A model generated the notes under the pieces. That model saw only the letters and a list, made by a program, of their open reading frames with translations, was not told the DNA's origin and did no database searches. This document shows, piece by piece, positions 1 through 64,000 of a stretch of 64,000 nt of DNA. Each line of letters starts with the position of its first letter. Position 1 is the first letter of the stretch. The stretch spans positions 2,108,001 to 2,172,000 of the forward strand of contig NZ_CP013909.1 in assembly GCF_001507645.1 (NCBI RefSeq), written 5' to 3'. This stretch comes from Hymenobacter sedentarius. GTDB lineage: Bacteria > Bacteroidota > Bacteroidia > Cytophagales > Hymenobacteraceae. The position numbers and the translations under genes were made by a program.

Positions 1-558
1 GAAGTTATTGCCCTTGGCGAACACGTCGACTACTGGAATCGCCTGGGCTGGAAAGACGGCTTTTCCTCCGCCGCTTTTACCGCGCGCCAGCGGCAGTATG
101 CAGCGGGCTTTGGCTCGGGCGCCTACACGCCGCAAGCGGTGGTGAATGGCCGCTACGAATTTGTGGGCAGCCACGCCGCCGAGCTGGCCCAAACCGTGGC
201 CAAAGCCGCCACGGCCCCGCGGGCCACGGTTGCGCTTACCACCGCGGGCAGCACCGCCCGCGTCCACGTAGCCAGTGTGCCAGCCGGCACTGCGGCGGCC
301 GAGGTGCTGCTCGTCGTTACCGAAAGTGGGCTGGCTTCGCAGGTGGGCGGGGGCGAGAATTCGGGCCGCCTGCTGCGCCACGCCCCCGTGGTGCGCCAGC
401 TCATTTCGTTGGGCAAAATGGGGTCGGCGGGCACCTTCACCGGCACTACCGAGCTGAAGCTGAACGCTGGCTGGAAGCGGCCCAACCTGCGGGCCGTGGC
501 CCTGGTGCAGGAAACAGCCTCGCACCGGATTGTGGGAGCGGCCACCGCGGCGCTGTAA
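1..558 (+). CDS. DUF1223 family secreted protein, 5'-truncated by the window edge
   Basis: The reading frame is open from base 1 and ends at a TAA at 556-558, so the gene starts upstream. The first visible residues include HVDYWNRLGWKDGFSS, then TARQRQYA and YTPQAVVNGRYEFVGS, which is the conserved core of DUF1223 proteins. These are thioredoxin-fold periplasmic proteins whose usual N-terminal CxxC-type segment would lie outside the window. The remaining 130 residues form the family's C-terminal beta-rich part. A GTG at 139 could be mistaken for a start, but the frame upstream of it clearly encodes the conserved DUF1223 motif. The function of the family is not established. The family call is firm. 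Confidence 0.85.
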   Translation, partial: EVIALGEHVDYWNRLGWKDGFSSAAFTARQRQYAAGFGSGAYTPQAVVNGRYEFVGSHAAELAQTVAKAATAPRATVALTTAGSTARVHVASVPAGTAAAEVLLVVTESGLASQVGGGENSGRLLRHAPVVRQLISLGKMGSAGTFTGTTELKLNAGWKRPNLRAVALVQETASHRIVGAATAAL

Positions 559-608
559 TCCGTGAAAACAAGCGGCGCTTTAGTTGTTACACTTGCCTGC
601 TGCCGACG

Positions 609-616
609 TAATCTTG
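609..616 (+). promoter_or_regulatory. Putative Bacteroidota -7 element before the ECF sigma gene
   Basis: The octamer TAATCTTG differs by one base from the Bacteroidota -7 consensus TAnnTTTG. It lies about 35 bases upstream of the sigma factor ATG. A TTG lies 22 bases upstream of it, slightly further than the usual 19-21. This is motif resemblance only. Confidence 0.3.
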
Positions 617-651
617 CGGGGCGACCTTTTCTGGCTTAGCTCCCGTCCCGC

Positions 652-1230
652 ATGACTCCCACCACCCCAGTGCCGGCGCAGTGGCCCGACCGCTACGGCG
701 ATGAGCTGTACCGCTTTGCCCTGAGCCGCGTTTCCGATGCGGATGCGGCCGAGGAGCTGGTGCAAGACACGTTTCTGAGTGCCCTCGGCGGTTTGGCCAC
801 GTTCAGGGCCGAGGCGTCGGAGCGCACGTGGCTGTTCGTTATTCTGCGCCGCAAAATCATCGACTACTACCGCCGGCAGGCGCGGACCAACCACGTCGGC
901 CTCGACGAGCTAGGCGAGGCCGGCCCCACCGAGGCCGGTTTCTTTAACCCCGAAAACGGCCATTGGAACGCGCAGCAAGCCCCCGTGAGCTGGCTCAATG
1001 CCGATGCTGCCCTGGAGCAGCAAGAGCTTCACGACATCCTGCAACGGTGCCAGCAGCGGCTGCCCACGCAGCAACGTGCGGTATTTGCCCTGCGGTTCGT
1101 GGAGGAATTATCGGCCGAGGAAATTTGTCAGGAATTGGGCTTAACCGCTGCCAACTATTGGGTTATCGTGCACCGGGCCAAGCTGCAGTTGCGCCGCTGC
1201 CTGGAAAAGCACGGCTTAAGCAAAAATTAA
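652..1230 (+). CDS. ECF-type RNA polymerase sigma-70 factor
   Basis: A 192-residue extracytoplasmic-function sigma factor. Region 2 is visible at about residues 15-75, with ADAAEELVQDTFLSAL, the aromatic ASERTWLFVILRRKIIDYYR segment and the usual DNA-melting helix. Region 4 follows at about 125-185, with LPTQQRAVFALRFVEELS and a helix-turn-helix around EEICQELGLTAANYWVIVHRA. About 50 acidic and linker residues separate the two regions. It would bind core polymerase and direct transcription of a stress or envelope regulon. The next gene, nine bases downstream, encodes a very small zinc-motif protein that could be its anti-sigma partner. Targets cannot be inferred from the sequence. Confidence 0.9.
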   Translation: MTPTTPVPAQWPDRYGDELYRFALSRVSDADAAEELVQDTFLSALGGLATFRAEASERTWLFVILRRKIIDYYRRQARTNHVGLDELGEAGPTEAGFFNPENGHWNAQQAPVSWLNADAALEQQELHDILQRCQQRLPTQQRAVFALRFVEELSAEEICQELGLTAANYWVIVHRAKLQLRRCLEKHGLSKN

Positions 1231-1239
1231 TTATCTGCT

Positions 1240-1494
1240 ATGCTTCGTCTTATTACCTGCCAAACCGCAACGATGCTCCTCGACCAGCAGGCCGACCAGC
1301 CCGTGCCCAGAGGAGCCCGCACCAGCCTATGGCTGCACCTGCGCTACTGCCCCTATTGCAACCGGTACGCCAAGCAAACGGTGAAAATAGCGGAGTGGGC
1401 CAGGGCTGCGGTCGCCGCCCGCGCCAGTGCCGGCCCGGCCTTGCCCGAGGCCGCAAAAGAGCGGATGCGGGAGCTGTTGGCCGCAGCAGGGTAG
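1240..1494 (+). CDS. Small ZAS-like (H-x3-C-x2-C) protein, possible anti-sigma factor
   Basis: An 84-residue protein starting nine bases after the ECF sigma gene and probably co-transcribed with it. It contains HLRYCPYC, which matches the H-x3-C-x2-C zinc motif of ZAS-type anti-sigma factors, followed by an alpha-helical, Ala- and Arg-rich tail. It has no membrane segment, so any anti-sigma action would be cytoplasmic. Its small size suggests a minimal anti-sigma module. The role is inferred from the motif and from pairing with the sigma gene. No periplasmic sensor domain is present. Confidence 0.7.
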   Translation: MLRLITCQTATMLLDQQADQPVPRGARTSLWLHLRYCPYCNRYAKQTVKIAEWARAAVAARASAGPALPEAAKERMRELLAAAG

Positions 1495-1504
1495 GAAATT
1501 GAGC

Positions 1505-1693
1505 TGTCATTGCGGGCGTAGCGAAGCAATCCGTCCTCTGAAAGCGACCAGCCCTGAGAAGTGATAAGCTGTTGTTTTAGCTAAAACGGAAAAAGCCCCG
1601 ACTCTGCAGTAGAGCTGGGGCTTTTCACAGTAGAAGGGTAGTCGCTGAGACCAGGACGGATTGCCGCGGCCTCTGGCCTCGCAATGATGGACG
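1505..1693. repeat. Long palindromic intergenic repeat enclosing a terminator
   Basis: The outer arms (about 1505-1538 and 1651-1693) pair imperfectly and share ATTGC and GCAATCCGTCCT blocks. The central loop contains a separate terminator-like hairpin at 1590-1625. The element lies between the convergent sigma/ZAS genes and the ferredoxin gene. Confidence 0.6.
1590..1625. terminator. Bidirectional rho-independent terminator
   Basis: The arms AAAAGCCCCGACTCT and AGAGCTGGGGCTTTT flank a five-base loop, with A-rich and T-rich ends on opposite sides. There are two mismatches in the stem. It sits between convergent genes ending at 1494 and 1695, so it can serve both strands. Confidence 0.75.
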
Positions 1694-1694
1694 G

Positions 1695-2021
1695 TTACGC
1701 GCCGGTAGGAGCGAGGCGGACCACCAGGCCATCGGTTTGCGGGGTGAGGCGAATCTGGCAGCTGAGCCGGCTTCCAGGGTGTATTACGGGCAGGGTTTCG
1801 AGCATGTCCAGTTCGTCATCGTTCGGCTCAAACAGGGCGGGGCCGGCCAGCACTTCCACGTGGCAGGTGGCGCACAGGGCCATGCCGCCGCAGGTAGCCA
1901 TGATGTCGTAGCCGCTGGCTTTCAGCACTTCCATTAAGCTCAGGCCCATGTCGGTGGGGGCTATAATTTCGCGGCGCTGGCCAGGCGCTTCTTCGACGTA
2001 AATGCGGATATCTTCTTCCAT
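1695..2021 (-). CDS. 2Fe-2S ferredoxin (adrenodoxin/plant-type fold)
   Basis: A 108-residue soluble electron carrier. The cluster ligands are visible as CGGMALCATC (C-x5-C-x2-C) at about residues 40-49, with the fourth Cys in RLSCQIRL near the C terminus. This spacing is typical of ISC-like and adrenodoxin-type [2Fe-2S] ferredoxins. It ends with the usual glycine-poor beta strand and is full length for the family. On the same strand, about 80 bases downstream, lies a ferredoxin-NADP reductase, a plausible redox partner. The final electron acceptor is unknown. The family call is firm. Confidence 0.9.
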   Translation of the reverse strand: MEEDIRIYVEEAPGQRREIIAPTDMGLSLMEVLKASGYDIMATCGGMALCATCHVEVLAGPALFEPNDDELDMLETLPVIHPGSRLSCQIRLTPQTDGLVVRLAPTGA

Positions 2022-2105
2022 GAGTTGAGTTGAAAGGACAAAGAAAGAGGAATGAAGAATAAGCGACGAGCTAATTCTTCATTCCTCCCTTTTAATTCCC
2101 GGATT

Positions 2106-3122
2106 TTACAGCGTGGGTACTCCGTTAACGGTGGTGTACTTCAGGGTATACTTTTTGTCGGGGTAGATGTATTTGAACGCGCCTTGGCACATGAGCGCGG
2201 CCTCGTGGAAGCCGCAGAGAATGAGCTTGAGCTTGCCAGGGTAGGTGTTGATGTCGCCGATGGCAAACACGCCGGGCAGCGAAGTGCTGTAGTCCAGGGT
2301 GTCGACCACAATGGCGTCGTCGGTCAGCTCCAGGCCCCACTCGCCGATGGGGCCAAGCTTGGGCGTGAGGCCAAACAGCGGGATGAAGTGGTCGAGCGGT
2401 ACGGTCTCGGCGGTGCCGTCGTTGCCGGTGATGGTCACTTGGGCCAGCTTACCGTTGCCGTGCAGGTGCGTCACGTTGGAGCTGAGCACGAGCTTGATTT
2501 TGCCGGCTTCGGCCAGGGTTTTTACTTTCTCGGCCGAGTCGGCGGCGCCGCGGAAGGTGGTGCCGCGGTGCACCAGCGTTACATCAGCGGCCACGTTGGC
2601 GAGGAAGTTGGTCCAGTCCAGGGCGGAGTCGCCGCCGCCGGCGATGACAATTTTCTGGTCGCGGAAGTGCTCGGGGTCGCGCACCATGTAGTGCACGCCT
2701 TTGCCGCCCTCAAACTGCTCGAGGTTTTCGACGGCGGGCTTGCGCGGTTCAAACGAGCCTAGGCCGCCGGCAATGGCCACGGCCTTGCACTGAATCTCGG
2801 TGCCGTCGGTGGTGTAGAGCTGAAAGGAGCCGTCGTCGAGCTTGGCAAACCGCTCCACCCGCTCGCCCAGCGTGAAGGTGGGGTGGAAGGGCTCAATCTG
2901 CTTAATCAGGTTGGTGACGAGGTCACCGGCCAGGATTTCGGGGAAACCCGGGATGTCGTAAATCGGTTTCTTGGGGTAAATCTCGGAGAGCTGGCCGCCG
3001 GGCTGGGGCAGGGCATCCACCACGTGGCAGCGGAGCTTGAGCAAACCGGCTTCAAATACGGCAAACAGACCGACCGGGCCGGCCCCGACAATACAGATAT
3101 CCGTGGAAATGACGTTGGGCAT
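2106..3122 (-). CDS. Ferredoxin--NADP(+) reductase, thioredoxin-reductase-like type
   Basis: Start chosen at the ATG at 3120-3122 (MPNVISTDICIVGAGPVG). The open frame extends 25 residues further, but that stretch is not conserved-looking and overlaps the promoter. This gives 338 residues, normal for YumC-type reductases. The FAD-binding GAGPVG lies near residue 15, followed by QPGGQLSEIYPKKPIYDIPG, characteristic of this class. The NADP-binding GGGDSALDW lies mid-protein, and GDINTYPGKLKL near the C terminus closes the FAD site. There is no redox CxxC, which distinguishes it from thioredoxin reductase. It would transfer electrons between NADPH and ferredoxin, and the 2Fe-2S ferredoxin gene follows immediately. 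Confidence 0.9.
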   Translation of the reverse strand: MPNVISTDICIVGAGPVGLFAVFEAGLLKLRCHVVDALPQPGGQLSEIYPKKPIYDIPGFPEILAGDLVTNLIKQIEPFHPTFTLGERVERFAKLDDGSFQLYTTDGTEIQCKAVAIAGGLGSFEPRKPAVENLEQFEGGKGVHYMVRDPEHFRDQKIVIAGGGDSALDWTNFLANVAADVTLVHRGTTFRGAADSAEKVKTLAEAGKIKLVLSSNVTHLHGNGKLAQVTITGNDGTAETVPLDHFIPLFGLTPKLGPIGEWGLELTDDAIVVDTLDYSTSLPGVFAIGDINTYPGKLKLILCGFHEAALMCQGAFKYIYPDKKYTLKYTTVNGVPTL

Positions 3123-3166
3123 AATAGCAATAAGTGCCTGAATAGGCGCCTGGTGAAAAGCGGCCG

Positions 3167-3197
3167 CAAAGGTACGGCCCGCAGCCGGGGCCGCCAA
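3167..3197 (-). promoter_or_regulatory. Bacteroidota-type promoter for ferredoxin-NADP reductase
   Basis: On the minus strand a TTG (-33 core, 3195-3197) is followed after exactly 20 bases by TACCTTTG (3167-3174), a perfect TAnnTTTG. The reductase ATG at 3122 begins about 45 bases downstream. Spacing and sequence both fit the Bacteroidota sigma-ABfr consensus, making this the best promoter in the window. Confidence 0.6.
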
Positions 3198-3267
3198 CGG
3201 CAGCCCGTTTTATAACAACGGGACCGCCCAAAACGTTGGCTGAGGCCGGCCGGTTACTCCCAAAATT

Positions 3268-3690
3268 CTATCGGCCGGGCGTGTGCGGCGCCAGCTCCAG
3301 CGTGAGTTCGTCGAGGAACTGCTCGGCTTCCCAGAGGTTCAAAAACTGCCGCACGGGCATGGCCTGGCTGGTGGTTATTTCGTCGGTGCAGCGGCGGGTG
3401 GGCAGGCCGGGTACGTGCACTTCGGCCACCATGCTCACGCCGCGCTGCACAATGAGCTGCTCCACGGCCTGAAACTCGGCCAGCAGGTCTTGGTTGACCT
3501 GGTTCACGACCTGCATATCGCTGAGAATGCTGAAGCCCGGGCTTACTTGCGCCAGCGCGGCAGCCCAGTCGCTGCGGTAGTTGGGCAGGCTCTGAGCCTG
3601 CTGCATTTGGTCGAAATTCTGGTAGAAGAGCCGGTTTTTTTCTTGTTCTACGGTAAGCTGGTATTCAGAGCGAAAGGCAATTTGATTCAT
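3268..3690 (-). CDS. Conserved hypothetical protein, possibly SpoIIAA/STAS-like
   Basis: A 140-residue soluble protein with no signal peptide or membrane segment. It contains PGFSILSDMQVV in the middle and EVHVPGLPTRRCTDEI in the second half, then a C-terminal acidic helix. The order strand, amphipathic helix, PGF-x-LSD resembles small SpoIIAA-like/STAS proteins of Bacteroidota, but I cannot show this by alignment. It is transcribed away from the ferredoxin reductase promoter region and lies 85 bases from the porin gene on the same strand. No function is assigned. Confidence 0.6.
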   Translation of the reverse strand: MNQIAFRSEYQLTVEQEKNRLFYQNFDQMQQAQSLPNYRSDWAAALAQVSPGFSILSDMQVVNQVNQDLLAEFQAVEQLIVQRGVSMVAEVHVPGLPTRRCTDEITTSQAMPVRQFLNLWEAEQFLDELTLELAPHTPGR

Positions 3691-3775
3691 AGTGGCAATA
3701 GGAGGGTAGAGCAGTGCGAAGGTGGAAAGTTACATATAGATGAGCTTGCCCCCACTAATATCTGCGCGCTGGCCC

Positions 3776-4900
3776 TCAAAACGAAATGGCCAGGCTCGAG
3801 GTGAGGTTGCCGTAGCTGTCGGCCGTGGGGTCGTCGGCGCGCTGAAACACCGGCGCGCGGCCGCGCAGGTAGCGGCCCTCCAGCCGCAGCAGCACGTTGG
3901 GCGCGGGGGCATAGTCGAGGTTGAGCGAGCCGCCGCCCGCCCGGAAGTCGGGGCTCCCGGGGTTCGGCGTAATGCCGCGGATGACGACGCCCCGCTCGGC
4001 GTAATAATATTCGGCACGGGCCGTGGCGGCCCAGCGGTCGGCCAGCTTGTAGCGCACAAAGGCCGCGCCGGTGTGCCACGTGTCGTGCTTGCCGTACACG
4101 GCGGTTGCCTGCTTGCCCACGTCGAAAACGCCGGCCACGCTCAGCCGGTCAGTTGCAGCATAGGTCAGGTAGAAGTCGTGGAAATAGCGGCGGTACTGGG
4201 CCGTGCCCGTGGGCCCCTCTATGCCAACAAACGTGCTGCTGTTGAGGAGTAGCTTGGCGCTGGGCTTCCACTGAATCTGGGTGCCCAGGGCCTTGTTTTC
4301 GTTGCTTTCGCGGATAATCTGCCAGCCGTTGAGCACCAGCGCCGTGAGGGTCAGCTTGGGGTCCGGCTCGTAGGTGAAGCGGGCGCCGGCCTCGTAGTAG
4401 GGCGAGTTGTCGGCCATAAGGGAGCGGGTGAGCGTCCAGTTTTCTTTGCTGATGGCCGATTCAAACCCGATGTGCGAGGTGAAAATGCCTGCGTCGAGCC
4501 ACGCTTTTTTGAAGGGCCGGAAGCCGGCGTACGCCTCGTAGAGGTGGCGCATGGTCAGGTCTTCGCTGCCGTAGTTGGCATCCACATAGGAGCCGGCGTG
4601 CAGGCCGATGGCGCCGCGCACCCGGTCGTTGTTGTAGCGTACGCCCACCACGGCTTGGTTCACGCTGAACTCGTTTTGGCGGTTGTGGGAGTATAGGAAG
4701 TCAGGCCGGAAATTGGACCCGTCGTTCCCGAAGTCGTAGCCGTAGTACGCATCCACGGCGCCGTAATAGCTCAGCGGATTGGGTGCTGCCGCCGCGGGCG
4801 TCTGGGCGGGCGTGGTGCGGGCCGTGTCGGGCGCGGGGGAGGTTTGGCCCTGGGCCGCTGCTGCCAGTGCCAGTAGAAAGGGGAGTAGAAGGTGTTTCAT
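3776..4900 (-). CDS. Outer-membrane beta-barrel porin (BBP2-like)
   Basis: A 374-residue protein with a typical signal peptide (MKHLLLPFLLALAAAAQGQ) and then a Pro/Thr/Ala-rich linker. From SYYGAVDAYYGYDFG it shows alternating aromatic and polar residues typical of antiparallel barrel strands. The protein ends SSLAISF; a terminal Phe is the BAM recognition feature of outer-membrane barrels. Segments such as AWLDAGIFTSHIGFES resemble the BBP2 / PF07642 putative porin family common in Bacteroidota. It probably forms a small-solute channel of unknown specificity. It is divergent from the 5103 cassette, with about 200 bases between them. The start is supported by the signal peptide. Confidence 0.85.
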   Translation of the reverse strand: MKHLLLPFLLALAAAAQGQTSPAPDTARTTPAQTPAAAAPNPLSYYGAVDAYYGYDFGNDGSNFRPDFLYSHNRQNEFSVNQAVVGVRYNNDRVRGAIGLHAGSYVDANYGSEDLTMRHLYEAYAGFRPFKKAWLDAGIFTSHIGFESAISKENWTLTRSLMADNSPYYEAGARFTYEPDPKLTLTALVLNGWQIIRESNENKALGTQIQWKPSAKLLLNSSTFVGIEGPTGTAQYRRYFHDFYLTYAATDRLSVAGVFDVGKQATAVYGKHDTWHTGAAFVRYKLADRWAATARAEYYYAERGVVIRGITPNPGSPDFRAGGGSLNLDYAPAPNVLLRLEGRYLRGRAPVFQRADDPTADSYGNLTSSLAISF

Positions 4901-5102
4901 GGGGCGACAAAGGTGGCAGGTTTTACGTGCTACTTATCCGCCGGCATCCCGCCACACATTACAAGCAAAAATATGCGGCTGGGGGAGCCGGCTTTGTACT
5001 AGAAGCCGCGGCGGCGCGTTTAGCGTTTAGGTTTTCGGCCGCGGGGCATTTCGCTGCGTAATGCCTATACTTCGCCCCAAAACCTTGCCTAGCGCCTGAC
5101 CT

Positions 5103-6437
5103 ATGCCGATATCCGTTTCCGTGGGGCTGCCCGCTTCACGTTTTTTTCGTTGTTTCCGGCTCGCCGGAGTGCTTTTTGGGACGATTTCACTGCTGAGCAG
5201 CTGCGGCTCCGAGCCCACCGAAACCAAATCGGCTAGTTCCACCAAAGGAACCAAACCCGCGGCCACGGCCCCCGCCGCCCCCGAAGCGGCCCCGTTGCGG
5301 GTCAGCGTTTTTCTAGAGTATTCGGGCGGCATGAAGGGCTTCGTGCCCCGCGGCGGCGCCGATAAGCCGCCCACGGAATTCCAGCAGCGCATCGGCGCGC
5401 TCATCACCGAAACCCAGGTGAGCGGCGCCATCGCCGACCGCAAGTACTACCTCTGCGAAAACGCCGCGCCCAAAGCCGTGCCGTTTCAGCAGTTGCGCGA
5501 CGTGGTGCAGGGCGAGGTCAATCAGGCCGCCCTCGGCACCGAACTGCCGCAGATGCTCGAAGGCATTCTCAACATGCCGCAGGCCACCCAGCAGGTGAGC
5601 GTGGTAATTTCCGACTTCATCTACGGCCCGGCCCGCAAATCCGACTTTTCGCAGCTGCCCAACCTGATTCGCACGTCCATCGCGCCGGTGAGCCAGAAGC
5701 AGCTGGCCGTAGCCGTGTTCGGTGAGGCTTCCCACTTCTACGGCAGCTACTTCCCGGCCGTGAAGACGCCCGTGCAGAAGCGCACCCTCAACGGCGAGAA
5801 GGTGCCCTACTACGTGTGGGTGATTGGGCCGCCCGCGTTGGTGGCCCGCTACACGGCCGAGGTATTTAAGAACCCGCCCGCCCAGCAGGCCTTCTTTGGG
5901 CTGAAAACCGACACCCCGGCCTTCGCGCCGCTCCTCACCAAGCTTACCGACCCCAAATTAAAACCGAGCGGCGGCACGGTCTACGCCGAAAACAACGGCT
6001 TGACCCTGAACCCATCCGACGACCCCGTGGACTTTTCGCTGGCGCTGAATTTGAACGAATTGCCGGCCGCGTGGCAAAAACCGGAGTTTTTGGCCCAACA
6101 TGTGCGGGTACGCCTGCCCAACGGCCAGGCTTCTTTGCTGCCCAACTCGGTGCGCCTGCTCACCGACGACGAGCAGAGCGGCCAGCCGGTGCTGGCGCCC
6201 TTCACCCACGTGTTGCGCCTGCGGGTGAGCAAACTGGCGGCGCCCACCGCCACGCTCAGCCTCACGCTGCCCGCCCCGGAAACGCCGGAATGGGTGACTG
6301 CCTGGTCGACCACCAACGACAACGCCCCGGCGCCGCGCACCTTCGGCCTCGACCAAATCCTGGCCGGCGTGCGCCAATCGTATCCAACCCCGCTACCGGC
6401 CGTATTCACGGTTCAGCTTCCGCTCAAGAAAGATTAG
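5103..6437 (+). CDS. Lipoprotein with a vWA-like domain and degenerate MIDAS, first gene of the cassette
   Basis: A 444-residue predicted lipoprotein. The hydrophobic segment ending SLLSSC puts the lipidated Cys at residue 34, and a Thr/Ser/Pro/Ala-rich linker follows. At residues 67-77 VSVFLEYSGGM resembles the first strand and MIDAS loop of a von Willebrand A domain, with Glu72-x-Ser74-x-Gly76 in place of Asp-x-Ser-x-Ser. GTEL (Thr146) and VVISDF (Asp171) fall where the other MIDAS residues would be. Metal binding may therefore be altered or lost. The C-terminal half is beta-rich and unrecognised. It is the first gene of the run to 15632 and is divergent from the porin. vWA homology is inferred from motif order; the function is unknown. 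Confidence 0.75.
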   Translation: MPISVSVGLPASRFFRCFRLAGVLFGTISLLSSCGSEPTETKSASSTKGTKPAATAPAAPEAAPLRVSVFLEYSGGMKGFVPRGGADKPPTEFQQRIGALITETQVSGAIADRKYYLCENAAPKAVPFQQLRDVVQGEVNQAALGTELPQMLEGILNMPQATQQVSVVISDFIYGPARKSDFSQLPNLIRTSIAPVSQKQLAVAVFGEASHFYGSYFPAVKTPVQKRTLNGEKVPYYVWVIGPPALVARYTAEVFKNPPAQQAFFGLKTDTPAFAPLLTKLTDPKLKPSGGTVYAENNGLTLNPSDDPVDFSLALNLNELPAAWQKPEFLAQHVRVRLPNGQASLLPNSVRLLTDDEQSGQPVLAPFTHVLRLRVSKLAAPTATLSLTLPAPETPEWVTAWSTTNDNAPAPRTFGLDQILAGVRQSYPTPLPAVFTVQLPLKKD

Positions 6438-6443
6438 TTATCC

Positions 6444-6514
6444 GTTGCTCGTTGTCAGTTATTAGTACGTTCTGACAACGGAAAACCAGCAACTGACAAT
6501 TGACAACGAACAAC
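6444..6514. repeat. Palindromic intergenic element (GTTGTCAGTT family)
   Basis: Arms at 6444-6460 and 6491-6514 are near-perfect inverted repeats built from GTTGTCAGTT-like blocks. The element fills most of the 95-base gap between the lipoprotein gene and the next gene. Confidence 0.6.
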
Positions 6515-6532
6515 TGCCAACCCAACCATTTC

Positions 6533-6943
6533 ATGCAAACTTTCTTCACCAGCCTGTACTCGTCCCTGATTTCCATCTTTCAAAGCCAGCGGCCGGCCGA
6601 CTATGGCTTGTATAAAACCGATTTGTTTTCGCTCGTGGGCTGGAGCACTTTGGGCGTGGCTTTGTTGTTGGTAGTAGCGTTTTATTATCTGTTTAATTCG
6701 GCCCTGCGCACGGGTATGTTTCGCACCACGCACTGGGTGCTCACCCTGGCCCTGGCGGCTGGCCTGGGCACCCTGCTGGCCAACACGCTCAGCAAAAGCC
6801 ACGGCGCCGAAAGCAGCAGCTACCTGGGCTACTTTATGGTGGTAAACATGGTGGTGGCCTCGCTGTGGTTTCTGCTGTTTTCGGTGCTGCTCAAGCGCTG
6901 GAGCACCTACGCCCGCACTACCCCGTTTGTGGGGCCGTTTTAA
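6533..6943 (+). CDS. Small three-span membrane protein of the cassette
   Basis: A 136-residue protein, starting at the ATG at 6533 (MQTFFTSLYSSL). An in-frame upstream start at 6500 would add 11 residues that lie inside the palindromic repeat. Three hydrophobic spans are visible: VGWSTLGVALLLVVAFYYLF at about 34-53, VLTLALAAGLGTLLA at about 70-85, and MVVNMVVASLWFLLFSVLL at about 103-121. A short Arg/Pro tail ends the protein. I recognise no family. Its position between the vWA-like lipoprotein and the tubulin-like protein suggests it is an inner-membrane component of the same assembly. Confidence 0.75.
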   Translation: MQTFFTSLYSSLISIFQSQRPADYGLYKTDLFSLVGWSTLGVALLLVVAFYYLFNSALRTGMFRTTHWVLTLALAAGLGTLLANTLSKSHGAESSSYLGYFMVVNMVVASLWFLLFSVLLKRWSTYARTTPFVGPF

Positions 6944-6950
6944 GGCAGAA

Positions 6951-7080
6951 CCTTACCCCCGGCCCCTCTCCAAAAGAGAGGGGAGCCTGGTGGGTTTCAG
7001 GTAGGGATTTTGAAATTATCTACAGAAATAACCGCGCCACTGTGGCTCCCCTCTCTTTTGGAGAGGGGCCGGGGGTGAGG
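6951..7080. repeat. Palindromic element with 37-base arms (CCCCGGCCCCTCTCC family)
   Basis: Arms at 6951-6987 and 7044-7080 are almost exact inverted repeats, each internally containing an AGAGGGGAG / CTCCCCTCT hairpin. A second copy of the family lies at 15670-15824. It sits between two cassette genes, 20 bases before the tubulin-like gene. Confidence 0.75.
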
Positions 7081-7100
7081 TTCTCACGTCAGAAAAAGCT

Positions 7101-8579
7101 ATGTCCAAACTATTCATCTTTGCCGTGGGCGGCACCGGGGCCCGCGTGCTGCGCTCCCTCACCATGCTGCTGGCCGCCGGGGTGCGCATCCCCAATTGCG
7201 ACCAAGTGGTACCCGTCCTCATCGACCCCGACACCCAAAACGGCGACGTGACCCGCACCGTGGCCCTGCTCAAGCGCTACGCCCGCATCCACGAAGCGCT
7301 GTACGGCGATGGCCAGAAAGAGAAAACCGGCTTCTTTAGCCAGCCCATGAACACGCTGGCCCACCTGAACACCGGCGGCTCGGAAGAACTGCGCGACTCG
7401 TTCGTGTACGACTTTGGCGGCATCAGCCAGCCCTTCCGCGACTACTTGAAGTACAACGACCTCTCGGTCGAAAGCCAGGGCTTGGTGGATTTGCTGTTCA
7501 CGCAGGACAGCCTCGCTGCGAACCTCGATGTGGGCTTCCGCGGCTCGCCCAACGTAGGCTCGGTGGTGCTCAACGCGGTGGTGCAGTCCAAGGAAATGCG
7601 CTACCTCGCCCAGAGCCTGCAAGAGGGCGACCGGGCCTTCTTCATCAGCTCAATTTTTGGCGGAACTGGCGCAGCCGGCTTCCCGCTGCTGGTGAAGAAC
7701 CTGCGCGATTCAAACTCCGCGCTGGCCCACCCCGAAGTGCGCCGCCGCATGAAAGCCGGCGCTCTGGTGATGCTGCCGTACTTCAAGCTGCAGGAGCCTT
7801 CGCAGGATGAAAAGGCCGCCGGTCAGGATTTCATCGACTCGAATACCTTCATTACGAAGACCAAAACGGCCCTCTCGTACTACGCCGACAACCTGCAGGG
7901 CCTCGAGGCCATGTACTACCTTGGCGACCAGCCCGGCCAACCGCTGGCCAACCACCCCGGCCGCGCCGAGCAGCGCAACCAAGCCCACTTGCTGGAAATG
8001 CTTGGCGCCCTGTCGGTGGTGCACTTCATGGAGGTGCCCGACAACCAGCTCGACAGCGGCCAGCCGCTCTACCACGAGTACGGCCTGAAGTCGGACGCAC
8101 CCGAGGTAGACTTCGGCCAGCTGCCCGCCGACATGCGCCAGGAGGTGGCCCGCCCGCTCATTCAGCTCCACTACTTCGCCCGCTACTTTCTCAAGCACAC
8201 CCCCGAGGATGCGAAGGCGCCCTACTACGAGGCCGGCGACCTCTCAGCTCAACTGCGCAACAACCGCGCCCTGCGCGAGCTGAACGACTTCTTTGGCGAA
8301 TACAACGAATGGATTCGGGAGCTGGGCGTAAACCAGCGCCGCTACACGGCCATCCGCCCCGAGGAAATGGACTTCAATAAAATGGTGGCCGACAAAACCG
8401 TCGAGACCGGCATTTTCAGCAAAGGCATCACTCCGGGCTACTTCCGCGACGAGCTGACCAAGGCCGTGGGCAAAGACACGTTGAAGAACCCCACCGAAAA
8501 CGAGGCCCTGCGCTGGGTAGTGAAGGCGTTTGAAGAGGCCACGGGCGAGATTCTGGATAAGAAGCTCCAGTATTCGTAG
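7101..8579 (+). CDS. Tubulin/FtsZ-like (Tubulin_2-type) NTPase-fold protein
   Basis: A 492-residue cytoplasmic protein. The N terminus, MSKLFIFAVGGTGARVLRSL, is a nucleotide-binding beta-alpha unit with Gly10-Gly-Thr-Gly13. At residues 185-195 IFGGTGAAGFP matches the tubulin/FtsZ T4 signature (GGGTGTG-like) with a shifted composition. The N-terminal third predicts alternating strands and helices. The spacing of both glycine motifs fits the 'tubulin-like' family (PF13809 type) rather than cell-division FtsZ, which lacks the first GGTGxR motif. No FtsZ C-terminal peptide is seen. It is the third gene of the cassette and precedes the actin-like ATPase gene, so two cytoskeletal-type NTPase folds are adjacent. 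GTP binding is likely, and polymerisation is unknown. Confidence 0.8.
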   Translation: MSKLFIFAVGGTGARVLRSLTMLLAAGVRIPNCDQVVPVLIDPDTQNGDVTRTVALLKRYARIHEALYGDGQKEKTGFFSQPMNTLAHLNTGGSEELRDSFVYDFGGISQPFRDYLKYNDLSVESQGLVDLLFTQDSLAANLDVGFRGSPNVGSVVLNAVVQSKEMRYLAQSLQEGDRAFFISSIFGGTGAAGFPLLVKNLRDSNSALAHPEVRRRMKAGALVMLPYFKLQEPSQDEKAAGQDFIDSNTFITKTKTALSYYADNLQGLEAMYYLGDQPGQPLANHPGRAEQRNQAHLLEMLGALSVVHFMEVPDNQLDSGQPLYHEYGLKSDAPEVDFGQLPADMRQEVARPLIQLHYFARYFLKHTPEDAKAPYYEAGDLSAQLRNNRALRELNDFFGEYNEWIRELGVNQRRYTAIRPEEMDFNKMVADKTVETGIFSKGITPGYFRDELTKAVGKDTLKNPTENEALRWVVKAFEEATGEILDKKLQYS

Positions 8580-8612
8580 CGCCGGAAACAACTTAAATTC
8601 AAAATAATAATG

Positions 8613-8710
8613 ACGTCATGCTGAGCGCAGTCGAAGCATCTCGCGTGTGGTAGTAATCAAGCTAGCTCAACGAAGCACGCGAGATGCTTCGACTGCGCTC
8701 AGCATGACGT
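8613..8710. repeat. Perfect 35-base-arm palindrome (GAAGCATC family)
   Basis: Arms at 8613-8647 and 8676-8710 are perfect inverted repeats containing CATGCTGAGCGCAGTCGAAG. The loop carries GTAATCAA and GCTAGCTCAACGAAG, also found in the copy at 55554. It fills the gap between the tubulin-like and actin-like genes. Confidence 0.8.
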
Positions 8711-8735
8711 TCTAGTTCGTTTGTAAAAACCAAAA

Positions 8736-11700
8736 ATGGCTAAAATCCTGCGTTTGCACGATACCGGTTCCAGCACCCACGAGGGTTGGGGCCCGACTGG
8801 TAAAATTGGCCCCCACGAAGTGGAGCGCCTGCTCGACCCGCAAGGCGGCCGCGCCGCCAAGGTGGCGGTATCCATTCCGTCGCCCTTTGCCCGGATGCAC
8901 CTGGTCGAAACCGCGTTGCGCTTTGTGGGGCAGGGTGGGGGCCACCAGGACTCGGTGTACCACCAGCTGGTGAGCCATTTCTGGGACGTGTGGGAAATGG
9001 TGTTCAACTACCACCAACGCAAGCTGGCCAGCCAGCGCCTCCAAATTCGGGCTTGGCGCAAGGACGAGGAACTGGCCAAGCTGCGGGCCAACCCCGCCAC
9101 CCGGCCGCTGGCCGACGTGCTGAGCCTGTACCTCGACGGCCGCTTTGCCAAGCTCACCGAGATGCACCTCATCTACTTCCCGGGAGCCAATGGCGTGCCG
9201 CAGCTCATTGGCGGCACCTCGCCGCTCACGCTGTTTTTCCCGGCGCCCAACGTGCGGCCCCTGCCGGTGCAGCGGCCCCAGGGCGGCGGCTATTATTTCG
9301 ATAACCAGTACGTGTCGCTGGCCAACCGCGAGGCCGCGTTCCGCGACTTCGTATACCAGCAATTCGTGGGCGACCCAGCCCTGATGGCCCTGGCGCCGCT
9401 GGTGCGCGACACCCTGGACCGTGGCATCCTGCAGAAGTGGGCCATGGAAGGTAGCGCCAACCTGAGCAACTTCCCGGTGCTTACCGACGCTTCCAACAAC
9501 CAGATTGACGTTTCCGGCGTGCTGCTGCGCGTGCGCCCCGACGAGGGCACCGTGCGCAACTCCGACCTGTTTATCCGGCCCACCCGGGCTGGCGTGGCGG
9601 GCCCGTTGCCCATTGTGCTGCGTCCCGGCCTCAAAGCCATAGGCAAGCGCTACTTCAACGAGACGATGTTTGCCGACAGCGGCGCCATTATCCCCGCGGC
9701 CGACCCTCGCCCGCTGAAGGAGCGCACGCTGCCTGGCCCGGAGCTGCCGTACCCGTACCTCACGGTGAACGACCTGCTGGAAGAAACGCTGCTCACCGTG
9801 CCCTACGAGGTGGACGAGGCGCGCTTCTACTGCGGCTACCTGAAGATTGCGCCGGGCTTCAAGCCCAGCACCTGGCCGCTGCTGCCCATCAAGCCGGCTT
9901 ACTTCGACTACTTCACCGCCCACGACCTGGCCGAGCACCTGAGCATGGAGCTCGACCCGGCCTGCGTACGGGTGAAGCTGCGCGTGCCCGTGAGCGGCGG
10001 CGATTTTGTGGATTTTGAGCGGGCTTACTACCCCAACCCGCAGGGCGACAACCTGGGCCGCCTGCTGGTGACCAACGTGGCGCTGTCGGTGTTCCCCTTC
10101 GTAAAGGTGATTGACGCGCCGCAGTACAACGACTTCTACAAAGTCATGCTGGTGGATGCCAACAACATCGACCCGAGCATGGTGACCAAGAAAGTTGACC
10201 TGAAATTCTGGGTCGACGGCCGCCCGCTGGGCGAAACCGGCACCGGCCAGAGCGCCACGCGCTACGAGCGCACCCCCAAAACCGGCCAGGACGAAGGCAG
10301 CACCTACTACGAGGTGCGCGGCACCCATTTCGACTACCTCGAAGTGCTGAACCCGGCCCCTGCCGCTGGTTCAGCCCTGGTTATTCCGCGCTGGCCCGAG
10401 ATTCGGCAGGGCACCAAGGAGTATCGCTTTGCCATCGACTTTGGCACCACGAACACCCACGTGGCCATGCAGGACAACCCCGGCCAGGAGCCCAAGCCCT
10501 TCAGCTTTGGCCTGACCGATACGCCGGTGGCGCTGCTGAAAAAGTCGACCGGTGAGCCCGACCGCACTGCTTACGAGCGCCTGTACCGCGGCATCGACGA
10601 CGACCCGGCCAACTTCGTGCAAATCAAGCGCTGGCAGCAGTACCAGGAGCGCGAGTTCGTGCCGCCCATCATCGGGCAGGACAGCTCCCCGTACGCCTTC
10701 CCGGCCCGCACGGCTACCTACGAGGCCCCGAACTACGCTACCCAGGAGCTGAGCGTGTTGGGCAACATCAACGTGGCTTTCGGCATCATCACCGAAGAAC
10801 AGCGCCGGCCCAACTACCACACCAACCTGAAGTGGGACAATAGCCTGAACCAGGCCAGCACCAACCGCGTACGGGCTTTCTTCCAGGAAATCCTGCTGCT
10901 ATGCCGCGCCAAAGTGGCCCTGAACGGCGGCAACCTGGCGGCCACGCAAATCACCTGGTTTGCTCCGCTGAGCTTCTCGACCTACCAGCGCAACCTGTAC
11001 CAGCGCGAGTGGGACACGCTGTTCCACCAGGTGTTTCACACCAGCCACTCCATGCCGTGCATGGTGGAAAGCACGGCGCCGTACTACTACCTCACCCGGC
11101 GCAACATTGTGACACTGGGCCCGGGCGAAAACGCGGCCTTCATCGACATCGGCGGCGGCACCACCGACGTGCTGCTGTACGCCGACCGCAAGCCGGTGCT
11201 GAGCACCTCGTTTCGCTTTGCCGGCAACGACCTGTGGGGCGACGGCGGCGCCGAAGTGCGCGGCTCGAAAGACAACGGCCTCGTGCGTTTCGGCGTGGCC
11301 GGCGTGCAGAGCGCGGTGCTGTCGCCGGCCGCTCGGCGGGCCCGCGAATACGTGCTGGTAGCCGAAGGAACCGACAATTTCGGCTCTGAGGACGTGGCCA
11401 GCTTCCTGTTCAACTACGACCAGCTGCTGGGCTTTAGCGAGCGGCTGCTGCGGGCCGAGCACCTGCGCGTGCTGTTCTACCTGCACTTCGGCACCCTGAT
11501 TTACCACGTGGCGCAGGTGACGGTGGCCAACGGCCAGCAGCTGCCGCGCTACCTCTGCTTCACGGGCCGCGGCAGCCTCTACGTGCGCCTGCTGGCTGCC
11601 GGTGCCAACCTGCAGCCGGTGGAGAAGCTGGCGCGCCTCATCATGGAGAAAGCCACCGGCCAATCGGTGCCGACGGACTTCCGCATCAAGCTGGCCGACG

Positions 11701-12128
11701 ACCCCAAGCAAACCACGGCCAACGGCGGCGTGATGGCCACCGGCCAGATGCCGCAGGACCCGCCGCTGGTGCGCCCCGTGGGCACCGGCGACGAGCTAGA
11801 CAAAGGCGAGCACCACCTGGAAGCCACCGGCGTGACCGACGAAATCAAGCAAGCCGTGCTGGCCAATGCCCGCGCCTGCCTGAAGTTGCTGCTCGAAGAC
11901 CCGGAGCTGAAGCGCCTGCAAACCGACCTGGGCGTGAAAAACGACCCCGGCCTGGTGATGGCCACCCTGGACCGCCACCTCGGCGACTCGTTCAATCTGT
12001 ACCGGCAGCAGTACGCCGACGTGCTGCGCGACGGCGATACCGTTCCCGAAACGCTGTTCTTCCTGCCGTTCAAAAACGCCCTGTATGAGCTATCCAAGGT
12101 GCTTTATGACGCGCAGCCGCTTAACTAG
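8736..12128 (+). CDS. Large protein with C-terminal actin/Hsp70-type (ASKHA) ATPase domain
   Basis: A 1130-residue protein. About 560 N-terminal residues are of unrecognised, mostly mixed alpha/beta sequence. An ATPase domain then begins with FAIDFGTTNTHVAM (Asp568), the phosphate-1 motif of actin/Hsp70/sugar kinases. Phosphate-2 is FIDIGGGTTDVLLYAD (residues 802-817, Asp804 and Asp811), and the adenosine region is CFTGRGSLYVRLL (about 941-953). All three motifs look catalytically intact. It is much longer than DnaK or MreB, and the N-terminal domain is unusual. A distant relation to the SrfB-type Hsp70-like proteins is possible but not shown. It follows the tubulin-like gene and overlaps the next gene by 23 bases, indicating co-translation. 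Confidence 0.8.
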   Translation: MAKILRLHDTGSSTHEGWGPTGKIGPHEVERLLDPQGGRAAKVAVSIPSPFARMHLVETALRFVGQGGGHQDSVYHQLVSHFWDVWEMVFNYHQRKLASQRLQIRAWRKDEELAKLRANPATRPLADVLSLYLDGRFAKLTEMHLIYFPGANGVPQLIGGTSPLTLFFPAPNVRPLPVQRPQGGGYYFDNQYVSLANREAAFRDFVYQQFVGDPALMALAPLVRDTLDRGILQKWAMEGSANLSNFPVLTDASNNQIDVSGVLLRVRPDEGTVRNSDLFIRPTRAGVAGPLPIVLRPGLKAIGKRYFNETMFADSGAIIPAADPRPLKERTLPGPELPYPYLTVNDLLEETLLTVPYEVDEARFYCGYLKIAPGFKPSTWPLLPIKPAYFDYFTAHDLAEHLSMELDPACVRVKLRVPVSGGDFVDFERAYYPNPQGDNLGRLLVTNVALSVFPFVKVIDAPQYNDFYKVMLVDANNIDPSMVTKKVDLKFWVDGRPLGETGTGQSATRYERTPKTGQDEGSTYYEVRGTHFDYLEVLNPAPAAGSALVIPRWPEIRQGTKEYRFAIDFGTTNTHVAMQDNPGQEPKPFSFGLTDTPVALLKKSTGEPDRTAYERLYRGIDDDPANFVQIKRWQQYQEREFVPPIIGQDSSPYAFPARTATYEAPNYATQELSVLGNINVAFGIITEEQRRPNYHTNLKWDNSLNQASTNRVRAFFQEILLLCRAKVALNGGNLAATQITWFAPLSFSTYQRNLYQREWDTLFHQVFHTSHSMPCMVESTAPYYYLTRRNIVTLGPGENAAFIDIGGGTTDVLLYADRKPVLSTSFRFAGNDLWGDGGAEVRGSKDNGLVRFGVAGVQSAVLSPAARRAREYVLVAEGTDNFGSEDVASFLFNYDQLLGFSERLLRAEHLRVLFYLHFGTLIYHVAQVTVANGQQLPRYLCFTGRGSLYVRLLAAGANLQPVEKLARLIMEKATGQSVPTDFRIKLADDPKQTTANGGVMATGQMPQDPPLVRPVGTGDELDKGEHHLEATGVTDEIKQAVLANARACLKLLLEDPELKRLQTDLGVKNDPGLVMATLDRHLGDSFNLYRQQYADVLRDGDTVPETLFFLPFKNALYELSKVLYDAQPLN

Positions 12129-13149
12129 CCGGATTGGGCTGGGCGCCTTGCTGCTCTTGCTGGCCCTTGGGGGTGAGCAGGCGGCCCGTGCCCAGTCCAC
12201 TGCCGATTCGCTGCGGGAAGGCCCCGTAGCCTCGGTGCCGCAGCCAGATTCGACCGCGGCCGCCACTACTAGCGCTCCGGCCGTTGCGCCGTCTTCCAAC
12301 TGGCCGTGGATATTGGGCGTGCTGGGCGGCATTGCGCTAGGCGTGCTTGGGGCGCGTATGTGGGCGCGCTCGTCCCGGCCGGCGGCCGATAGCCGCGAAG
12401 ACCGCACCACAATGGCGCCGTCCGAACCCGAGCCCGTACGAAAGAAACCCGCTGAAAACGTGCCCCGCACGCCCGTGGTGCAGTCATTGCGCCAGGTGCA
12501 AGGAAGCCCGCCCACCTCGCCACCCGCGCCCAAGCCGGCGCCCAAGGCCGCCGGAACCGGGGCGAAATCAAAAAACAAACCCAAGCCCAACCAGCCTTCC
12601 GGCCGCGCGTCGTCCTGGCCCGCTGTTCCTCCCCGTCCTGCCATGAATCAAACTCCGCCACCCACGCCTCCCACGGATGGCGACTCGCAGCCCCTGGAAA
12701 CCGGCCAAACCATTGAGTGGACCACGCCGCCTTACATTCAGGAGCTAATCGAAACCACGGGCAATGAGGCGCCTGAGGCCCCGGCCGCTCCCGCCCAAGC
12801 CGCGGCGCCCACGCCGGCTGCTTCGAATGGCCCCGTGCACTATTACGCCCCGGCCCCCGACGTGCCCAGCATTGAGCACCGCAAGCTCAGCCCCAATCCG
12901 CTGCCGCAGATGCCACTGCTCATCACCCTCACGCACGCGGAGGCTACTATAGCCCAATTTTCATTCAGCCCGCAGGCCGACCAGTCGCGCATCATCGGCA
13001 ACGGCGTGCGGGAGCTGAAAGAATTTTTTGCGTTTGAACTGCCGCCAACCGAGCAATTTACCACCATTAAGAACCTGGCGGACGGAAAGCTGGAACGCCG
13101 CGACGATGCCTGGCACGTGGTGCAAAAAGCTGGGATTGCATTGAGTTGA
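12106..13149 (+). CDS. Single-span, Pro/Ala-rich cassette protein with C-terminal globular domain
   Basis: Start taken at the ATG at 12106, inside the end of the preceding gene; a start at 12085 is less likely. It is a 347-residue protein with a signal-like N terminus (LGALLLLLALGGEQAARAQ). A clear membrane span follows at about residues 65-85 (WPWILGVLGGIALGVLGARM), then a long disordered stretch rich in Pro, Ala and Lys. A compact C-terminal domain begins near PLLITLTHAEATIAQF and ends with a Trp-containing strand. No family is recognised. It could be a membrane linker joining the actin-like ATPase to the motor subunits encoded next. The overlap supports a shared complex. Confidence 0.75.
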   Translation: MTRSRLTSRIGLGALLLLLALGGEQAARAQSTADSLREGPVASVPQPDSTAAATTSAPAVAPSSNWPWILGVLGGIALGVLGARMWARSSRPAADSREDRTTMAPSEPEPVRKKPAENVPRTPVVQSLRQVQGSPPTSPPAPKPAPKAAGTGAKSKNKPKPNQPSGRASSWPAVPPRPAMNQTPPPTPPTDGDSQPLETGQTIEWTTPPYIQELIETTGNEAPEAPAAPAQAAAPTPAASNGPVHYYAPAPDVPSIEHRKLSPNPLPQMPLLITLTHAEATIAQFSFSPQADQSRIIGNGVRELKEFFAFELPPTEQFTTIKNLADGKLERRDDAWHVVQKAGIALS

Positions 13150-13160
13150 GGGAGAAAAGA

Positions 13161-13275
13161 TGTAGAGACGCGACCCTTCGCGTCTTGCCGTTTAATGATT
13201 ATGGTCGCGCCCTTGGGCTATCATCGTTCAACTAGTACCGTTCAACGCTGAGACGCGAAGGGTCGCGTCTCTACA
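13161..13275. repeat. Palindromic element (TGTAGAGACGC family)
   Basis: Arms at 13161-13186 and 13250-13275 pair almost perfectly and each carries an internal CGCGACCCTTCGCG-type hairpin. A related copy lies at 32948-33030. It separates the Pro-rich protein gene from the ExbB-like gene. Confidence 0.75.
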
Positions 13276-13321
13276 CCCAAAGGCGCCGCAGTAACTTCGG
13301 CAATTATTTGACGAAGCGGTT

Positions 13322-14815
13322 ATGCTCTTAATTGAAATTGTATTGGTGCTGGCGCTGGTCGCCTGGCAGGCCTTCGTGTTCTGGCGCAACCGCCAGCTCA
13401 CCGAGCGGGTGCAGGCCATGTACCCCGTGGCGGGCGCGGTAGCCGTACAGCCCATTCCCTTCACGGCCGCTCAGCCGGAGAAGAATTTCGCGGTGCAATA
13501 CGATGCCCTCATCACCCGCGATGCCTCGCCCGAGTTTGGCCAAATCATCACCGACACCAACGAATACCTGCTGAATAACCGCGGCGCCGCGGCCGATTTC
13601 GGCATTCTAAAAGACATCTCCGAGCGCCACGCCGAGGCGCTGGACGAGGAGATTCAGGCCCAGATTGCCACGCCGCTGTACCTGGGCCTGCTGGGCACCT
13701 TCACAGGGGCCATCCTGGGCTTGGTGGCGCTGGTGGGCAATCCCTTTTCGGAGGTATCGGATAACCCGCACACGGACACGTCGTTCAGCAACGGCGACGT
13801 GCAGCACTTCCTGGGGGGCGTGCTTATCGCCATGATTGGTAGCCTATTTGGCCTGGCGTTCACGCTGGCCGGCAACCAGCTGCTGAAGCAGGCGCGGGCC
13901 GTGCGCGACCGCCACAAGAACGCCTACTACACCTTCTTGCAGAAGGCGTTGCTGCCCAAGCTCAACTCGGACATGCAAGCCGGCATGAGCAATCTGAAAT
14001 CGGTGCTGGATACGTTCAATACCGAATTCTTCAGCCAGATTCAGAACGACTTCTTTAGCAAAATCCACGAGTTTACGCCGCTCATCGCCAGCATCACGGA
14101 CAACGTGAGCGTGCAGAAGCGTTTCCTGGAGCAGCTGGAGAAAATTGGCTATTCGGAGCTGGCCAACGCCACCATCAAGGTGTTTGATAGGGTGGATGAG
14201 AGTGCCCAGACCTTCGAGAAATTCCTGGGCTACCAGCAGGCGCTGAACACCACCGTGACGCACAGCAACGAAGCCGCCCAGACCATTGGCGCGCTGCTCA
14301 ACCGCCTCATGGCCCTGGAGCAAGGCCTAGCCAGCGTGCCGCAGTACCTGCAGCAGCACGACGATGCCCTGCGCCAGCAAGTGGCCTTCTTCAGCCAGCA
14401 CGGCAAGCTGCTGGCCGATATTGGGTCCCAAATCCGCCAGGGCGTGAGCGAAGGCGTGCACCGCATGGACCAGGAGCTCGACGGCCGCCTGCAAGAGCTG
14501 CAGCAGGAAGCCACCGAAGCCCACGAGCAGTGGCAGCGCCACTTCCGCGAGCTGAACAACAACAACATCTACCAGAAAATCACCGAGTACCTCAACCCCT
14601 TCACGCAGCTCCCGGCCCAGCAGCAGCAGCTCAACGCCCTGCAGGAGCGCCAGGCCGCCCTCGCCGCCCAAGCCATGCAGCGCATGGAAGCCCGACTGCT
14701 GGCCGACGCGCAGCTGCAGCAGCAACTCCTGCAGCAGGTAGAACGCACCAACAAAGTGCTCGAGGAACTCACCAAGCCCAACTGGTTCCAGCGCACGGTG
14801 CTAGGCAAGAAGTAA
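13322..14815 (+). CDS. ExbB/MotA-like channel protein with long coiled-coil tail (ZorA-like architecture)
   Basis: A 497-residue membrane protein. One span lies at the N terminus (LLIEIVLVLALVAWQAFVFW) and a cytoplasmic segment of about 90 residues follows. Two spans come at about 115-139 (YLGLLGTFTGAILGLVALVG) and 165-188 (GGVLIAMIGSLFGLAFTLAG), separated by a short outside loop. This is the TolQ/ExbB topology, and the GTFTGAILG and GSLFGLAFT segments match the conserved channel helices of the MotA/TolQ/ExbB superfamily. The last 300 or so residues are Gln/Glu/Leu-rich coiled coil, far longer than in ExbB and comparable in design to ZorA of Zorya defence systems. The next gene supplies the MotB-like partner. 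Confidence 0.8.
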   Translation: MLLIEIVLVLALVAWQAFVFWRNRQLTERVQAMYPVAGAVAVQPIPFTAAQPEKNFAVQYDALITRDASPEFGQIITDTNEYLLNNRGAAADFGILKDISERHAEALDEEIQAQIATPLYLGLLGTFTGAILGLVALVGNPFSEVSDNPHTDTSFSNGDVQHFLGGVLIAMIGSLFGLAFTLAGNQLLKQARAVRDRHKNAYYTFLQKALLPKLNSDMQAGMSNLKSVLDTFNTEFFSQIQNDFFSKIHEFTPLIASITDNVSVQKRFLEQLEKIGYSELANATIKVFDRVDESAQTFEKFLGYQQALNTTVTHSNEAAQTIGALLNRLMALEQGLASVPQYLQQHDDALRQQVAFFSQHGKLLADIGSQIRQGVSEGVHRMDQELDGRLQELQQEATEAHEQWQRHFRELNNNNIYQKITEYLNPFTQLPAQQQQLNALQERQAALAAQAMQRMEARLLADAQLQQQLLQQVERTNKVLEELTKPNWFQRTVLGKK

Positions 14816-14836
14816 GGCAGACAATTCAGAAGAACT

Positions 14837-14933
14837 TCATGCTGAGCGCAGCCGAAGCATCTCGCATGGGATAGTAATCCAATCGCTGGGATTAGTGGTT
14901 GCACGCGAGATGCTTCGGCTGCGCTCAGCATGA
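14837..14933. repeat. Palindromic element (GAAGCATC family)
   Basis: Arms at 14837-14865 and 14905-14933 are inverted repeats of the same family as 8613-8710, with GCCGAAGC replacing GTCGAAGC. It fills the space between the two motor-subunit genes. Confidence 0.75.
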
Positions 14934-14972
14934 CGGTTTTATTACATTGAATAATTTACATACTCCCACCCC

Positions 14973-15632
14973 ATGAAAGAGAGCAAGGACTTCTTCTGGC
15001 CCAGCTACGTGGACCTCATGACGGCCTTGTTCCTGACCATGCTCGTTATGTTCGTGCTCAGTTACAAGCTTTTCAAAGACAAGGCGCGCGATAACGACAA
15101 GCTCATCTACGACCTGAAAGTGCAGGTGCAGGAAAAGCGCAAGCTAGACGAAATAAAAGCGGCTCTCAAGCGCCTGGAAAGCAATTATTTCGAATACAAC
15201 CCCACCTATAAGCGCTACGAGCTGAAATTCCCGGTCACGTTTGCTCCCAAAAGCGACGTGCTGCCCTACGAAGCCCAGGCGCCCCTGGTGAAAGCCGGCC
15301 GCTTTCTGCTCAACCAGATGCAGTCCATCAAAAACGACGAAAACGTGCAGTACCTCATCGTGGTAGAGGGTCGTGCTGCCAAAGACCTCCGCTACCCTGC
15401 CAACGACCTGCACAACCTCGACGGCCCAGCCGTGCGCCAGCTCAGCTACAGCCGCGCCTTGGCCGTAATCCGGCTCTGGGAACAGGCCGGGCTGCGCTTC
15501 CCCAATAACCTGGAAGTAGTGGCCGCTGGCAGTGGCTTCCGCGGCGCCGGCCGTTACACCGGCAGCCAGGAGGCGCTGAATAAACGGTTTATCATTCAGA
15601 TTCAGCCCAAGATTGGCTCAATTGGGAAGTAG
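14973..15632 (+). CDS. MotB/OmpA-like motor protein (ZorB-like)
   Basis: A 219-residue protein with one N-terminal span, WPSYVDLMTALFLTMLVMFV at residues 9-28. Asp14 in YVDLMTALF occupies the position of the proton-carrying Asp of MotB (YADFMTA-type motif). A charged helix of about 35 residues follows, then a periplasmic OmpA-like domain of about 130 residues. SYSRALAVIRLWEQ and VVAAGSGFRG match the second half of OmpA/MotB peptidoglycan-binding domains. The usual NxxLSxxRA motif reads QLSYSRALAV. It would form an ion-driven stator with the preceding ExbB/MotA-like protein. It is the last gene of the cassette; a terminator-bearing palindrome follows. Confidence 0.85.
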   Translation: MKESKDFFWPSYVDLMTALFLTMLVMFVLSYKLFKDKARDNDKLIYDLKVQVQEKRKLDEIKAALKRLESNYFEYNPTYKRYELKFPVTFAPKSDVLPYEAQAPLVKAGRFLLNQMQSIKNDENVQYLIVVEGRAAKDLRYPANDLHNLDGPAVRQLSYSRALAVIRLWEQAGLRFPNNLEVVAAGSGFRGAGRYTGSQEALNKRFIIQIQPKIGSIGK

Positions 15633-15650
15633 GAACAGTGAGTAATACAG

Positions 15651-15870
15651 AGCGTCATGCTTCGTGGAGCCTAACCCCCGGCCCCTCTCCAAATGAGAGG
15701 GGAGCCGGACATTAAACAACAAATGCCCCGGCTCAAGTTAGCTGGGGCTTTTCTGTTTTCAGGAATTGAGCTAAAACCTTATGTTGTAGCTCCCCTCTCT
15801 TTTGGAGAGGGGCCGGGGGTGAGGTTCCACGAAGCGGTAAAGATGCTTCGCTGCGCTCTGCATGACGGTC
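15651..15870. repeat. Three-level nested palindrome with terminator at its centre
   Basis: The outer partial arms (GCGTCATGC at 15652-15660 and GCATGAC at 15860-15866, with GAAGC blocks) belong to the GAAGCATC family. The middle arms at 15670-15706 and 15789-15824 are a second copy of the 6951-7080 family. A terminator hairpin at 15721-15756 sits in the centre. The CTTCGTGG / CCACGAAG bases continue the pairing between the outer and middle levels. Confidence 0.65.
15721..15756. terminator. Rho-independent terminator after the cassette
   Basis: AAATGCCCCGGCT, a six-base loop and AGCTGGGGCTTTT form a stem with A-rich and T-rich ends. It lies between the plus-strand cassette and the minus-strand aldo/keto reductase gene, so it can act for both. 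Confidence 0.65.
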
Positions 15871-15883
15871 AGGTTTACTCGTT

Positions 15884-16876
15884 CTACCCCTGCAAAATCA
15901 GCTCAATCGCCGCCAGTTCCTCCGGGCTGAACGCCAGATTCTCCAAGCAGCGGAGCGAGTCGTCGAGTTGCTCAGGTTTGCTGGCGCCGATGAGCACAGA
16001 GGTTACCCGCTCGTCTTTCAGTAGCCATGAGAGGGCCATTTGGGCCAGGCTTTGCTGGCGGGTGAGGGCGAGGTTGTTGAGATGGCGGATTTTGTCGAGT
16101 CGCTCGGGAGTGAGGTTGTTCTCGGTCAGGAAGCCGACGCCTTTGGCCACGCGCGAATCGTCCGGGATTCCGCGCAGGTACTTGTCGGTGAGCAGGCCTT
16201 GGGCCAGCGGCGAGAAGGGGATGCAGCCCACACCTTCCTGTTCCAAGAGGTCGAGCAGCCCGCCTTCTACCCAGCGCTCAAACATCGAATACTTGGGCTG
16301 ATGAATGAGGCAGGGTGTGCCGAGCTCGCGCAGCAAGCGGAAGGCCTCGGCCGCTTCGGTGGGCTGGTAGTTGCTCAGGCCGATGTACAGGGCCTTGCCC
16401 TGGCGCACGATGAGGTCGAGAGCGGCCATGGTTTCGGCCAGGGGCGTGTCGGGGTCGGGGCGGTGGTGGTAGAAAATGTCGACGTACTCCAGGCCCATGC
16501 GCTTCAGGCTCTGGTCGAGGCTCGATACGAGGTATTTCTTCGAGCCCCACTCGCCGTAGGGGCCGGGCCACATGAGGTAGCCGGCTTTCGTGGAGATAAT
16601 CAGCTCGTCGCGGTAGCCCGCAAAATCTTCGCGCAGCACGCGGCCAAAGTTCTCCTCGGCCGAGCCGGGCGGTGGGCCGTAGTTGTTGGCCAGGTCAAAG
16701 TGGGTGATGCCATTATCGAAGGCCCGGCGCAGGATGGCGCGGCCGTTGGCCAGCGCGTCCACGTCGCCGAAATTGTGCCACAGCCCCAGCGAGAGCGCCG
16801 GCAATTTCAGGCCGCTGAGCCCGCAGCGGCGGTACGTCATGTGCTGGTAGCGGGTGGGGTGGGGGAGGTAGGGCAT
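15884..16876 (-). CDS. Aldo/keto reductase, YghZ/L-glyceraldehyde-3-phosphate reductase type
   Basis: Start chosen at the ATG at 16876 (MPYLPHPTRYQHMTYRRCG); the open frame continues 45 residues upstream into a palindromic repeat. This gives 330 residues. The AKR tetrad is visible as Asp and Tyr in HFDLANNYGPPPGSAEENFG, Lys in IISTKAGY and His in YHHRPDPDTP. The sequence LMWPGPYGEWGSKKYL is characteristic of the YghZ/Gpr branch, which reduces L-glyceraldehyde 3-phosphate and methylglyoxal with NADPH in E. coli. A C-terminal SVLIGASKPEQLDDSL segment fits the cofactor site. It probably acts in carbonyl detoxification and lies beside fructose-bisphosphate aldolase, which may be metabolic coincidence. 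Confidence 0.88.
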   Translation of the reverse strand: MPYLPHPTRYQHMTYRRCGLSGLKLPALSLGLWHNFGDVDALANGRAILRRAFDNGITHFDLANNYGPPPGSAEENFGRVLREDFAGYRDELIISTKAGYLMWPGPYGEWGSKKYLVSSLDQSLKRMGLEYVDIFYHHRPDPDTPLAETMAALDLIVRQGKALYIGLSNYQPTEAAEAFRLLRELGTPCLIHQPKYSMFERWVEGGLLDLLEQEGVGCIPFSPLAQGLLTDKYLRGIPDDSRVAKGVGFLTENNLTPERLDKIRHLNNLALTRQQSLAQMALSWLLKDERVTSVLIGASKPEQLDDSLRCLENLAFSPEELAAIELILQG

Positions 16877-16898
16877 TTTTGAGAGAGATGAACGATAA

Positions 16899-17107
16899 AC
16901 TCCCCTCCTTACCAAGGGGGATGTTTTCGCGAAGCGGAAACGGGGGTGGTTGGGGCGACGAACGACTCGCGTCAGGGCCCCAAATACAAAAGACACCCGA
17001 ACATAGCACAAGGGCCTCGTTCGGGTGTCGTTCTTACCTCGTGCAACGATTCAACCACCCCAATTTTCGCATCGCGAAAACACCCCCTCCTTGGTAAGGA
17101 GGGGAGG
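16899..17107. repeat. Long palindrome (CTCCCCTCCTTACCAAGG family) enclosing a hairpin
   Basis: Arms of about 55 bases at 16899-16955 and 17052-17107 pair with a few gaps and contain TTTTCGC and ACCACCCC blocks. A separate terminator-like hairpin occupies the middle at 16992-17029. It lies between the aldolase and aldo/keto reductase genes. Confidence 0.65.
16992..17029. terminator. Hairpin, possible terminator of the aldolase gene
   Basis: GACACCCGAAC and GTTCGGGTGTC form an 11-base perfect stem with a 16-base loop. An A-rich stretch lies to the left, which would be a T-rich tail on the minus strand downstream of the aldolase gene. Confidence 0.5.
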
Positions 17108-17121
17108 GGCCGTTGCGCTGG

Positions 17122-18207
17122 CTAGTAGCGGCGGTTGATGCAGTTCAGGTCCTCAAATGCCTGCTTGAGGCGTGCCACGAAGGTTTCTTCGCCTTTGCGC
17201 AGCCACACGCGGGGGTCGTAGTACTTCTTGTTGGGCGAGTCGGCGCCGCTGGGGTTGCCAATCTGGCCCTGCAGGAAGCCTTCGTTTTTCACGTAGTAGT
17301 CCTTGATGCCTTCCCACAGTGCCCACTGCAGGTCGGTGTCGATGTTCATCTTGATGGCGCCGTAGCTGATGGCCTCGCGGATTTCCTCCTGGCTCGAGCC
17401 CGAGCCGCCGTGAAACACGAAGTCGATGGGCAGCGCCTCGGTGATGTTGTGCTTTTGGCGCAGATGCTCCTGCGAGTTGTGCAGAATCTTGGGCTGCAGC
17501 TTCACGTTGCCGGGCTTGTATACCCCGTGCACGTTGCCGAACGCGGCAGCGATGGTGAAACGCGGGCTGATTTCGCTCAGCTGCTCGTAGGCGTAGGCCA
17601 CTTCCTCGGGCTGGGTGTAAAGCTTGGAGCTGTCCACGTCGGAGTTGTCCACGCCGTCTTCTTCGCCGCCGGTCACGCCCAGTTCAATTTCCAGCGTCAT
17701 GCCGATTTTGGCCATGCGCTCGAGGTAACGCTTGCAGATTTCGATGTTCTCCTCAATCGGCTCTTCCGATAGGTCGAGCATGTGCGAACTGAACAGCGGC
17801 TGGCCGTGCTGGGCGTAGTATTTCTCGCCGGCGTCGAGCAGGCCGTCAATCCAGGGCAGGAGCTTTTTGGCGGCGTGGTCGGTGTGCAGCACCACGGGCA
17901 CGTCGTAGAGGTCGGCCATCAGGTGCACGTGGTGGGCGCCCGAGATGCCGCCCGCAATGCTGGCGCGCTGGCCGTCGTTGCTCACCGACTTGCCGGCATA
18001 GAACTGGGCGCCGCCGTTCGAGAACTGAATCATAACCGGCGAGTTCACTGCCTTGGCGGCTTCCAGCACGCCGTTCACGGTGTTGGTGCCGGTCACGTTC
18101 ACGGCCGGGAGGGCAAAGCCGTTGGCCTTGGCGTATTGAAACAGAGCCTGGACTTCGTCGCCGTGCAGGACGCCCGCCCGCAGGCCGGTAAGGGTTTGGT
18201 CAGCCAT
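17122..18207 (-). CDS. fbaA: Class II fructose-bisphosphate aldolase
   Basis: A 361-residue zinc aldolase of the E. coli FbaA type, cleaving fructose 1,6-bisphosphate to dihydroxyacetone phosphate and glyceraldehyde 3-phosphate in glycolysis. The zinc ligands are visible in VVLHTDHAAKK, FGNVHGVYKPG and DFVFHGGSGSS. SNGGAQFYAGK and EIELGVTGGEEDGVDN are also characteristic of the dimeric class IIA enzymes. Its length is normal. The start ATG at 18207 is supported by the family N terminus. About 60-65 bases upstream on the minus strand is TACTTTGC, a possible -7 element. The gene appears to be monocistronic. Confidence 0.95.
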   Translation of the reverse strand: MADQTLTGLRAGVLHGDEVQALFQYAKANGFALPAVNVTGTNTVNGVLEAAKAVNSPVMIQFSNGGAQFYAGKSVSNDGQRASIAGGISGAHHVHLMADLYDVPVVLHTDHAAKKLLPWIDGLLDAGEKYYAQHGQPLFSSHMLDLSEEPIEENIEICKRYLERMAKIGMTLEIELGVTGGEEDGVDNSDVDSSKLYTQPEEVAYAYEQLSEISPRFTIAAAFGNVHGVYKPGNVKLQPKILHNSQEHLRQKHNITEALPIDFVFHGGSGSSQEEIREAISYGAIKMNIDTDLQWALWEGIKDYYVKNEGFLQGQIGNPSGADSPNKKYYDPRVWLRKGEETFVARLKQAFEDLNCINRRY

Positions 18208-18383
18208 AAAAATGAATTAAGCGGCAGCGCCGCGGTGAATAAAGAAAGCAGGCAAACCCCGGCCGCCCAAAAAGCGCCGGGACAGCAAAGTACGGTCGGC
18301 GGTGCCTAACCTGAAAGTGCGGGCCCACCGATTGGCCCCTGGGGGGCGTACCAAACCCAAGCCTGCTGAAATTACCATAAAAA

Positions 18384-18415
18384 AGGGGGCTGACCGTTGC
18401 AGCGGTCAGCCCCCG
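18384..18415 (-). terminator. Terminator downstream of the T9SS-tail gene
   Basis: GGGGGCTGACC and GGTCAGCCCCC form an 11-base perfect stem around a short loop. Read on the minus strand the stem is followed by TTTTTTATGG, so it terminates the gene starting at 18969. Confidence 0.85.
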
Positions 18416-18447
18416 GGCTGCACTCACCTCTCCTTCACTTTCGTTTT

Positions 18448-18969
18448 CTAGCCGGCCGTCATTGTCTTAGACTGCCGGTACACGCCGTAGCTATTCGTGA
18501 CTTGCAATTGGTACACGTACTGGCCGGCGGCCAGGCCCAGGCCGCTCAGATTCAGGGCAATGGTATGCTCGCCGGCGCGCATGCCCTTGCGGTTGATGCC
18601 GGCCACCTTGCGGCCCGCCAGGTCGAAGAGGTCCAAGCGAACGTCGCCGCCGTTGGTGAGCGTGAAGGGCACCGTGGTTTCGCCCCAATAGGGGTTGGGA
18701 TGGTTTTGGCCCAGCACAAACTGCCCGCCCGTTTCCCGGTCCAGCACACGCGGGGGCACAGCCACTCGTTTGGGTGCTACCTCAGGCTCCGGGGTGCTAC
18801 GGGAGGCGGGGTCGTACGCCAAGGTGGTGGAAAGGGCTCTAGACTCGACCGCCACCCCCGCGCCGGCAGGCAAAGCAGCCTCGGCGGTTCTGTAAGTCGG
18901 ACTCAGCAAATCACTCAGGGTATTGGTGGGGGCCATAGGCAAATCGAAATGGGGTTGAGCCGGTCTCAT
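18448..18969 (-). CDS. T9SS sorting-tail (type A CTD-like) protein without a signal peptide
   Basis: Start taken at the ATG at 18969 (MRPAQPHFDLPMAP); a longer frame to 19068 or a shorter one from 18936 are possible. The protein has about 173 residues. The first 90 are low-complexity Ala/Pro/Arg/Glu. The C-terminal 80 residues resemble a Por secretion system tail, with NHPNPYWGETTVPFTLT, VRLDLFDLAGRKV, GEHTIALNLSGL and AGQYVYQLQV in that order. Normal T9SS cargo has a Sec signal peptide, and none is visible with any of these starts. It could be a cytoplasmic relative, a mis-started gene or a fragment. A strong terminator follows. Confidence 0.7.
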   Translation of the reverse strand: MRPAQPHFDLPMAPTNTLSDLLSPTYRTAEAALPAGAGVAVESRALSTTLAYDPASRSTPEPEVAPKRVAVPPRVLDRETGGQFVLGQNHPNPYWGETTVPFTLTNGGDVRLDLFDLAGRKVAGINRKGMRAGEHTIALNLSGLGLAAGQYVYQLQVTNSYGVYRQSKTMTAG

Positions 18970-19293
18970 CTGCCTGATAATTACTTGCAACTGCGCAGGT
19001 AAAAACGAAAGATGCGACCAGCATAATGCTGTGTAATTCCCTCGGTGCGGGCGCCGAAGACATTTCAAATATCATTATTCTATTGTTGAAAACCTACTCA
19101 GCACCTATACTTTACTGTAAAATATAGGCTAATGAAAAAAAATCGGTTGGCAGCGACGTCGAAAAGGGCCAAACTCAGCAGTTGGGGGCACAATGCCCCG
19201 CCCGGCGCCCCACGAAAATAGCCCGGTTGAGACCCGAAAAAACATCGAAAATTCATTTCGGCTTAACCTTTCAATGGCTACCTTGCAGGACTC

Positions 19294-19518
19294 ATGAGCC
19301 ACGCCATGCCAGACTTCTTTGATACCGACGGCCGCCCCGAACCTGCCGACGGCGCCAGCGCCGAAGCCGAGCGCAAGCTGAAGGTGTGGGCCGTGCTCAA
19401 CGCCGTGGACCAAGGCCTGATGAGCACCGAAGAAGCGTGCACCGCCTACGGCATCAGCGCCGGAGAAATGGAGCAGCACCGCGCCGGCTGGCTCGATTTC
19501 GAGGCCGGCAGCCGCTAG
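19294..19518 (+). CDS. SciP-like DUF1153 helix-turn-helix protein
   Basis: A 74-residue protein. Residues 25-60 (AERKLKVWAVLNAVDQGL, then MSTEEACTAYGISAGEM) match the RRKAEVVAAVRGGL-LSLEEACxRYxLSxEE pattern of DUF1153 proteins, which include the CtrA inhibitor SciP of Caulobacter. The family has a Trp-repressor-like HTH. The N-terminal 20 residues are Asp/Pro-rich. The gene stands alone, 190 bases before kaiC on the same strand. In alphaproteobacteria SciP acts with CtrA in cell-cycle control; no CtrA-like gene is visible here, so its role is unknown. The start ATG at 19294 is the first in the frame. Confidence 0.75.
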   Translation: MSHAMPDFFDTDGRPEPADGASAEAERKLKVWAVLNAVDQGLMSTEEACTAYGISAGEMEQHRAGWLDFEAGSR

Positions 19519-19692
19519 CAGTCCACTCCTACATATTGGGGCGAAAGCGCCCGTCCCATTGCCCTGTCCCAACCAGCTCCACTCGCTGTTTTTGGGCTTC
19601 TCAAGGGCCGACGTAGCATTTGAGCTGGCATCAGATTGAGCCAAATAGCCTGCCGGTTGGCATATAAGGAACTAAAGTGCATTGCTGTGCTT

Positions 19693-19700
19693 TAACTTTG
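19693..19700 (+). promoter_or_regulatory. Putative -7 element for the kai operon
   Basis: TAACTTTG is a perfect TAnnTTTG and ends nine bases before the kaiC ATG. No TTG lies at the usual spacing upstream. If it is used, the transcript would be nearly leaderless. Confidence 0.35.
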
Positions 19701-19709
19701 GCTTAACCT

Positions 19710-21464
19710 ATGCCCTCCTTCATGCAAGAGTATAACTCGTCGGTTGCCCCCGCATTGCCCCAACTCCCCAAAGCCTTAACGGGTATTGAGGGCCTTGATG
19801 AAATCACCGATGGCGGCTTGCCGCAGGGGCGCCCCACCCTGATTTGCGGCAGCGCGGGCTGCGGCAAAACCTTGATGGGCATTGAGTTTCTGGTGCGCGG
19901 CATTCAGGAATACAACGAGCCCGGCGTGCTCATGGCCTTCGAGGAAACCGGCGAAGAGCTGGCCGCTAACGTGGCCTCTCTGGGTTTCGACCTGAAAGCC
20001 CTGCAGGACAGCAAGATGCTGCGCCTCGACCACGTGCACGTCGACCGGTCGGAGATTGAAGAAACTGGCGAATACGACCTCGAAGGGCTGTTTATACGCC
20101 TGGGTTACGCCATCGATTCCATTGGGGCCAAGCGCGTGGTGCTCGACACGATTGAGGCGCTGTTTTCGGGCTTTCCGAATCAGGCTGTGCTGCGCTCGGA
20201 AATCCGCCGGCTGTTTCGGTGGCTCAAGGACAAGGGCGTCACTACCGTCATCACGGCCGAGCGCGGCGACGGCACCTTGACGCGCCAAGGGTTGGAGGAG
20301 TACGTGTCGGACTGCGTGATTCTGCTCGACAACCGGGTGATTGACCAGATTACCACCCGCCGCCTGCGCATTGTGAAGTACCGCGGCAGCACCCACGGCA
20401 CCAACGAGTACCCCTACCTCATCACGGAAGACGGCATTTCGGTGCTGCCCGTGACGTCGCTGCGGCTCGACCACCAGGTGTCGAACAACATCATGTCGTC
20501 CGGCGTGCCTGCCCTCGACGACATGTTTGGCATGGGCGGCTTTTACCAGGGCAGCAGCGTGCTCATTACCGGCACGGCCGGCACCGCCAAAACCACCCTG
20601 GCCGCCTCCTTTGCCGAAAAAACCTGCGAGCAGGGGCAGCGCTGCCTGTTTTTTGCTTTCGAAGAATCGCCGCAGCAGCTGCTGCGCAACATGCAGTCGG
20701 TGAGCGTGGACTTGAAGTCGCACGTGGCGTCCGGGCTGCTGCGCATCGAAGCGTCGCGGCCCACCATCAACGGCCTCGAGCAGCACCTCGTCACGCTGCA
20801 CCGGCTGGTGAAGGAGTTTAAGCCCGATGCGGTGATTATCGACCCCATCACCAACCTCATCACGGTGGGCAACATTGCCGAAGTGCGCAGCATGCTCACG
20901 CGCCTCATCGACTTTCTGAAGGTGAGCGGCATCACAGCCTACTTCACGGCCCTGGTGAGCGGGCGCGGGCAGCAGCAGGAAATGACCGACGAGGGCGTGT
21001 CGTCGTTGGTCGATACCTGGATTAGCGTGCGCGACCTCGAAGGCATTGGCGAGCGCAACCGCGGCCTGAGCATTCTCAAATCGCGCGGCATGGCCCACTC
21101 CAACCAGGTGCGCGAGTTCCTCGTGACCGACCGTGGCGTGGAGCTGCTCGAGGTGGTGGTGGGCCCCACCGGCATTGTGACCGGCGCCAGCCGCCTCACC
21201 CAGCAGCTGCAGGAGCACGCCCAGACCCTGGCCGCCCAGCAGGAAGCCGACCGCCGCGACCGCGAGCTGGAGCGACGCCGCCGCGTGCTCGAAGCCAACA
21301 TTGCCAACCTGCGCACCGAGTTTGAGTCGGTGGAGGAGGAACTGCGCCAAATCAATTCGCACGAACAAACGCGCCAGCAAACCCTGGCCAGCGGCCATCA
21401 GCGCATTGCCGCCGCCAATCCGCCGCGGCGCAACGCCCCCACTGCCGGCGAAAACCCCAAGTAG
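19710..21464 (+). CDS. kaiC: KaiC-like double RecA-domain ATPase/autokinase
   Basis: A 584-residue protein with the two-domain KaiC layout. CI carries Walker A GSAGCGKT at residues 47-54 and the catalytic Glu pair in LMAFEETGEE. CII carries GTAGTAKT at 288-295 and FFAFEESPQQ. The CII autophosphorylation region reads GVSSLVDTW with Ser431 and Ser432, where Synechococcus KaiC has Ser-Thr, so phosphorylation is plausible. After the CII core there is a C-terminal extension of about 90 residues, charged and coiled-coil-like (EADRRDRELERRRR), in place of the short KaiA-binding tail. No kaiA gene is present. It heads an operon with two kaiB genes, a kinase and a response regulator, suggesting signalling or stress timing. 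Confidence 0.93.
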   Translation: MPSFMQEYNSSVAPALPQLPKALTGIEGLDEITDGGLPQGRPTLICGSAGCGKTLMGIEFLVRGIQEYNEPGVLMAFEETGEELAANVASLGFDLKALQDSKMLRLDHVHVDRSEIEETGEYDLEGLFIRLGYAIDSIGAKRVVLDTIEALFSGFPNQAVLRSEIRRLFRWLKDKGVTTVITAERGDGTLTRQGLEEYVSDCVILLDNRVIDQITTRRLRIVKYRGSTHGTNEYPYLITEDGISVLPVTSLRLDHQVSNNIMSSGVPALDDMFGMGGFYQGSSVLITGTAGTAKTTLAASFAEKTCEQGQRCLFFAFEESPQQLLRNMQSVSVDLKSHVASGLLRIEASRPTINGLEQHLVTLHRLVKEFKPDAVIIDPITNLITVGNIAEVRSMLTRLIDFLKVSGITAYFTALVSGRGQQQEMTDEGVSSLVDTWISVRDLEGIGERNRGLSILKSRGMAHSNQVREFLVTDRGVELLEVVVGPTGIVTGASRLTQQLQEHAQTLAAQQEADRRDRELERRRRVLEANIANLRTEFESVEEELRQINSHEQTRQQTLASGHQRIAAANPPRRNAPTAGENPK

Positions 21465-21509
21465 CCCGTATACCCCAGTTGCCCCCAGCAACCGCCCCAC
21501 ACCCTTTCC

Positions 21510-21812
21510 ATGGCTGAAGAAAACGACGAAGAAACCTGGGAGTTGCGCCTGTACGTGGCCGGCCAAACCCCCAAATCGGTAACGGCCCTGGCCAACCTCA
21601 AGAGACACTGCGAGCAGCACCTCAAGGGCCGCTATAAGATAGAAGTCATCGACCTGCTGGTGAACCCCCAGCTGGCCGAGGGCGACCAGATACTGGCCAT
21701 TCCGACGCTGGTGCGCAAAGTGCCCGAGCCCATTCGCAAAATCATCGGCGACCTCTCCAACGAAGAGCGGGTGCTGGTGGGCTTGGACGTGCGTCCCTTC
21801 ACCAAACAATAG
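21510..21812 (+). CDS. kaiB: KaiB (canonical copy)
   Basis: A 100-residue thioredoxin-like KaiB. It matches the canonical family closely: [45 protein letters not shown], then [13 protein letters not shown] and [15 protein letters not shown]. All positions linked to fold switching and binding to the KaiC CI ring look conserved. It starts 45 bases after kaiC and ends eight bases before a second, more divergent kaiB. It would bind phosphorylated KaiC and alter its state. The start at 21510 gives the usual family length. Confidence 0.95.
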
Positions 21813-21820
21813 GCTGCTCG

Positions 21821-22162
21821 ATGGAACCACTACTGGACCCCGCGGACGGCCCCGAGGAGGCTGCCGGCCCCGAATATTTGCTGCACCTGTACATTACGGG
21901 GGCCACGAATAACTCGACGCGCGCCGTGCGCAACATCAAGGAAATCTGCGAAGAGCACCTGAAAGGGCGCTACGAGCTGCTGATAGTGGACGTGTACCAG
22001 CAGCCGGAGCTGGCCCAGGAAAAAGACCTGATTGGCGTGCCCACGCTCATTAAGCTGCGCCCCGGCTTGGTGCGCCGCATGGTGGGCGACTTCTCGGACC
22101 GCGAACGGGTGCTGAAGGCCTTGGGCGTGATTCCGCCCGCCACTGTCATCGGCAATGAGTGA
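21821..22162 (+). CDS. KaiB-like protein (divergent second copy)
   Basis: A 113-residue KaiB paralogue. It keeps LHLYITGATNNSTRAVRN, ICEEHLKGRYELLIVDVY, then DLIGVPTLIKLRPG and VGDFSDRERVLKALG. The N terminus is longer and acidic, and the canonical [12 protein letters not shown] reads QQPELAQEKDLIG. Such KaiB-like second copies accompany many non-cyanobacterial kaiC genes and may bind a different target or compete with the first copy. Its stop overlaps the histidine kinase start by eight bases (ATGAGTGA), indicating translational coupling. The family call is firm, the specific role unknown. Confidence 0.9.
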   Translation: MEPLLDPADGPEEAAGPEYLLHLYITGATNNSTRAVRNIKEICEEHLKGRYELLIVDVYQQPELAQEKDLIGVPTLIKLRPGLVRRMVGDFSDRERVLKALGVIPPATVIGNE

Positions 22163-23873
22163 GCCGCTGCCCCCCAAGGTTGACCTGACCCGTGAGAACG
22201 AGGAGCTGCGCTACCAGCTGGAGGAAGCGCAGGAGCTGATACATGCCATCCGGACCGGGGCCATCGATGCGCTGGCTGTGCAAAGCGCCCAGGGGCCGCG
22301 CATCTTCACGCTGCAAGGCGCCGACCAAGGCTACCGCACCCTGATTGAGCAGATGAACGAGGGCGCCTTGCTGCTCAGCGAAGACGCCACCGTGCTCTAC
22401 TGCAACGCCTGCCTGGCCGGCCTGCTGGGCCACGCCCTGGGCGAGCTGATGGGCAGTTCCTTCGATGCGTTTGTGCCCTTGGTGTTTCAGGACTACTGGG
22501 CCAGCCTGATGCAGCGGGGCTGGGCGGGCAAAAGCAAGGGCGAGCTGCCCCTGCAAACCAAAGCGGGCGCGCTGGTGCCGTTTTCGGTGTCGATGAACGT
22601 GCTGATGTTCAACGAGACGCCCACGCTGGCCGTGATAGTGACGGACTTGTCGGCGCAGCGCGAAATCAGCGCCATTCAGGCCCAGGTGCTGGAACAAAAC
22701 GCCCTGCTCGACCGCAAAACCGAGGAGCTCAAGCGCGAAGAAGCCGGCCGCCTGGTGGGCGAGCGCGCCGCCGCCGAAGCCAGCCGCCTGCTCGAGGGCA
22801 TCTCCCAGATTGCCTGGACCACCAACGCACTGGGCGACCACACCTACCGCAACCGCCGCTGGTACGACTACATTGGGCAGGGCCAGGGCCAGGGCGCCCC
22901 CGCCAGCCGCTCCTGGCGCGAGCGCCTGCACCCAGACGATGTGGCGCCCACGCTGGCGCACTGGCAGCACAGCCTGCACACCGGCCAGCCCTACGAGGTG
23001 GAGTGCCGCATCCGCAACCACGCCGGGGCCTACCGCTGGATGCTGGGTCGGGCGCTGCCCTCGCGCAACGAGCAGGGCGAGATTATCCAGTGGATTGGCA
23101 CCTACACCGACATCCACGAGCACAAGCTGGCGCTCGAGCGCATCGACCAGGGCCAGCGCGAGCTGCGCGACAACAACGAGCAGCTCACCCGCGTCAACGT
23201 CGACCTCGACAACTTCATCTACACCGCCTCGCACGACCTCAAGGCGCCCATCTCCAACATCGAGGGCCTGCTGCACGCCCTGCTGGTGGAGCTGCCCGCC
23301 GAAACCGTGCAGGCCGACCCGGTGCAGCCCATTCTGGGGCTGATGCAGGACTCGGTAAACCGTTTCAAGCGCACCATCGAGCACCTCACCGACGTGAGCA
23401 AGCTGCAGAAAGAGCACGGCCACCCCACCGAGCCCGTGGACCTGGCCACCGTGGTCCAGGACGTGCTCCTCGATTTGGAGCCGCTCATTCAGGCGGCCAC
23501 CGCCCGGCTGGAAGTGGACGTGCAGGCCGCCCCCTCGGTGTCCTTTTCCGAGAAAAACCTGCGCAGCGTGGTGTTCAACCTGCTCAGCAATGCCCTCAAG
23601 TACCGCGCGCCCGACCGCGCGCCGCACGTGCGCCTCCGGGCCCGGCCCGAAGCCAGCGGCGTGGTGCTCGAAGTGCAGGACAACGGCCTGGGGCTGGACG
23701 CGGCCAGCGAACAGAAAATGTTCGGCATGTTCCAGCGCTTTCACGACCACGTCGAGGGCTCCGGCATTGGCCTTTACATGGTGAAAAAGATGGTGGAAAA
23801 CGCCGGGGGGCGCATCGCCGTGCGCTCGGAACTGGGCGTGGGCTCCACGTTTTTGGTTTACTTTAGCCGCTGA
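22155..23873 (+). CDS. PAS-containing sensor histidine kinase of the kai operon
   Basis: A 572-residue soluble kinase with no membrane spans. A short N-terminal coiled coil (ENEELRYQLEEAQELIHA) precedes a PAS domain from about residue 55 (GYRTLIEQMNEGALLLS). A second PAS/PAC follows from about 215, with NRRWYDYIGQGQGQG and the PAC sequence EVECRIRNHAGAYRWMLG. HisKA has the phosphoacceptor His360 in TASHDLKAPISN. The HATPase domain shows NLLSNALKY, DNGLGLD and GSGIGLYMV. It lacks the KaiB-like sensor domain of SasA, so any coupling to KaiC must be by another route. It overlaps kaiB2 by eight bases and is followed 52 bases later by a single-domain response regulator, its likely partner. Confidence 0.9.
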   Translation: MSEPLPPKVDLTRENEELRYQLEEAQELIHAIRTGAIDALAVQSAQGPRIFTLQGADQGYRTLIEQMNEGALLLSEDATVLYCNACLAGLLGHALGELMGSSFDAFVPLVFQDYWASLMQRGWAGKSKGELPLQTKAGALVPFSVSMNVLMFNETPTLAVIVTDLSAQREISAIQAQVLEQNALLDRKTEELKREEAGRLVGERAAAEASRLLEGISQIAWTTNALGDHTYRNRRWYDYIGQGQGQGAPASRSWRERLHPDDVAPTLAHWQHSLHTGQPYEVECRIRNHAGAYRWMLGRALPSRNEQGEIIQWIGTYTDIHEHKLALERIDQGQRELRDNNEQLTRVNVDLDNFIYTASHDLKAPISNIEGLLHALLVELPAETVQADPVQPILGLMQDSVNRFKRTIEHLTDVSKLQKEHGHPTEPVDLATVVQDVLLDLEPLIQAATARLEVDVQAAPSVSFSEKNLRSVVFNLLSNALKYRAPDRAPHVRLRARPEASGVVLEVQDNGLGLDAASEQKMFGMFQRFHDHVEGSGIGLYMVKKMVENAGGRIAVRSELGVGSTFLVYFSR

Positions 23874-23925
23874 TACGCGCTAAACAGTGTCCTGCTTCGG
23901 GGCAAATTTTGCCGCCGGCCCCCCC

Positions 23926-24348
23926 ATGCAAAAGTTAACCTGCGTAATGCTGGTCGACGACGACCAGACGACCAATTACCTCAACCAATTGCTGCTGAAG
24001 CGCCTCGGCGTGACGGATAAGCTGCTCGTGGCCCTCAACGGCCAGGAAGCCCTGGAGCTGGTGCAAAGCCACTGCCACGAAGCCACCCCCGATAACCCGG
24101 CCCTGATTCTGCTCGACGTGAAGATGCCCGTCATGGACGGCTTCGCATTTCTGGCGGCCTACGAAAAGCTGCAGCTTGAGCGGAAGTACGCCATCATCAT
24201 CGTGATGCTGACCACCTCGCTGCACCCCCAGGATGTGGAGCGGGTCAAGCAGCTCAATATTTCCGGTTTCCTGAATAAGCCCCTGACCGAAGAGAAGCTC
24301 AACCAGGTGTTGAAAAGCTACTTCGACCGCCAGCTGCCCGAAAAGTAG
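23926..24348 (+). CDS. Single-domain response regulator of the kai operon
   Basis: Start chosen at the ATG at 23926 (MQKLTCVMLVDDDQTTN); an upstream GTG at 23887 would add 13 atypical residues. The 140-residue receiver domain has the acidic pair in MLVDDDQTT, phosphoacceptor Asp64 in LILLDVKMPVMDGF, Thr in VMLTTSLHP and Lys in SGFLNKPLT. There is no output domain, so it acts by protein contact or as a phosphate relay. It most resembles Bacteroidota Rcp1-like stand-alone receivers. It closes the kai operon after the histidine kinase. Confidence 0.9.
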   Translation: MQKLTCVMLVDDDQTTNYLNQLLLKRLGVTDKLLVALNGQEALELVQSHCHEATPDNPALILLDVKMPVMDGFAFLAAYEKLQLERKYAIIIVMLTTSLHPQDVERVKQLNISGFLNKPLTEEKLNQVLKSYFDRQLPEK

Positions 24349-24484
24349 TATTCGTTACTAATGACTTGTTGCACCAGGCTTCATGAGCAAGGTAAAGCTT
24401 GGCGTTTCAGCTCAACTTTGCCGCCGCGTCGCCGGGGGTATTTGCCGGCAGTAGGGTTAGGGCAAATAAATCTACCTTGGGGCC

Positions 24485-25396
24485 ATGTCCGATTTCCGCC
24501 TTCGCGTGTTCCAGGCCGTGGCCCAGCACCTGAGCTTTACCAAAGCAGCCCAGGGGTTGTTCATCACGCAGCCGGCCGTAACCAAGCACATTCGCGAGCT
24601 GGAGCGCCAATACGGGCAGCGGCTGCTGGAGCGCCGCGGCAACCGCGTGTCGCTCACCGAAGCCGGCAGCCTGCTGCTCGCCCACGCCGAAGCCGTGGCC
24701 CGCTCGCACCAGCAGCTGGAAGACCAGCTCCACGCCCTGCACGACCCCGAAGAAGCCGCCGGCCGCCTGCGCCTGGGGGCCAGCACCACGCTGGCTCAAT
24801 ACGTGCTGCCCGGGCTGCTGCCCGCGTTTCAGGCCCGCTACCCTAACGTGCAGCTCACCCTGCTCAACGCTAATTCCGAGCAGATTGCCGAGGCCCTGTT
24901 GCGCGGTGAGCTGGACCTCGGCTTTGTGGAAGGCCGCTCCAAAAGCCGCGACCTGCACTACGAGCTGCTGCTGACCGATGAGCTGGTGGCCGTGCGCGGG
25001 GCCACCGCGGCCGGGCCGCCATCGCAGCCTATGCCGCTGGCCGAGGCGCTGGCTTGCCCGCTGGTGCTGCGGGAGCGGGGCTCCGGCACGCTGGAGGTGC
25101 TGGAGTTTGCGTTGCGGGGGCTCAAAGTGCGGCTCAGCAGCTTGCCGGTGGCTTTTTACTTCGACAACACCGAAGCCATCAAGGCCTACCTGGAAGCGGC
25201 ACCCGAGGCCCTGGGCTTCGTGTCGCGCCGGGCCCTGGCCCGCGAGCTGTCGGCCGGGTTGTTGGAAGTGGTGCCTATTGCGGGGCTGCACCTGCACCGG
25301 CAGTTTGAGGCCGTGTGGGTGCAAGGGCAGCCGCTGCCCCGCCCGGCGCAGCGGTTTTTGAGCTTTGCCCACAGCCACTTGAAGGAGACTGTATAA
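24485..25396 (+). CDS. LysR-family transcriptional regulator
   Basis: A 303-residue LysR protein. The N-terminal winged HTH is clear: FRLRVFQAVAQHLSFTKAAQ, then LFITQPAVTKHIRELERQYG. The effector domain starts near residue 93 (GRLRLGASTTLAQYVLPGLL), with LLTDELVAV and an FYFDNTEAIKAYLEA segment. The gene lies 85 bases upstream of a YeiH-type exporter gene in the same direction, and CysB/CbbR-like LysR regulators often sit beside YeiH. It may therefore control that transporter in response to sulfur or another small anion. TACCTTGG, a -7-like octamer, ends only four bases before the ATG. Confidence 0.88.
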   Translation: MSDFRLRVFQAVAQHLSFTKAAQGLFITQPAVTKHIRELERQYGQRLLERRGNRVSLTEAGSLLLAHAEAVARSHQQLEDQLHALHDPEEAAGRLRLGASTTLAQYVLPGLLPAFQARYPNVQLTLLNANSEQIAEALLRGELDLGFVEGRSKSRDLHYELLLTDELVAVRGATAAGPPSQPMPLAEALACPLVLRERGSGTLEVLEFALRGLKVRLSSLPVAFYFDNTEAIKAYLEAAPEALGFVSRRALARELSAGLLEVVPIAGLHLHRQFEAVWVQGQPLPRPAQRFLSFAHSHLKETV

Positions 25397-25450
25397 CCAA
25401 AAGTAATTTCGAATAACTATTTGGAAGTACCCGCTGGTTGGGGAGCGCCG

Positions 25451-25458
25451 TAAATTTG
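25451..25458 (+). promoter_or_regulatory. Putative -7 element before the YeiH-family gene
   Basis: TAAATTTG is a perfect TAnnTTTG, ending 23 bases before the ATG. The nearest TTTG upstream (25420) is 27 bases away, too far for the standard spacing, so only the -7 half is supported. Confidence 0.3.
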
Positions 25459-25481
25459 CGGCAGGAAGTACGTCCTGTCCC

Positions 25482-26570
25482 ATGCCACATCCAGTTATAA
25501 ATCCAGCCAAACCCAACGCCAGCCCAAGCCCAGACCAAAGTGCTACCAGGGCGGCTCGCGCAACCGTTGCCGACACCGGCTCAACTACGCCTGAGCCCAC
25601 GGGGCCCTTGCGTCATTTCCATGCTACGCACACCGTTTTCGGCTTCGGGTTCACGCTTCGGGCGGTAGTCTTTGGCTTGCTGCTTATCTACTGCCTCACG
25701 CCCTGGGCTTCGCCGCCCATTGCCTTGGCGCTGGGGCTGGCACTGGCCCAAACCCTGGGCAACCCCTTTGCCCGCCAAACTAAGCTGGCCACGGCCAAGC
25801 TGCTGCAGTACTCGGTTATTGGGCTGGGGTTTGGCATGAATGCCCACGCGGCGGTGCAGGCCGGTAAAACCGGCATCGTGTTCACGGTCGTGTCCATACT
25901 GGGTACGCTGGTGCTGGGCTACGTGGCCGGACGCTGGCTGGGGCTCACGCGCCACGTTACGCACCTGATTTCCTGTGGCACTGCCATCTGCGGCGGCAGC
26001 GCCATTGCGGCCGTTGGGCCCGTGCTGCGCGCCAAGGACGAAGAAATGTCGGTGGCGCTGGGCACGGTGTTCGTGCTCAACGCCATTGCGCTATTCGCCT
26101 TTCCACCCATCGGCCGCGCCCTGGCCATGACGCAGAGCCAGTTCGGCCTCTGGTGTGCCATTGCCATCCACGACACCTCGTCGGTAGTAGGCGCCGCCAC
26201 GGCTTACGGCGACCAGGCCCTGCAAGTGGCTACCACCGTGAAGCTGGCCCGCGCCCTCTGGATTATCCCCGTGTCGATAGTAACCGCCCTGATTTTCAAG
26301 CAGAAAGGCGTGAAAATCAAAATCCCCTACTTCATTCTGGGCTTCGTCGCCGCCATGCTCATCAATACGTTTGTGCCCGCCGCTAAGCCCGTGGGCCCGG
26401 TATTGGTAGGCGCCGCCAAAATTGGGCTAACCGTGACGCTCTTCTTTATCGGCGCGGGGCTATCGGGCAAGGTGCTCAAGACCGTGGGCGCGCGGCCATT
26501 TGTGCTGGGCCTGCTGCTGTGGGCGGTGATTTCTACGGCTTCGCTATACGTGATTCTGCACACCGTGTAA
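25482..26570 (+). CDS. YeiH/UPF0324-family membrane transporter (putative sulfate exporter)
   Basis: A 362-residue inner-membrane protein with about ten hydrophobic segments after a Pro/Thr/Ala-rich N-terminal tail of 45 residues. Family hallmarks are visible: LQYSVIGLGFGMNAHAAV, LISCGTAICGGSAIAAVGP, then CAIAIHDTSSVVGAA and KLARALWIIPVSI. UPF0324 members are annotated as putative sulfate or sulfite exporters, but biochemical proof is limited. A LysR regulator lies directly upstream. The N-terminal tail is longer than usual, so a start further downstream cannot be excluded. Confidence 0.88.
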   Translation: MPHPVINPAKPNASPSPDQSATRAARATVADTGSTTPEPTGPLRHFHATHTVFGFGFTLRAVVFGLLLIYCLTPWASPPIALALGLALAQTLGNPFARQTKLATAKLLQYSVIGLGFGMNAHAAVQAGKTGIVFTVVSILGTLVLGYVAGRWLGLTRHVTHLISCGTAICGGSAIAAVGPVLRAKDEEMSVALGTVFVLNAIALFAFPPIGRALAMTQSQFGLWCAIAIHDTSSVVGAATAYGDQALQVATTVKLARALWIIPVSIVTALIFKQKGVKIKIPYFILGFVAAMLINTFVPAAKPVGPVLVGAAKIGLTVTLFFIGAGLSGKVLKTVGARPFVLGLLLWAVISTASLYVILHTV

Positions 26571-26659
26571 GCAGGTTTTGGGTCCAGTGGCCTCATTTTA
26601 GTTGGCTTGCCCAAGATTATAAGCCGGGGCAAGAACTAGCGTAAAAACCTTCCGCAAAA

Positions 26660-26712
26660 CGTAAGTTGCCGGGCGCGCAATCCATTTGTAGGATTGCGCA
26701 CCCGGCAACGTT
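26660..26712 (-). terminator. Long GC-rich hairpin after the T9SS cargo gene
   Basis: Arms of about 22 bases, GTTGCCGGG plus GCGCAATCC on the left and the complement on the right, flank a seven-base loop. It lies 30 bases beyond the minus-strand stop at 26742. There is no long T-tract, so it may be a processing or stability stem rather than a terminator. Confidence 0.5.
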
Positions 26713-26741
26713 AACAACTCGGCTATTGTGAGCTAACTGGC

Positions 26742-28253
26742 TTACTTGGCGATGCGCTGGCTGTACGCACCCGAACTGGTGAGGAGCCGCACAATGTAAA
26801 TTCCAGCTGGCAGCGTGTGCAAATCCAGTGCCCAACGGCCGGTTGCGGAGTCATCAGCCGTACCTTCTACTTTCTGAACGCGACCTAGAGCATCGAATAC
26901 CTGCACCGCAGCAGCCTTGCTGGCTAGTAATTCGGCTGGCAGCGTGCTACTCACTACCCACTCCTGCGCCGAGTGGCCGGGGTACACTTCCATTGCCCCA
27001 ACTGTACTGCTGAGCTTCACCGACCGCACGGGCGAGTAGCTGGTGGTGCCGTCGATGTCGGTCTGGCGGAGGCGGTAGTAGCTCATACCCGGCATCGGAT
27101 GCTCATCTGCTAGCTCGTAATCGGTTCTAGCCTGCGTATTGCCGGCTCCAGGCACGGTGCGGACGCTGCTAAAGGCTTTGCCATTTGCTGAATGTTCCAC
27201 AGTAAAGCTGGCATTGTTTTTCTCCGATGCCGTTGCCCAGCGCAACTGTACAGTCTGACGGGTAGTAGGCAAAGCAGTAAACGATATAAGCTCCACGGGC
27301 AAGGCGCGGCAGGCCGCAGCGTTAGCGAGCTGGCTACTGGCTGGAGCGCATGTTGCACCTGCCACTTGTGAGCCCGGACAAGTTACGCTGGTCTGCGCCA
27401 CACATATTTTGGGGGGGGCTGCGCTGCCGTTGCATGTTGCTGTGAGCTGGTTTATCTCGCCTTGTGCCGCGAAAACACAGCCCCTTACAGCAAGTAGCCC
27501 CGTACCGCAATCGGCAACATTGGCACCCGGAATAAGGTCGAGATTACCATTAACCAATATAGTTCCTTCAATCTTTAAAACTGCATTTTTCAATATCAAA
27601 TTACATTTTGTGTTGAGATAAGCTCCAGCGCCAACTGTCACAGTAGCTTTATCAACAGTAATTTGGTTCGGTTTCACGTTGCCGGCTGCAGATAGGCTAC
27701 TAGCAGCAGTAGGCTGAATATCAACAATTAAATTAGTAGCCCTGAAACTGTCTTTCCCATTTCCTAGCAGGATGTTGCCGCCATCAATAACCCCGCCTGC
27801 TGCGACGGCAATACCGCCTCTACTGTCTACTACAAGTGAGTTCACAAGGACGTTGTCAGTACCTTTTACAATACCACCCGAGGAAACATATAAGTCTCCA
27901 TTATCACCCACATTTACTTGTCCACCGTCGCTTATGGTGAGGGTGCTTCCATTTGCAACAGTCAACGAACCGCCATTTGTTATGTTGAATGAACTGCCTG
28001 GTGTGACAGTAAAACTAGCATCAAGAGTGATGGCAAACCCATTAATATTAAAGACAGAAATAATGGTTCCAGGAGTAGAAGTGCTACACGTTGAGGTTTC
28101 CGTTTTATTAAAGACAGGGCTTAAGGTACTTGGGTCATAGAAATTGCCCGTCCGGTTTGCTGTGTATGTATATACACACTGAGCCATTACCCTTAATGGA
28201 AGCAAACCACTAATGATTACCAGTAGTAGACAAGATAGTATGAGCTTTTTCAT
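26742..28253 (-). CDS. T9SS-secreted protein with parallel beta-repeat region
   Basis: A 503-residue secreted protein. The signal peptide is MKKLILSCLLLVIISGLLP followed by RVMAQ. From about residue 70 to 250 runs a Gly/Asn/Val-rich, repeat-like region (GGSLTVANGSTLTISDGG, then QVNVGDNGDLYVSSGG) typical of right-handed beta-helix or adhesin folds. ALPVELISFTALPTTRQTVQ, then LRWATASEKNNASFTVEHS, is the standard Bacteroidota pre-CTD domain. The end (YPGHSAQEWVV through AGIYIVRLLTSSGAYSQRIAK) is a type A sorting domain. Base composition is lower in GC than its neighbours, mainly in the first half, suggesting a recently acquired or fast-evolving exposed region. The ligand is unknown. Confidence 0.85.
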   Translation of the reverse strand: MKKLILSCLLLVIISGLLPLRVMAQCVYTYTANRTGNFYDPSTLSPVFNKTETSTCSTSTPGTIISVFNINGFAITLDASFTVTPGSSFNITNGGSLTVANGSTLTISDGGQVNVGDNGDLYVSSGGIVKGTDNVLVNSLVVDSRGGIAVAAGGVIDGGNILLGNGKDSFRATNLIVDIQPTAASSLSAAGNVKPNQITVDKATVTVGAGAYLNTKCNLILKNAVLKIEGTILVNGNLDLIPGANVADCGTGLLAVRGCVFAAQGEINQLTATCNGSAAPPKICVAQTSVTCPGSQVAGATCAPASSQLANAAACRALPVELISFTALPTTRQTVQLRWATASEKNNASFTVEHSANGKAFSSVRTVPGAGNTQARTDYELADEHPMPGMSYYRLRQTDIDGTTSYSPVRSVKLSSTVGAMEVYPGHSAQEWVVSSTLPAELLASKAAAVQVFDALGRVQKVEGTADDSATGRWALDLHTLPAGIYIVRLLTSSGAYSQRIAK

Positions 28254-28527
28254 ATATTATATGGGTTTTTAGTGTTGAGATTATTAAAGGGGGAATAGTT
28301 GAATTTAAAAGAAAAATAATTTACTTTCAAATAATTGTTAGATATATGCAATATATTGATTAGTATGACTCATGCGTATCTCATAAAAAGCATTGACAAT
28401 CAGCTTATGACCACTTCAACTTTTTTTACTGTCCACATGGTTGCTTATCAGTGGATTGAATTCAATTTCCTGCAAAAATTCCGTAGGTAGAGGGCCTCTG
28501 TATTTCAACTTTGGAAGGGGTAAAATG
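28254..28527. other. AT-rich intergenic region
   Basis: The 355-base space between the T9SS cargo start and the thioesterase gene is clearly AT-richer than the rest of the window. It presumably carries the cargo gene's minus-strand promoter, but I cannot identify a convincing TAnnTTTG with a -33 partner. The remainder to 28609 is mostly the terminator at 28528-28567. No ORF is supported. Confidence 0.5.
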
Positions 28528-28567
28528 AAAACCGCGCTGCTCCTAATTGGAGCAGCGCGGTTTCTTT
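28528..28567. terminator. Rho-independent terminator
   Basis: AAACCGCGCTGCTCC and GGAGCAGCGCGGTTT form a perfect 15-base stem around TAATT, flanked by A-rich and T-rich ends. Read on the minus strand it lies about 45 bases past the thioesterase stop at 28610. Confidence 0.9.
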
Positions 28568-28609
28568 TAGCTGTTAAAAATGGGAGCGGGAGGGCAATAC
28601 TCCGAAATC

Positions 28610-29059
28610 TTATAGCGGAGCCGGCAAAATCTCGTGGCTGGTGCGGTAGGCCGTGCCTTTGAACATGGCCAGCAGGGTGCCGTGCTGATTGGTGACGCAC
28701 AGCTGGTACACGCCGATTTTGTGCTTGAGGCTTTCTTCCCGCGCTTCCACGGTTATCACGTCGCCCAGCTGGCCGGCCGCCACGTAGCCCATTGTCGCGC
28801 TGAGGCCCACGCTTTGGCGGCTGTGGCTGTTGCAGGCAAACGCAAAGGCCGAATCGGCGGCAGAAAACGTGACCCCGCCGTGCAACACCCGAAAGCCGTT
28901 GAGCATGTCGGGGCGCACCGTGAAACGCAACCAGCAATAGCCCGGCCCCACCTCCTCCACCTGCAGCCCCAGCAACTTACTGAAGGCGTCGTGCCGGAGC
29001 ATCAGCTCTTTGACGGCTTCGGCCCAGCTGTTGCGGTTGGGTACGGCGGCTTGGCTCAT
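28610..29059 (-). CDS. PaaI-type hotdog-fold thioesterase
   Basis: Start chosen at the ATG at 29059 (MSQAAVPNRNSW), giving 149 residues; the open frame extends 48 residues upstream but those are not family-like. The hotdog signature VLHGGVTFSAADSAFAFACN contains the HGG motif and the following Asp of the PaaI subfamily. VITVEAREESLKHKIGVYQL and a short C terminus complete the fold. PaaI proteins hydrolyse ring-hydroxylated or other acyl-CoA esters in phenylacetate catabolism. A PaaZ homologue lies at 52502, far away, so a shared pathway is possible but not shown by linkage. Confidence 0.88.
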   Translation of the reverse strand: MSQAAVPNRNSWAEAVKELMLRHDAFSKLLGLQVEEVGPGYCWLRFTVRPDMLNGFRVLHGGVTFSAADSAFAFACNSHSRQSVGLSATMGYVAAGQLGDVITVEAREESLKHKIGVYQLCVTNQHGTLLAMFKGTAYRTSHEILPAPL

Positions 29060-29389
29060 GCGGGAGGAAGAAGTGTTCGGTCTGAAACAGGGAAGTGGTG
29101 CGGAAGATGCCAGCTGGCGGCTTTTGAATCGATGCCGCGGGGGCCAACTTCTCCCCAAACATACTCCGCTTCCGCCTTCGCTGCCATCGTCTGAAAAGCC
29201 CACCCACCTTTTCTAAGGGCCCCGGGGCCAGCGGCTTGGGCTGGTTTCGGCCCGCAGTAAGGAAATCCGTAGTTACCGCGGCCAGAATCAGTATTGTTCA
29301 GAAAATCAAGCGGAACGGTCTGTGCGTATACCGGGTTAGAGAGCCAAAGCCGCACTCTCAGGCTTGGGAGCAGCGCGCCACTTTTCCAT

Positions 29390-29749
29390 ATGCTTACCGT
29401 TTATTGCGACCAGTTGCCCAATAGCTATTTGCTGATTCTGGCCTCTGAGCGGCAGGCCACGGACCCGCATGCGCTGGCCCGCGCCCTCGGCCGGGCCGGG
29501 CGCAGCGGCAAGACCAGCGTATGGGTCGACTGCAGCCTGCTCGCGCTGGCCGATGCCACACCCGACACGGGCTTGCTGCTGCGGGCCTACCACGAGGCCT
29601 TTGCCGCGCGGGGCATCGAGATGGTGGTGGCCCACGCCAGCCCGGAGCTACGGCAGTGCCTGGTAGGCCCGCGGTCCAAGCCCGGCCCGGCGCTAGTCGA
29701 TTCGCTGGTCGATGCTTCGAATTTTAAGTTGCTGCCCGCGCTGGAATAG
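29390..29749 (+). CDS. Small hypothetical protein, possibly STAS-like
   Basis: Start taken at the ATG at 29390 (MLTVYCDQLPNSYLLIL), giving 119 residues; the open frame continues 32 residues upstream without conserved character. The pattern strand, strand, helix (DPHALARALGRAGRSGK), strand with VWVDCSLL, helix, strand MVVAHASPEL resembles a minimal STAS domain of anti-sigma antagonist type. There is no obvious Ser phosphosite, so the homology is weak. A LuxR-type response regulator gene lies 276 bases downstream in the same direction. No function is assigned. Confidence 0.55.
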   Translation: MLTVYCDQLPNSYLLILASERQATDPHALARALGRAGRSGKTSVWVDCSLLALADATPDTGLLLRAYHEAFAARGIEMVVAHASPELRQCLVGPRSKPGPALVDSLVDASNFKLLPALE

Positions 29750-30025
29750 TGTGGAATAGGGTGGCGCCCGCCGGAGCTTCCGGAGCCCATGCCCGGGGCA
29801 GTGCCCCGCTACCAGGAGCCGGAGTCCCGCGGCTGGCGCGGGCCGGTGAGTGAGCTGGTTAAGCGAGCGGCTGGCCGAAAATTTCGGCTTTAATGCATTG
29901 AAACCGGGTTTGTAAACCACTTGTTGGCTGGAGTTGTTTAGCTTGCTCCTGTGTCAGTTGTATCCGGGCTGCTTCGCCGAAGCAGTGCCGGGAATGAGCA
30001 ACGCTTACCTTCTCGTTTTCTGACC

Positions 30026-30709
30026 ATGATTCGTGTTTTATTAGTCGACGACCATGCCATTCTGCGCAGCGGCTTGCGGTCCTTGCTGGCCGACCAGCCC
30101 GGGCTGGAAGTGGTGGGCGAAGCGGGCAGCGGCGAACAGCTGCTGCAGCTGCTGCCCACCACGCCCGCCGACGTGGTGCTGCTGGACCTGAACATGCCCG
30201 GCATGGAAGGCATCGAAATCATCCGCCAGCTCCGCGCCCACCACCCGGCGGTGCAGGTGCTGGTCCTGACCGTGACGGCCGGTGAGGAGCGGGTTTGCCA
30301 GATGCTCAGCGCCGGCGCCCACGGCTATTTGCTGAAGTCGGCCGGGCTGAAGGAGACGGTGTACGGCATTCAGACGGTGGCCGCGGGCCGCACGTTTCTG
30401 TGCTCGGAAGTTGGGCTGGCCACCTTGCTCAAGCTGCATGAAGGAGCCGAAACGATGGCCAGGCAGCTTGACGGCCTGCCCGCCGGCCATCGGCTCACGC
30501 CCACCGACCCGCGGGTGACGCTTTCCAAGCGCGAGCTGGAGGTATTGCGCCTCGTGGCCGATGGCTTTACCAACCAGGAAATGGCCGACCTGCTCTTTAC
30601 CAGCAAGCGCACCATTGAAACCCATCGGCAGAACATCATCACCAAAACCGGGGCCAAGAACACCGCTTCGCTCATCCGCTTTGCCATTAGCGAAGGGCTG
30701 ATTTCGTAG
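30026..30709 (+). CDS. NarL/LuxR-type response regulator
   Basis: Start chosen at the ATG at 30026 (MIRVLLVDDHAILRSGL), 227 residues. The receiver has the acidic pair VDDH, phosphoacceptor Asp54 in VVLLDLNMPGMEG, Thr in VLVLTVTAGEE and Lys in GYLLKSAGLKE. A linker of about 25 residues precedes a LuxR HTH: LSKRELEVLRLVADGFTNQE, then MADLLFTSKRTIETHRQNI. This is the classic NarL/FixJ layout, binding DNA as a phosphorylation-induced dimer. No cognate kinase is adjacent, so the stimulus is unknown. A possible STAS-like gene lies upstream. Confidence 0.92.
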   Translation: MIRVLLVDDHAILRSGLRSLLADQPGLEVVGEAGSGEQLLQLLPTTPADVVLLDLNMPGMEGIEIIRQLRAHHPAVQVLVLTVTAGEERVCQMLSAGAHGYLLKSAGLKETVYGIQTVAAGRTFLCSEVGLATLLKLHEGAETMARQLDGLPAGHRLTPTDPRVTLSKRELEVLRLVADGFTNQEMADLLFTSKRTIETHRQNIITKTGAKNTASLIRFAISEGLIS

Positions 30710-30773
30710 GGTAGGGCCTGCAAAATTGCCCTGATGAGGCTGCAGGCGTCAAGTTACTAGAGCAGCCCGCCCG

Positions 30774-31184
30774 TTATTTCCGGGCCAGGGCCTGCGTTAT
30801 TTCGGCCTCAATCCGGGCGTTGGGCTCGGCCATGCTCACGGTTTTGAGGACCTGGTGCGTGCCGGCGTCGACCAGCAGGATGACGCCGGTGTAAATCATG
30901 GGGCCCTGCACGTTCTCCACGCCGAGCTTGGTCAACCGCTCTTTCGACGCGGCCACGGTGGTGGGGTTGCTCAGGTCGTTGAGCGCGAAAACGATGGGCT
31001 TGCGGGCATAGTTAGGCATCAGGGCCATCACGCGCGGGCCGTGGGCCTTGCAGGTACCGCACCAGTCGGCGCGGTTCACAATGGCAATGACTGTGGGCGC
31101 CTTCTGAGCCAGAACCGTGGTGGCGGGCAAGGTGGTCATTACCAGAATGGCCAGGCAGGAAACAATGGCTTTCAGGAGCTTCAT
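30774..31184 (-). CDS. Periplasmic thioredoxin-like protein (CGTC motif)
   Basis: Start chosen at the ATG at 31184 (MKLLKAIVSCLAILVM), giving 136 residues with a Sec signal peptide ending near TTVLAQ. NRADWCGTCKAHGPRV contains a redox-active CxxC (Cys-Gly-Thr-Cys) in the thioredoxin position. The rest is shorter and more divergent than thioredoxin, with VENVQGPMIYTGVILLVD supplying the cis-Pro region only weakly. It is probably exported and involved in disulfide or metal redox chemistry. It is convergent with the LuxR-type regulator gene. Confidence 0.75.
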   Translation of the reverse strand: MKLLKAIVSCLAILVMTTLPATTVLAQKAPTVIAIVNRADWCGTCKAHGPRVMALMPNYARKPIVFALNDLSNPTTVAASKERLTKLGVENVQGPMIYTGVILLVDAGTHQVLKTVSMAEPNARIEAEITQALARK

Positions 31185-31494
31185 TTGGGTGGGTAAAAAT
31201 CTGTAAAACAACAGGTTGAATGTACAAATTCTTATTTAAAAGTAAAGGTTCCTTTCTATGTTTTGCCTAGGGTAGCCCAGGAAATGTAGCCCTACAAATC
31301 AGGTGTGTTGTTAAAATGGAGGCATGGCCCGGGTTGCTGGCCCGGCAGCGCCTTGCCCTGGGGCGTGCCCAGTGGGGCGGTGGCCCGGCCCAGTGACGAG
31401 TTATCGACTCGCAGTAAGTTATGCCAATGGTCAGGACGCCGCAAACTTAATTTGCTTACGGCTGAAGCGCGTGACGCGGGCGGCCCTGCGCAGG

Positions 31495-32832
31495 CTACAC
31501 TTCCACCTTCAGGGTGGCGGGCTCGTTGGTTACTTCGAACAGCTCGCCGTGGGGCACAATGGTAATCTGGCCGTACTCCTTCAGCAGCAGGCGATAGGCG
31601 TCGGCCACGGGGCGGGGCCTGCGGTCGAGGTCGTAGAGGCCGCAGGCGTTGACCTTGCCCACCTTCCGGCTCAGGGCAATGTCCCAGTCCACTTGGTCGA
31701 TGAGCGAGTACCAGGTAAAGCCGAGCACGGGCACGCCGTCCTGGCGCATCTGCATGATGTTGACCCACTGCTTCCAGAGCCAGCCCGGCGCCTGCTCGGC
31801 TTCAAACACGTTGGTTTCGGTGTGCATCACGGGCTTGCGGTAGCGGTTGTAGTACTCCTTGGTGATGTTGTACCAGCCCAGCACGTCCATGCTCGTTTGG
31901 CGCTCGCCGTTGGGCAGCACTATCCATTCGTTGCGGCCGTAGTAGTCGTTGCCCATCACTTGGTAGCCGGGCGGCTCGCCGGCCATAAACCAGTCGTATT
32001 CGGTGCGGGTCAGGCCGTTGTCGTAAAGAAAGTTGAGCACGTCGGCGTCGGGGTGGCGCGCGTAGAGCAGGTCCAGGGCCAGAAAGCGCAGCTTGTTCTG
32101 CAGAATGATTTCCGGGCTGGGGTCCGAGCGCAGCTCGTGCAGGAACTCCGCCGACTCGCTTTGCACAATGATGCAGTCGGGCCGGTGCGTGGCAATCTGC
32201 TGCGTGGCCATGATGCTGGCCGCCACCAGGTGCTTGAGGGCCGTCACAAAGCTGCGGTCGTCCCGGAGCTGCTCGTTCCAGACGCCTTCGCGGGCGCTGA
32301 GCTTGGCCGTGACGTAGATTTCGTTGATGGGCGTGAAAAACCGCACCCATGGGAAGCGCTTGGCCACGGCCCCGGCGTATTGGGCAAAGTGAATGGGCAG
32401 CTCGGGGTTCTGGAAATTGCCGAGCCAGTCGGGCACCCCAAAGTGCAGTAGGTCGAGAATGGGGGTGATGCCCAGCCGCTTGATTTCGGCCATCGCCGCA
32501 TCGGCAAAATCCCAGTCGTACTTGCCGGGCCCCTTGTGGATGGCATAATAAGGCAGCCCATAGCGCAGCGACTTCAGTCCCAGGTCTTTCACCAGGCCCA
32601 GGTCTTCTTTGTAGCGGTCGTAGTGCCCGGTTTCGGCCAGCAGGTCGCGGCGGGTGCGGCCGTGGTCGATGGTGGGGTACGAGCACTCGATGCCGGTGGC
32701 AAACATAAAGTTGTTGGGCGCGCCGGTGGGCAGGCCGCTGCCGTCGCGTCCGGCCGCCCCGCCGTACTGGTCGCCTTCGTAGTGGCCATCGTTGTACTTC
32801 TCCTTTATCAGGCTCAGAAAGTCTTTTGGCAT
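31495..32832 (-). CDS. Family 1-like glycoside hydrolase
   Basis: A 445-residue protein of GH1 clan A barrel type. The acid/base Glu lies in FFTPINEIYV (TxNE motif) and the nucleophile Glu in VMHTETNVFE. MFATGIECSYPTID resembles the GH1 N-terminal segment, and the C-terminal PVLGFTWYSLIDQVDWDIAL matches the GH1 strand carrying the conserved Trp. The substrate is unknown; family members act on beta-glucosides, but closer relatives of this divergent branch are often annotated only as 'family 1 glycosylhydrolase'. There is no signal peptide, so it is cytoplasmic. A palindromic repeat separates it from the GMC oxidoreductase gene. Confidence 0.8.
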   Translation of the reverse strand: MPKDFLSLIKEKYNDGHYEGDQYGGAAGRDGSGLPTGAPNNFMFATGIECSYPTIDHGRTRRDLLAETGHYDRYKEDLGLVKDLGLKSLRYGLPYYAIHKGPGKYDWDFADAAMAEIKRLGITPILDLLHFGVPDWLGNFQNPELPIHFAQYAGAVAKRFPWVRFFTPINEIYVTAKLSAREGVWNEQLRDDRSFVTALKHLVAASIMATQQIATHRPDCIIVQSESAEFLHELRSDPSPEIILQNKLRFLALDLLYARHPDADVLNFLYDNGLTRTEYDWFMAGEPPGYQVMGNDYYGRNEWIVLPNGERQTSMDVLGWYNITKEYYNRYRKPVMHTETNVFEAEQAPGWLWKQWVNIMQMRQDGVPVLGFTWYSLIDQVDWDIALSRKVGKVNACGLYDLDRRPRPVADAYRLLLKEYGQITIVPHGELFEVTNEPATLKVEV

Positions 32833-32947
32833 GGGATAGCAGGGCTTATTTGCCTACAGAAGGCGGAGAAAACGGATTTTGTTCGAGCACGCCGTGAGGC
32901 TGTACATTAGATGCTGTTGGCGCTATTTAGGAGACAGCATGCACGAG

Positions 32948-33030
32948 GTAGAGACGCAATACTTTGTGTCTCTTCATTGAACGATTTGCTAACGGCGCGG
33001 ACGACGAGACGCAAAGTATTGCGTCTCTAC
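32948..33030. repeat. Palindromic element (GTAGAGACGC family)
   Basis: Arms at 32948-32972 and 33006-33030 pair with a single G:T-type mismatch and contain CAATACTTTG / CAAAGTATTG. It is related to the copy at 13161-13275, with a different central tract. Confidence 0.75.
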
Positions 33031-33061
33031 ACCTGTGCTGAATGCAAAATCCTACGGTTTC

Positions 33062-34681
33062 TTATTGGTCACGGCGCCGCTGTCGGGCCAGAAAGGCATC
33101 GGCCGTGCGCAGGCTCAGCGCCATGATGGTCAGGGCGGGGTTCACGCTCAGGGCACTGGGAAATACGCTGTTGTCGCAGATGTACAGGTTGGGCACCTCA
33201 AAGGAGCGGCCCTCGGAGTTCACCACGGCCGCCTCGGCTGAGTGGCCCATGCGGCAGGTGCCAATGATGTGGGCCGAGCGGGAAAAAGCCCACACGTCTT
33301 CGGCCCCGGCCGCCGCCCAAATCCGGCGCATCACGTCCTCGGCGTGGCGGGTCATGCGCTCCTCGTTTTCGTGGAAGGAGAAGTGAACCCGGGGCTTGGG
33401 CAGGCCGCGGCTGTCGGGCTCGCCGGAGAGCTCCAGGTAGTTGTCGGGGTGGGGGAGGCAGTCGCCCAGAATGTTGATGCCCGCAATGTGGTTGTACTGC
33501 CGCAGGTAGTCGCGCAGCGCCGGGCCCCACAGCCCGCGCCCGCGCGCGACCTGAGTGGCAAACGTGACGGGCATCACCCCAATGCTTTGCAGCAGGTAGC
33601 CACCGGCAAAATCGGCGTCGGCGGGCCGGTGCGTGTCTTCCGAAATCAGCGCGCCGGGAATGGCCTTGAAGGGGTGGATTTCTTCGGCAAACGTGCCCCA
33701 CACCTGCATGCCCGGGTGGGCCATAAAGTTCTGGCCCACCTGCCCGCTGCCCAGCGCCAGGCGGTTGAGCAGCAGCAGGCGCGGCGTTTCGATGGCCCCG
33801 GCGCACAGAAACAGGTGGCGGCAGCGCTGGCGGTGCCGCTGGCCGTCCTGCTCGTACACCACGCCGGTCATGTGGCCCCGGGCGTCGCGCTCGATTTCCG
33901 TCACGAAGCAGCCGGCCCGCACTTCGGCCCCGTGGGCCTCGGCCAGCGGAATGAAGGTGACGTCCATGCTGGCCTTGGCGCCCACGGAGCAGCCGGCCTG
34001 GCAAAAGCCCCGGTTGGTGCAGGCCTCGCGCCAGCCAATGCCTTCCTGGTAGTAGCGCGCCGATAGCGCGGCGTTGGCGGCCGGCGAGGTGCGGATGCCC
34101 AGCTTCGCGCAGGCCCGCTGCATAAGTAGGGCGGCCCCGTTCAGCGGCAGTGGCGCCAGCGGGTAGCCGCGGCGGCGCGGCGGCCCCCAGGGGTACTCGG
34201 CCGGCCCCGAAATGCCCAGCAGTTGCTCCAGCTCGTCATAGTATGGCTCCAGGTCTTCAAAAGCTAGCGGCCAGTCCTGGCCCACGCCAAACTCGGTGCG
34301 CAGCCGCAGGTCGTCGGGCTGGGGGCGCGGCGTATACGCGGTGTAGTGCAGCGTAGAGCCGCCCACGCCGGTGCCCGAGTTGTTGTTGCCAAAAGAAGTC
34401 GGCGTGCGGCCCGCCGACAGCCGTTCGTCGTTCCAAAACAGGAACTCCTGGGCTTTCTCGTCGGTGGCAAAATCGCGGCGGGCGTCGTGGCGCGGCCCGG
34501 CTTCCAAGGCCACCACTTTCAGGCCCGCCATGGCCAGGCGGGCCAGTAGGGGTGCCCCCCCGGCCCCGGTGCCTATCACTACGCAGTCCACTATTTCGGC
34601 AGTGTTGGTGGGCTGGGAGCGGGCCATATGGGGCAGCGGCTTTAGGTTCGCGGAAGGGGAGGGCAGTTCTGCATCAGGCAT
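33062..34681 (-). CDS. GMC-family oxidoreductase (gluconate-dehydrogenase alpha-like)
   Basis: Start chosen at the ATG at 34681 (MPDAELPSPSANLKPL), 539 residues; a TTG at 34696 and an ATG at 34627 are alternatives. The FAD-binding CVVIGTGAGGAPLLARLA is followed by VVALEAGPRHD, and GTGVGGSTLHYTAYTPRP is a GMC signature. The Cys-rich segment CTNRGFCQAGCSVGAKASMD is typical of membrane-associated sugar dehydrogenase large subunits. The C terminus has GTCRMG and VNPALTIMALS, which carries the active-site Asn. With the preceding subunit-3-like protein it probably forms a two-protein sugar or alcohol dehydrogenase. The substrate is unknown, and no cytochrome subunit is encoded here. Confidence 0.9.
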   Translation of the reverse strand: MPDAELPSPSANLKPLPHMARSQPTNTAEIVDCVVIGTGAGGAPLLARLAMAGLKVVALEAGPRHDARRDFATDEKAQEFLFWNDERLSAGRTPTSFGNNNSGTGVGGSTLHYTAYTPRPQPDDLRLRTEFGVGQDWPLAFEDLEPYYDELEQLLGISGPAEYPWGPPRRRGYPLAPLPLNGAALLMQRACAKLGIRTSPAANAALSARYYQEGIGWREACTNRGFCQAGCSVGAKASMDVTFIPLAEAHGAEVRAGCFVTEIERDARGHMTGVVYEQDGQRHRQRCRHLFLCAGAIETPRLLLLNRLALGSGQVGQNFMAHPGMQVWGTFAEEIHPFKAIPGALISEDTHRPADADFAGGYLLQSIGVMPVTFATQVARGRGLWGPALRDYLRQYNHIAGINILGDCLPHPDNYLELSGEPDSRGLPKPRVHFSFHENEERMTRHAEDVMRRIWAAAGAEDVWAFSRSAHIIGTCRMGHSAEAAVVNSEGRSFEVPNLYICDNSVFPSALSVNPALTIMALSLRTADAFLARQRRRDQ

Positions 34682-34735
34682 AAGCCGGGCGAGCAAGGAA
34701 AGAAGTTGAAAATGGAGTCGGTTGAGCTGCGTTTT

Positions 34736-35341
34736 TTACTCCGTCGCTTCGGGCTCGCGGGGGTCGCGCTGGTTCAGGCCGATGTGGGTCCAATTGGGCT
34801 GGTCGGCCATGCCCACGTAGCCGATTTCCTCCTGCGCCAGCGGATGGGCATAAAACAGGCTGGTAATCTCGGCCAGCAAATCCTGGAAAAACAGAGCGGC
34901 ATCAAAGCCCTGCCAGGCTTCGCCTTCGATGGTGCCCTGCTGGAAGGCGGTAAGCAACGCATCCTGGGCCGGGCCGGGCAGCGCCACAAAGTCCTGGCCG
35001 TGGCGCGCCTGGGCGGTTTGCTGCAGGCCGCGCAAACTCAGCTGGTACGCCTCGGCGTCGGGCGGTAGGGCGTCGTAGCGCCAGCCGTCGGCTTGCTGCA
35101 GGTGCAGGCGGGTGTCGATGCAGTACGCCACCTCCACCAGCGGCGGGTCGTCTTGGCCGAGCAGCCGCTGGCACACCGCGCGCAGCCGCGCATACGCCGC
35201 GGGCTCAAAAAAGCGCGGCTCATACGGCTGCTGCGAGGCGTGCAGCCGCTGCTGCAAGGCCGTGCGCGTGGCCGGGCTCACGGCTGGCGTGTCGAGCAGC
35301 GCCCGCACCGTGCCGGGTGGGTAAGTGGTGGGAATCTTCAT
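34736..35341 (-). CDS. Gluconate 2-dehydrogenase subunit 3 family protein
   Basis: A 201-residue protein of the subunit 3 family, which accompanies and stabilises GMC dehydrogenases. FFEPAAYARLRAVCQRLLGQ and VEVAYCIDTRLHL near the N terminus, and FFQDLLAEITSLFYAHPLAQ with EIGYVGMADQPNW at the C terminus, are the usual conserved blocks. No twin-arginine signal is seen, unlike periplasmic relatives, so this complex may be cytoplasmic. It lies 17 bases after the SDR gene and 54 bases before the GMC gene start, forming one operon. Confidence 0.85.
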   Translation of the reverse strand: MKIPTTYPPGTVRALLDTPAVSPATRTALQQRLHASQQPYEPRFFEPAAYARLRAVCQRLLGQDDPPLVEVAYCIDTRLHLQQADGWRYDALPPDAEAYQLSLRGLQQTAQARHGQDFVALPGPAQDALLTAFQQGTIEGEAWQGFDAALFFQDLLAEITSLFYAHPLAQEEIGYVGMADQPNWTHIGLNQRDPREPEATE

Positions 35342-35358
35342 AAACAGCAGAAATTGAG

Positions 35359-36291
35359 CTACAGCCTCCCGCCCGTAACGTGCACCAAGGACCCGGTCAT
35401 AAACGAGCCGTCCTGCGAGGCCAGCAGCACGTAGGCGGGGGCCAGCTCTTCCGGTTGGCCGGGGCGTTTGAGGGCTACTTCGTGGCCGAAGTTTTTAATC
35501 TCGCTGGCGGGCATGGTCGCGGGAATGTTCGGGGTCCAGACGGGGCCCGGCACCACGCAGTTTACCCGGATGCCTTTCTCGCCCAGGTACAAAGCCAGCG
35601 ACTTGGTGAAGGCATGAATGGCGGCCTTGCTGGCCGAGTAGTCCACCAGAATGGGGATGCCCGATTCGCCCACGATGCTGCCCGTGTTGATGATGCAGTC
35701 GCCCTTTTGCAGGTGCGGAATGGCCGCCTGAGCCATCCAGATGTAGCCCAGAATGTTGGTGTCGAAGGTGCGCCGGATTTGCTCCTCGGTGATGTCCTCA
35801 AACTTCTCTTGGCTCATCTGGTAGGCCGCGTTGTTCACCAGAACGTTCAGGCCCCCGAGCTCGGCCAGGGTGCGGCGCACGGCCTGGCGGCACTGCTCGC
35901 GTTCGCGCACGTCGAGCTGCAGCAGCAGGCAGCGCTGCCCCTGCTTTTCTACCTGCCGCTTGGTTTCCTCGGCATCGGAGGTGTTGTGGTTGTAGAGCAC
36001 GGCCACGTCGGCACCTTCCATGGCATAGGCAATGGCCACGGCCCGCCCAATGCCGGAGTCGGCCCCGGTGATGAGGGCGACCTTGCCCTGGAGCTTGCCG
36101 GCCGCGCGGTAGCCGGCCAGGTCCGTGTCGGGCTGCTGCCGCATGTCCGACTGCTTGGCCGGGTAGGGCAGCTTCTCGGCTTGCATCTCGGCGGCCGTGG
36201 GGCGGTATTCGGGCGGGGCGTTGCCGGCCGGTTTGGGGGATGCTTTGGCCTTGGCGGTAGGTTTCGGGGCAGCGGGTTTCTTGAGAGTCAT
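35359..36291 (-). CDS. SDR-family oxidoreductase (YghA/YhdF-like)
   Basis: A 310-residue short-chain dehydrogenase. About 45 Lys/Pro/Ala-rich residues precede PYPAKQSDMRQQPDTDLAGY, a segment specific to the YghA-like long-N-terminus group. The Rossmann motif is TGADSGIGRAVA, NNAAYQ follows, and the active site is GSIVGE with YSASKAAIHAF (Tyr-x3-Lys). The C terminus HVTGGRL is typical. It probably reduces or oxidises a small alcohol or sugar with NAD(P). It is the first gene of an operon with a gluconate dehydrogenase subunit 3-like protein and a GMC oxidoreductase. Confidence 0.9.
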   Translation of the reverse strand: MTLKKPAAPKPTAKAKASPKPAGNAPPEYRPTAAEMQAEKLPYPAKQSDMRQQPDTDLAGYRAAGKLQGKVALITGADSGIGRAVAIAYAMEGADVAVLYNHNTSDAEETKRQVEKQGQRCLLLQLDVREREQCRQAVRRTLAELGGLNVLVNNAAYQMSQEKFEDITEEQIRRTFDTNILGYIWMAQAAIPHLQKGDCIINTGSIVGESGIPILVDYSASKAAIHAFTKSLALYLGEKGIRVNCVVPGPVWTPNIPATMPASEIKNFGHEVALKRPGQPEELAPAYVLLASQDGSFMTGSLVHVTGGRL

Positions 36292-36466
36292 GGGGGAAAG
36301 GGAAAGGACGGTTGAGTTACGGGTGAGCTACCTCACCAACACATTCACTACGTGTATGCTCAACACCGCGGACGGCTCCGTGGTTAATTCACTTTCACCT
36401 ACCTGATAAGGCTACCGGGTGCACTAAGCTGAGTCGTGCGCCGCTGCTTTGCGTACGAATTGCCCC

Positions 36467-37198
36467 ATGCCCGCTCCCCTCACCTTCATCGGCCTGCACT
36501 ACTGGGCCGGCTCCGGCAACGAATTCCAGGCCCTGGCCCAATTGCTGGCGCCGCACCACCGCGTGCTGGCGCCCGACCTGCCCGGCTTCGGGGCCGCTCC
36601 GGCCCCGCAAGTCGACTATTCCCTGGACGCTTATGCCGACCACGTGGCGCAGTTTATTGCCGCGCAGCACGTGGAGCGCTACGCGCTGATTGGGCACAGC
36701 ATGGGCGGAAAAATTGGGCTGGCCCTGGCCGCCCGGCAGCCGCCCGGCCTGGTGGGAATGGCCCTGCTGAGCCCTTCCCCGCCCGGCCCCGAGCCCATGA
36801 CGGCCGCCGACCGCCAGCACAGCCAGCAGGCCTATGGCAAAGCCGCCGAGGCCGAAAAAACCTTCCGGCGCATCACGGCTCGCCCCCTGCGCGAAGCCCA
36901 GCACCAGCAAATCCTACACGACAACCTGCGCAGCTCCCGGCCCGCCTGGGATGCCTGGCTGCTGCTGGGCAGCCAGGAAGACATCCGCGCCCGGATGGGC
37001 CGGTTGGAGGTGCCCTGTTTAGTCATGGCCGGCGAGCGCGACGGCGTGCTGCCGCTCCACGTGCACCTGCACCACACCCTGCCACTGCTGCCGGCCCGCA
37101 CGCCCCTGGAAGTCATCGCCGGGGCGGGCCACCTGCTGCCCTACGAGGCCCCGGAGCAAGTGGCGGCGCTGCTACAAGCCTTTAGCCAGCGCTTGTAG
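36467..37198 (+). CDS. Alpha/beta-fold hydrolase
   Basis: Start taken at the ATG at 36467 (MPAPLTFIGLHYWAGSG), 243 residues. The nucleophile elbow is LIGHSMGGKIG, the acid probably Asp in MAGERDGVLP, and the catalytic His in AGAGHLLPYEAPE. The N-terminal HYWAGSG takes the HG oxyanion position, and VLAPDLPGFG is typical of the haloalkane-dehalogenase/esterase superfamily. The cap domain is small. The substrate cannot be predicted. It is divergent from the SDR operon and convergent with isocitrate dehydrogenase across a terminator. Confidence 0.85.
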   Translation: MPAPLTFIGLHYWAGSGNEFQALAQLLAPHHRVLAPDLPGFGAAPAPQVDYSLDAYADHVAQFIAAQHVERYALIGHSMGGKIGLALAARQPPGLVGMALLSPSPPGPEPMTAADRQHSQQAYGKAAEAEKTFRRITARPLREAQHQQILHDNLRSSRPAWDAWLLLGSQEDIRARMGRLEVPCLVMAGERDGVLPLHVHLHHTLPLLPARTPLEVIAGAGHLLPYEAPEQVAALLQAFSQRL

Positions 37199-37273
37199 CC
37201 TGGGCGTTTAGCTCAATTTCGCTGGAGCAGCATGGTTGGCGGTTTACCCATTGATTCAAGATAATTACCCAAT

Positions 37274-37312
37274 AAAAAAGCCCGCCCGAATTACCGGGTG
37301 GGCTTTTTTATT
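37274..37312. terminator. Bidirectional terminator between hydrolase and isocitrate dehydrogenase
   Basis: AAAAAAGCCCGCCCG and CGGGTGGGCTTTTTT form a strong stem with a short loop and A/T tails on both sides. It is suited to both converging genes. Confidence 0.9.
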
Positions 37313-37330
37313 GAGGCAGCGAGAGGCTTA

Positions 37331-38560
37331 TTAGCCCAATTTGATTTTCAGGTTTTCGTCCAGCGCAGCGAGGAATTCCTCGGTGTAGAGGTAGTCGCGG
37401 CCGTGCTCCACTTTGTTGCCGTGGATGCAGACGGCGAGGTCCTTGGTCATCTTACCGCTTTCCACGGTTTCGATGCACACGGTTTCCAGGGCTTTGCAGA
37501 AGTCAATGAGCTCCTGGTTGCCGTCCAAGATGCCGCGGAACTCCAGGCCGCGCGTCCAGGCAAAGATGCTGGCAATGGGGTTGGTGGAGGTCGGTTTACC
37601 GGCCTGGTGGTCGCGGTAGTGGCGCGTCACGGTGCCGTGGGCGGCTTCGGCTTCCATGGTCTTGCCGTCGGGCGTTACCAGCGTGGAGGTCATCAGACCC
37701 AGCGAGCCGAAGCCCTGCGCCACGGTGTCGCTCTGCACGTCGCCGTCGTAGTTTTTGCAGGCCCACACAAAGTTGCCGTTCCATTTCAGGGCCGAGGCCA
37801 CCATGTCGTCAATCAGCCGGTGCTCGTAGGTGATGCCGGCTTCCTTGAACTTGGCCAGGTAATCCTGCTCGTAAATCTCCTGGAAGATGTCCTTGAAGCG
37901 GCCATCGTACTTTTTCAGGATGGTGTTTTTGGTGCTCAGGTACAGCGGCCAGCCTTTCATCAGGGCCTGGTTGAAGCAGGCGTGCGCAAAGCCGCGGATG
38001 GACTCGTCGGTGTTGTACATGGCCAGGGCCACGCCGTCGCTCTTGAAGTCGAACACGTTGAAGGACTGCACTTCGCCGCCGTCTTCGGGGGTGAAGGTGA
38101 TGGTGAGCTTGCCCTTGCCCTTGGTCACGAAATCGGTGGCGCGGTACTGGTCGCCGAAGGCGTGGCGGCCGATGCAGATGGGCGCGGTCCAGTTGGGCAC
38201 GAGGCGAGGCACGTTGCTCATCACAATGGGCTCGCGGAACACGGTGCCGTCCAGAATGTTGCGGATGGTGCCGTTCGGCGACTTCCACATCTGCTTCAGG
38301 TTGAACTCCTTCACCCGCTCCTCGTCGGGGGTGATGGTGGCGCACTTGATGCCCACGCCGTACTGGCGGATGGCGTTGGCCGAGTCGATGGTTACCTGGT
38401 CGTTGGTTTCGTCCCGGTGCTCAATGCCCAAATCGAAGTACTTGATATCCAGGTCCAGATACGGCGTAATCAACTTGTCCTTGATGAACTTCCAGATGAT
38501 GCGCGTCATTTCGTCGCCATCCAGCTCAACCACCGGGTTCGCTACTTTAATTTTTGCCAT
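37331..38560 (-). CDS. icd: NADP-dependent isocitrate dehydrogenase (homodimeric, eukaryote-like type II)
   Basis: Start chosen at the ATG at 38560 ([20 protein letters not shown]), giving 409 residues; the frame runs 83 codons further upstream without family sequence. Conserved blocks are [20 protein letters not shown], which binds substrate, and [31 protein letters not shown] and [15 protein letters not shown] carry the NADP specificity and metal regions. This is the type found in Bacteroidota and eukaryotes, rather than the E. coli Icd type. It decarboxylates isocitrate to 2-oxoglutarate in the TCA cycle and supplies NADPH. It is transcribed alone. Confidence 0.95.
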
Positions 38561-38882
38561 GTTAGCTGTTTGCGGGTTTGGGTTTTCATTGCGTTGCCGG
38601 CACGCTCCCCTGGGCCGTGCCCGGCTACGCAACGTCATGGCAAAGGCCATTCTCAAGCCCAATATTAAGCGAGATTTGCTTGCCGGTAGCACCCCGGCCC
38701 CGGTATTCACCCTCCAGCTTTCGGTGGTTGAAAAAGAGCGCGCCCGGTTGCTGTTTATCAGCCAACTGGTTAGCTCAATTGGCCCAACGGTTTTAGTTGG
38801 TCTGAGCACCGGCCCAGGCCCGTATTACACCCATATGTCCCTATAGCTGCGTGCCGAGGTGCGGCCCGGAAATGCCAGCGAC

Positions 38883-39344
38883 CTACTGCGGGCGCCGCCG
38901 GGGGCGGGGCCGATGCACCTCGCGGCCATCGGGGGTGAAGGTGATGACGTCGGGGTTGTCGGCGTCGCAGGATTCGGTTTCGTAGGTAACGTCCCCGGTT
39001 TTCACGTTCTCGATTTTGGCCACTTTGCAAAAGGTAAGGTCCGGGTAGCGGAGGCCAAGCATGCGCTGCACCGGGGCGGGCAGGGCGCTCGTGCCCGCCA
39101 GGTCGGTCACGGTGGCTTCCACATCGCCGTTGGGGCGGTAGCGGATGACGTGCGGCGCCTGGTCGAGAACAAAGCGGGCCTCGTAGAGGCCGTGGGTTTT
39201 GGCCCAGCGCACGTTGGCGGCCAGCGGGTACTGCTTTTGCAGCTCCACGAAAGCCAGCGGCGGCACCAGGTCGGGCGTGATTTGCTGCCCCAGGCCGGCA
39301 CCGGCCCGCAGCAGGATGGCACATAGAAGCAGGGCAGTTTTCAT
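38883..39344 (-). CDS. Secreted PepSY-like hypothetical protein
   Basis: Start taken at the ATG at 39344 (MKTALLLCAILLRAGAG), 153 residues with a signal peptide ending near GLGQQ. Then WAKTHGLYEARFVLD, VIRYRPNGDVEATVTDLAG, LPAPVQRMLGLRYPDLTF and a C-terminal strand follow in the order typical of PepSY-like (DUF2874-type) periplasmic repeats of Bacteroidota. A basic Pro/Arg tail (RPRPRRRPQ) ends the protein. The function is unknown; such proteins may inhibit or chaperone envelope enzymes. It stands alone between isocitrate dehydrogenase and a membrane protein gene. Confidence 0.7.
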   Translation of the reverse strand: MKTALLLCAILLRAGAGLGQQITPDLVPPLAFVELQKQYPLAANVRWAKTHGLYEARFVLDQAPHVIRYRPNGDVEATVTDLAGTSALPAPVQRMLGLRYPDLTFCKVAKIENVKTGDVTYETESCDADNPDVITFTPDGREVHRPRPRRRPQ

Positions 39345-39593
39345 GGGAATCGAAAGAGGCTGCGAGGCGCGCACCGCATTATTTGCTCCAGCCGGTCGCT
39401 TAAGCGTTCCGGGAGGGGCAGGCCGGGCAGTTGGCGGGGCACTGCAAAGGTCGGGCCTCGTTTAACGCTACGCCTTGACCAAGCTCATCGAAAAGGATGA
39501 GGTTTGTCAGACGTTGCTGCCGGGCGGCTTCTAGTGGGCGCCGTAACTGAGAACCATCGCCGCCGCAACGACAACTAAGGAGCTTGGCGGCCG

Positions 39594-40145
39594 TCAGCTG
39601 GTACGGGATGTGGGCACTGCGCTGGGCGCCGTGAAGCGGGCACTCAGGCTATAAATCACAGCGGGAAGAACCATGAACTGCAACACCGGAGTCAGGCCAA
39701 CTCCAATGCCCGGAATGATGGGCATCTGCGCGGTGTAGGCCCAGTTTCCCGCCGCCAGATGGGCAACTTCCGATAAGGTAGCACCGGTGCCGCCCGCTGC
39801 CATCAGCCAGAAAATGCGTTCGGCCGACAGGTGCCGGGCCCAAAGGCCATTTCGATACACGAGGGCAAAGCCGAAGTAGAGCAACCCAACCATGATGGCA
39901 TCGGCCAGCGCGGCCAGAGCCAGGAAGGCCACGTGCGGCAGGTCGTAGCCCACGCCCTGGTATAGCGTGCAGTGGCTTAGTTCCCAGGCATAATTGAGCA
40001 GAAAAGCCAGCGCCGCTCCCGTCCCGGTAAACCGCCGGAATACCGGTTTATCCGTGGCCTGCTTCAGGAAATAGGCGTACAGCCCCAGCACCCCCGCCAA
40101 TGCGCTGACGGGCACCACAAACAAGCCGGGGGTTAGTGCAACCAT
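39594..40145 (-). CDS. Multi-spanning membrane protein of unknown function
   Basis: A 183-residue protein with about five hydrophobic segments. The first runs from LFVVPVSALAGVLGLYAYFL, then come AALAFLLNYAWELSHC, VAFLALAALADAIMVGLLYF, a shorter FWLMAAGGTGATLSEVAHLA and a final LQFMVLPAVIYSLSA. The charged AWELSHCTLYQG loop and the Gly-rich segment may be functional. I recognise no family. It precedes a lipoprotein gene on the same strand upstream at 40197-40685, 51 bases away, so the two may be co-transcribed. Confidence 0.65.
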   Translation of the reverse strand: MVALTPGLFVVPVSALAGVLGLYAYFLKQATDKPVFRRFTGTGAALAFLLNYAWELSHCTLYQGVGYDLPHVAFLALAALADAIMVGLLYFGFALVYRNGLWARHLSAERIFWLMAAGGTGATLSEVAHLAAGNWAYTAQMPIIPGIGVGLTPVLQFMVLPAVIYSLSARFTAPSAVPTSRTS

Positions 40146-40196
40146 GGTTTGGCAGGTGGGTGGTTTAGCTCAACGGCCGCCGCGTGAAGAGTTAAG

Positions 40197-40685
40197 CTAC
40201 TTGGGCGCTACCCGCACCCCGAGGTAAACCCCGGGCCGACCAGGCATGGCAAAAGGCTCGATGCTCCAGCGCGGGTCCTGGGGCGAAATGTGGGCCAGCT
40301 GCAGCCACGGGCCATAATTGGTGGCGCGGCCGTGGGCGCTGGTGATGAAAAAGTCGATTACCTGGCGGGTGTTTACGTCGTAGCTGACCCGCAGCGTAGT
40401 GGTGTCGTGCTTGAATTGCTTGGCCCACTCCACGATGCCCTCTTTGCGTTCGGCCGCCGTGGGTTCGGTGTCCGGGCCCGCCACGGGACCCAGGGCGGTG
40501 CGAAGCTGGTCGATGTTGAGGCGCGCCAGGGCGGGCACGTCAAACACGGGCCTGACGGCCCGAGCGGGCGTGGCGGCGGGCGCGGGCGCCACGGCTTCTG
40601 CGGGCGGGGCCTGCGTGAGGGGCGGGTCCGTGGGCCCGCAGCCGATGGGCAGCAGGAGCAACAACCAACGGTAGCGAAGACGCAT
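40197..40685 (-). CDS. Putative lipoprotein of unknown function
   Basis: A 162-residue protein with a short signal (MRLRYRWLLLLLPIGC). The lipobox LPIGC predicts lipidation at Cys16, followed by a Pro/Ala-rich linker of 30 residues. The globular remainder contains LNIDQLRTALGPVAGPD, KQFKHDTTTLRVSYDVNTRQ and a C-terminal PGVYLGVRVAPK strand. No family is recognised. It lies upstream of, and on the same strand as, the membrane protein gene ending at 39594. Confidence 0.65.
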   Translation of the reverse strand: MRLRYRWLLLLLPIGCGPTDPPLTQAPPAEAVAPAPAATPARAVRPVFDVPALARLNIDQLRTALGPVAGPDTEPTAAERKEGIVEWAKQFKHDTTTLRVSYDVNTRQVIDFFITSAHGRATNYGPWLQLAHISPQDPRWSIEPFAMPGRPGVYLGVRVAPK

Positions 40686-40976
40686 GACTTGGAGCAGAAG
40701 GGGGCGGGCGTTTTGTGGCGTGGAAAGGCGCTGTCACAAACGGGCGGTACTTTGCTAGTACATTAAAATGCCCTTTAAAAGGTCCTGAAAGCATCTTTTA
40801 ATGCCTGATTCTGAATTCATTGTTTTTGAAGTACGACCACGGCGCCATGCAGTGGCCTGCCTGTCAAAGCCTCCCGCAGCGGGCAGGCCCGGTGCAAGCG
40901 CTGAATAGCCGCCTGTGCGCCCGCCCAACCCGCGCAGATGGCTAACTTCCAGGCTTCACCACAACCCCGCCCACCC

Positions 40977-41459
40977 ATGGACCCGACCACCCGCGCCCGC
41001 CTCGTCGATGAACTCCGGCAGCTGCTTCGCCACGGCAATGCCCACGTGCCCTTGGCCGAGGCCTGTGCCAAGCTCCCCGCGCACCTGCTCAACCACGCCG
41101 TGCCGGACCTGCCTTACACCCTCTGGCAGCTGGTGGAGCACATTCGCATCACGCAGTGGGACATTGTCGAGTTCTGCCTGAACCCGGCGCACGTCTCGCC
41201 CTCGTGGCCGGCTGAGTATTGGCCCGGCCCGGAGGCGCCCGGCACGGCCGAGGGCTTGCAGACCACGCTCAAGCAGATTGCGCACGACCGGGACCGGTTT
41301 CTGGCCGCGCTCGACGAGCCGGCGCAGGACCTATTTGCGCCCCTGCCGCAGGGCACGGGCCAGTCGCTGTTTCGGGAAGCGGTGCTCATCGCCGACCATA
41401 CCGCCTACCACACCGGACAAATCATTCTGGTGCGGCGCCTGCTCCACAACTGGAGTTGA
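40977..41459 (+). CDS. DinB-family protein
   Basis: Start taken at the ATG at 40977 (MDPTTRARLVDELRQLL), 160 residues; an in-frame ATG at 40938 is also possible. The four-helix DinB/YfiT-like pattern is visible: LWQLVEHIRITQWDIVEFC with the first His, and IADHTAYHTGQIILVRRLL with the paired His residues that bind a divalent metal. An acidic middle region PSWPAEYWPGPEAPGT links the helices. Members are often thiol-dependent transferases or DNA-damage-induced proteins of unclear role. It is convergent with the eutC gene. Confidence 0.82.
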   Translation: MDPTTRARLVDELRQLLRHGNAHVPLAEACAKLPAHLLNHAVPDLPYTLWQLVEHIRITQWDIVEFCLNPAHVSPSWPAEYWPGPEAPGTAEGLQTTLKQIAHDRDRFLAALDEPAQDLFAPLPQGTGQSLFREAVLIADHTAYHTGQIILVRRLLHNWS

Positions 41460-41508
41460 GCTAGCTGCTTCTGTCGCTTGGGCTGCTTTAAAATCCCGCC
41501 GCTATGGT

Positions 41509-42285
41509 TTAGCCCAACCGCAAGTCCGACTCATCTTTCAGACCAACTCCGGAAAGCTGCCGCCGCAGCGCCTCCTGCAGCAGGTAAAAAAGCGTGGCCG
41601 CCGCGGCTGGATAGGTCAGCCCTTCGGGGCGGATGTTGGACACGCAGTTGCGCGCCTCGTCGGTGAGGCCGGGCCGGGGGCCGTAGGTGAAGTAGGCGCC
41701 CAGGCTGTTGGGCGCACTCAGTCCCGGTCGCTCGCCAATGAGCATCAGCACCAGCCGGGCCCGCAGCAACTGGCCAATTTCATCGCCGAGGGCCACGCGG
41801 GCCTGCTCCGCCAGCGTAATCGGGGCCAGCCGGAAGCCGGCCGCTTTCAGCATCGGCAACAGCTGGCGCAGGAGCGGCAGGGAGTGGTCGTTTACGGCCG
41901 TGGCCGACAGGCCATCGGCCAGGACAATGGCAATGTCGGACTCACCGACGGCCAGCTCCTCCAGTTGCGCTTGGGAGGTTTCGGTTAGCTGCCGGCCCCA
42001 GTCCGGGCGCTGCAGGTACTGCTCGCGGGTTTGGGCGCGGCTCTGCACCGCGCAGAAGGTGAGCTGCAACTGCTCCAAGCCGGCCCGCAGTGGCTTCAGG
42101 GCCAGGGCAGAGTACACCGCGTCGCGGGCGTGGGCATGGGCCAGCCGGAAGGCCAGCGACTCCCGCAGCGGCACGCTGGTACCGCTGCGCCCCAGCGCAA
42201 TGCGTGCAGCGGTAAAGGCCCGCAGCGCAGCCCAGGGGTCGGGTTCCGGCGTGGGGCTAGTCGGCAGGTTAATTGGGCTGGACAT
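41509..42285 (-). CDS. eutC: Ethanolamine ammonia-lyase small subunit
   Basis: A 258-residue EutC. Family blocks are DPWAALRAFTAARIALGRSG near the N terminus, REQYLQRPDWGRQL, VLADGLSATAVNDHSLPLL, LIGERPGLSAPNSLGAYFTY, then RNCVSNIRPEGL and TYPAAAATLFYLLQEAL. With EutB it forms the coenzyme B12-dependent enzyme converting ethanolamine to acetaldehyde and ammonia. It starts 34 bases after eutB on the same strand. No shell, reactivase or transporter genes are nearby. Confidence 0.93.
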   Translation of the reverse strand: MSSPINLPTSPTPEPDPWAALRAFTAARIALGRSGTSVPLRESLAFRLAHAHARDAVYSALALKPLRAGLEQLQLTFCAVQSRAQTREQYLQRPDWGRQLTETSQAQLEELAVGESDIAIVLADGLSATAVNDHSLPLLRQLLPMLKAAGFRLAPITLAEQARVALGDEIGQLLRARLVLMLIGERPGLSAPNSLGAYFTYGPRPGLTDEARNCVSNIRPEGLTYPAAAATLFYLLQEALRRQLSGVGLKDESDLRLG

Positions 42286-42318
42286 GGGGACGGTGCATCA
42301 GGCGGAGGACAGATTGGG

Positions 42319-43707
42319 CTAGCGTAGCACGGAGGGCAGGGGGCCCAGCCGCCGGGAGGCGGCCGCCGCCGGCAGCAGCTGGCCGTGAGCCGTGAAAATG
42401 CCCTGCTGCTCGAGCCAGGCCGCAAATTCCGGGGCCGGGCGCAGGCCCAGCACCTGCCGCAGGTAGAGCGCATCGTGGAACGACGTGGACTGGTAGTGGA
42501 GCAGGATGTCATCGGCGCCGGGCACGCCCATGATGTAGTTGCAGCCGGCCACGCCGAGCAGGGTGAGCAGCGTGTCCATGTCGTCCTGGTCGGCTTCGGC
42601 GTGGTTGGTGTAGCACACGTCTACACCCATGGGCAGGCCCAGCAGCTTGCCGCAGAAATGGTCTTCCAGCGCCGCCCGAATGATTTGCTTGCCGTCGTAG
42701 AGGTACTCCGGGCCGATGAAGCCGACCACCGAATTGACCAGCAAGGGCGAAAACCGGCGCGCCACGGCGTAAGCCCGGGCCTCGCAGGTTTGCTGGTCGA
42801 CGCCGTGGTGGGCATTGGCCGACAAGGCGCTGCCCTGGCCGGTTTCGAAGTACATCACGTGCTGGCCCAGGGTGCCGCGCCGCAGCGCCAGCGTGGCTTC
42901 CCAGGCTTCCTGCAGCAGCGCCAAGCTCACCCCGAAGCTCTGGTTGGCCGCCTCGGTGCCGCCGATGGATTGAAACGTGAGGTCCACGGGCGCCCCCTGC
43001 TCGATGAGGCCCAGCGTGGTCGTGACGTGGCAGAGCACGCAGGTCTGGGTGGGGATGGCGTATTGCTCGCGCACCTCGTCGAGCATCTGCAGCAGTTGGT
43101 GCACCACCCGGGGGCTGTCGGTGGCGGGGTTGATGCCGATAACGGCGTCGCCGCTGCCGTAGAGCAGGCCATCGACGAGGCTGGCCGCGATGCCGCGCAA
43201 ATCGTCGGTAGGATGGTTGGGCTGCAGGCGCGTGGCCAGGTGCCCGCGCAGCCCCAGCGTGTTGCGAAAGCGCGTTACTACTTCGCAGCGCCGGGCCACG
43301 GCAATCAGCTCCTGGTTGCGCAGCAGCTTCGAAACGGCGGCCACCATCTCCGGCGTCAGGCCCGGGGCCAGCGCGTGCAACGTGGCAGCATCGGCTGCGT
43401 CCGACACCAGCCAGTCGCGCAATTGCCCCACGGTGAAATGGGCGATGCTGGCAAACGCGCCCGCGTTGTGGGTGTCTACAATCAGGCGGGTGACTTCGTC
43501 CTGCTCGTAGGGCACCAGCGCCTCGGTCAGGAATTGCCGCAGGGGCACGTCGGCCAGGGCAAATTGAGCTGCTACCCGCTCGGCCGCAGTTGTCGCAGCC
43601 AGCCCAGCCAGCACGTCGCCTGAGCGCAGCGGGGAGGCCCGCGCCAGCAGCGTTTTCAGGTCATCGAAAACGTAAGTGCGGCTGTCGATGGTGTGGCGGT
43701 AGGGCAT
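42319..43707 (-). CDS. eutB: Ethanolamine ammonia-lyase large subunit
   Basis: A 462-residue EutB, normal length. Family blocks include TYVFDDLKTLLARASPLRSG at the N terminus, NAHHGVDQQTCEARAYAVAR, LLVNSVVGFIGPEYLYDGKQ, then GLPMGVDVCYTNHAEADQDD and NYIMGVPGADDILLHYQSTS. It is the barrel subunit binding ethanolamine and, with EutC, adenosylcobalamin. It heads a two-gene operon with eutC. The 370 bases upstream hold no gene and no recognisable cobalamin riboswitch. The start ATG at 43707 gives the usual N terminus. Confidence 0.95.
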   Translation of the reverse strand: MPYRHTIDSRTYVFDDLKTLLARASPLRSGDVLAGLAATTAAERVAAQFALADVPLRQFLTEALVPYEQDEVTRLIVDTHNAGAFASIAHFTVGQLRDWLVSDAADAATLHALAPGLTPEMVAAVSKLLRNQELIAVARRCEVVTRFRNTLGLRGHLATRLQPNHPTDDLRGIAASLVDGLLYGSGDAVIGINPATDSPRVVHQLLQMLDEVREQYAIPTQTCVLCHVTTTLGLIEQGAPVDLTFQSIGGTEAANQSFGVSLALLQEAWEATLALRRGTLGQHVMYFETGQGSALSANAHHGVDQQTCEARAYAVARRFSPLLVNSVVGFIGPEYLYDGKQIIRAALEDHFCGKLLGLPMGVDVCYTNHAEADQDDMDTLLTLLGVAGCNYIMGVPGADDILLHYQSTSFHDALYLRQVLGLRPAPEFAAWLEQQGIFTAHGQLLPAAAASRRLGPLPSVLR

Positions 43708-44077
43708 AGCCGGAGCGAAGTAGGCAAGTGCGCGTGCCGCGATGTTGCCCTATTGCCTGGCCAGGCAGTTAGCAGGAGTGGCACCGCAGCAGTTTGCCCC
43801 TTGAAGGTAAGGACGGAAACGCAGGTAGCCGAACCCGCCCAGCCGGCCAGCAGTAGGTTGTTTTTACTGCTGCCGCTTGGTGCCGAAAGCCACGCTTGTT
43901 TCTCTTTATAAACCGTGGCCGTTGCAAAATCCGAATCCGCCGGTCGGCTGTCAGGAGAGTGCATAAGGGTTGTGAGGGCGGCAGTAGCCTTCTTTGCTGC
44001 TCGGCTTTCTGCAATGGCTAAACCACGGCTTCGCAGTACCAGCCTTACCAGTTCTAAAAATCCATCAAAATTCTAAA
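43708..44077. other. Intergenic region between divergent eutB and beta-galactosidase
   Basis: This 370-base gap lies between divergently transcribed genes and should contain both promoters. I see a TGCCTGGCCAGGCA palindrome at about 43755-43768 that could be an operator. There is no B12-box-containing riboswitch, no clear TAnnTTTG and no convincing small ORF. Confidence 0.4.
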
Positions 44078-45934
44078 ATGGACTTCTCACTCCGCAAAAG
44101 GTTTCGCCACTTCTTGCTGCTAAGTATCCTGAGCGCCTGCTGTCTGGTAGCCCAGGCACAAGCTCCCCGGCACACATTTGCGTTGGGGGCCGAGAGCTTC
44201 CTGCTCGATGGCCAGCCCTTTCAGATGATTTCGGGCGAGCTGCACTACCCCCGCATCCCGCGGGAAGCCTGGCGCTCGCGGTTGAAAATGGCCAAGGCCA
44301 TGGGGCTGAACACCATTGGCACCTACGTCTTTTGGAACGCGCACGAGCCCCAGCCGGGCCAGTACGATTTCAAGGGCAATAATGACGTGGCCGCCTTCGT
44401 GCGCATGGCCCAGGAAGAAGGCCTGTGGGTGGTGCTACGGCCCAGCCCCTACGTGTGCGCCGAGTGGGAATTTGGCGGCTACCCGTATTGGCTGCAGAAC
44501 GTGCCCGGCCTGAAAGTGCGCAGCCAGGAGCCACAGTACGTGGCCGCCTACCGGCGCTACATTCAGGCCGTGGGTCAGCAGCTGGCCCCGCTGCAAGTAA
44601 ACCACGGCGGCCCGGTGCTGATGGTGCAGGTAGAAAACGAATACGGCTCCTACGGCAGCGACAAGCAGTACCTGGCCCTCAACCAGCAGCTGTTTCAGCA
44701 GGCCGGCTTCGACGGCCTGCTCTACACCTGCGACCCAGCCAATGACGTAGCCGCGGGCCACCTGCCCGGCCTGCTGCCCGCCGTAAACGGCCTCGACCAG
44801 CCCCGGGAGGTGAAGGCGCTGGTGCGCGCCAATCACAACGGACAGGGTCCGTACTTCATCGCCGAATGGTACCCGGCCTGGTTCGACTGGTGGGGCGCCC
44901 CTCACCACACCGTGCCGGCCGAGAAGTACACGGCGCGGCTGGATTCGGTGCTGAAAGCCGGCCTATCCATCAACCTGTACATGTTTCACGGCGGCAGCAC
45001 CCGCGGCTTCATGAACGGGGCCAACTACAAGGGCGGCACCACCCGCTACGAGCCGCAGGTGAGCAGCTACGACTACGACGCGCCGCTCGACGAAGCCGGC
45101 AACGCCACCCCCAAGTTTCTGGCCTTCCGCCAGGTCATTGCCAAGTACCGGCCCGCCGGGCAGCCCCTGCCGCCGGTGCCGGCGGCCCGCCCGGCCGCCG
45201 CATTGCCCACCCTGCAGCTCACCCGGGTTGCCAGCCTGCTCAGCCGCTTGCCCGCGCCCGTGGTCAGCAGCACGCCGCTCACCTTCGAAGGACTCAGGCA
45301 GGCGTATGGCTTTGTGCTGTACCGCGCCACCGTGCGGGGTGGCCGCACGCAGCTGCTGAAAATTACCGAGCTGCGCGACTACGCCGTGGTGCTGGTGAAC
45401 GGCCAGCGCGTGGGCACCCTCGACCGCCGCCTAAACCAGGACAGCCTGCGCCTCGCCCTGCCGAAGGGCCCGGTCCAGCTGGATATATTAGTGGAGAACA
45501 TGGGGCGCATCAATTTTGGCAAGTACCTGCTGGAGAACACCAAAGGCATCACTCAGAATGTGCGCCTCGATGGCCGGGAGGTGAAAGACTGGCGTATGTA
45601 TCGCCTGCCTTTCGATACGGCGCCGGTGGTGGCCCAGGGCACGGCTCCAACGTCGGCGGCCACGGCGGCCCCGGTGCTGCGTTCGGCCACGTTCACGCTC
45701 GCCACCCCAGCCGACACGTACCTGGACATGCGGGCCTGGGGCAAAGGCTGCGTCTGGGTCAATGGCCACCACCTGGGCCGCTACTGGGCCATTGGGCCGC
45801 AGCAAACGCTGTACGTGCCCGCCGAGTGGCTGAAAAAAGGCGCCAACGACATCACGGTACTGGAGCTGCTCAAGCCGCAGCAAGCCACGCTGCCTAGCCT
45901 GGCCCACCCCATCCTGAGCGAACTGCAGCCGTAG
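44078..45934 (+). CDS. GH35 beta-galactosidase
   Basis: Start chosen at the ATG at 44078 (MDFSLRKRFRHFLLLSIL), 618 residues with a signal peptide ending near CLVAQAQ. The barrel starts with FLLDGQPFQMISGELHYPRI, then GLNTIGTYVFWNAHEPQPG, a GH35 signature. Catalytic acid/base Glu188 lies in VQVENEYGSYG and nucleophile Glu263 in YFIAEWYPAWFDWWG. Two beta-sandwich domains follow, the second containing WGKGCVWVNGHHLGRYWAIG, typical of the galactose-binding-like C terminus. It hydrolyses terminal beta-galactosides, probably in the periplasm or on the surface. There are no SusCD genes nearby. Confidence 0.93.
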   Translation: MDFSLRKRFRHFLLLSILSACCLVAQAQAPRHTFALGAESFLLDGQPFQMISGELHYPRIPREAWRSRLKMAKAMGLNTIGTYVFWNAHEPQPGQYDFKGNNDVAAFVRMAQEEGLWVVLRPSPYVCAEWEFGGYPYWLQNVPGLKVRSQEPQYVAAYRRYIQAVGQQLAPLQVNHGGPVLMVQVENEYGSYGSDKQYLALNQQLFQQAGFDGLLYTCDPANDVAAGHLPGLLPAVNGLDQPREVKALVRANHNGQGPYFIAEWYPAWFDWWGAPHHTVPAEKYTARLDSVLKAGLSINLYMFHGGSTRGFMNGANYKGGTTRYEPQVSSYDYDAPLDEAGNATPKFLAFRQVIAKYRPAGQPLPPVPAARPAAALPTLQLTRVASLLSRLPAPVVSSTPLTFEGLRQAYGFVLYRATVRGGRTQLLKITELRDYAVVLVNGQRVGTLDRRLNQDSLRLALPKGPVQLDILVENMGRINFGKYLLENTKGITQNVRLDGREVKDWRMYRLPFDTAPVVAQGTAPTSAATAAPVLRSATFTLATPADTYLDMRAWGKGCVWVNGHHLGRYWAIGPQQTLYVPAEWLKKGANDITVLELLKPQQATLPSLAHPILSELQP

Positions 45935-45978
45935 GCAAACCATCTGAATAGCAAAATCGGGGTTGACCGGAGCGCGCC

Positions 45979-46554
45979 TTAGGCCGGGCTGGTCACGGGC
46001 AAGCTCAGGGAGAAGGTCGTGCCCTGGCCCTCATGGCTTTCGACCGCGAGCGAGCCGCCGTGGCCCTGGGCAATGATGTCGTGCGAGAGCGATAACCCCA
46101 ACCCCGTGCCCTCGCCCGGCGGCTTGGTGGTAAAGAAGGGCTGAAAGACCTTTTCCCGCACGGTGTTGCTCATGCCCGTGCCATTTTCGCGCACCTGAAT
46201 CACCGCCTGCTGATTGACTAGGCGGGTGGTCACCTCCACCACCGGGCGGTAGTTGGCGTCGCCCTGCTGCTGGCGCTGGCGCACGGCATAGAAGGCGTTA
46301 TTGAACAAATTGAGCAGCACCCGGCCCACGTCCGGGCCCACTACTTTCACCGTCGGCAGGTCGGCCGTAAAGTCGGTGTTCAGCGTGGCGTTGAAGCTTT
46401 TGTCTTTGGCGCGCAGGCCGTGGTAGGCCAGGCGCAGGTATTCGTCGCAGAGGCTATTTAAGTCGGTAGGCGTGCGCTCGCCCGTGCTGGTGCGGCTGTG
46501 CTCGAGCATGCCCTTGACGATGCCCGCCGCCCAGCGCCCAACGGAAACCTCGGA
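45979..46554 (-). pseudogene. Histidine-kinase C-terminal fragment
   Basis: From the in-frame AAGIVKGMLEHSRTSTGE, the sequence matches the region just after the catalytic-His helix of the sensor kinase encoded at 62185, including DEYLRLAYHGLRAKDKSFNA in both. It continues through an intact HATPase domain (LLNLFNNAFYAVRQ, ENGTGM, GEGTGLGLSLS). The His-box, coiled coil and sensor parts are missing. The upstream DNA belongs to an unrelated FAD-oxidoreductase in another frame. An ATG at 46509 could still express a 176-residue ATPase domain, but it lacks a phosphoacceptor His. I read it as a deletion remnant. Confidence 0.75.
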
Positions 46555-47245
46555 TTTTATGGTAGAAGTGGTTGGCCTCGTGCAAGACCTGGCCCAGCCA
46601 ACTCACCTTATCGGTCCAGGGCAGGCCCTTGGCGAAGCGGCGGCGGTCTTCCCAGCGCAGCACGGCCAGCACGTCGGGCTCGTGCAGGGGCCAGATTTTG
46701 CAGAGCGGCGCGCTGCTGCCGCTGGCCGCAATAATGCCGTTCACGGCCCGGCGCGCGGCCTCGTTGGCGCCTTCCATGGTGGCCAGGTCGGTGTTGGTGC
46801 GCACGTAGTCGGACGCCAGAAACAGGTTTTCGATGCCGCAAAAGCTTTCCGGGCGCAAACCCCAGGAGTTGGCCGTGTTCACCAGCAGCGGCTCGGTGTT
46901 GTGCATGGTGGCAAAGCGGCTCTTTAGCGGCGGAGGGGTGGGGCGGTGGGTGTCGGGCTCAATGTCGGAATCGACGTAGTAGCCCACGCGCATCGCATTG
47001 GTCAGCAGGCATTCGCCGCTGGCTTGCACGAGGCTCTTTTTCAGCTGGGCCCACACTTCTGCCACCACTTCGGGCAGGGTGCAGTCAGACGCTTTTTTGC
47101 CGTTCAGGCTCTTCTCAAACTAGTTGCTCACGTCCACCGAAATCAGGCCCTTTACCTGGCCGTCGCCGTAGCCGGACAGCGGGTGCTGCGGCCAGAACTG
47201 GGCCTGCGAAATCCCCTCAGCGCCCACGGCGAAGGGCCAGGACGT
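46510..47245 (-). pseudogene. FAD-dependent amine-oxidase/phytoene-desaturase-like C-terminal remnant
   Basis: Reading the minus strand from about 47245, the frame gives FAVGAEGISQAQFWPQHPLS, VKGLISVDVSN, an in-frame TAG, then FEKSLNGKKASDCTLPEVVA. It continues through LFLASDYVRTNTDLATMEGA and NEAARRAVNGIIAA, the typical C terminus of desaturase-type flavoproteins. The N-terminal FAD-binding half is absent. The 3' end runs out of family sequence at about 46550, where the histidine-kinase fragment begins in another frame. Truncation at both ends plus an internal stop indicate a pseudogene. An ATG at 47068 leaves an open frame of 204 codons. Confidence 0.75.
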
Positions 47246-47735
47246 AAACAATAGCGCCCGTGAGGCAGGGGGTAGCATACAGTTGCCGCTCGAATACCAG
47301 GGGTACCTCGTTGGCCAAAGTATCGCGGATAACGCCGCCAAACAGCGCCGAAACGATGCCCAGCAATATGGCCGCCAAGGCATTTACGCCCAGAATCAGT
47401 GCTTTCTCCAGGCCCAGGATAGTGAAAATCCCGATGCCCAGTGTGTCGAATACCAGCAAGGGCCGCCGCAGAATTCCCAGCCACCAGCGGCGGCAGGCGA
47501 TGGCGATGACCACGACGGTAATGATGACAATCAGGTAATTGGCATCGCTTATCCAGGCCACCGGGTACGCGTGAATGACGACATCGCGCAGGGTGCCGCC
47601 TCCCGTGGCGGTTACAAACGCAAAGATGAAAAGCGTGAGAATGTCGTGGACTTTTTGCTTGTGCAAAGCGGCTAGCGTACCGGAGATGGCGAATACCCCG
47701 GTTCCGATTAAATCCGTCCAACAGATTACGTTCAT
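47217..47735 (-). CDS. TRIC-family (YicG/UPF0126) cation channel, 3'-truncated
   Basis: A 172-residue membrane protein. The first UPF0126 repeat is visible as WTDLIGTGVFAISGTLAALH and TATGGGTLRDVVI, the second as VFDTLGIGIFTILGLEKALI and ALFGGVIRDTLANEVPLVFE. Family members continue about 35-40 residues beyond the YATPCLTGAIVYVL position, with one more span. Here the frame instead enters the oxidoreductase remnant and stops, so the last span is lost. TRIC proteins form trimeric potassium-permeable channels, and this copy may not fold normally. The gene is divergent from the Crp-like regulator. Confidence 0.8.
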   Translation of the reverse strand: MNVICWTDLIGTGVFAISGTLAALHKQKVHDILTLFIFAFVTATGGGTLRDVVIHAYPVAWISDANYLIVIITVVVIAIACRRWWLGILRRPLLVFDTLGIGIFTILGLEKALILGVNALAAILLGIVSALFGGVIRDTLANEVPLVFERQLYATPCLTGAIVYVLALRRGR

Positions 47736-47890
47736 TGAAAATCTCCCCTATGCGAATACCCGGTCAGGCCGTTAACGTGCTGCCTCGGTGCCTTCCCAGG
47801 CGAGCCCAACTGTTGAGCAAGATAGCCCAGCGTGCTAACGATGCTGGCTTAGCGCAGGGGCAAACCCGCCGATTCCAGTACCTTCAACGC

Positions 47891-48487
47891 ATGACGTTAC
47901 CAGCTGCGTACTCTGTCCTGAAAGCCCACTTGCAGGCGCGCGTGTCCTTGTCCGACGACGATTTTGCCGACTTCCAGGGCTACCTGCGCCCCCTGGCGCT
48001 GGGCAAGCGGCAGCACCTGCTGCAAGCCGGCGAGCCCTGCACGCACCTGGCCTTCGTGACCCAGGGCTGCCTGCGCAGCTACTCGCTTACGGCGCAAGGC
48101 CAGGAGCACACGCTGCAGTTTGCGCCGGAAGACTGGTGGATTTCGGACATCTACAGCTGGCTGACCCAGCAGCCGAGCAGCATGAGCATCGACGCGCTGG
48201 AAGACTCGCAGGTGCTGTTGCTTGCCCAGGCCGACATGGAAACCATCTACACGCGGTTTCCCGTGTTCGAGCGCTATTTCCGGCTGTTGATGCAAAGCCG
48301 CTACGTTGCCCTGCAGGAGCGTGTCAACGCCTCGTTGAGCCAAACCGCCAGCGAAAAATACCAGCACTTTCTGCGCAAGTACCCCGGCATCGCCCGGCGC
48401 GTGCCCCAGCATTTTATTGCCTCCTACCTGGGCATTACGCCCGAGTCGTTGAGCCGCGTGCGCCGGCAAACCCGGCTCGGCCGGTGA
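47891..48487 (+). CDS. Crp/Fnr-family transcriptional regulator
   Basis: Start chosen at the ATG at 47891 (MTLPAAYSVLKAHLQARV), 198 residues; the frame extends 52 codons upstream without family character. The cyclic-nucleotide-binding-like fold is seen in RPLALGKRQHLLQAGEPCTH, then LAFVTQGCLRSYS and HTLQFAPEDWWISDIYSWLT. The C-terminal helix-turn-helix is HFIASYLGITPESLSRVRRQ. The cAMP-binding Arg/Glu motif is not obvious, as usual for Bacteroidota members that bind unknown ligands. It is short at the C terminus, ending directly after the HTH. It precedes a VOC dioxygenase gene by 160 bases and may regulate it. Confidence 0.88.
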   Translation: MTLPAAYSVLKAHLQARVSLSDDDFADFQGYLRPLALGKRQHLLQAGEPCTHLAFVTQGCLRSYSLTAQGQEHTLQFAPEDWWISDIYSWLTQQPSSMSIDALEDSQVLLLAQADMETIYTRFPVFERYFRLLMQSRYVALQERVNASLSQTASEKYQHFLRKYPGIARRVPQHFIASYLGITPESLSRVRRQTRLGR

Positions 48488-48648
48488 GGGCGCCCAGACG
48501 GGCTCCGGGTACTTGGTAACCAGCTCGCCTGCCGCTGCTTTCTTATCCTAGGATAATGCGCGAGCGTACCGGCAGGTCAGACCTTTGCATCGTAGTTATC
48601 CAGAAGCATGCCTCGACATCATGAGGCAGTTTTTCGATAGACCATACC

Positions 48649-49584
48649 ATGCAAACGACCTCACTTCCTTATTCTTCGCTGCCGGCTGAGCGCATCGGCC
48701 AGCACCCCGCCCAGCAGCTGCCGGCTGCCATTCGCATTGGCACGGTGCACTTGGTCGTGGCCGACCTCAGCCGGTCCTTGGCCTTTTACCAGGACGTGCT
48801 GGGATTCCAGCTGCTGCGCCGCGTTCCGGCCGCCGATGGGCAGGCCGCCGGAGCCGAGCTCGGCGTGGCTGGCAGCGGCCAGGTACTAGTGGCCCTGTAC
48901 GAGCAGCCGGGGGCGCGACCGGTGCCGCGGCGGGGCCGCCTGGGCATCTACCACTTCGCCGTGCTGCTGCCTACCCGCGCCGACCTCGGCCGCTTTCTGC
49001 GGCATGCCCAGGCGCAAGGCGTGCACGTGGGCTCCTCCGACCACCTCTACAGCGAAGCCACCTACCTCACTGACCCCGACGGCTTCACGGTGGAAGTGTA
49101 CCGCGACCGGCCCCGCAGCGAGTGGCGCGTAACGGACGAAGGCGAAATTCAATCAGCCCTCGACCCGCTCGACGTGCGCGGAGTGCTGCAGGCCGCCGGC
49201 GACACCCCCTGGCAGGGCCTGCCGGCGGGCACCACCATCGGCCACCTGCACTTCTACACCGGCAGCCTGCCGGAAGCCGCGGCCTTCTACCACCAGGCGC
49301 TGGGCCTGGACATTGTGACCTGGAGCCTGCCGGGCGCGTTGTTCGTGTCGGCCGGCGGCTACCACCACCACCTGGGCCTGAACGTGTGGGCCGCCGGCTC
49401 GCCCGCCGCGACCGACGAGGATGCGCGCCTGCTCCATTGGGAGCTGTGGCTGCCCGATGCCGGCAGCCGCGACGCCGCCGCGCAGCGCCTGCAGCAGGCC
49501 GGCTACCCAGCGGCCGCCACCCCCGAAGGGCCGATGGTGACGGACCCGTGGGGCATTCGCCTGCTGCTGCGTGCGGAGGCGTAG
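48649..49584 (+). CDS. VOC-family ring-cleaving dioxygenase-like protein (CatE/MhqO-like)
   Basis: A 311-residue protein with two vicinal-oxygen-chelate modules. The first (IGTVHLVVADLSRSLAFYQD, then VLGFQLLRR) ends near the sequence EATYLTDPDGFTVEVYRDRP. The second runs from IGHLHFYTGSLPEAAAFYHQ to WELWLPDAG. Metal-ligand His residues are placed as in extradiol dioxygenases, with HFAVL and YHHHLGLNVW. It resembles CatE (catechol 2,3-dioxygenase) and Bacillus MhqO, which act on catechol or quinone compounds. The next gene, 72 bases on, encodes an MhqD-like esterase, suggesting a quinone-detoxification pair. Specificity is not shown. Confidence 0.85.
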   Translation: MQTTSLPYSSLPAERIGQHPAQQLPAAIRIGTVHLVVADLSRSLAFYQDVLGFQLLRRVPAADGQAAGAELGVAGSGQVLVALYEQPGARPVPRRGRLGIYHFAVLLPTRADLGRFLRHAQAQGVHVGSSDHLYSEATYLTDPDGFTVEVYRDRPRSEWRVTDEGEIQSALDPLDVRGVLQAAGDTPWQGLPAGTTIGHLHFYTGSLPEAAAFYHQALGLDIVTWSLPGALFVSAGGYHHHLGLNVWAAGSPAATDEDARLLHWELWLPDAGSRDAAAQRLQQAGYPAAATPEGPMVTDPWGIRLLLRAEA

Positions 49585-49655
49585 CTCCGGCCGGGAGTTG
49601 TTATCGGGGCTAGCCGTGGCTGTTCCTTCTTCTCGCTATTCTCTTGACTATTCCC

Positions 49656-50342
49656 ATGACTCAAGCTACCGCAACGCAGCCCCCGCTGCTCACCGATTTG
49701 TCCCTGGCCTACCGGCTCGTAAACCCAGCTCAGAATCCCGGCGCCCAGCGCCTGTTGCTGCTCCTGCACGGCGTGGGCGGCAACGAACTGAACCTGCTGC
49801 CCGTGGGCGCGCAGCTGGCCGACAGCCGCACCCTGGTGCTGTCGGTGCGCGCCCCGCTGGTGCTGGGCCCCATGGGCTTCGGTTTCTACCAGGTTGATTT
49901 TTCCTCGGGCAAGGCCGTCTTCAACCACGCGCAGCAGCAAGCCGGGCAGCAACTGCTGCTGCGCTTCATTGAGGAGGCGGCAGCCCGCTACGGCATCCCT
50001 GCCGGCCAGGTGTACCTGCTGGGCTTCAGCCAGGGCGCCATCATGGCCTACGACGTGGCCCTGACCCACCCGGCCCGGGTACGCGGCGTGCTGGCTTTCA
50101 GCGGGCGCCTGCTGGAGGAAACGCGCCAGCGCCACGCCCCGACAGCGGAGGTGCAGCAGGTCCGGTTCTTTATCAGCCATGGCTACCACGACGACAAGCT
50201 ACCCGCGTTTTATGCTGACGAAGCGGTGGTGTTTCTCAAAACCCTGGGCATTGCCCCGCACTACGAAGCCGTTGCCGGCGGGCACGAAATCTCGGAACGT
50301 GGCCTGGCCGCCGCCCACCAGTGGCTGGTCCGCCTGCCCTAA
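49656..50342 (+). CDS. Alpha/beta-hydrolase, phospholipase/carboxylesterase (MhqD-like)
   Basis: Start chosen at the ATG at 49656 (MTQATATQPPLLTDLSL); a TTG at 49644 is an in-frame alternative. It is 228 residues. The family signature LLLLLHGVGGNELNLLPV is near the N terminus, the nucleophile Ser in LLGFSQGAIMAYD, the acid Asp in HGYHDDKLP and the His in VAGGHEISERG. This is the carboxylesterase/phospholipase group containing MhqD, which in Bacillus is induced by quinones together with a VOC dioxygenase. The preceding gene is such a dioxygenase. Confidence 0.88.
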   Translation: MTQATATQPPLLTDLSLAYRLVNPAQNPGAQRLLLLLHGVGGNELNLLPVGAQLADSRTLVLSVRAPLVLGPMGFGFYQVDFSSGKAVFNHAQQQAGQQLLLRFIEEAAARYGIPAGQVYLLGFSQGAIMAYDVALTHPARVRGVLAFSGRLLEETRQRHAPTAEVQQVRFFISHGYHDDKLPAFYADEAVVFLKTLGIAPHYEAVAGGHEISERGLAAAHQWLVRLP

Positions 50343-50558
50343 CCGAACGAAGTCGTGTTGCGATAAGGCCTCTCAGCGCCTCGCGTACCTGCTGGTGTAG
50401 AGCCACACTGCTGGAAGCATCGGCTGGTGATGTTGACAGACGGACACTGATTCCCCAATGGCGCAATAAAGCCCTTGGAGCGGTACCTGCACAGTTTGGT
50501 TGCCCCCGATAGGGGGCTCAGCAAGCGGTCTGAACTGCAAAACGAGCGGTTGTCGTTG

Positions 50559-51194
50559 CTACCGCAGGCTCCAGGGGGTGATGTCCGCTTCACATGTGAG
50601 CAGGATGGGCTGGCTACTGTTCATGAAGCCCACCAGCGTGCGCTGATAAATGAAGCCCTTTCGGGGCCCGGCCCACTCTCGGAAGAAGATGGTATCGTGG
50701 CGCACTTGATAATCGCCCATCAGCAGCGAGGTCGTGCTGCCGTTTATGTGATTGATGACATCCGACAAATTAAACCAGTGGCCGGGGTGTTCGAGCGTGA
50801 TTTCGTAGCGCTGTTCCCCCTGCGCAAAGGAGTAGCGCTGGTACGCCGCATCCGGAGGAGACCCTTGCCAGGGTTGGAATACGTAATGGACAAACAAGCT
50901 GACGACCACCGCAGCGTTCAGGGCCCACGCCCATCCGCTTGGGTAGAGGACCCGGCGCCACGCTAGGCCACTCAATACCCCGAGGTGCAGCAGCGCGCAG
51001 CTGGCGGCCACCACCAGCCCCTGGTCCCGGTGGCCTTCCCCAGAACCAAAGGCAAAAAAGTGGACAACGGCCCCCACCACTTGCCATAGAAAGTAGCCGC
51101 TGACCGTTAGCAACAGGCCGAGGCCCCAACGAACTATCTGCCCCGTTACCGAAGAACGCAACCACGTTAACACGGAAACAAGAGGAGTAGGCAT
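50559..51194 (-). CDS. Membrane protein of unknown function
   Basis: A 211-residue protein with three hydrophobic segments in the first half (RWGLGLLLTVSGYFLWQVVG; GLVVAASCALLHLGVLSGLA; AWALNAAVVVSLFVHYVF). A soluble C-terminal domain of about 95 residues contains RYSFAQGEQRYEITLEHPGH and TIFFREWAGPRKGFIYQRTL. No family is recognised. It stands upstream of the lipoprotein-esterase gene's terminal region on the same strand with 59 bases between, so co-transcription with 51254-52156 is possible. The 216 bases between 50342 and 50559 hold nothing I can assign. Confidence 0.65.
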   Translation of the reverse strand: MPTPLVSVLTWLRSSVTGQIVRWGLGLLLTVSGYFLWQVVGAVVHFFAFGSGEGHRDQGLVVAASCALLHLGVLSGLAWRRVLYPSGWAWALNAAVVVSLFVHYVFQPWQGSPPDAAYQRYSFAQGEQRYEITLEHPGHWFNLSDVINHINGSTTSLLMGDYQVRHDTIFFREWAGPRKGFIYQRTLVGFMNSSQPILLTCEADITPWSLR

Positions 51195-51253
51195 TGCATT
51201 AGCAAAGTAGCCATAAACTGTTCGCGGAAAGGTCCTATAAACAACCCAAGGCC

Positions 51254-52156
51254 CTACTTCTTATCCAGAAACTGGAATATCCTTTTGTATGCCTCTTCCA
51301 GCTCGCTGGCGGTAGGGCTGTGGTGTCCTTCCGGCACAAACAGCACGGTATTTTTATGCTGGTTTTGCTGGAGCAGGCCCACAAACCGTTCAAAGGTGAC
51401 TGGCGGAACCTGGTCGTCCTGGCCGCCGTGCCAGATAAAAAAGGGCGGGTCCTGCGGGTCGAAATAGGTGAGGGGCTCGTACTGCCGGGTCACTTCTTTC
51501 GGCGCGTACCCAGTGGTTTCGGGGAACAGCGCCAGGCCAATGGCCTTCATGACCGGCACCGGGTGGTTCATGAATACCGTTTCGACCACGTCGAGCCCGC
51601 CCACCGGGCCGGAGAAGTTGACCACGCCAGCAATGCGAATGCCCGCCGCCAACGGGTGGGGGTACGTGGGGTCGTTGGCGGTCACCGCCACCAGGCTGCC
51701 AATGTGGGCGCCCGCAGAAAAGCCCGTGAGCACGACCCGCTCCAGGTTCAGGGGGTAAGCGTCGGAGTGCGCCCGGAGGAAGTTGAGGGCCAGCGTTAGG
51801 TCTTCCGTGGCCACGGGAATGCCCTTTTTGAGGCGGTAGTTGAGGTTGACGACGGTGACTCCTTTCTTCAAATAGGGCCGGATGTAGCGTTCTTCCTGGG
51901 CCTTGTCGCTGAGGTAATATCCTCCGCCGTGCAGAAACACGATGGTGTAGTTTTTGGTGTGCCGTTTCGGGGCGTCCGCGAACAGGTAGAGGTCGAAGGT
52001 TTGCGCTTTATCTGCCCCGTAGGCAACGTCTTTGGTGATGGTGTAGGCTGCCTGGACTTGCTCAGGGGTTTTGTCGGCCACCGCAGCCAATTTCACAGAA
52101 CAGGAGGCCAGAGTCATTAAAGTGGCGACACGGAGCCAAAACAGTGAGAGATGCAT
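51254..52156 (-). CDS. Lipoprotein alpha/beta-hydrolase (HSL-like esterase)
   Basis: A 300-residue predicted lipoprotein: the signal ends at TLASCSVKL, with Cys19 as the lipidated residue. The oxyanion motif is FLHGGGYYLSDKAQEE, the nucleophile Ser in VVLTGFSAGAHIGS, the acid in WHGGQDDQVPP and the His in EGHHSPTASE. This is the alpha/beta-hydrolase 3 / carboxylesterase group. Many Bacteroidota members cleave acetyl or feruloyl groups from polysaccharides at the cell surface, but the substrate is unknown here. It may be co-transcribed with the membrane protein gene downstream at 50559. Confidence 0.85.
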   Translation of the reverse strand: MHLSLFWLRVATLMTLASCSVKLAAVADKTPEQVQAAYTITKDVAYGADKAQTFDLYLFADAPKRHTKNYTIVFLHGGGYYLSDKAQEERYIRPYLKKGVTVVNLNYRLKKGIPVATEDLTLALNFLRAHSDAYPLNLERVVLTGFSAGAHIGSLVAVTANDPTYPHPLAAGIRIAGVVNFSGPVGGLDVVETVFMNHPVPVMKAIGLALFPETTGYAPKEVTRQYEPLTYFDPQDPPFFIWHGGQDDQVPPVTFERFVGLLQQNQHKNTVLFVPEGHHSPTASELEEAYKRIFQFLDKK

Positions 52157-52377
52157 GAGAGACAGAGGAGTTGGGGAAAAGCCGGTGAAAGTCCAGCGTG
52201 GGGAGGCCGGGTCGCAACGAAACGGGTTTCTCCGGACGTTACCTGCTGGGCTAAAAGTAAGCGCGGGCTGCCCTTATCCTGGCAAGGGGCCACAGCGGCC
52301 CAGTGCTGCAGTGTCAGCAGCTGCGCTACGCCGTGATTATCGAACGCGTGCAAACTTGCAACGCCAAATCATGACCG

Positions 52378-52470
52378 TCATGCCGAGCGCAGCCGAAGCA
52401 TCACTGTGTCGGAAGTGATGTGCGCCATTACAACGAAGCGGTAGAGATGCTTCGGCTGCGCTCGGCATGA
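52378..52470. repeat. Palindromic element (GAAGCATC family)
   Basis: Arms at 52378-52402 and 52446-52470 are perfect 25-base inverted repeats with CATGCCGAGCGCAGCC. The element lies in the 345-base gap before paaZ and ends 31 bases upstream of its ATG. The rest of the gap (52157-52377) shows no gene or motif I can assign. Confidence 0.75.
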
Positions 52471-52501
52471 TGGACCTTTACTGAAATTCCCACCACCAAT
52501 T

Positions 52502-54565
52502 ATGACTCCCACTCTCGAAAACTATACCCTCGGCCGCTGGACGCCCGGCGGCAGCGCCCCCCAGGAACTGCTCGACGCCAGCACCGGCGAGGTCATTGCC
52601 CTGGCCAATACCGAAGGTTTCGACTTCGCTTCCATCCTGAATTATGGACGGCGCGTGGGCAACCCCAAGCTGCGCAAAATGACGTTCCACGAGCGCGGCC
52701 GGATGCTCAAGGCGCTGGCCTTCCACTTGCAGGAAAAGAAGGAGATTTTCTACGAGTTGAGCTACCGCTCCGGCGCCACGCGCGCCGACTCCTGGATTGA
52801 CATCGAAGGCGGCATCGGCAACCTGTTTGCCAATGCCTCGCTGCGCCGCAAGTTTCCCGACAAGCCGTTTTACGTGGAGGGCGAGCCGGTAGGGTTGTCG
52901 AAGGGCGACACCTTCATGGCGCAGCACCTGCTGGTGCCCCGCGAAGGCGTGGCCGTGCACATCAACGCCTACAACTTCCCCATCTGGGGCATGCTGGAGA
53001 AAATTGCCGTGAACCTCTTGGCCGGCATGCCCGCCGTGGTGAAGCCGGCCGTGCCCTCGGCCTACCTCACCGAGGCCGTGGTGCGCGAAATCATCGCCTC
53101 CGGCATCCTGCCCGAAGGCGCGTTGCAGCTGGTGGTAGGCTCCGGCCAGGGCATTCTGGACCACGTCACGTACCAGGACGTGGTGACTTTCACCGGCTCG
53201 GCGGCCACCGGGCGCAAGCTGCGCACCCACCCGCGCATCATTGAGGAGGCCGTGCCTTTCACCATGGAAGCCGATTCGCTCAATGCCGCCGTGCTCGGAG
53301 TAGATGCCCGGCCGGGTACGCCCGAATTCGACTTGTTTATTAAGGAAGTGCGCAAGGAAATGACGGCCAAGTGCGGGCAAAAATGCACCGCCATTCGCCG
53401 CGCCATTGTGCCGGAGAGCCTGCTTGAAGACGTGCAGATTGCCTTAGGCAAGGCCCTGGCCCAGACCACCGTCGGCCACCCGCAGGCAGAGGGCGTGCGC
53501 ATGGGCGCGCTGGCGGGGCGGGCCCAGGCCGAGATATTCCGCGAGCGGGTGCGGCACTTAGCCCAACACACGCCCATCGTGTACGGCGACCTCGAAAATG
53601 TGGAAGTGCTGGGCAAGGAGCGCGGCGCCGACTACGCCAAGGGCGCCTTCACCTCGCCCATCGTGCTTCTAAATAAGGAGCCCTTCCGCCACCTCGACAG
53701 CCACGAAATCGAAGCCTTCGGCCCGGTGGTGACGCTCATGCCGTACCGCGATACCGACGAGGCCGTGACCCTGGCCAACATGGGCAAAGGTTCGCTGGTG
53801 TGCTCGCTGGCCACCAACGACCCGCGCACGGCGCAGGATTTCGTGCTGGGCGCCGCCACCCACCACGGCCGCATCCTGGTGCTGAACGGCGAGATGGCCA
53901 AGGAAAGCACCGGGCACGGCTCGCCGCTGCCTCAGCTCATCCACGGCGGCCCCGGGCGGGCCGGCGGTGGGCAGGAGATGGGCGGCATCCGTGGGGTGGA
54001 GCATTTTATGCAGCGCGTGGCCCTGCAGGGCTCGCCGAGCATGATTACGGCCATCACGGAGGTATACCAGACCGGTGCCAAGCAAATCGAGAAAGACAAG
54101 CACCCCTTCCAGCATTACTTCGAGGAACTGGAAATCGGCCAGACCTACACCACCCACAAGCACACCGTGACGGAAGCCGACATCACCAACTTCGCGCAGG
54201 TGTCGGGCGATAATTTCTACGCCCACGTCGACGCCACTTCGCTGGAAGGCACGCTCTTCACCGGGCGCGTGGCCCATGGCTACTACATACTGAGCAAGGC
54301 CGCCGGCATGTTCGTGGACCCGCGCAAGGGGCCCGTGCTGCTCAACTACGGTCTGGACGAATGCCGCTTTACCAAGCCCGTGTACCCCGGCACCACCATC
54401 GGCGTGACGCTCACGGTGAAGGAGAAAGTGGGCCAGGAAAAGCGCGACGAAACCGACGTAGCCAAAGGCATCGTGCGCTGGCTCGTCACGGTGACTGACC
54501 AAACCGGGGAAACCGTGGCCGTCGCCACCATTATGACCATGGTTAAGAAAAAGAACCAGGAATAG
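52502..54565 (+). CDS. paaZ: PaaZ-type bifunctional aldehyde dehydrogenase / oxepin-CoA hydrolase
   Basis: A 687-residue two-domain enzyme. The N-terminal aldehyde dehydrogenase (to about residue 530) has HINAYNFPIWGMLEKIAVNL, catalytic Glu256 in FTMEADSLN and Cys295 in GQKCTAIRR, the same numbering as I recall for E. coli PaaZ. The C-terminal MaoC-like hydratase has Asp570 and His575 in VSGDNFYAHVD and GRVAHGYYILSKAAG. In phenylacetate catabolism it opens oxepin-CoA and oxidises the resulting aldehyde. The adjacent enoyl-CoA hydratase gene fits this pathway, but no paaABCDE or paaK is in the window, so the physiological substrate is uncertain. Confidence 0.93.
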   Translation: MTPTLENYTLGRWTPGGSAPQELLDASTGEVIALANTEGFDFASILNYGRRVGNPKLRKMTFHERGRMLKALAFHLQEKKEIFYELSYRSGATRADSWIDIEGGIGNLFANASLRRKFPDKPFYVEGEPVGLSKGDTFMAQHLLVPREGVAVHINAYNFPIWGMLEKIAVNLLAGMPAVVKPAVPSAYLTEAVVREIIASGILPEGALQLVVGSGQGILDHVTYQDVVTFTGSAATGRKLRTHPRIIEEAVPFTMEADSLNAAVLGVDARPGTPEFDLFIKEVRKEMTAKCGQKCTAIRRAIVPESLLEDVQIALGKALAQTTVGHPQAEGVRMGALAGRAQAEIFRERVRHLAQHTPIVYGDLENVEVLGKERGADYAKGAFTSPIVLLNKEPFRHLDSHEIEAFGPVVTLMPYRDTDEAVTLANMGKGSLVCSLATNDPRTAQDFVLGAATHHGRILVLNGEMAKESTGHGSPLPQLIHGGPGRAGGGQEMGGIRGVEHFMQRVALQGSPSMITAITEVYQTGAKQIEKDKHPFQHYFEELEIGQTYTTHKHTVTEADITNFAQVSGDNFYAHVDATSLEGTLFTGRVAHGYYILSKAAGMFVDPRKGPVLLNYGLDECRFTKPVYPGTTIGVTLTVKEKVGQEKRDETDVAKGIVRWLVTVTDQTGETVAVATIMTMVKKKNQE

Positions 54566-54641
54566 CTTTTCTAATGGAGCGGGACGTGCCGACTAACAGT
54601 TGCACGGCTCGCTCTATTGGTCCCATCCACTGAAACTCCGC

Positions 54642-55421
54642 ATGTCCACATTAGCTACTCCCGCCACTGGCCGGGTCACCGCATCAGCCAACGCCGAGGG
54701 CGTGGCCACCATTTCCTTTTTTCATCCCGCGCACAACTCCTTGCCCGGGTCCCTGCTCACTGAGCTGGCCCAGACCATCACGGCCGTTGGGCAAGATGCC
54801 AAAACGAAGGTCATCATCCTGCGCAGCGAGGGCGACAAAACCTTCTGCGCCGGCGCCAGCTTCGACGAGCTGGTGGCCATTGAGAACGAAGCGCAGGGGC
54901 TGGCGTTCTTTTCTGGCTTTGCCCAAGTGATTAACGCCTGCCGCACCTGCCCCAAAGTCATCATTGGCCGCGTGCAGGGCAAAGCCATTGGCGGTGGGGT
55001 AGGGGTGGCCGCGGCCACCGACTACTGCTTTGCCACCGCCCAGGCGTCGGTGAAGCTAAGCGAGTTGGTGGTTGGCATCGGCCCGTTTGTGGTAGGGCCC
55101 GCCGTGGAGCGGAAAATAGGCGTGTCGGCCTACTCGCAGCTGGCCCTGGATGCGGCCGAATTTCGCTCGGCGCAGTGGGCCAAAGAGCAGGGCCTGTACC
55201 AGGACGTTCTAGACACCGAAGAGGCGCTGGACGCCGCCGTGCAGGCATTCGCCACCAAGCTCACGGCCTACAATCCCGAGGCCCTAACCGACCTAAAGCG
55301 CGTCATCTGGGAAGGCACTGAACACTGGGATACACTCCTGGTAGCGCGCGCCGCCATCAGCGGGCGGCTGGTCCTGTCGGACTTTACCCGGCAGGCCATT
55401 CAGCGGTTCAATGCCCGATAA
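54642..55421 (+). CDS. Enoyl-CoA hydratase/isomerase family protein (PaaG/PaaF-like)
   Basis: Start chosen at the ATG at 54642 (MSTLATPATGRVTASAN), 259 residues; 14 upstream codons are not family-like. The crotonase fold shows SEGDKTFCAGASFDELVAIE, VIIGRVQGKAIGGGVGVAAA for the oxyanion hole, and VVGIGPFVVGPAVERKIG. Glu is not obvious at one of the usual catalytic positions, so an isomerase or another CoA activity is possible. It lies 76 bases after paaZ on the same strand and is followed by a terminator, suggesting a two-gene unit for aromatic or fatty acyl-CoA metabolism. Confidence 0.88.
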   Translation: MSTLATPATGRVTASANAEGVATISFFHPAHNSLPGSLLTELAQTITAVGQDAKTKVIILRSEGDKTFCAGASFDELVAIENEAQGLAFFSGFAQVINACRTCPKVIIGRVQGKAIGGGVGVAAATDYCFATAQASVKLSELVVGIGPFVVGPAVERKIGVSAYSQLALDAAEFRSAQWAKEQGLYQDVLDTEEALDAAVQAFATKLTAYNPEALTDLKRVIWEGTEHWDTLLVARAAISGRLVLSDFTRQAIQRFNAR

Positions 55422-55438
55422 GCCGCATCCCCAACACA

Positions 55439-55476
55439 CAAAGAAGCCTCTAGCACAATGCTAGAGGCTTTCTTGT
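55439..55476 (+). terminator. Terminator after the paaZ / enoyl-CoA hydratase unit
   Basis: AAGAAGCCTCTAGCA and TGCTAGAGGCTTTCTT form a near-perfect 15-base stem with a CAA loop, 18 bases after the stop codon. T-rich on the right side. Confidence 0.9.
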
Positions 55477-55553
55477 GGTCGTGTTAGGCCCGAAAATCAC
55501 TTATTGAGCAAGCTTTAAGTACTCACGCACAAGTAAAATATATAGAAAAAGAC

Positions 55554-55649
55554 GGTCATGCTGAGCTTGTCGAAGCATCTCTACCGCAGCAGTAATCAAT
55601 GCTAGCTCAACGAAGCGGTAGAGATGCTTCGGCTGCGCTCAGCATGACC
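55554..55649. repeat. Palindromic element (GAAGCATC family), imperfect arms
   Basis: Arms at 55554-55587 and 55615-55649 pair except for a central CTTGT versus GGCTGCG tract. The loop shares GTAATCAATGCTAGCTCAAC with the 8613 copy. The rest of the 452-base gap (55650-55873) shows no gene or motif I can assign. Confidence 0.75.
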
Positions 55650-55873
55650 CTACGGTTACTTATGCACGACTACTTAACCCGGTTTCTTTGGCCTCTTTGA
55701 CTGTTTGAGGCATAATAGTTTCTAGTCTGATAAGGCCTGATATAGGAGAGTTGAGCCATAGGTCCTCTGACGGGTCTTCTGTCTGTTCCCTCATTCTGCT
55801 TGGGATAATAAATCAACTAAAATAAGGCATCGACGCATCCTTAACCAGGTGCTTAGAATGGCTAAACATCTTC

Positions 55874-56605
55874 TCAGTCCAGACAGCCTGGGGCTAAGTT
55901 GAGCAGCCAGCGGGGAGGCTCGCGCTCCAGCACCAATGCCCCCAGGTTCAGCCAGGCTCCGGTGCGGTCGAGTACGGCCGAGTCGGCGGTCACGACGACA
56001 TCTGGGGTTTCGCTTAGCTCGACGTCGGGGTTCATCACGACCTCCACTCTCCAGGGCAGCCCAAGCTCGGGCCCCAGCTCCCGGAGGCGCGCGGCGAGCC
56101 GGCCGCTGTTGGACACGGGCTGGTCGAGCAGCCACCGCACGGGGCCGGGCGCGAGTGGGAGCAGCACAGCGGCCGTCAGCCGAATGGCCCGGTCGGTTTC
56201 CTGCACGGCCCGGTAGGTGCCGTGGATGCTCGCCAGGTCGCGCAGCGCCCCGTCGCGGCCCCGCAGCACCACGCCGCCACTCAGGGCCGTTTCGAGCAGG
56301 ATAATCAGGTTGAAGCCATCGATGGACACGGGCCGGCCGCGTAGGGCCGCGGGCGGCAGCTGCGTGGCTTTGCGCCGTTGGCATTGCTCGTCGGTACAGG
56401 CGGCGCGGCCCACGGCCCAGCGCTGGCGCTCGGTCAGGGCGTAGCGGTCGCCCACCAGCTTGATGGTACTGCCGCGTGGGTACCCGCGCGTGAGCAGCCA
56501 CGACAACTCCTCCACGGCGCGCCTCAGCACCGGTAGCCACTGGGGCGCAAACAACTGAGCATCGGCCGGGTGCGGGCCGCGGTGGCGGGTGTCGGCAGGG
56601 CGCAT
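55874..56605 (-). CDS. DUF434 domain-containing protein
   Basis: Start chosen at the ATG at 56605 (MRPADTRHRGPHPADA), 243 residues; the frame extends 40 codons further. The DUF434 region shows AVEELSWLLTRGYPRGSTIK, then VGDRYALTERQRWAVGRAAC and the adjoining VSIDGFNLIILLETALSGG. ALRDLASIHGTYRAV and WLLDQPVSNSGRLA also fit. The family's RNase-like or toxin-linked roles are speculative. It is divergent from the HelD-like helicase, with about 150 bases between. No signal peptide. Confidence 0.82.
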   Translation of the reverse strand: MRPADTRHRGPHPADAQLFAPQWLPVLRRAVEELSWLLTRGYPRGSTIKLVGDRYALTERQRWAVGRAACTDEQCQRRKATQLPPAALRGRPVSIDGFNLIILLETALSGGVVLRGRDGALRDLASIHGTYRAVQETDRAIRLTAAVLLPLAPGPVRWLLDQPVSNSGRLAARLRELGPELGLPWRVEVVMNPDVELSETPDVVVTADSAVLDRTGAWLNLGALVLEREPPRWLLNLAPGCLD

Positions 56606-56756
56606 AAATGAATCGTTAAGGAACCGCGGAAACTGTAATACACTGCTCGCTCCCCGCCGGGTTGCCGGAGGTGCCAGCTGCCCGAAAAAACGCAAACGCT
56701 CCGGCGGCCCGGAATTTGAGGGCACCTTTGTTATCTAATTACAAGAGTTGACGGGA

Positions 56757-58802
56757 ATGAATGCAACGGAGCAAGAAGAGAGAGAATACCTGGAAGTAAT
56801 CAAGGAGAAACTGGCGCTGGCTATCCGGCGGGGAGACGACGCCGTCAAGCAGTTTTCCGACGAGCTCCGGCAGAAAAAGGAGTACATCCACGAGCATCAG
56901 TCCGGCATGGACGACGCCGACATGGTGGCCGCCGGCCAATCGATTAACCGCATGGCCTTTACGGGCGAGGCCGCCGTGGCCCGGAAACGCAAGCTCCTCA
57001 AGCTGGCGCAATCCCCCTACTTTGGCCGCATTGATTTCACGCCCCAGGGCCAGGCCACCATGCCGGTGTACATCGGCGTGCATTCCTTTACGGACGAGCG
57101 GCAGCGCCAGGGCCTGATTTACGATTGGCGGGCACCCATTTCGTCCATGTTCTACGACTTCGAGCTGGGGGATGCCGCCTTCACCACTCCTTCGGGGGAG
57201 GTGCAGGGCACCATCGACCTCAAACGGCAATACAAAATCCGGGACGGGCGCATGGAGTTCCTGATTGAGAATGACGTGAACATTCACGACGACGTGCTGC
57301 AGCGCGAGCTGGCCAAGTCCAGCGACGACAAGATGAAGAACATCGTCGCGACCATCCAACGGGACCAGAACGCGGTGATTCGCAACGAAACCGCCTCGGT
57401 GATGGTCATCCAGGGCGTGGCCGGGTCGGGCAAAACCTCCATTGCCCTGCATCGCCTGGCGTTCCTCTTGTACCGCTACCGGGATACCATTGCGGCCAAG
57501 GACCTGCTCATTATCTCGCCCAATAAAGTCTTCGCCGACTACATCTCCAACGTCTTGCCCGAACTGGGCGAAGAACACATTCCCGAGCTAGGCATGGACG
57601 AGCTGGCGGCCGACCTGCTCGGCAACCAGTACCCCTTCCAGACCTTCTTCGAGCAGGTGTCGGCGCTGCTGGAAAACCACGAACCCGCGTTTATTGAGCG
57701 CATCCGGTTCAAGTCCTCGTTTGAGTTTCTGAGCCAGCTCAACCAGTACCTGCTGCACGTGGAGAACCACTACTTCACCGCGGCCGAGCTGCGGGTGGGC
57801 CCCCTGCGCATTCCCGCGGCGTTCCTGCTGGAGCGGTTCAAGGCCTACCACCGGGTGCCGCTCTTGAAACGCTTGCCGCTGGTGGCCGAGGACGTGCGGA
57901 CCTACGTGCGCGACGCCACTCGCCGCAAGCTGACCGGGCAGGAGAAGGCCACGATTGGGGAAGCTGTTCCCCGTATGTTCAAGTTCCACCAGGTGCTGGA
58001 CCTCTACCGGGACTTTTACCGCTGGATTGGGAAGCCCGGGCTCTTCCGCATCGACCACCGCATGCACTTGGAATACGCGGACGTCTTCGCTTTCATCTAC
58101 CTGCGCATCCGGCTGGAAGGCCTCACCGCCTACGAGCACGTGAAGCACCTGCTGGTGGACGAGATGCAGGATTACACCCCCGTGCAATACGCCGTGTTGT
58201 CCCGCGTGTTCGGGTGCCGGAAGACCATCCTCGGCGACGTAAGCCAGACGGTGAACCCGTACAGCGCTTCCTCCGCCGAGGCCATCGAACGCGTCTTCCC
58301 GCAAGCCGAGGTGGTCCGGCTCTACCGCAGCTACCGCTCCACCGTCGAGATTACGGCCTTTGCGCAGCGCATCACGCCGAATCCCCACATCATCCCGCTG
58401 GAACGGCACGGGCAGGCGCCCGTAATAGCGCGCTTTGGCAGCAAAGACGAGGAATTAAAGGCTATCCAGGAGCTGATTGCGACCTTCCAGCGCTCGGGAA
58501 ACAATTCCCTGGGCATCATCTGCAAAACCCTCCGGCAGGCCAGGCAGGTGCATGAGGCGCTTAAAGCCCCTGGCGTTCATCTGCTCACGGAGGAGTCTAC
58601 AACCTTCAAAGAGGGGGTGGTCATCACCACGGCCCATTTGGCGAAGGGGCTGGAGTTTGATGAGGTCATCGTGCCCTTTGCCTCCGCTCATACTTATAAA
58701 ACGGAGGTGGATAAGAGCATGCTCTACGTCGCCTGCACCCGCGCCATGCACCAGCTCACGCTGACGTATTCGAAGGACATAACTCCCTTCTTGTCTGCCT
58801 AA
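56757..58802 (+). CDS. HelD-like UvrD/Rep-superfamily helicase
   Basis: Start taken at the ATG at 56757 (MNATEQEEREYLEVIKEK), 681 residues; a TTG at 56748 is an alternative. The N-terminal 90 residues are coiled-coil and helical (QFSDELRQKKEYIHEHQSG), then SPYFGRIDF. YIGVHSFTDERQRQGLIYDW with RAPISSMFYDFELG is the HelD hallmark. Walker A is VIQGVAGSGKTSIALHRLAF, motif II LLVDEMQDYTPVQYAVL, and the C-terminal motifs TAHLAKGLEFDEVIVPF and MLYVACTRAMHQL are intact. HelD family proteins bind and recycle stalled RNA polymerase in Firmicutes and Actinobacteria. A role here is inferred by homology only. Confidence 0.9.
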   Translation: MNATEQEEREYLEVIKEKLALAIRRGDDAVKQFSDELRQKKEYIHEHQSGMDDADMVAAGQSINRMAFTGEAAVARKRKLLKLAQSPYFGRIDFTPQGQATMPVYIGVHSFTDERQRQGLIYDWRAPISSMFYDFELGDAAFTTPSGEVQGTIDLKRQYKIRDGRMEFLIENDVNIHDDVLQRELAKSSDDKMKNIVATIQRDQNAVIRNETASVMVIQGVAGSGKTSIALHRLAFLLYRYRDTIAAKDLLIISPNKVFADYISNVLPELGEEHIPELGMDELAADLLGNQYPFQTFFEQVSALLENHEPAFIERIRFKSSFEFLSQLNQYLLHVENHYFTAAELRVGPLRIPAAFLLERFKAYHRVPLLKRLPLVAEDVRTYVRDATRRKLTGQEKATIGEAVPRMFKFHQVLDLYRDFYRWIGKPGLFRIDHRMHLEYADVFAFIYLRIRLEGLTAYEHVKHLLVDEMQDYTPVQYAVLSRVFGCRKTILGDVSQTVNPYSASSAEAIERVFPQAEVVRLYRSYRSTVEITAFAQRITPNPHIIPLERHGQAPVIARFGSKDEELKAIQELIATFQRSGNNSLGIICKTLRQARQVHEALKAPGVHLLTEESTTFKEGVVITTAHLAKGLEFDEVIVPFASAHTYKTEVDKSMLYVACTRAMHQLTLTYSKDITPFLSA

Positions 58803-59062
58803 AAGGCATTGGCCGCGGGTCTGTTCTTCGAAGGCTCTGCCCAACCGCTCAGATAGTCTCGATGGGGTGCGTGGGTAACAGACAATTCCCTTGCCGATAA
58901 GCTAATCTTATTAGGCTTTAATAGACGGCGGTAATGAGGTAGCAGGGGCGTTCTACCTAGTGTTAAACGGCCATCCCAACCGGGCCGATTGATTCACTCC
59001 TGCCAAGTCTTATCTGAACCCCCACAAAAAGCTCGTTTACTACACGGGTATCCTTGAAATGC

Positions 59063-59097
59063 AAAAGGCCCTTCACGCTAGCGTGAAGGGCCTTTTT
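59063..59097 (+). terminator. Rho-independent terminator
   Basis: AAAAGGCCCTTCACGC and GCGTGAAGGGCCTTTT form a 16-base perfect stem with a two-base loop and a T5 tail. It is 260 bases after the HelD-like gene, the nearest plus-strand gene. Confidence 0.85.
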
Positions 59098-59239
59098 GGT
59101 GGTCGTGTAAGGACTGCCCACTTCCGGTTGTCACCTGTTGCCTTACGCCATATAATGCTCTCCTATTGCCTGTAATGGCATTTTTGGGTGCGGTTAGAAT
59201 CAGGAATGACTAGTTATAGTCGGAAGTTTTGTCCCGTGA

Positions 59240-59271
59240 CTTGTCCCGTGGCAACACCGCGACTACCTTCG
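59240..59271 (+). promoter_or_regulatory. Putative promoter for the recombinase
   Basis: CTTG (59240-59243) is followed by a 20-base spacer and TACCTTCG (59264-59271), one mismatch from TAnnTTTG. The recombinase ATG at 59296 lies 25 bases downstream, so spacing is plausible throughout. Confidence 0.4.
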
Positions 59272-59295
59272 TCGACTCACTTTCCTATATAGCAA

Positions 59296-60556
59296 ATGCT
59301 GCGGACCAAGTACTATCTAACCGATGCCAAATCAGCGGGTGAAACGGCGCTGTATGCCGCTTGTTACCTGGAAGGGCAGCGCAAAAAAAATCTATTTGCC
59401 TACCCTAACGGTGAAGCCCGAACAATGGGACGCAAAAGCCCAAAAGTACCGGCGCAACTACGCTGGCTTTTCCGATGCCAACCACCTGCTGAAGAAACTG
59501 GCCGAAGGACTCGAAGCGGCCCATCTGCTACACACGGCAAAAGGGAAAGTGACCACGGTGGAGGACCTGCGCGCCGTGGCGGCGCGCTTCACGTCCGGCA
59601 AGCAAGCCCAGCCGCCGGCGGGGCTGCTGGAGCATTTGGATACGTGGATTGAGTCGGCGAAACGCGACCGGGCCCCGTCCACCATCAAGTCCTATAACAC
59701 CCTGCGGCAGCACCTGATTGCTTATTCAAAGCTGCGGCGGCTTCGCTTGGAATTCGCCTCGTTGGACGTCCCGTTTTGCGAAGCATTTAAAAGTTACTTG
59801 CTCAAGACCATGAGCATGGGCAATGCGTCCGTCAACAACCAAGTGAAGAACCTGAAGGTGTTTCTGGGACAAACCTTCGAGCAAGAGTTGCACGAGTACG
59901 CCCACTTCAAACGCTTCCGCAAAATGGAGGCCGTTGCGCCGGAGGTCGTGTACCTCACGGCTGCCGAGAAAGCCCGCCTTTTTGCTCTTCCCCTGGCCCA
60001 CATTCCGTACTTGGAACAGACCCGCGACATCTTTCTGTTCGAGTGCGAGACGGGGCTGCGCTTCTCCGACGTACAGGCCTTGCGGGCAGAACAAGTCACC
60101 AAGGATTCGCTGGTCCTCACCACCCGGAAAACGGGTGATTTGTTGAAGGTGCCCCTTTCTCCGGTTGCCCAAGGCATTATTGCGCGCTACGCCGGGCGAG
60201 CGGATGGTCGGGCCCTGCCCGTGATAAGCAACCAAAAAACTAATGCCCACCTCAAGACCTTGGGCAAGCTGGCGCGCATCGACGCCCCGACCACGACCAG
60301 TCAACACAAGGGCTGCGAGCGGGTGGCCACCACCCGGCCCAAGTACGAACTAATGGGCACCCACACGGCCCGTCGCACCTTCGTTACCCTGGCCTTGGAA
60401 GGAGGGATGCGACCGGAAACACTCATGCGCATTACCGGACACAAGGACTACAAGATGCTTCACCGCTACTTGAAAATCACCGATTCCGTGGTGCAGGATG
60501 AGTTTGCTCAGTACCTGGAGCGGCAGGCCAGTCCGTTGATGCGGATAGCAGGGTAG
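59296..60556 (+). CDS. Tyrosine recombinase (Bacteroidota integrase), with apparent +1 frameshift
   Basis: The family N terminus (MLRTKYYLTDAKSAGETALY, then AACYLEGQRKK) is in the frame of 59296. The rest (IYLPTLTVKPEQWDAKAQKY onward) is in the frame of 59324. The switch lies in an A8 run at 59383-59390, where one extra A would explain it. The core domain follows (YNTLRQHLIAYSKLRRLRLE), then the catalytic domain with ETGLRFSDVQALRAEQV (first Arg), GTHTARRTFVTLALEG (His-x-x-Arg), GHKDYKMLHRYLKIT (His/Tyr). The catalytic Arg, His, Arg, His and Tyr positions are all present. If read from the internal start at 59324 the protein lacks its usual beginning. It could be a decayed gene, a sequencing error or frameshifted expression. 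Confidence 0.85.
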
Positions 60557-60676
60557 GGGTTGTCCAGGGGTTTTCAACCCGTTGTTGATGAGGAGCAAGT
60601 CAAGTGCAGGGTTGGGGATTTCATTCGTATCCAATATCCAATAGAAGCAAACCCACCGTTTTCCTGAACGGGCGAT

Positions 60677-61081
60677 CTAGGGGGTCGCTTCGGCCGGGGG
60701 ACACACCCAGTGCGAAAGGCGGTCGCCCCGGCGAACGGTGAGCGCGCGGGCGTGGGCCGGTTTGCGGATCAGGTCGCCGGGGCGAAGGTACTGGTTCAGG
60801 TCCTGCTCGTCCGCCGGGGCCGCGGCGGGCGCGGGGACGAAGGCGCGGAAGTCGTAGGAGGGGCGGCGCCGGCCGTCGAGGAAGAACCCGTGCGCGTGCC
60901 GGCTCTGCCAGTGCCCGCTGACGCGGCCCGTGACGGCTGTCTCGTAGCCGACGGCGCGGCAGGCGAAGCCGGCCCGGAGCGCGGAGGGCAAGGCCAAGTA
61001 GAGCAGCAGGGCCGCGGCCCCGAGCAGCAGGATGCGGGTCGATGACCTGGCGGCAAGGTACGGCGTGGTTGGGGGTAGCAC
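60677..61081 (-). CDS. Hypothetical single-span secreted or membrane protein
   Basis: A 134-residue protein with one hydrophobic segment near the N terminus (LLLGAAALLLYLALPSALRA) that could be a signal peptide or an anchor. The remainder is Arg/Ala/Pro-rich, with RHAHGFFLDGRRRPSYDFRA, a predicted beta-sheet fragment, and a C-terminal RGDRLSHWVCPPAEATP. I recognise no family. It is divergent from the lipoprotein gene at 61127 across 45 bases, and both are downstream of the recombinase, so they may belong to one acquired segment. Confidence 0.6.
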   Translation of the reverse strand: MLPPTTPYLAARSSTRILLLGAAALLLYLALPSALRAGFACRAVGYETAVTGRVSGHWQSRHAHGFFLDGRRRPSYDFRAFVPAPAAAPADEQDLNQYLRPGDLIRKPAHARALTVRRGDRLSHWVCPPAEATP

Positions 61082-61126
61082 TCAGACTGTTTGAATAAAC
61101 AACTGCGCTTTCCCTTTCTTGCAGAG

Positions 61127-61948
61127 ATGAAACCCCTGTGCTTCCTTGCTCGGCTGCTGTGTTTCTTTCTTCTGAGCGCGTGTTCCCAACAACCGCCCGC
61201 AGAGGTGAGCGCGGTGCCCTCGGCTCCCCCTCCCCCTCCCGGTTCGATTGACCGCACCGACTCCACCTGCCGCGCCGAGCTCCGGCGCGCGCACGCCGAT
61301 GCCCAGCGCGGGCAGCTCACCTACTTCCTCTTCCGGCGGGCCCGGTACGCCGACGACTTGGACACGTTCCTTCGCAGGTACGGCCTCCGGTTTCGCTACA
61401 ACCCCATGAACTGCACGCTGGAGGACCTCTGCTACGCCCACTACATGGACAGCGTCATCGCCCGGGGGCACGGCCCGGCCTTTCTGGACCGCCTCAAACA
61501 GAAAGCCGACCAACGGTTTCTCTCGGCGTGGCCGACGCGTAACTACTGGTACTGGGACCTGGACGTTCCGCCGCGAGGCCGCGTCGAAGACGTGGAGGCC
61601 TACGTAACGGCCCACTTGCCGCGTCCCCGGGGGTGGGACACGCGCCCCGAACTCGGGCTCTTCGGTGAGCTTGCCGAGCGCCAGTACCTATTCGCCACCC
61701 TCACCGTGGACCGTACCGGCCAGCTGGGAAGCATCCGCTTTCCCGCCGACAGGCCCGGCAATGTCAAAGCCACCAACCGCCGCTTCCTCCCCGCCATCCA
61801 ACGGGAAATCCGTCGCCTAATCCGCACGGCGGGGCCCTGGCAGGCCGGCCAACTCGCGGGCCATGCCGTGAGCGCGACGCTTTACGTGGACGTGACGCTT
61901 AATCCAGAACAGATGCCGCGAACGCCTGATGCCCGCAACAACCAATAG
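61127..61948 (+). CDS. Putative lipoprotein of unknown function
   Basis: Start chosen at the ATG at 61127 (MKPLCFLARLLCFFLLSAC), 273 residues; a TTG at 61091 is an alternative. The lipobox LLSAC predicts lipidation at Cys19, followed by a Pro-rich linker. The globular part includes YFLFRRARYADDLDTFLRRY, NYWYWDLDVPPRGRVEDVEA, YLFATLTVDRTGQLGSIRFP and a C-terminal LYVDVTLNPEQMPRT strand. The LYVDVTL end and the preceding VKATNRRFLPAIQREIRRLI suggest a TonB-C-like or energy-transducer-like beta-alpha arrangement, but I am not confident. It lies between the 60677 gene and the terminal histidine kinase gene. Confidence 0.65.
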   Translation: MKPLCFLARLLCFFLLSACSQQPPAEVSAVPSAPPPPPGSIDRTDSTCRAELRRAHADAQRGQLTYFLFRRARYADDLDTFLRRYGLRFRYNPMNCTLEDLCYAHYMDSVIARGHGPAFLDRLKQKADQRFLSAWPTRNYWYWDLDVPPRGRVEDVEAYVTAHLPRPRGWDTRPELGLFGELAERQYLFATLTVDRTGQLGSIRFPADRPGNVKATNRRFLPAIQREIRRLIRTAGPWQAGQLAGHAVSATLYVDVTLNPEQMPRTPDARNNQ

Positions 61949-62184
61949 GAGATGCTACCGGGGGTACGGTAACGCTCCTTTTCCGAAACGCTACGCGTTT
62001 ACCTTGCCACCGTTTTTGTAAACTCACGCTCTCGGTCATTACTGGTATTTCCGACCCTTTGGTTGTCAGCCCAGTGGGTGATTACATGCGCCGTATTGGG
62101 GCGTATCTTGCCCACTGAAAGCTTCCTGTTTTACTATGCTTATTTCCACTTCCGTGCCGGGCTTGCGGCGTGGCCCCCGTCCTT

Positions 62185-64000
62185 ATGCGTTTCGTTTTTT
62201 TGCTGGTCGCCGTCTGGCTGCTGGCCTTGCCCGCCCGGGCCATGCCCGTCGCCCCCGATACCACCGTGCTGCGGGTAACCCGACTGCCCGCTGCCGGCTT
62301 GTTGTTGACTCAGGGCTGGCGCTACCACCCCGGCGACAATCCGGCCTGGGCCCGTCCGGAATTTGATGATAGCGCCTGGGACACCCTTAACCCCACCCGG
62401 CCCCGGCGGGAGTTGCCGCCGCGCCTGGGCTCCGGCATCGGCTGGCTGCGGCTGCGCTTTCGGTTCAGCGACTCGTTGCGCCGACGGGAACTACAGCTCG
62501 TTACCTCGCAGCTAGGCGCCGTCGAAATCTACCTTAACGGGCAGCTGCTGCGGCGCCGGGGCACGCTGAGCACCAACCCGGCCCTGGTGCGGGCGGCCGG
62601 CAACACCCACACGCCTGTGGCATTGCCCGGCAGCGGCCTCACCGAGCAAGTGCTGGCTCTGCGCTTAGCGCCCCAGCCGCTGTCGCCGCTGCTGACTACG
62701 GGGCAGGTCCCGCTGCTGCGCCCGCGTCTCTACACCGTGCCACATTACCACCAGCTGGAGGCTCAGAGTGCGAATTTCCGACTGCTTTATTTTGGGTTGG
62801 GCAGCGCCTATGTGCTGCTCACGCTGCTGCATCTGGTTTTCTCCTACTATAACCCCACGCAGCGCACCAACCGCTACTTTGCCCGCTACACCCTCACCGG
62901 CGCCGCGGCCGGTTTTTTTACCTGCCTTGACAACGCAGAGGACTTTGCCTCCCTCGGCACGGGCGTATGGGTGCGGAGCCTTGTGTTTGTCTGCAGTTTC
63001 GCGAGCCTGTGCTGGCTGGTGCGGTCGGTGTATGCCCTGTTTGACTTCCGGCCCGGCCGGATATACGGGAGCCTGCTGCTGAGCGGCGCTGCCCTACTGC
63101 TGCTCGTGCAGCTGGCGCATTCCGCTGTGCCCGGATACGTGGTCGCCTACCTGGCATTGGGGGCGCTGGGCTACGTCGAGATGCTGCGCCTGACGCTGCT
63201 AGCCCTGCGCCAGCGGCGGCGAGGGGCGCGCCTGGTGGGAGCCGGTTTTGGCGGCGCCTTACTGCTGGTGCTGCTGAACCTGGGGCTAAATGTCCTGGGG
63301 ATAACTCTAGGACCTGCTTGGCTGGTTGGGAACGTGCTGATTATTTTGGCCAGCCTGCTGCCGGCGCTGGCCATCTCGCTGTTTCTGGCCCGCGAGTTTG
63401 CCCTCGGCGCCGAGCTGCTGCTGGTGAAGCTGGGCGAAGTGGAAAGGCTTTCCGCGCAAACACTGGCGCAGGAACAGGACAAACAGGCCCTGCTGGCCCG
63501 GCAAAATGAAACGCTGGAACATCAGGTGCAGCAGCGTACGAGTGAGCTGCAGCGCTCCCTGACTGACTTGCAAACCACGCAGGCCCAGCTCATCCAAAAG
63601 GAGAAGCTGGCGAGTCTGGGCGAGCTGACGGCGGGCATTGCTCACGAGATTCAGAACCCACTCAACTTCGTTAACAACTTCTCCGAAGTGAGCACCGAGC
63701 TGGTGGTGGAACTCCAAGAAGCGCTGGCAAAGAGTGATACAGTCGAGGCTGCCGAGTTGGCGGGTGACGTCGCCCAGAACCTGGGCAAAATCACCGAGCA
63801 CGGCAAACGGGCGGCGGCCATTGTTAAGGGCATGTTAGAGCACAGCCGCACCAGCACCGGAGAGCGCGCTCCCACGGACCTCAACGCGCTGGCCGATGAG
63901 TACCTGCGCCTGGCCTACCACGGGTTACGGGCCAAAGACAAAAGCTTCAACGCCGAGCTCCGGACCGACCTAGCGCCGGACCTGCCGCTGATCAGCGTGG
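62185..64000 (+). CDS. Sensor histidine kinase with 7TM-type sensor (3' end outside the window)
   Basis: The frame is open from the ATG at 62185 to the end of the window with no stop, so the C terminus is missing. A signal peptide (MRFVFLLVAVWLLALPARAM) precedes a beta-rich extracellular domain (RLPAAGLLLTQGWRYHPGDN, then the jelly-roll-like GWLRLRFRFSDSLRRRELQL). Seven hydrophobic segments run from about residue 200 (LLYFGLGSAYVLLTLLHLVF) to about 400, as in 7TMR-DISM receptors. A coiled coil (QNETLEHQVQQRTSELQRSL) leads to HisKA with His487 in ELTAGIAHEIQNPLNF. The HATPase domain lies largely outside the window. A fragment of a close paralogue lies at 45979-46554. Confidence 0.88.
   Translation, partial: MRFVFLLVAVWLLALPARAMPVAPDTTVLRVTRLPAAGLLLTQGWRYHPGDNPAWARPEFDDSAWDTLNPTRPRRELPPRLGSGIGWLRLRFRFSDSLRRRELQLVTSQLGAVEIYLNGQLLRRRGTLSTNPALVRAAGNTHTPVALPGSGLTEQVLALRLAPQPLSPLLTTGQVPLLRPRLYTVPHYHQLEAQSANFRLLYFGLGSAYVLLTLLHLVFSYYNPTQRTNRYFARYTLTGAAAGFFTCLDNAEDFASLGTGVWVRSLVFVCSFASLCWLVRSVYALFDFRPGRIYGSLLLSGAALLLLVQLAHSAVPGYVVAYLALGALGYVEMLRLTLLALRQRRRGARLVGAGFGGALLLVLLNLGLNVLGITLGPAWLVGNVLIILASLLPALAISLFLAREFALGAELLLVKLGEVERLSAQTLAQEQDKQALLARQNETLEHQVQQRTSELQRSLTDLQTTQAQLIQKEKLASLGELTAGIAHEIQNPLNFVNNFSEVSTELVVELQEALAKSDTVEAAELAGDVAQNLGKITEHGKRAAAIVKGMLEHSRTSTGERAPTDLNALADEYLRLAYHGLRAKDKSFNAELRTDLAPDLPLISV

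Follow-up and report, generated by a model that had tools for sequence, protein, structure and literature searches.

In a 64,000-nucleotide stretch of the Hymenobacter sedentarius genome (the window, in what follows) we found a cassette of seven genes, A to G, all on the plus strand and confirmed by an open-reading-frame check of the window. Gene A (5103..6437) encodes a predicted lipoprotein with an LSSC lipobox and a degenerate MIDAS-like, and thus vWA-like, motif, and gene B (6500..6943) a small membrane protein with three predicted spans, which is also found in relatives. They are followed by gene C (7101..8579), which codes for a putative GTPase of the tubulin/FtsZ fold with 492 residues, the T1 loop GGTG and the T4 loop FGGTGA, and by gene D (8736..12128), whose product of 1130 residues carries a predicted actin/MreB/Hsp70-type ATPase domain at residues ~560-1010, preceded by an N-terminal part of ~550 residues. 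Gene E (12085..13149) overlaps the end of D and encodes a protein with a signal-like N-terminus, one span (residues 76-94) and a proline-rich tail. The last two genes, F (13322..14815) and G (14973..15632), code for a MotA/ExbB/ZorA-like channel subunit with three spans and a long cytoplasmic tail, and for a MotB/ZorB-like subunit with one span and an OmpA-like periplasmic domain.

These seven co-directional genes form one unit. The complete set occurs in the same order and on one strand at 71 of the 77 Hymenobacter loci counted, a strand-aware number (68/77 in the strand-blind count, since at L054, L129 and L134 the best E match is a second, opposite-strand gene) that leaves out six loci with short stretches (L003, L005, L016, L019, L020 and L024) and probably counts two genomes twice (L013/L156 and L014/L157). 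The six loci outside this order include L122 and L123, which represent a divergent cassette type; at L058, L061, L118 and L154 only G, or F together with G, is missing, at the edge of the contig or of the fetched stretch. Content and order are thus kept while the upstream surroundings change, where five flanking genes are conserved in just 5-29 of the 77 loci (window included), and the cassette is therefore more than a group of chance neighbours. No fair judgement is possible on the downstream side, since many of the fetched stretches stop close to these flanks or short of them. The KaiC, aldolase and aldo/keto-reductase flanks are located close to where many stretches stop, or past that point, so that their counts (1/77, 17/77 and 13/77) say little. 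None of the 39 loci treated as outside the genus in this test, one of which (L079) does belong to it, has any of the flanks. The original prediction, made from the window alone, had described the seven reading frames as one co-directional run and had named dispersal of the genes, or their placement in unrelated housekeeping families, as outcomes that would speak against a single system; the neighbourhood and HMM comparisons did not refute the single unit, and all seven frames were as described.

The tubulin/FtsZ-like nature proposed for C was borne out. Its T1 and T4 loops are present in all 35 aligned sequences, and the structure model (pLDDT 85) matches the tubulin/FtsZ fold in the fold search, at low Foldseek TM-scores (0.25 by query length). 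Alignment and model together show C to carry a predicted GTPase domain of the FtsZ/CetZ type. Tubulin_2 (PF13809), which we take to be FtsZl1, is matched by 27 of the 35 relatives at E<=0.01, a limit that window C does not reach (12 bits, cut-off 27), and no protein of its own genome matches PF13809. When C, D and F were each searched against the PDB as single sequences, only chance-level rows were returned. As the FtsZ-type T7 pattern NxDxxD/E is found in only 5/35 C sequences, neither GTP hydrolysis nor classic protofilaments can be taken for granted in this protein.

For D, the actin/Hsp70-type domain that had been predicted was recovered at residues ~560-1010 of a structure model with pLDDT 88. 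The protein combines the two phosphate motifs, each present in 45/49 relatives, with the ASKHA fold, the features by which actin/Hsp70 membership is recognized, and scores below the curated cut-offs of FtsA (16.3 vs 31.8) and MreB_Mbl (12.1 vs 27). Fold-search rows were filled by the ATPase domain, the N-terminal ~550 residues being barely sampled; a hydropathy scan flags residues 443-461 as span-like, where the model shows strands. D might act as an Hsp70-like chaperone, a foldase for C and envelope clients that works without filaments. This is decidedly unlikely in our view, as neither a substrate-binding domain nor a J-domain partner was matched in the cassette and D is constantly paired with one tubulin-fold protein. 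The pair also recalls FtsZ and FtsA of cell division, a tubulin and an actin homologue that cooperate at the membrane. Yet C and D are only distant relatives of these two, and the genome encodes an FtsZ of its own, adjacent to an FtsA-like gene, as well as MreB, for which reason a cell-division role was rejected.

The two main cytoskeletal NTPase folds usually belong to separate systems. In the cassette family, C is hardly ever found without D, or D without C, and the two are also fused in nature. Among 148 genomes of the order, C was found in 40 and D in 41 (E<1e-20), with both in 40, C alone in none, D alone in one (G110, 72% complete) and neither in 107; the D count excludes weaker matches, at which MreB, FtsA and DnaK-like proteins cross-match (135/148 genomes match at E<=0.001). 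Fisher p for this co-occurrence is 1.7e-35 over the 148 genomes, with relatedness ignored. In eight C-positive genomes the two genes lie apart, on different contigs in seven drafts (G001, G043, G054, G081, G096, G134 and G136) and at a distance of ~234 kb in the single-contig G004. The tie between C and D is thus not only a matter of operon co-transfer.

The case for joint action of C and D rests most strongly on their natural fusions. In one such open reading frame, C corresponds to residues 1-479 and D to residues 491-1623. With this fused query, in a search whose scoring was limited to the 7992 candidates with the most words in common, 62 of the 65 proteins found contain both halves, a number that includes the cluster of the query itself. 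Fused clusters exceed 1400 residues in 59/62 cases, and 8 to ~130 residues separate the C and D matches; eight examples were inspected individually. A tree with 21 fused and 40 unfused rows, sampled from 286 C sequences (63 fused) via 115 (36 fused) to 61 (21 fused), requires five changes between the fused and the split state (bootstrap range 4-6); its starred branches alone force one fusion event only, and several rows are long branches. The AU test rejects a single fused clade (p 0.0011), a question posed after the first FastTree run had already displayed several fused clades. An assembly error as the source of the fusions was rejected on the strength of the 62 two-part clusters and the AU test. 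In the open-access literature, which excludes most subscription journals, we found no paper on an FtsZ-FtsA or tubulin-actin fusion. Such fusions could not be seen from the window sequence alone.

In A, the lipobox-like LSSC occupies residues 31-34, and Cys34, Met77 and Asp171 are invariant in the alignment of relatives (23/23). The lipobox agrees with the predicted lipoprotein nature of A, whereas its vWA identity is weak: a loose MIDAS-like pattern occurs in 20/23 relatives, one relative of 23 has a vWA match (E 0.011), window A matches none of the Pfam vWA families, and an A profile retrieved nothing useful from the PDB. Strong A matches (E<1e-50, a threshold that drops the weaker matches in G025, G051, G056, G065, G110, G116 and G141) occur in 30/148 genomes of the order, all 30 of them C-positive, and are missing from 10 of the 40 C-positive genomes. 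Hydropathy gives the expected three segments for B, which likely starts at ~6533, judging from relatives of 136 residues. The single span and proline-rich character foreseen for E were recovered as well; its true start is likely ~12106, and its assignments beyond the genus, made with an iterated profile of a low-complexity proline-rich protein, are the least reliable.

By alignment, F and G keep residues of ion-driven motors: an invariant Asp in the B subunit and Thr/Ser in the A subunit, the marks of stator proteins, are represented by Asp14 of G (16/16), which aligns with the ZorB Asp, and by Thr126 and Thr181 of F (17/17), which we would place in the stator ring. MotA_ExbB (PF01618) is matched by 11 of the 17 F-family members at E<=1 (best 2.9e-6; window F none), in keeping with the predicted ExbB/MotA-like subunit and its three spans, and the ZorA2 model PDLC00640 by 7/17 at the same limit (best 3.1e-6; window F reaches E 0.32 with ZorA). 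In the PDB, unrelated helical proteins dominate the matches of the F profile, with weak TolQ and ZorA rows at E 0.005. The profile of G finds ZorB at E 5.6e-12 over nearly the full length (8vvn) and at E 4.3e-6 (8qyd), and window G itself matches ZorB models of PADLOC (ZorB1 at E 1.7e-7). OmpA is matched by 13/16 G-family members at E<=1 (best 4.5e-7; window G E 1.2e-4 and 22.8 bits, cut-off 27.2) and MotB_plug by 6/16 (best 0.0023). The MotB/OmpA-like description given to G is thus supported, and among the matches listed G is nearer to ZorB of Zorya than to MotB chains of flagella.

A strong G is found in only 17 of the 40 C-positive genomes of the order and is missing from 23, in a count that dropped three genomes weaker than 1e-40 (G047, G116 and G123), which makes the motor dispensable to whatever C and D do. 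This also bears on a possible gliding or surface-motility apparatus, in which an F-G stator would drive a C-D cytoskeletal track. Motors of the ion-driven 5:2 kind lie behind gliding and type 9 secretion (PMC11890865, partial text) and cytoskeletal folds adjoin a motor in the cassette, but with so many C-positive genomes lacking a strong G, and with F-G not seen at two cyanobacterial loci where A, C and D recur, we consider this reading highly improbable.

Beyond the genus, the unit is modular: C and D are the constant pair, usually accompanied by A and B, and F-G and E are absent in many relatives. The single system that had been proposed is therefore kept together within Hymenobacter and loosens outside it. 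Of 38 neighbourhoods outside the genus, 13 hold A-E only, 7 C-D only and 7 C only; the phylum sample (14/395 genomes) is sparse and served only to add loci. Such varying compositions, together with three genomes (G049, G093 and G104) that have a strong G without C, could indicate that C-D is one unit and that motor and lipoprotein are merely frequent neighbours. We regard this as quite unlikely, given the gene order retained in the genus despite changing upstream flanks, the presence of C in every genome with a strong A, and a distant locus (L113) at which genes resembling A, F and G, identified with weak support, come after a fused C-D.

The closest known kind is the FtsZl1/vWA/OmpA system, a membrane-remodelling system predicted by Makarova and Koonin in 2010 (PMC2875224, partial text, also for what follows on FtsZl1). 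The likeness lies in a putative GTPase that is a diverged member of the tubulin superfamily, has a GGTG loop and is encoded next to an OmpA-domain protein and a predicted lipoprotein that may be vWA-like, in lineage-specific membrane proteins nearby and in an ordinary FtsZ elsewhere in the genome. C has the FtsZ-like domain with T1 and a GGGTG(S/T)G-type T4 loop that characterizes FtsZl1, and G supplies the OmpA-family protein, which is present in the FtsZl1 operons of several genomes. Most FtsZl1 proteins, however, have an extended coiled coil and a helical C-terminal domain, and their operons frequently, not universally, include a P-loop GTPase and/or a protein kinase. The structure model of C contains no long coiled coil, and neither Pfam nor NCBIfam gave a P-loop GTPase or protein kinase match among the seven proteins. 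The resemblance suggested by the original prediction thus holds for the FtsZ-like and OmpA parts and does not extend to the P-loop GTPase; the long coiled coil is a further difference. New in comparison with this known kind are the actin-fold partner of 1130 residues, the C-D fusions and the ZorAB-like motor; MotA, TolQ and Hsp70 do not occur in the main text of PMC2875224.

Two further systems bring phage defence into consideration. F and G resemble Zorya ZorAB (PMC11890865, partial text) in the three-span A subunit with its invariant Thr and long cytoplasmic tail and in the B subunit with motor Asp and OmpA-like domain. Kaur et al. 2020 (PMC7159879, partial text) proposed combinations of tubulin-family, HSP70/actin-fold and vWA proteins as conflict systems; these are said to centre on DO-GTPase and GAP1 proteins, with tubulin and HSP70 as separate themes and the tubulin theme restricted to firmicutes and actinobacteria, whereas in the cassette family C and D form a single constant pair. 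A Pfam scan found no DO-GTPase or GAP1 match in the cassette, the presence of these models in the Pfam copy being uncertain. The cassette could thus be a Zorya-like or 'NTP-dependent conflict' defence, in which F-G senses phage damage to the envelope and triggers C-D as effector. Besides the ZorA and ZorB matches of F and G, this would account for the swapping of partners among lineages (TerD and OmpA at L109, Hsp70 at L122, a trypsin-like protease at L080) and for the three contigs binned as viral that carry C. It also fits the divergence of C, whose identity within the genus is mostly 50-54% (FtsZ 74-78%) and out of step with that of FtsZ (49% vs 93% in G213, 49% vs 88% in G170), which suggests that the cassette has been exchanged within Hymenobacter. 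This mismatch and the viral-binned contigs raised our estimate of a defence function and lowered that of the explanation we prefer.

Against defence stands the presence of C in 120/120 Hymenobacter genomes, which led us to favour an envelope role; the original prediction had spread its expectations evenly over envelope remodelling, motility and phage defence. Counting against such a role, C is split between frames in six genomes (G087, G160, G173, G204, G223 and G232), D in G087 and at L121, and F at L151, reflecting sequencing error or decay, and the cassette may be non-essential. Unlike Zorya, whose partners ZorC, ZorD, ZorE, ZorF and ZorG are lacking, the motor is accompanied by tubulin-fold and actin-fold proteins: the seven proteins match only ZorA, ZorB and LmuB models of PADLOC at E<=1, and Pfam and NCBIfam scans found no nuclease or toxin domain in the cassette. 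Among nine flanking proteins, just two match PADLOC models (E<=0.01), namely a KaiC-family ATPase and a histidine kinase, and we take these matches to reflect generic domains of ATPases and kinases. C matches none of 50,697 phage records at E<=1e-5; 6 of 72,556 plasmid records match, of which five are plasmids of cyanobacteria and one is a Prevotella replicon of chromosome size, three of the records having been examined. Neither PADLOC nor the phage records, then, reveal a defence-island context, and we keep defence as a rival that is rather unlikely, yet to be taken seriously.

The explanation we prefer, tentatively and with confidence just short of even, is that the cassette encodes one envelope-spanning machine with a standing envelope function, in which the C-D pair is coupled to a predicted ZorAB-like motor. 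The rival explanations and this one are not mutually exclusive. In such a machine, the tubulin-fold GTPase C and the actin-fold ATPase D would act as a cytoplasmic pair, and we infer that they bind one another and co-assemble in a manner controlled by GTP and ATP. F and G would form an F5:G2 stator, with the OmpA-like domain of G gripping the peptidoglycan and the helical tail of F extending to the C-D assembly, whose state or position could then be set by ion flow. The membrane proteins B and E might anchor C-D at the inner membrane, and lipoprotein A might report on or grip the periplasmic side. C-D would be the core, and the motor an add-on in Hymenobacter and some relatives. The weakest step is the task itself, which may be a standing one such as mechanical remodelling or an envelope-stress response, and not that of an optional phage-defence island.

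A bolder version is unlikely in our estimate: an obligate tubulin-actin cytoskeleton, in some lineages a single polypeptide, that forms a mixed GTP/ATP-driven polymer with a mechanical link across the envelope to a rotary ion motor. If true, it would be the first merger of both cytomotive folds in one machine, with an ion-powered stator to drive it or read it out. Independently of this, C and D are constant partners across the sampled order and are found again in cyanobacteria, and their natural fusion offers a direct handle on how tubulin and actin could work together. The position of the pair beside a ZorAB-like motor makes the long-standing prediction of an FtsZ-like/vWA/OmpA envelope machine testable, by means of a fused two-domain protein that lends itself to expression on its own.

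Several gaps between the genes contain palindromic repeats, which have no assigned strand. The repeat in the B-C gap (6947..7084), with arms that are 98% complementary, is a dispersed element with at least 151 matches in its own genome and no part of the proposed mechanism; a repeat of the same type lies directly after G (15659..15835). Another palindromic repeat fills the C-D gap (8600..8723) and recurs as the same type in the F-G gap (14830..14940), and a further one lies in the E-F gap (13161..13275).

Seven ORFs, here named A to G, run in one direction at 5103-15632 of the window, as the original prediction had it, in a genome made up of a single 4.87-Mb contig. The tubulin/FtsZ-fold protein C is 98% identical to that of Hymenobacter sp. 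BT770, and the genome's nearest named relatives belong to Hymenobacter. None of the seven window proteins passed any curated cut-off in Pfam or NCBIfam, where weak Tubulin, FtsA and OmpA signals were all that appeared; a PADLOC scan matched window G to ZorB1 models (1.7e-7). Since these direct scans gave little, protein identities were drawn from relatives and models.

Judged by sequence comparison, the cassette is one unit, which is supported by three tests: synteny, phylogenetic profile and fusion. Among 77 Hymenobacter loci (two probably duplicates; six short loci excluded), 71 keep all seven genes in order on one strand; within the genus, the neighbourhood co-occurrence proposed as a check was observed. 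Of the remaining six, L058, L061 and L154 are missing G alone and L118 both F and G, and in all four the missing genes fall where the contig or the retrieved sequence ends; in G060 (the genome of L061) and G115 (that of L058), G lies on a different contig. L122 and L123 represent a divergent type. Five genes flanking the cassette upstream recur in 5-29 of the 77 loci; downstream flanks frequently fell outside the fetched stretch.

Across 148 genomes of the order, C was found in 40 and the actin/Hsp70-type ATPase D (E<1e-20) in 41; both occur in 40, C alone in none and D alone in one (G110, 72% complete). C and D share no contig in eight C-positive genomes, counting G004, where they lie about 234 kb apart on a single contig and G is located elsewhere. 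Strong A (E<1e-50) occurs in 30 of the 148, every one C-positive, and the ten C-positive genomes without it are those with the most diverged C. Strong G occurs in 20 genomes, 17 with C; a strong ZorB-like G without C is present in G049 (C1:5667126-5667872), G093 (C70:9801-10337) and G104 (C21:198608-199357).

C (residues 1-479) and D (491-1623) form a single 1623-aa ORF in genome G123, where A lies on a separate contig. A protein search with this fusion returned 65 proteins, of which 62 hold C then D, the query's own cluster among them. On a tree built from 21 fused and 40 unfused copies of the C domain, the fusion state must change five times (bootstrap range 4-6); the well-supported branches by themselves force just one change, and several rows are long. 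A single fused clade was rejected (AU p 0.0011, lnL 82.7 lower), so C and D either joined on more than one occasion or came apart again after joining.

A, described as a vWA-like lipoprotein, carries lipobox-like and MIDAS-like motifs, but a solid vWA match was not found in Pfam. Span-like segments number three in B and one in E, which also has a signal-like N-terminus and a Pro-rich tail. In three members of the genus (L054:4576-6189; L129:12757 onward; L134:12919 onward), a second E-like gene lies on the opposite strand, directly upstream of A. F combines three span-like segments with a long tail; all 17 members keep Thr126 and Thr181, and 11 of the 17 match MotA_ExbB at E<=1 (best 2.9e-6) and several match ZorA models at E<=1 (best 3.3e-7; window F only 0.32). 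G keeps Asp14 in 16/16, and its profile matches, nearly over its full length, ZorB as resolved in the type I Zorya structure 8vvn (E 5.6e-12), as well as ZorB 8qyd (4.3e-6); 8VVN and 8VVI are described as type I and type II ZorAB, respectively (PMC11890865). The proposed MotA/MotB-like pair is supported, and F and G resemble the motor of Zorya systems, presumably in a 5:2 assembly.

Outside the genus, 38 neighbourhoods, some ending at contig ends, hold A-E without the motor (13), C-D (7), C only (7), all seven genes (4), ABC (2), or ABCDEF, ABCD, ABCDFG, ACD and ACFG (one each). Two cyanobacterial plasmid loci retain A, C and D (E-values in first/second: A 1.3e-19/2e-16; C 4.9e-71/6.3e-64; D 6.4e-29/1.4e-38), the first with A on the opposite strand; an oral Prevotella record retains A-E, and the distant L113 has a fused C-D, then A-like, F-like and G-like genes, each weakly supported. 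A divergent C-D pair in L109 is followed by three TerD proteins and an OmpA-domain protein (1672-3563 and 487-1656), linking the C-D core to Ter-type stress systems. Other partners are an OmpA protein (L110), a trypsin-like protease (L080) and WG-repeat proteins (L067, L069). In the Hymenobacter genome G219, the sole C found (L122:2960-4498) is diverged and adjoins a diverged D, a diverged A and a true Hsp70; the genus therefore holds two types of system.

Makarova and Koonin predicted FtsZl1/vWA/GTPase/OmpA membrane systems (PMC2875224), of which our cassette is best regarded as a variant; the resemblance noted in the original prediction holds for the kind of system, but two listed features, the coiled coil and the GTPase, were not found here. 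Kaur et al. assigned tubulins and HSP70 to conflict systems centred on GTPases, with the tubulin theme in other phyla (PMC7159879). We found no open-access paper that describes a tubulin-fold and an actin-fold protein as constant partners, fusions of the two, or a ZorAB-like motor alongside them.

Envelope remodelling, motility and phage defence had all been considered possible. A standing envelope function fits the cassette's pattern better than optional phage defence, because C occurs in 120 of 120 genus genomes (G219 and G234 with a diverged copy only), the window's genome carries ordinary FtsZ and MreB separately, PADLOC found no defence neighbours among the flanking proteins, and C had no match in phage records. 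Viral-binned contigs L173, L174 and L175 carry A-B-C-D, with E in L173 and F-G in the other two; they may be host sequence misplaced among viral bins, or genuine cargo. Two points count against the envelope reading. First, C diverges more than FtsZ and out of step with it (identity mostly 50-54% vs 74-78%): in G213, G170, G233, G218, G190, G191, G157 and G164, FtsZ is 85-93% identical to that of the window's genome and C only 49-50% (G213: C 49%, FtsZ 93%; G170: C 49%, FtsZ 88%), and the cassette seems, by these identities, to have been exchanged or replaced within the genus. Second, C is split across two frames in six genomes (G087, G160, G173, G204, G223, G232); D is split in G087 and L121 and F in L151, and these splits may reflect sequencing error or decay. 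In our reading, C and D would form an NTP-driven cytoplasmic core that A, B and E could link to membrane and periplasm, and in Hymenobacter the F-G motor would couple this core to ion flow and peptidoglycan; we infer each of these interactions.

Palindromic repeats of three types lie in each long cassette gap (B-C, 6947-7084; C-D, 8600-8723; E-F, 13161-13275; F-G, 14830-14940) and a spot after G (15659-15835); across the genome, the B-C type matches at least 151 times, counting both strands and each arm separately, with 40 of 75 candidates scored. Further downstream, window 19710-23873 encodes a KaiC-family double ATPase (PF06745, E 9e-114), two small ORFs of 100 and 113 aa, which by eye we take to be KaiB-like, and then a histidine kinase with a PAS domain; together they make up a clock-protein-like cluster, here in a genome of the Bacteroidota.
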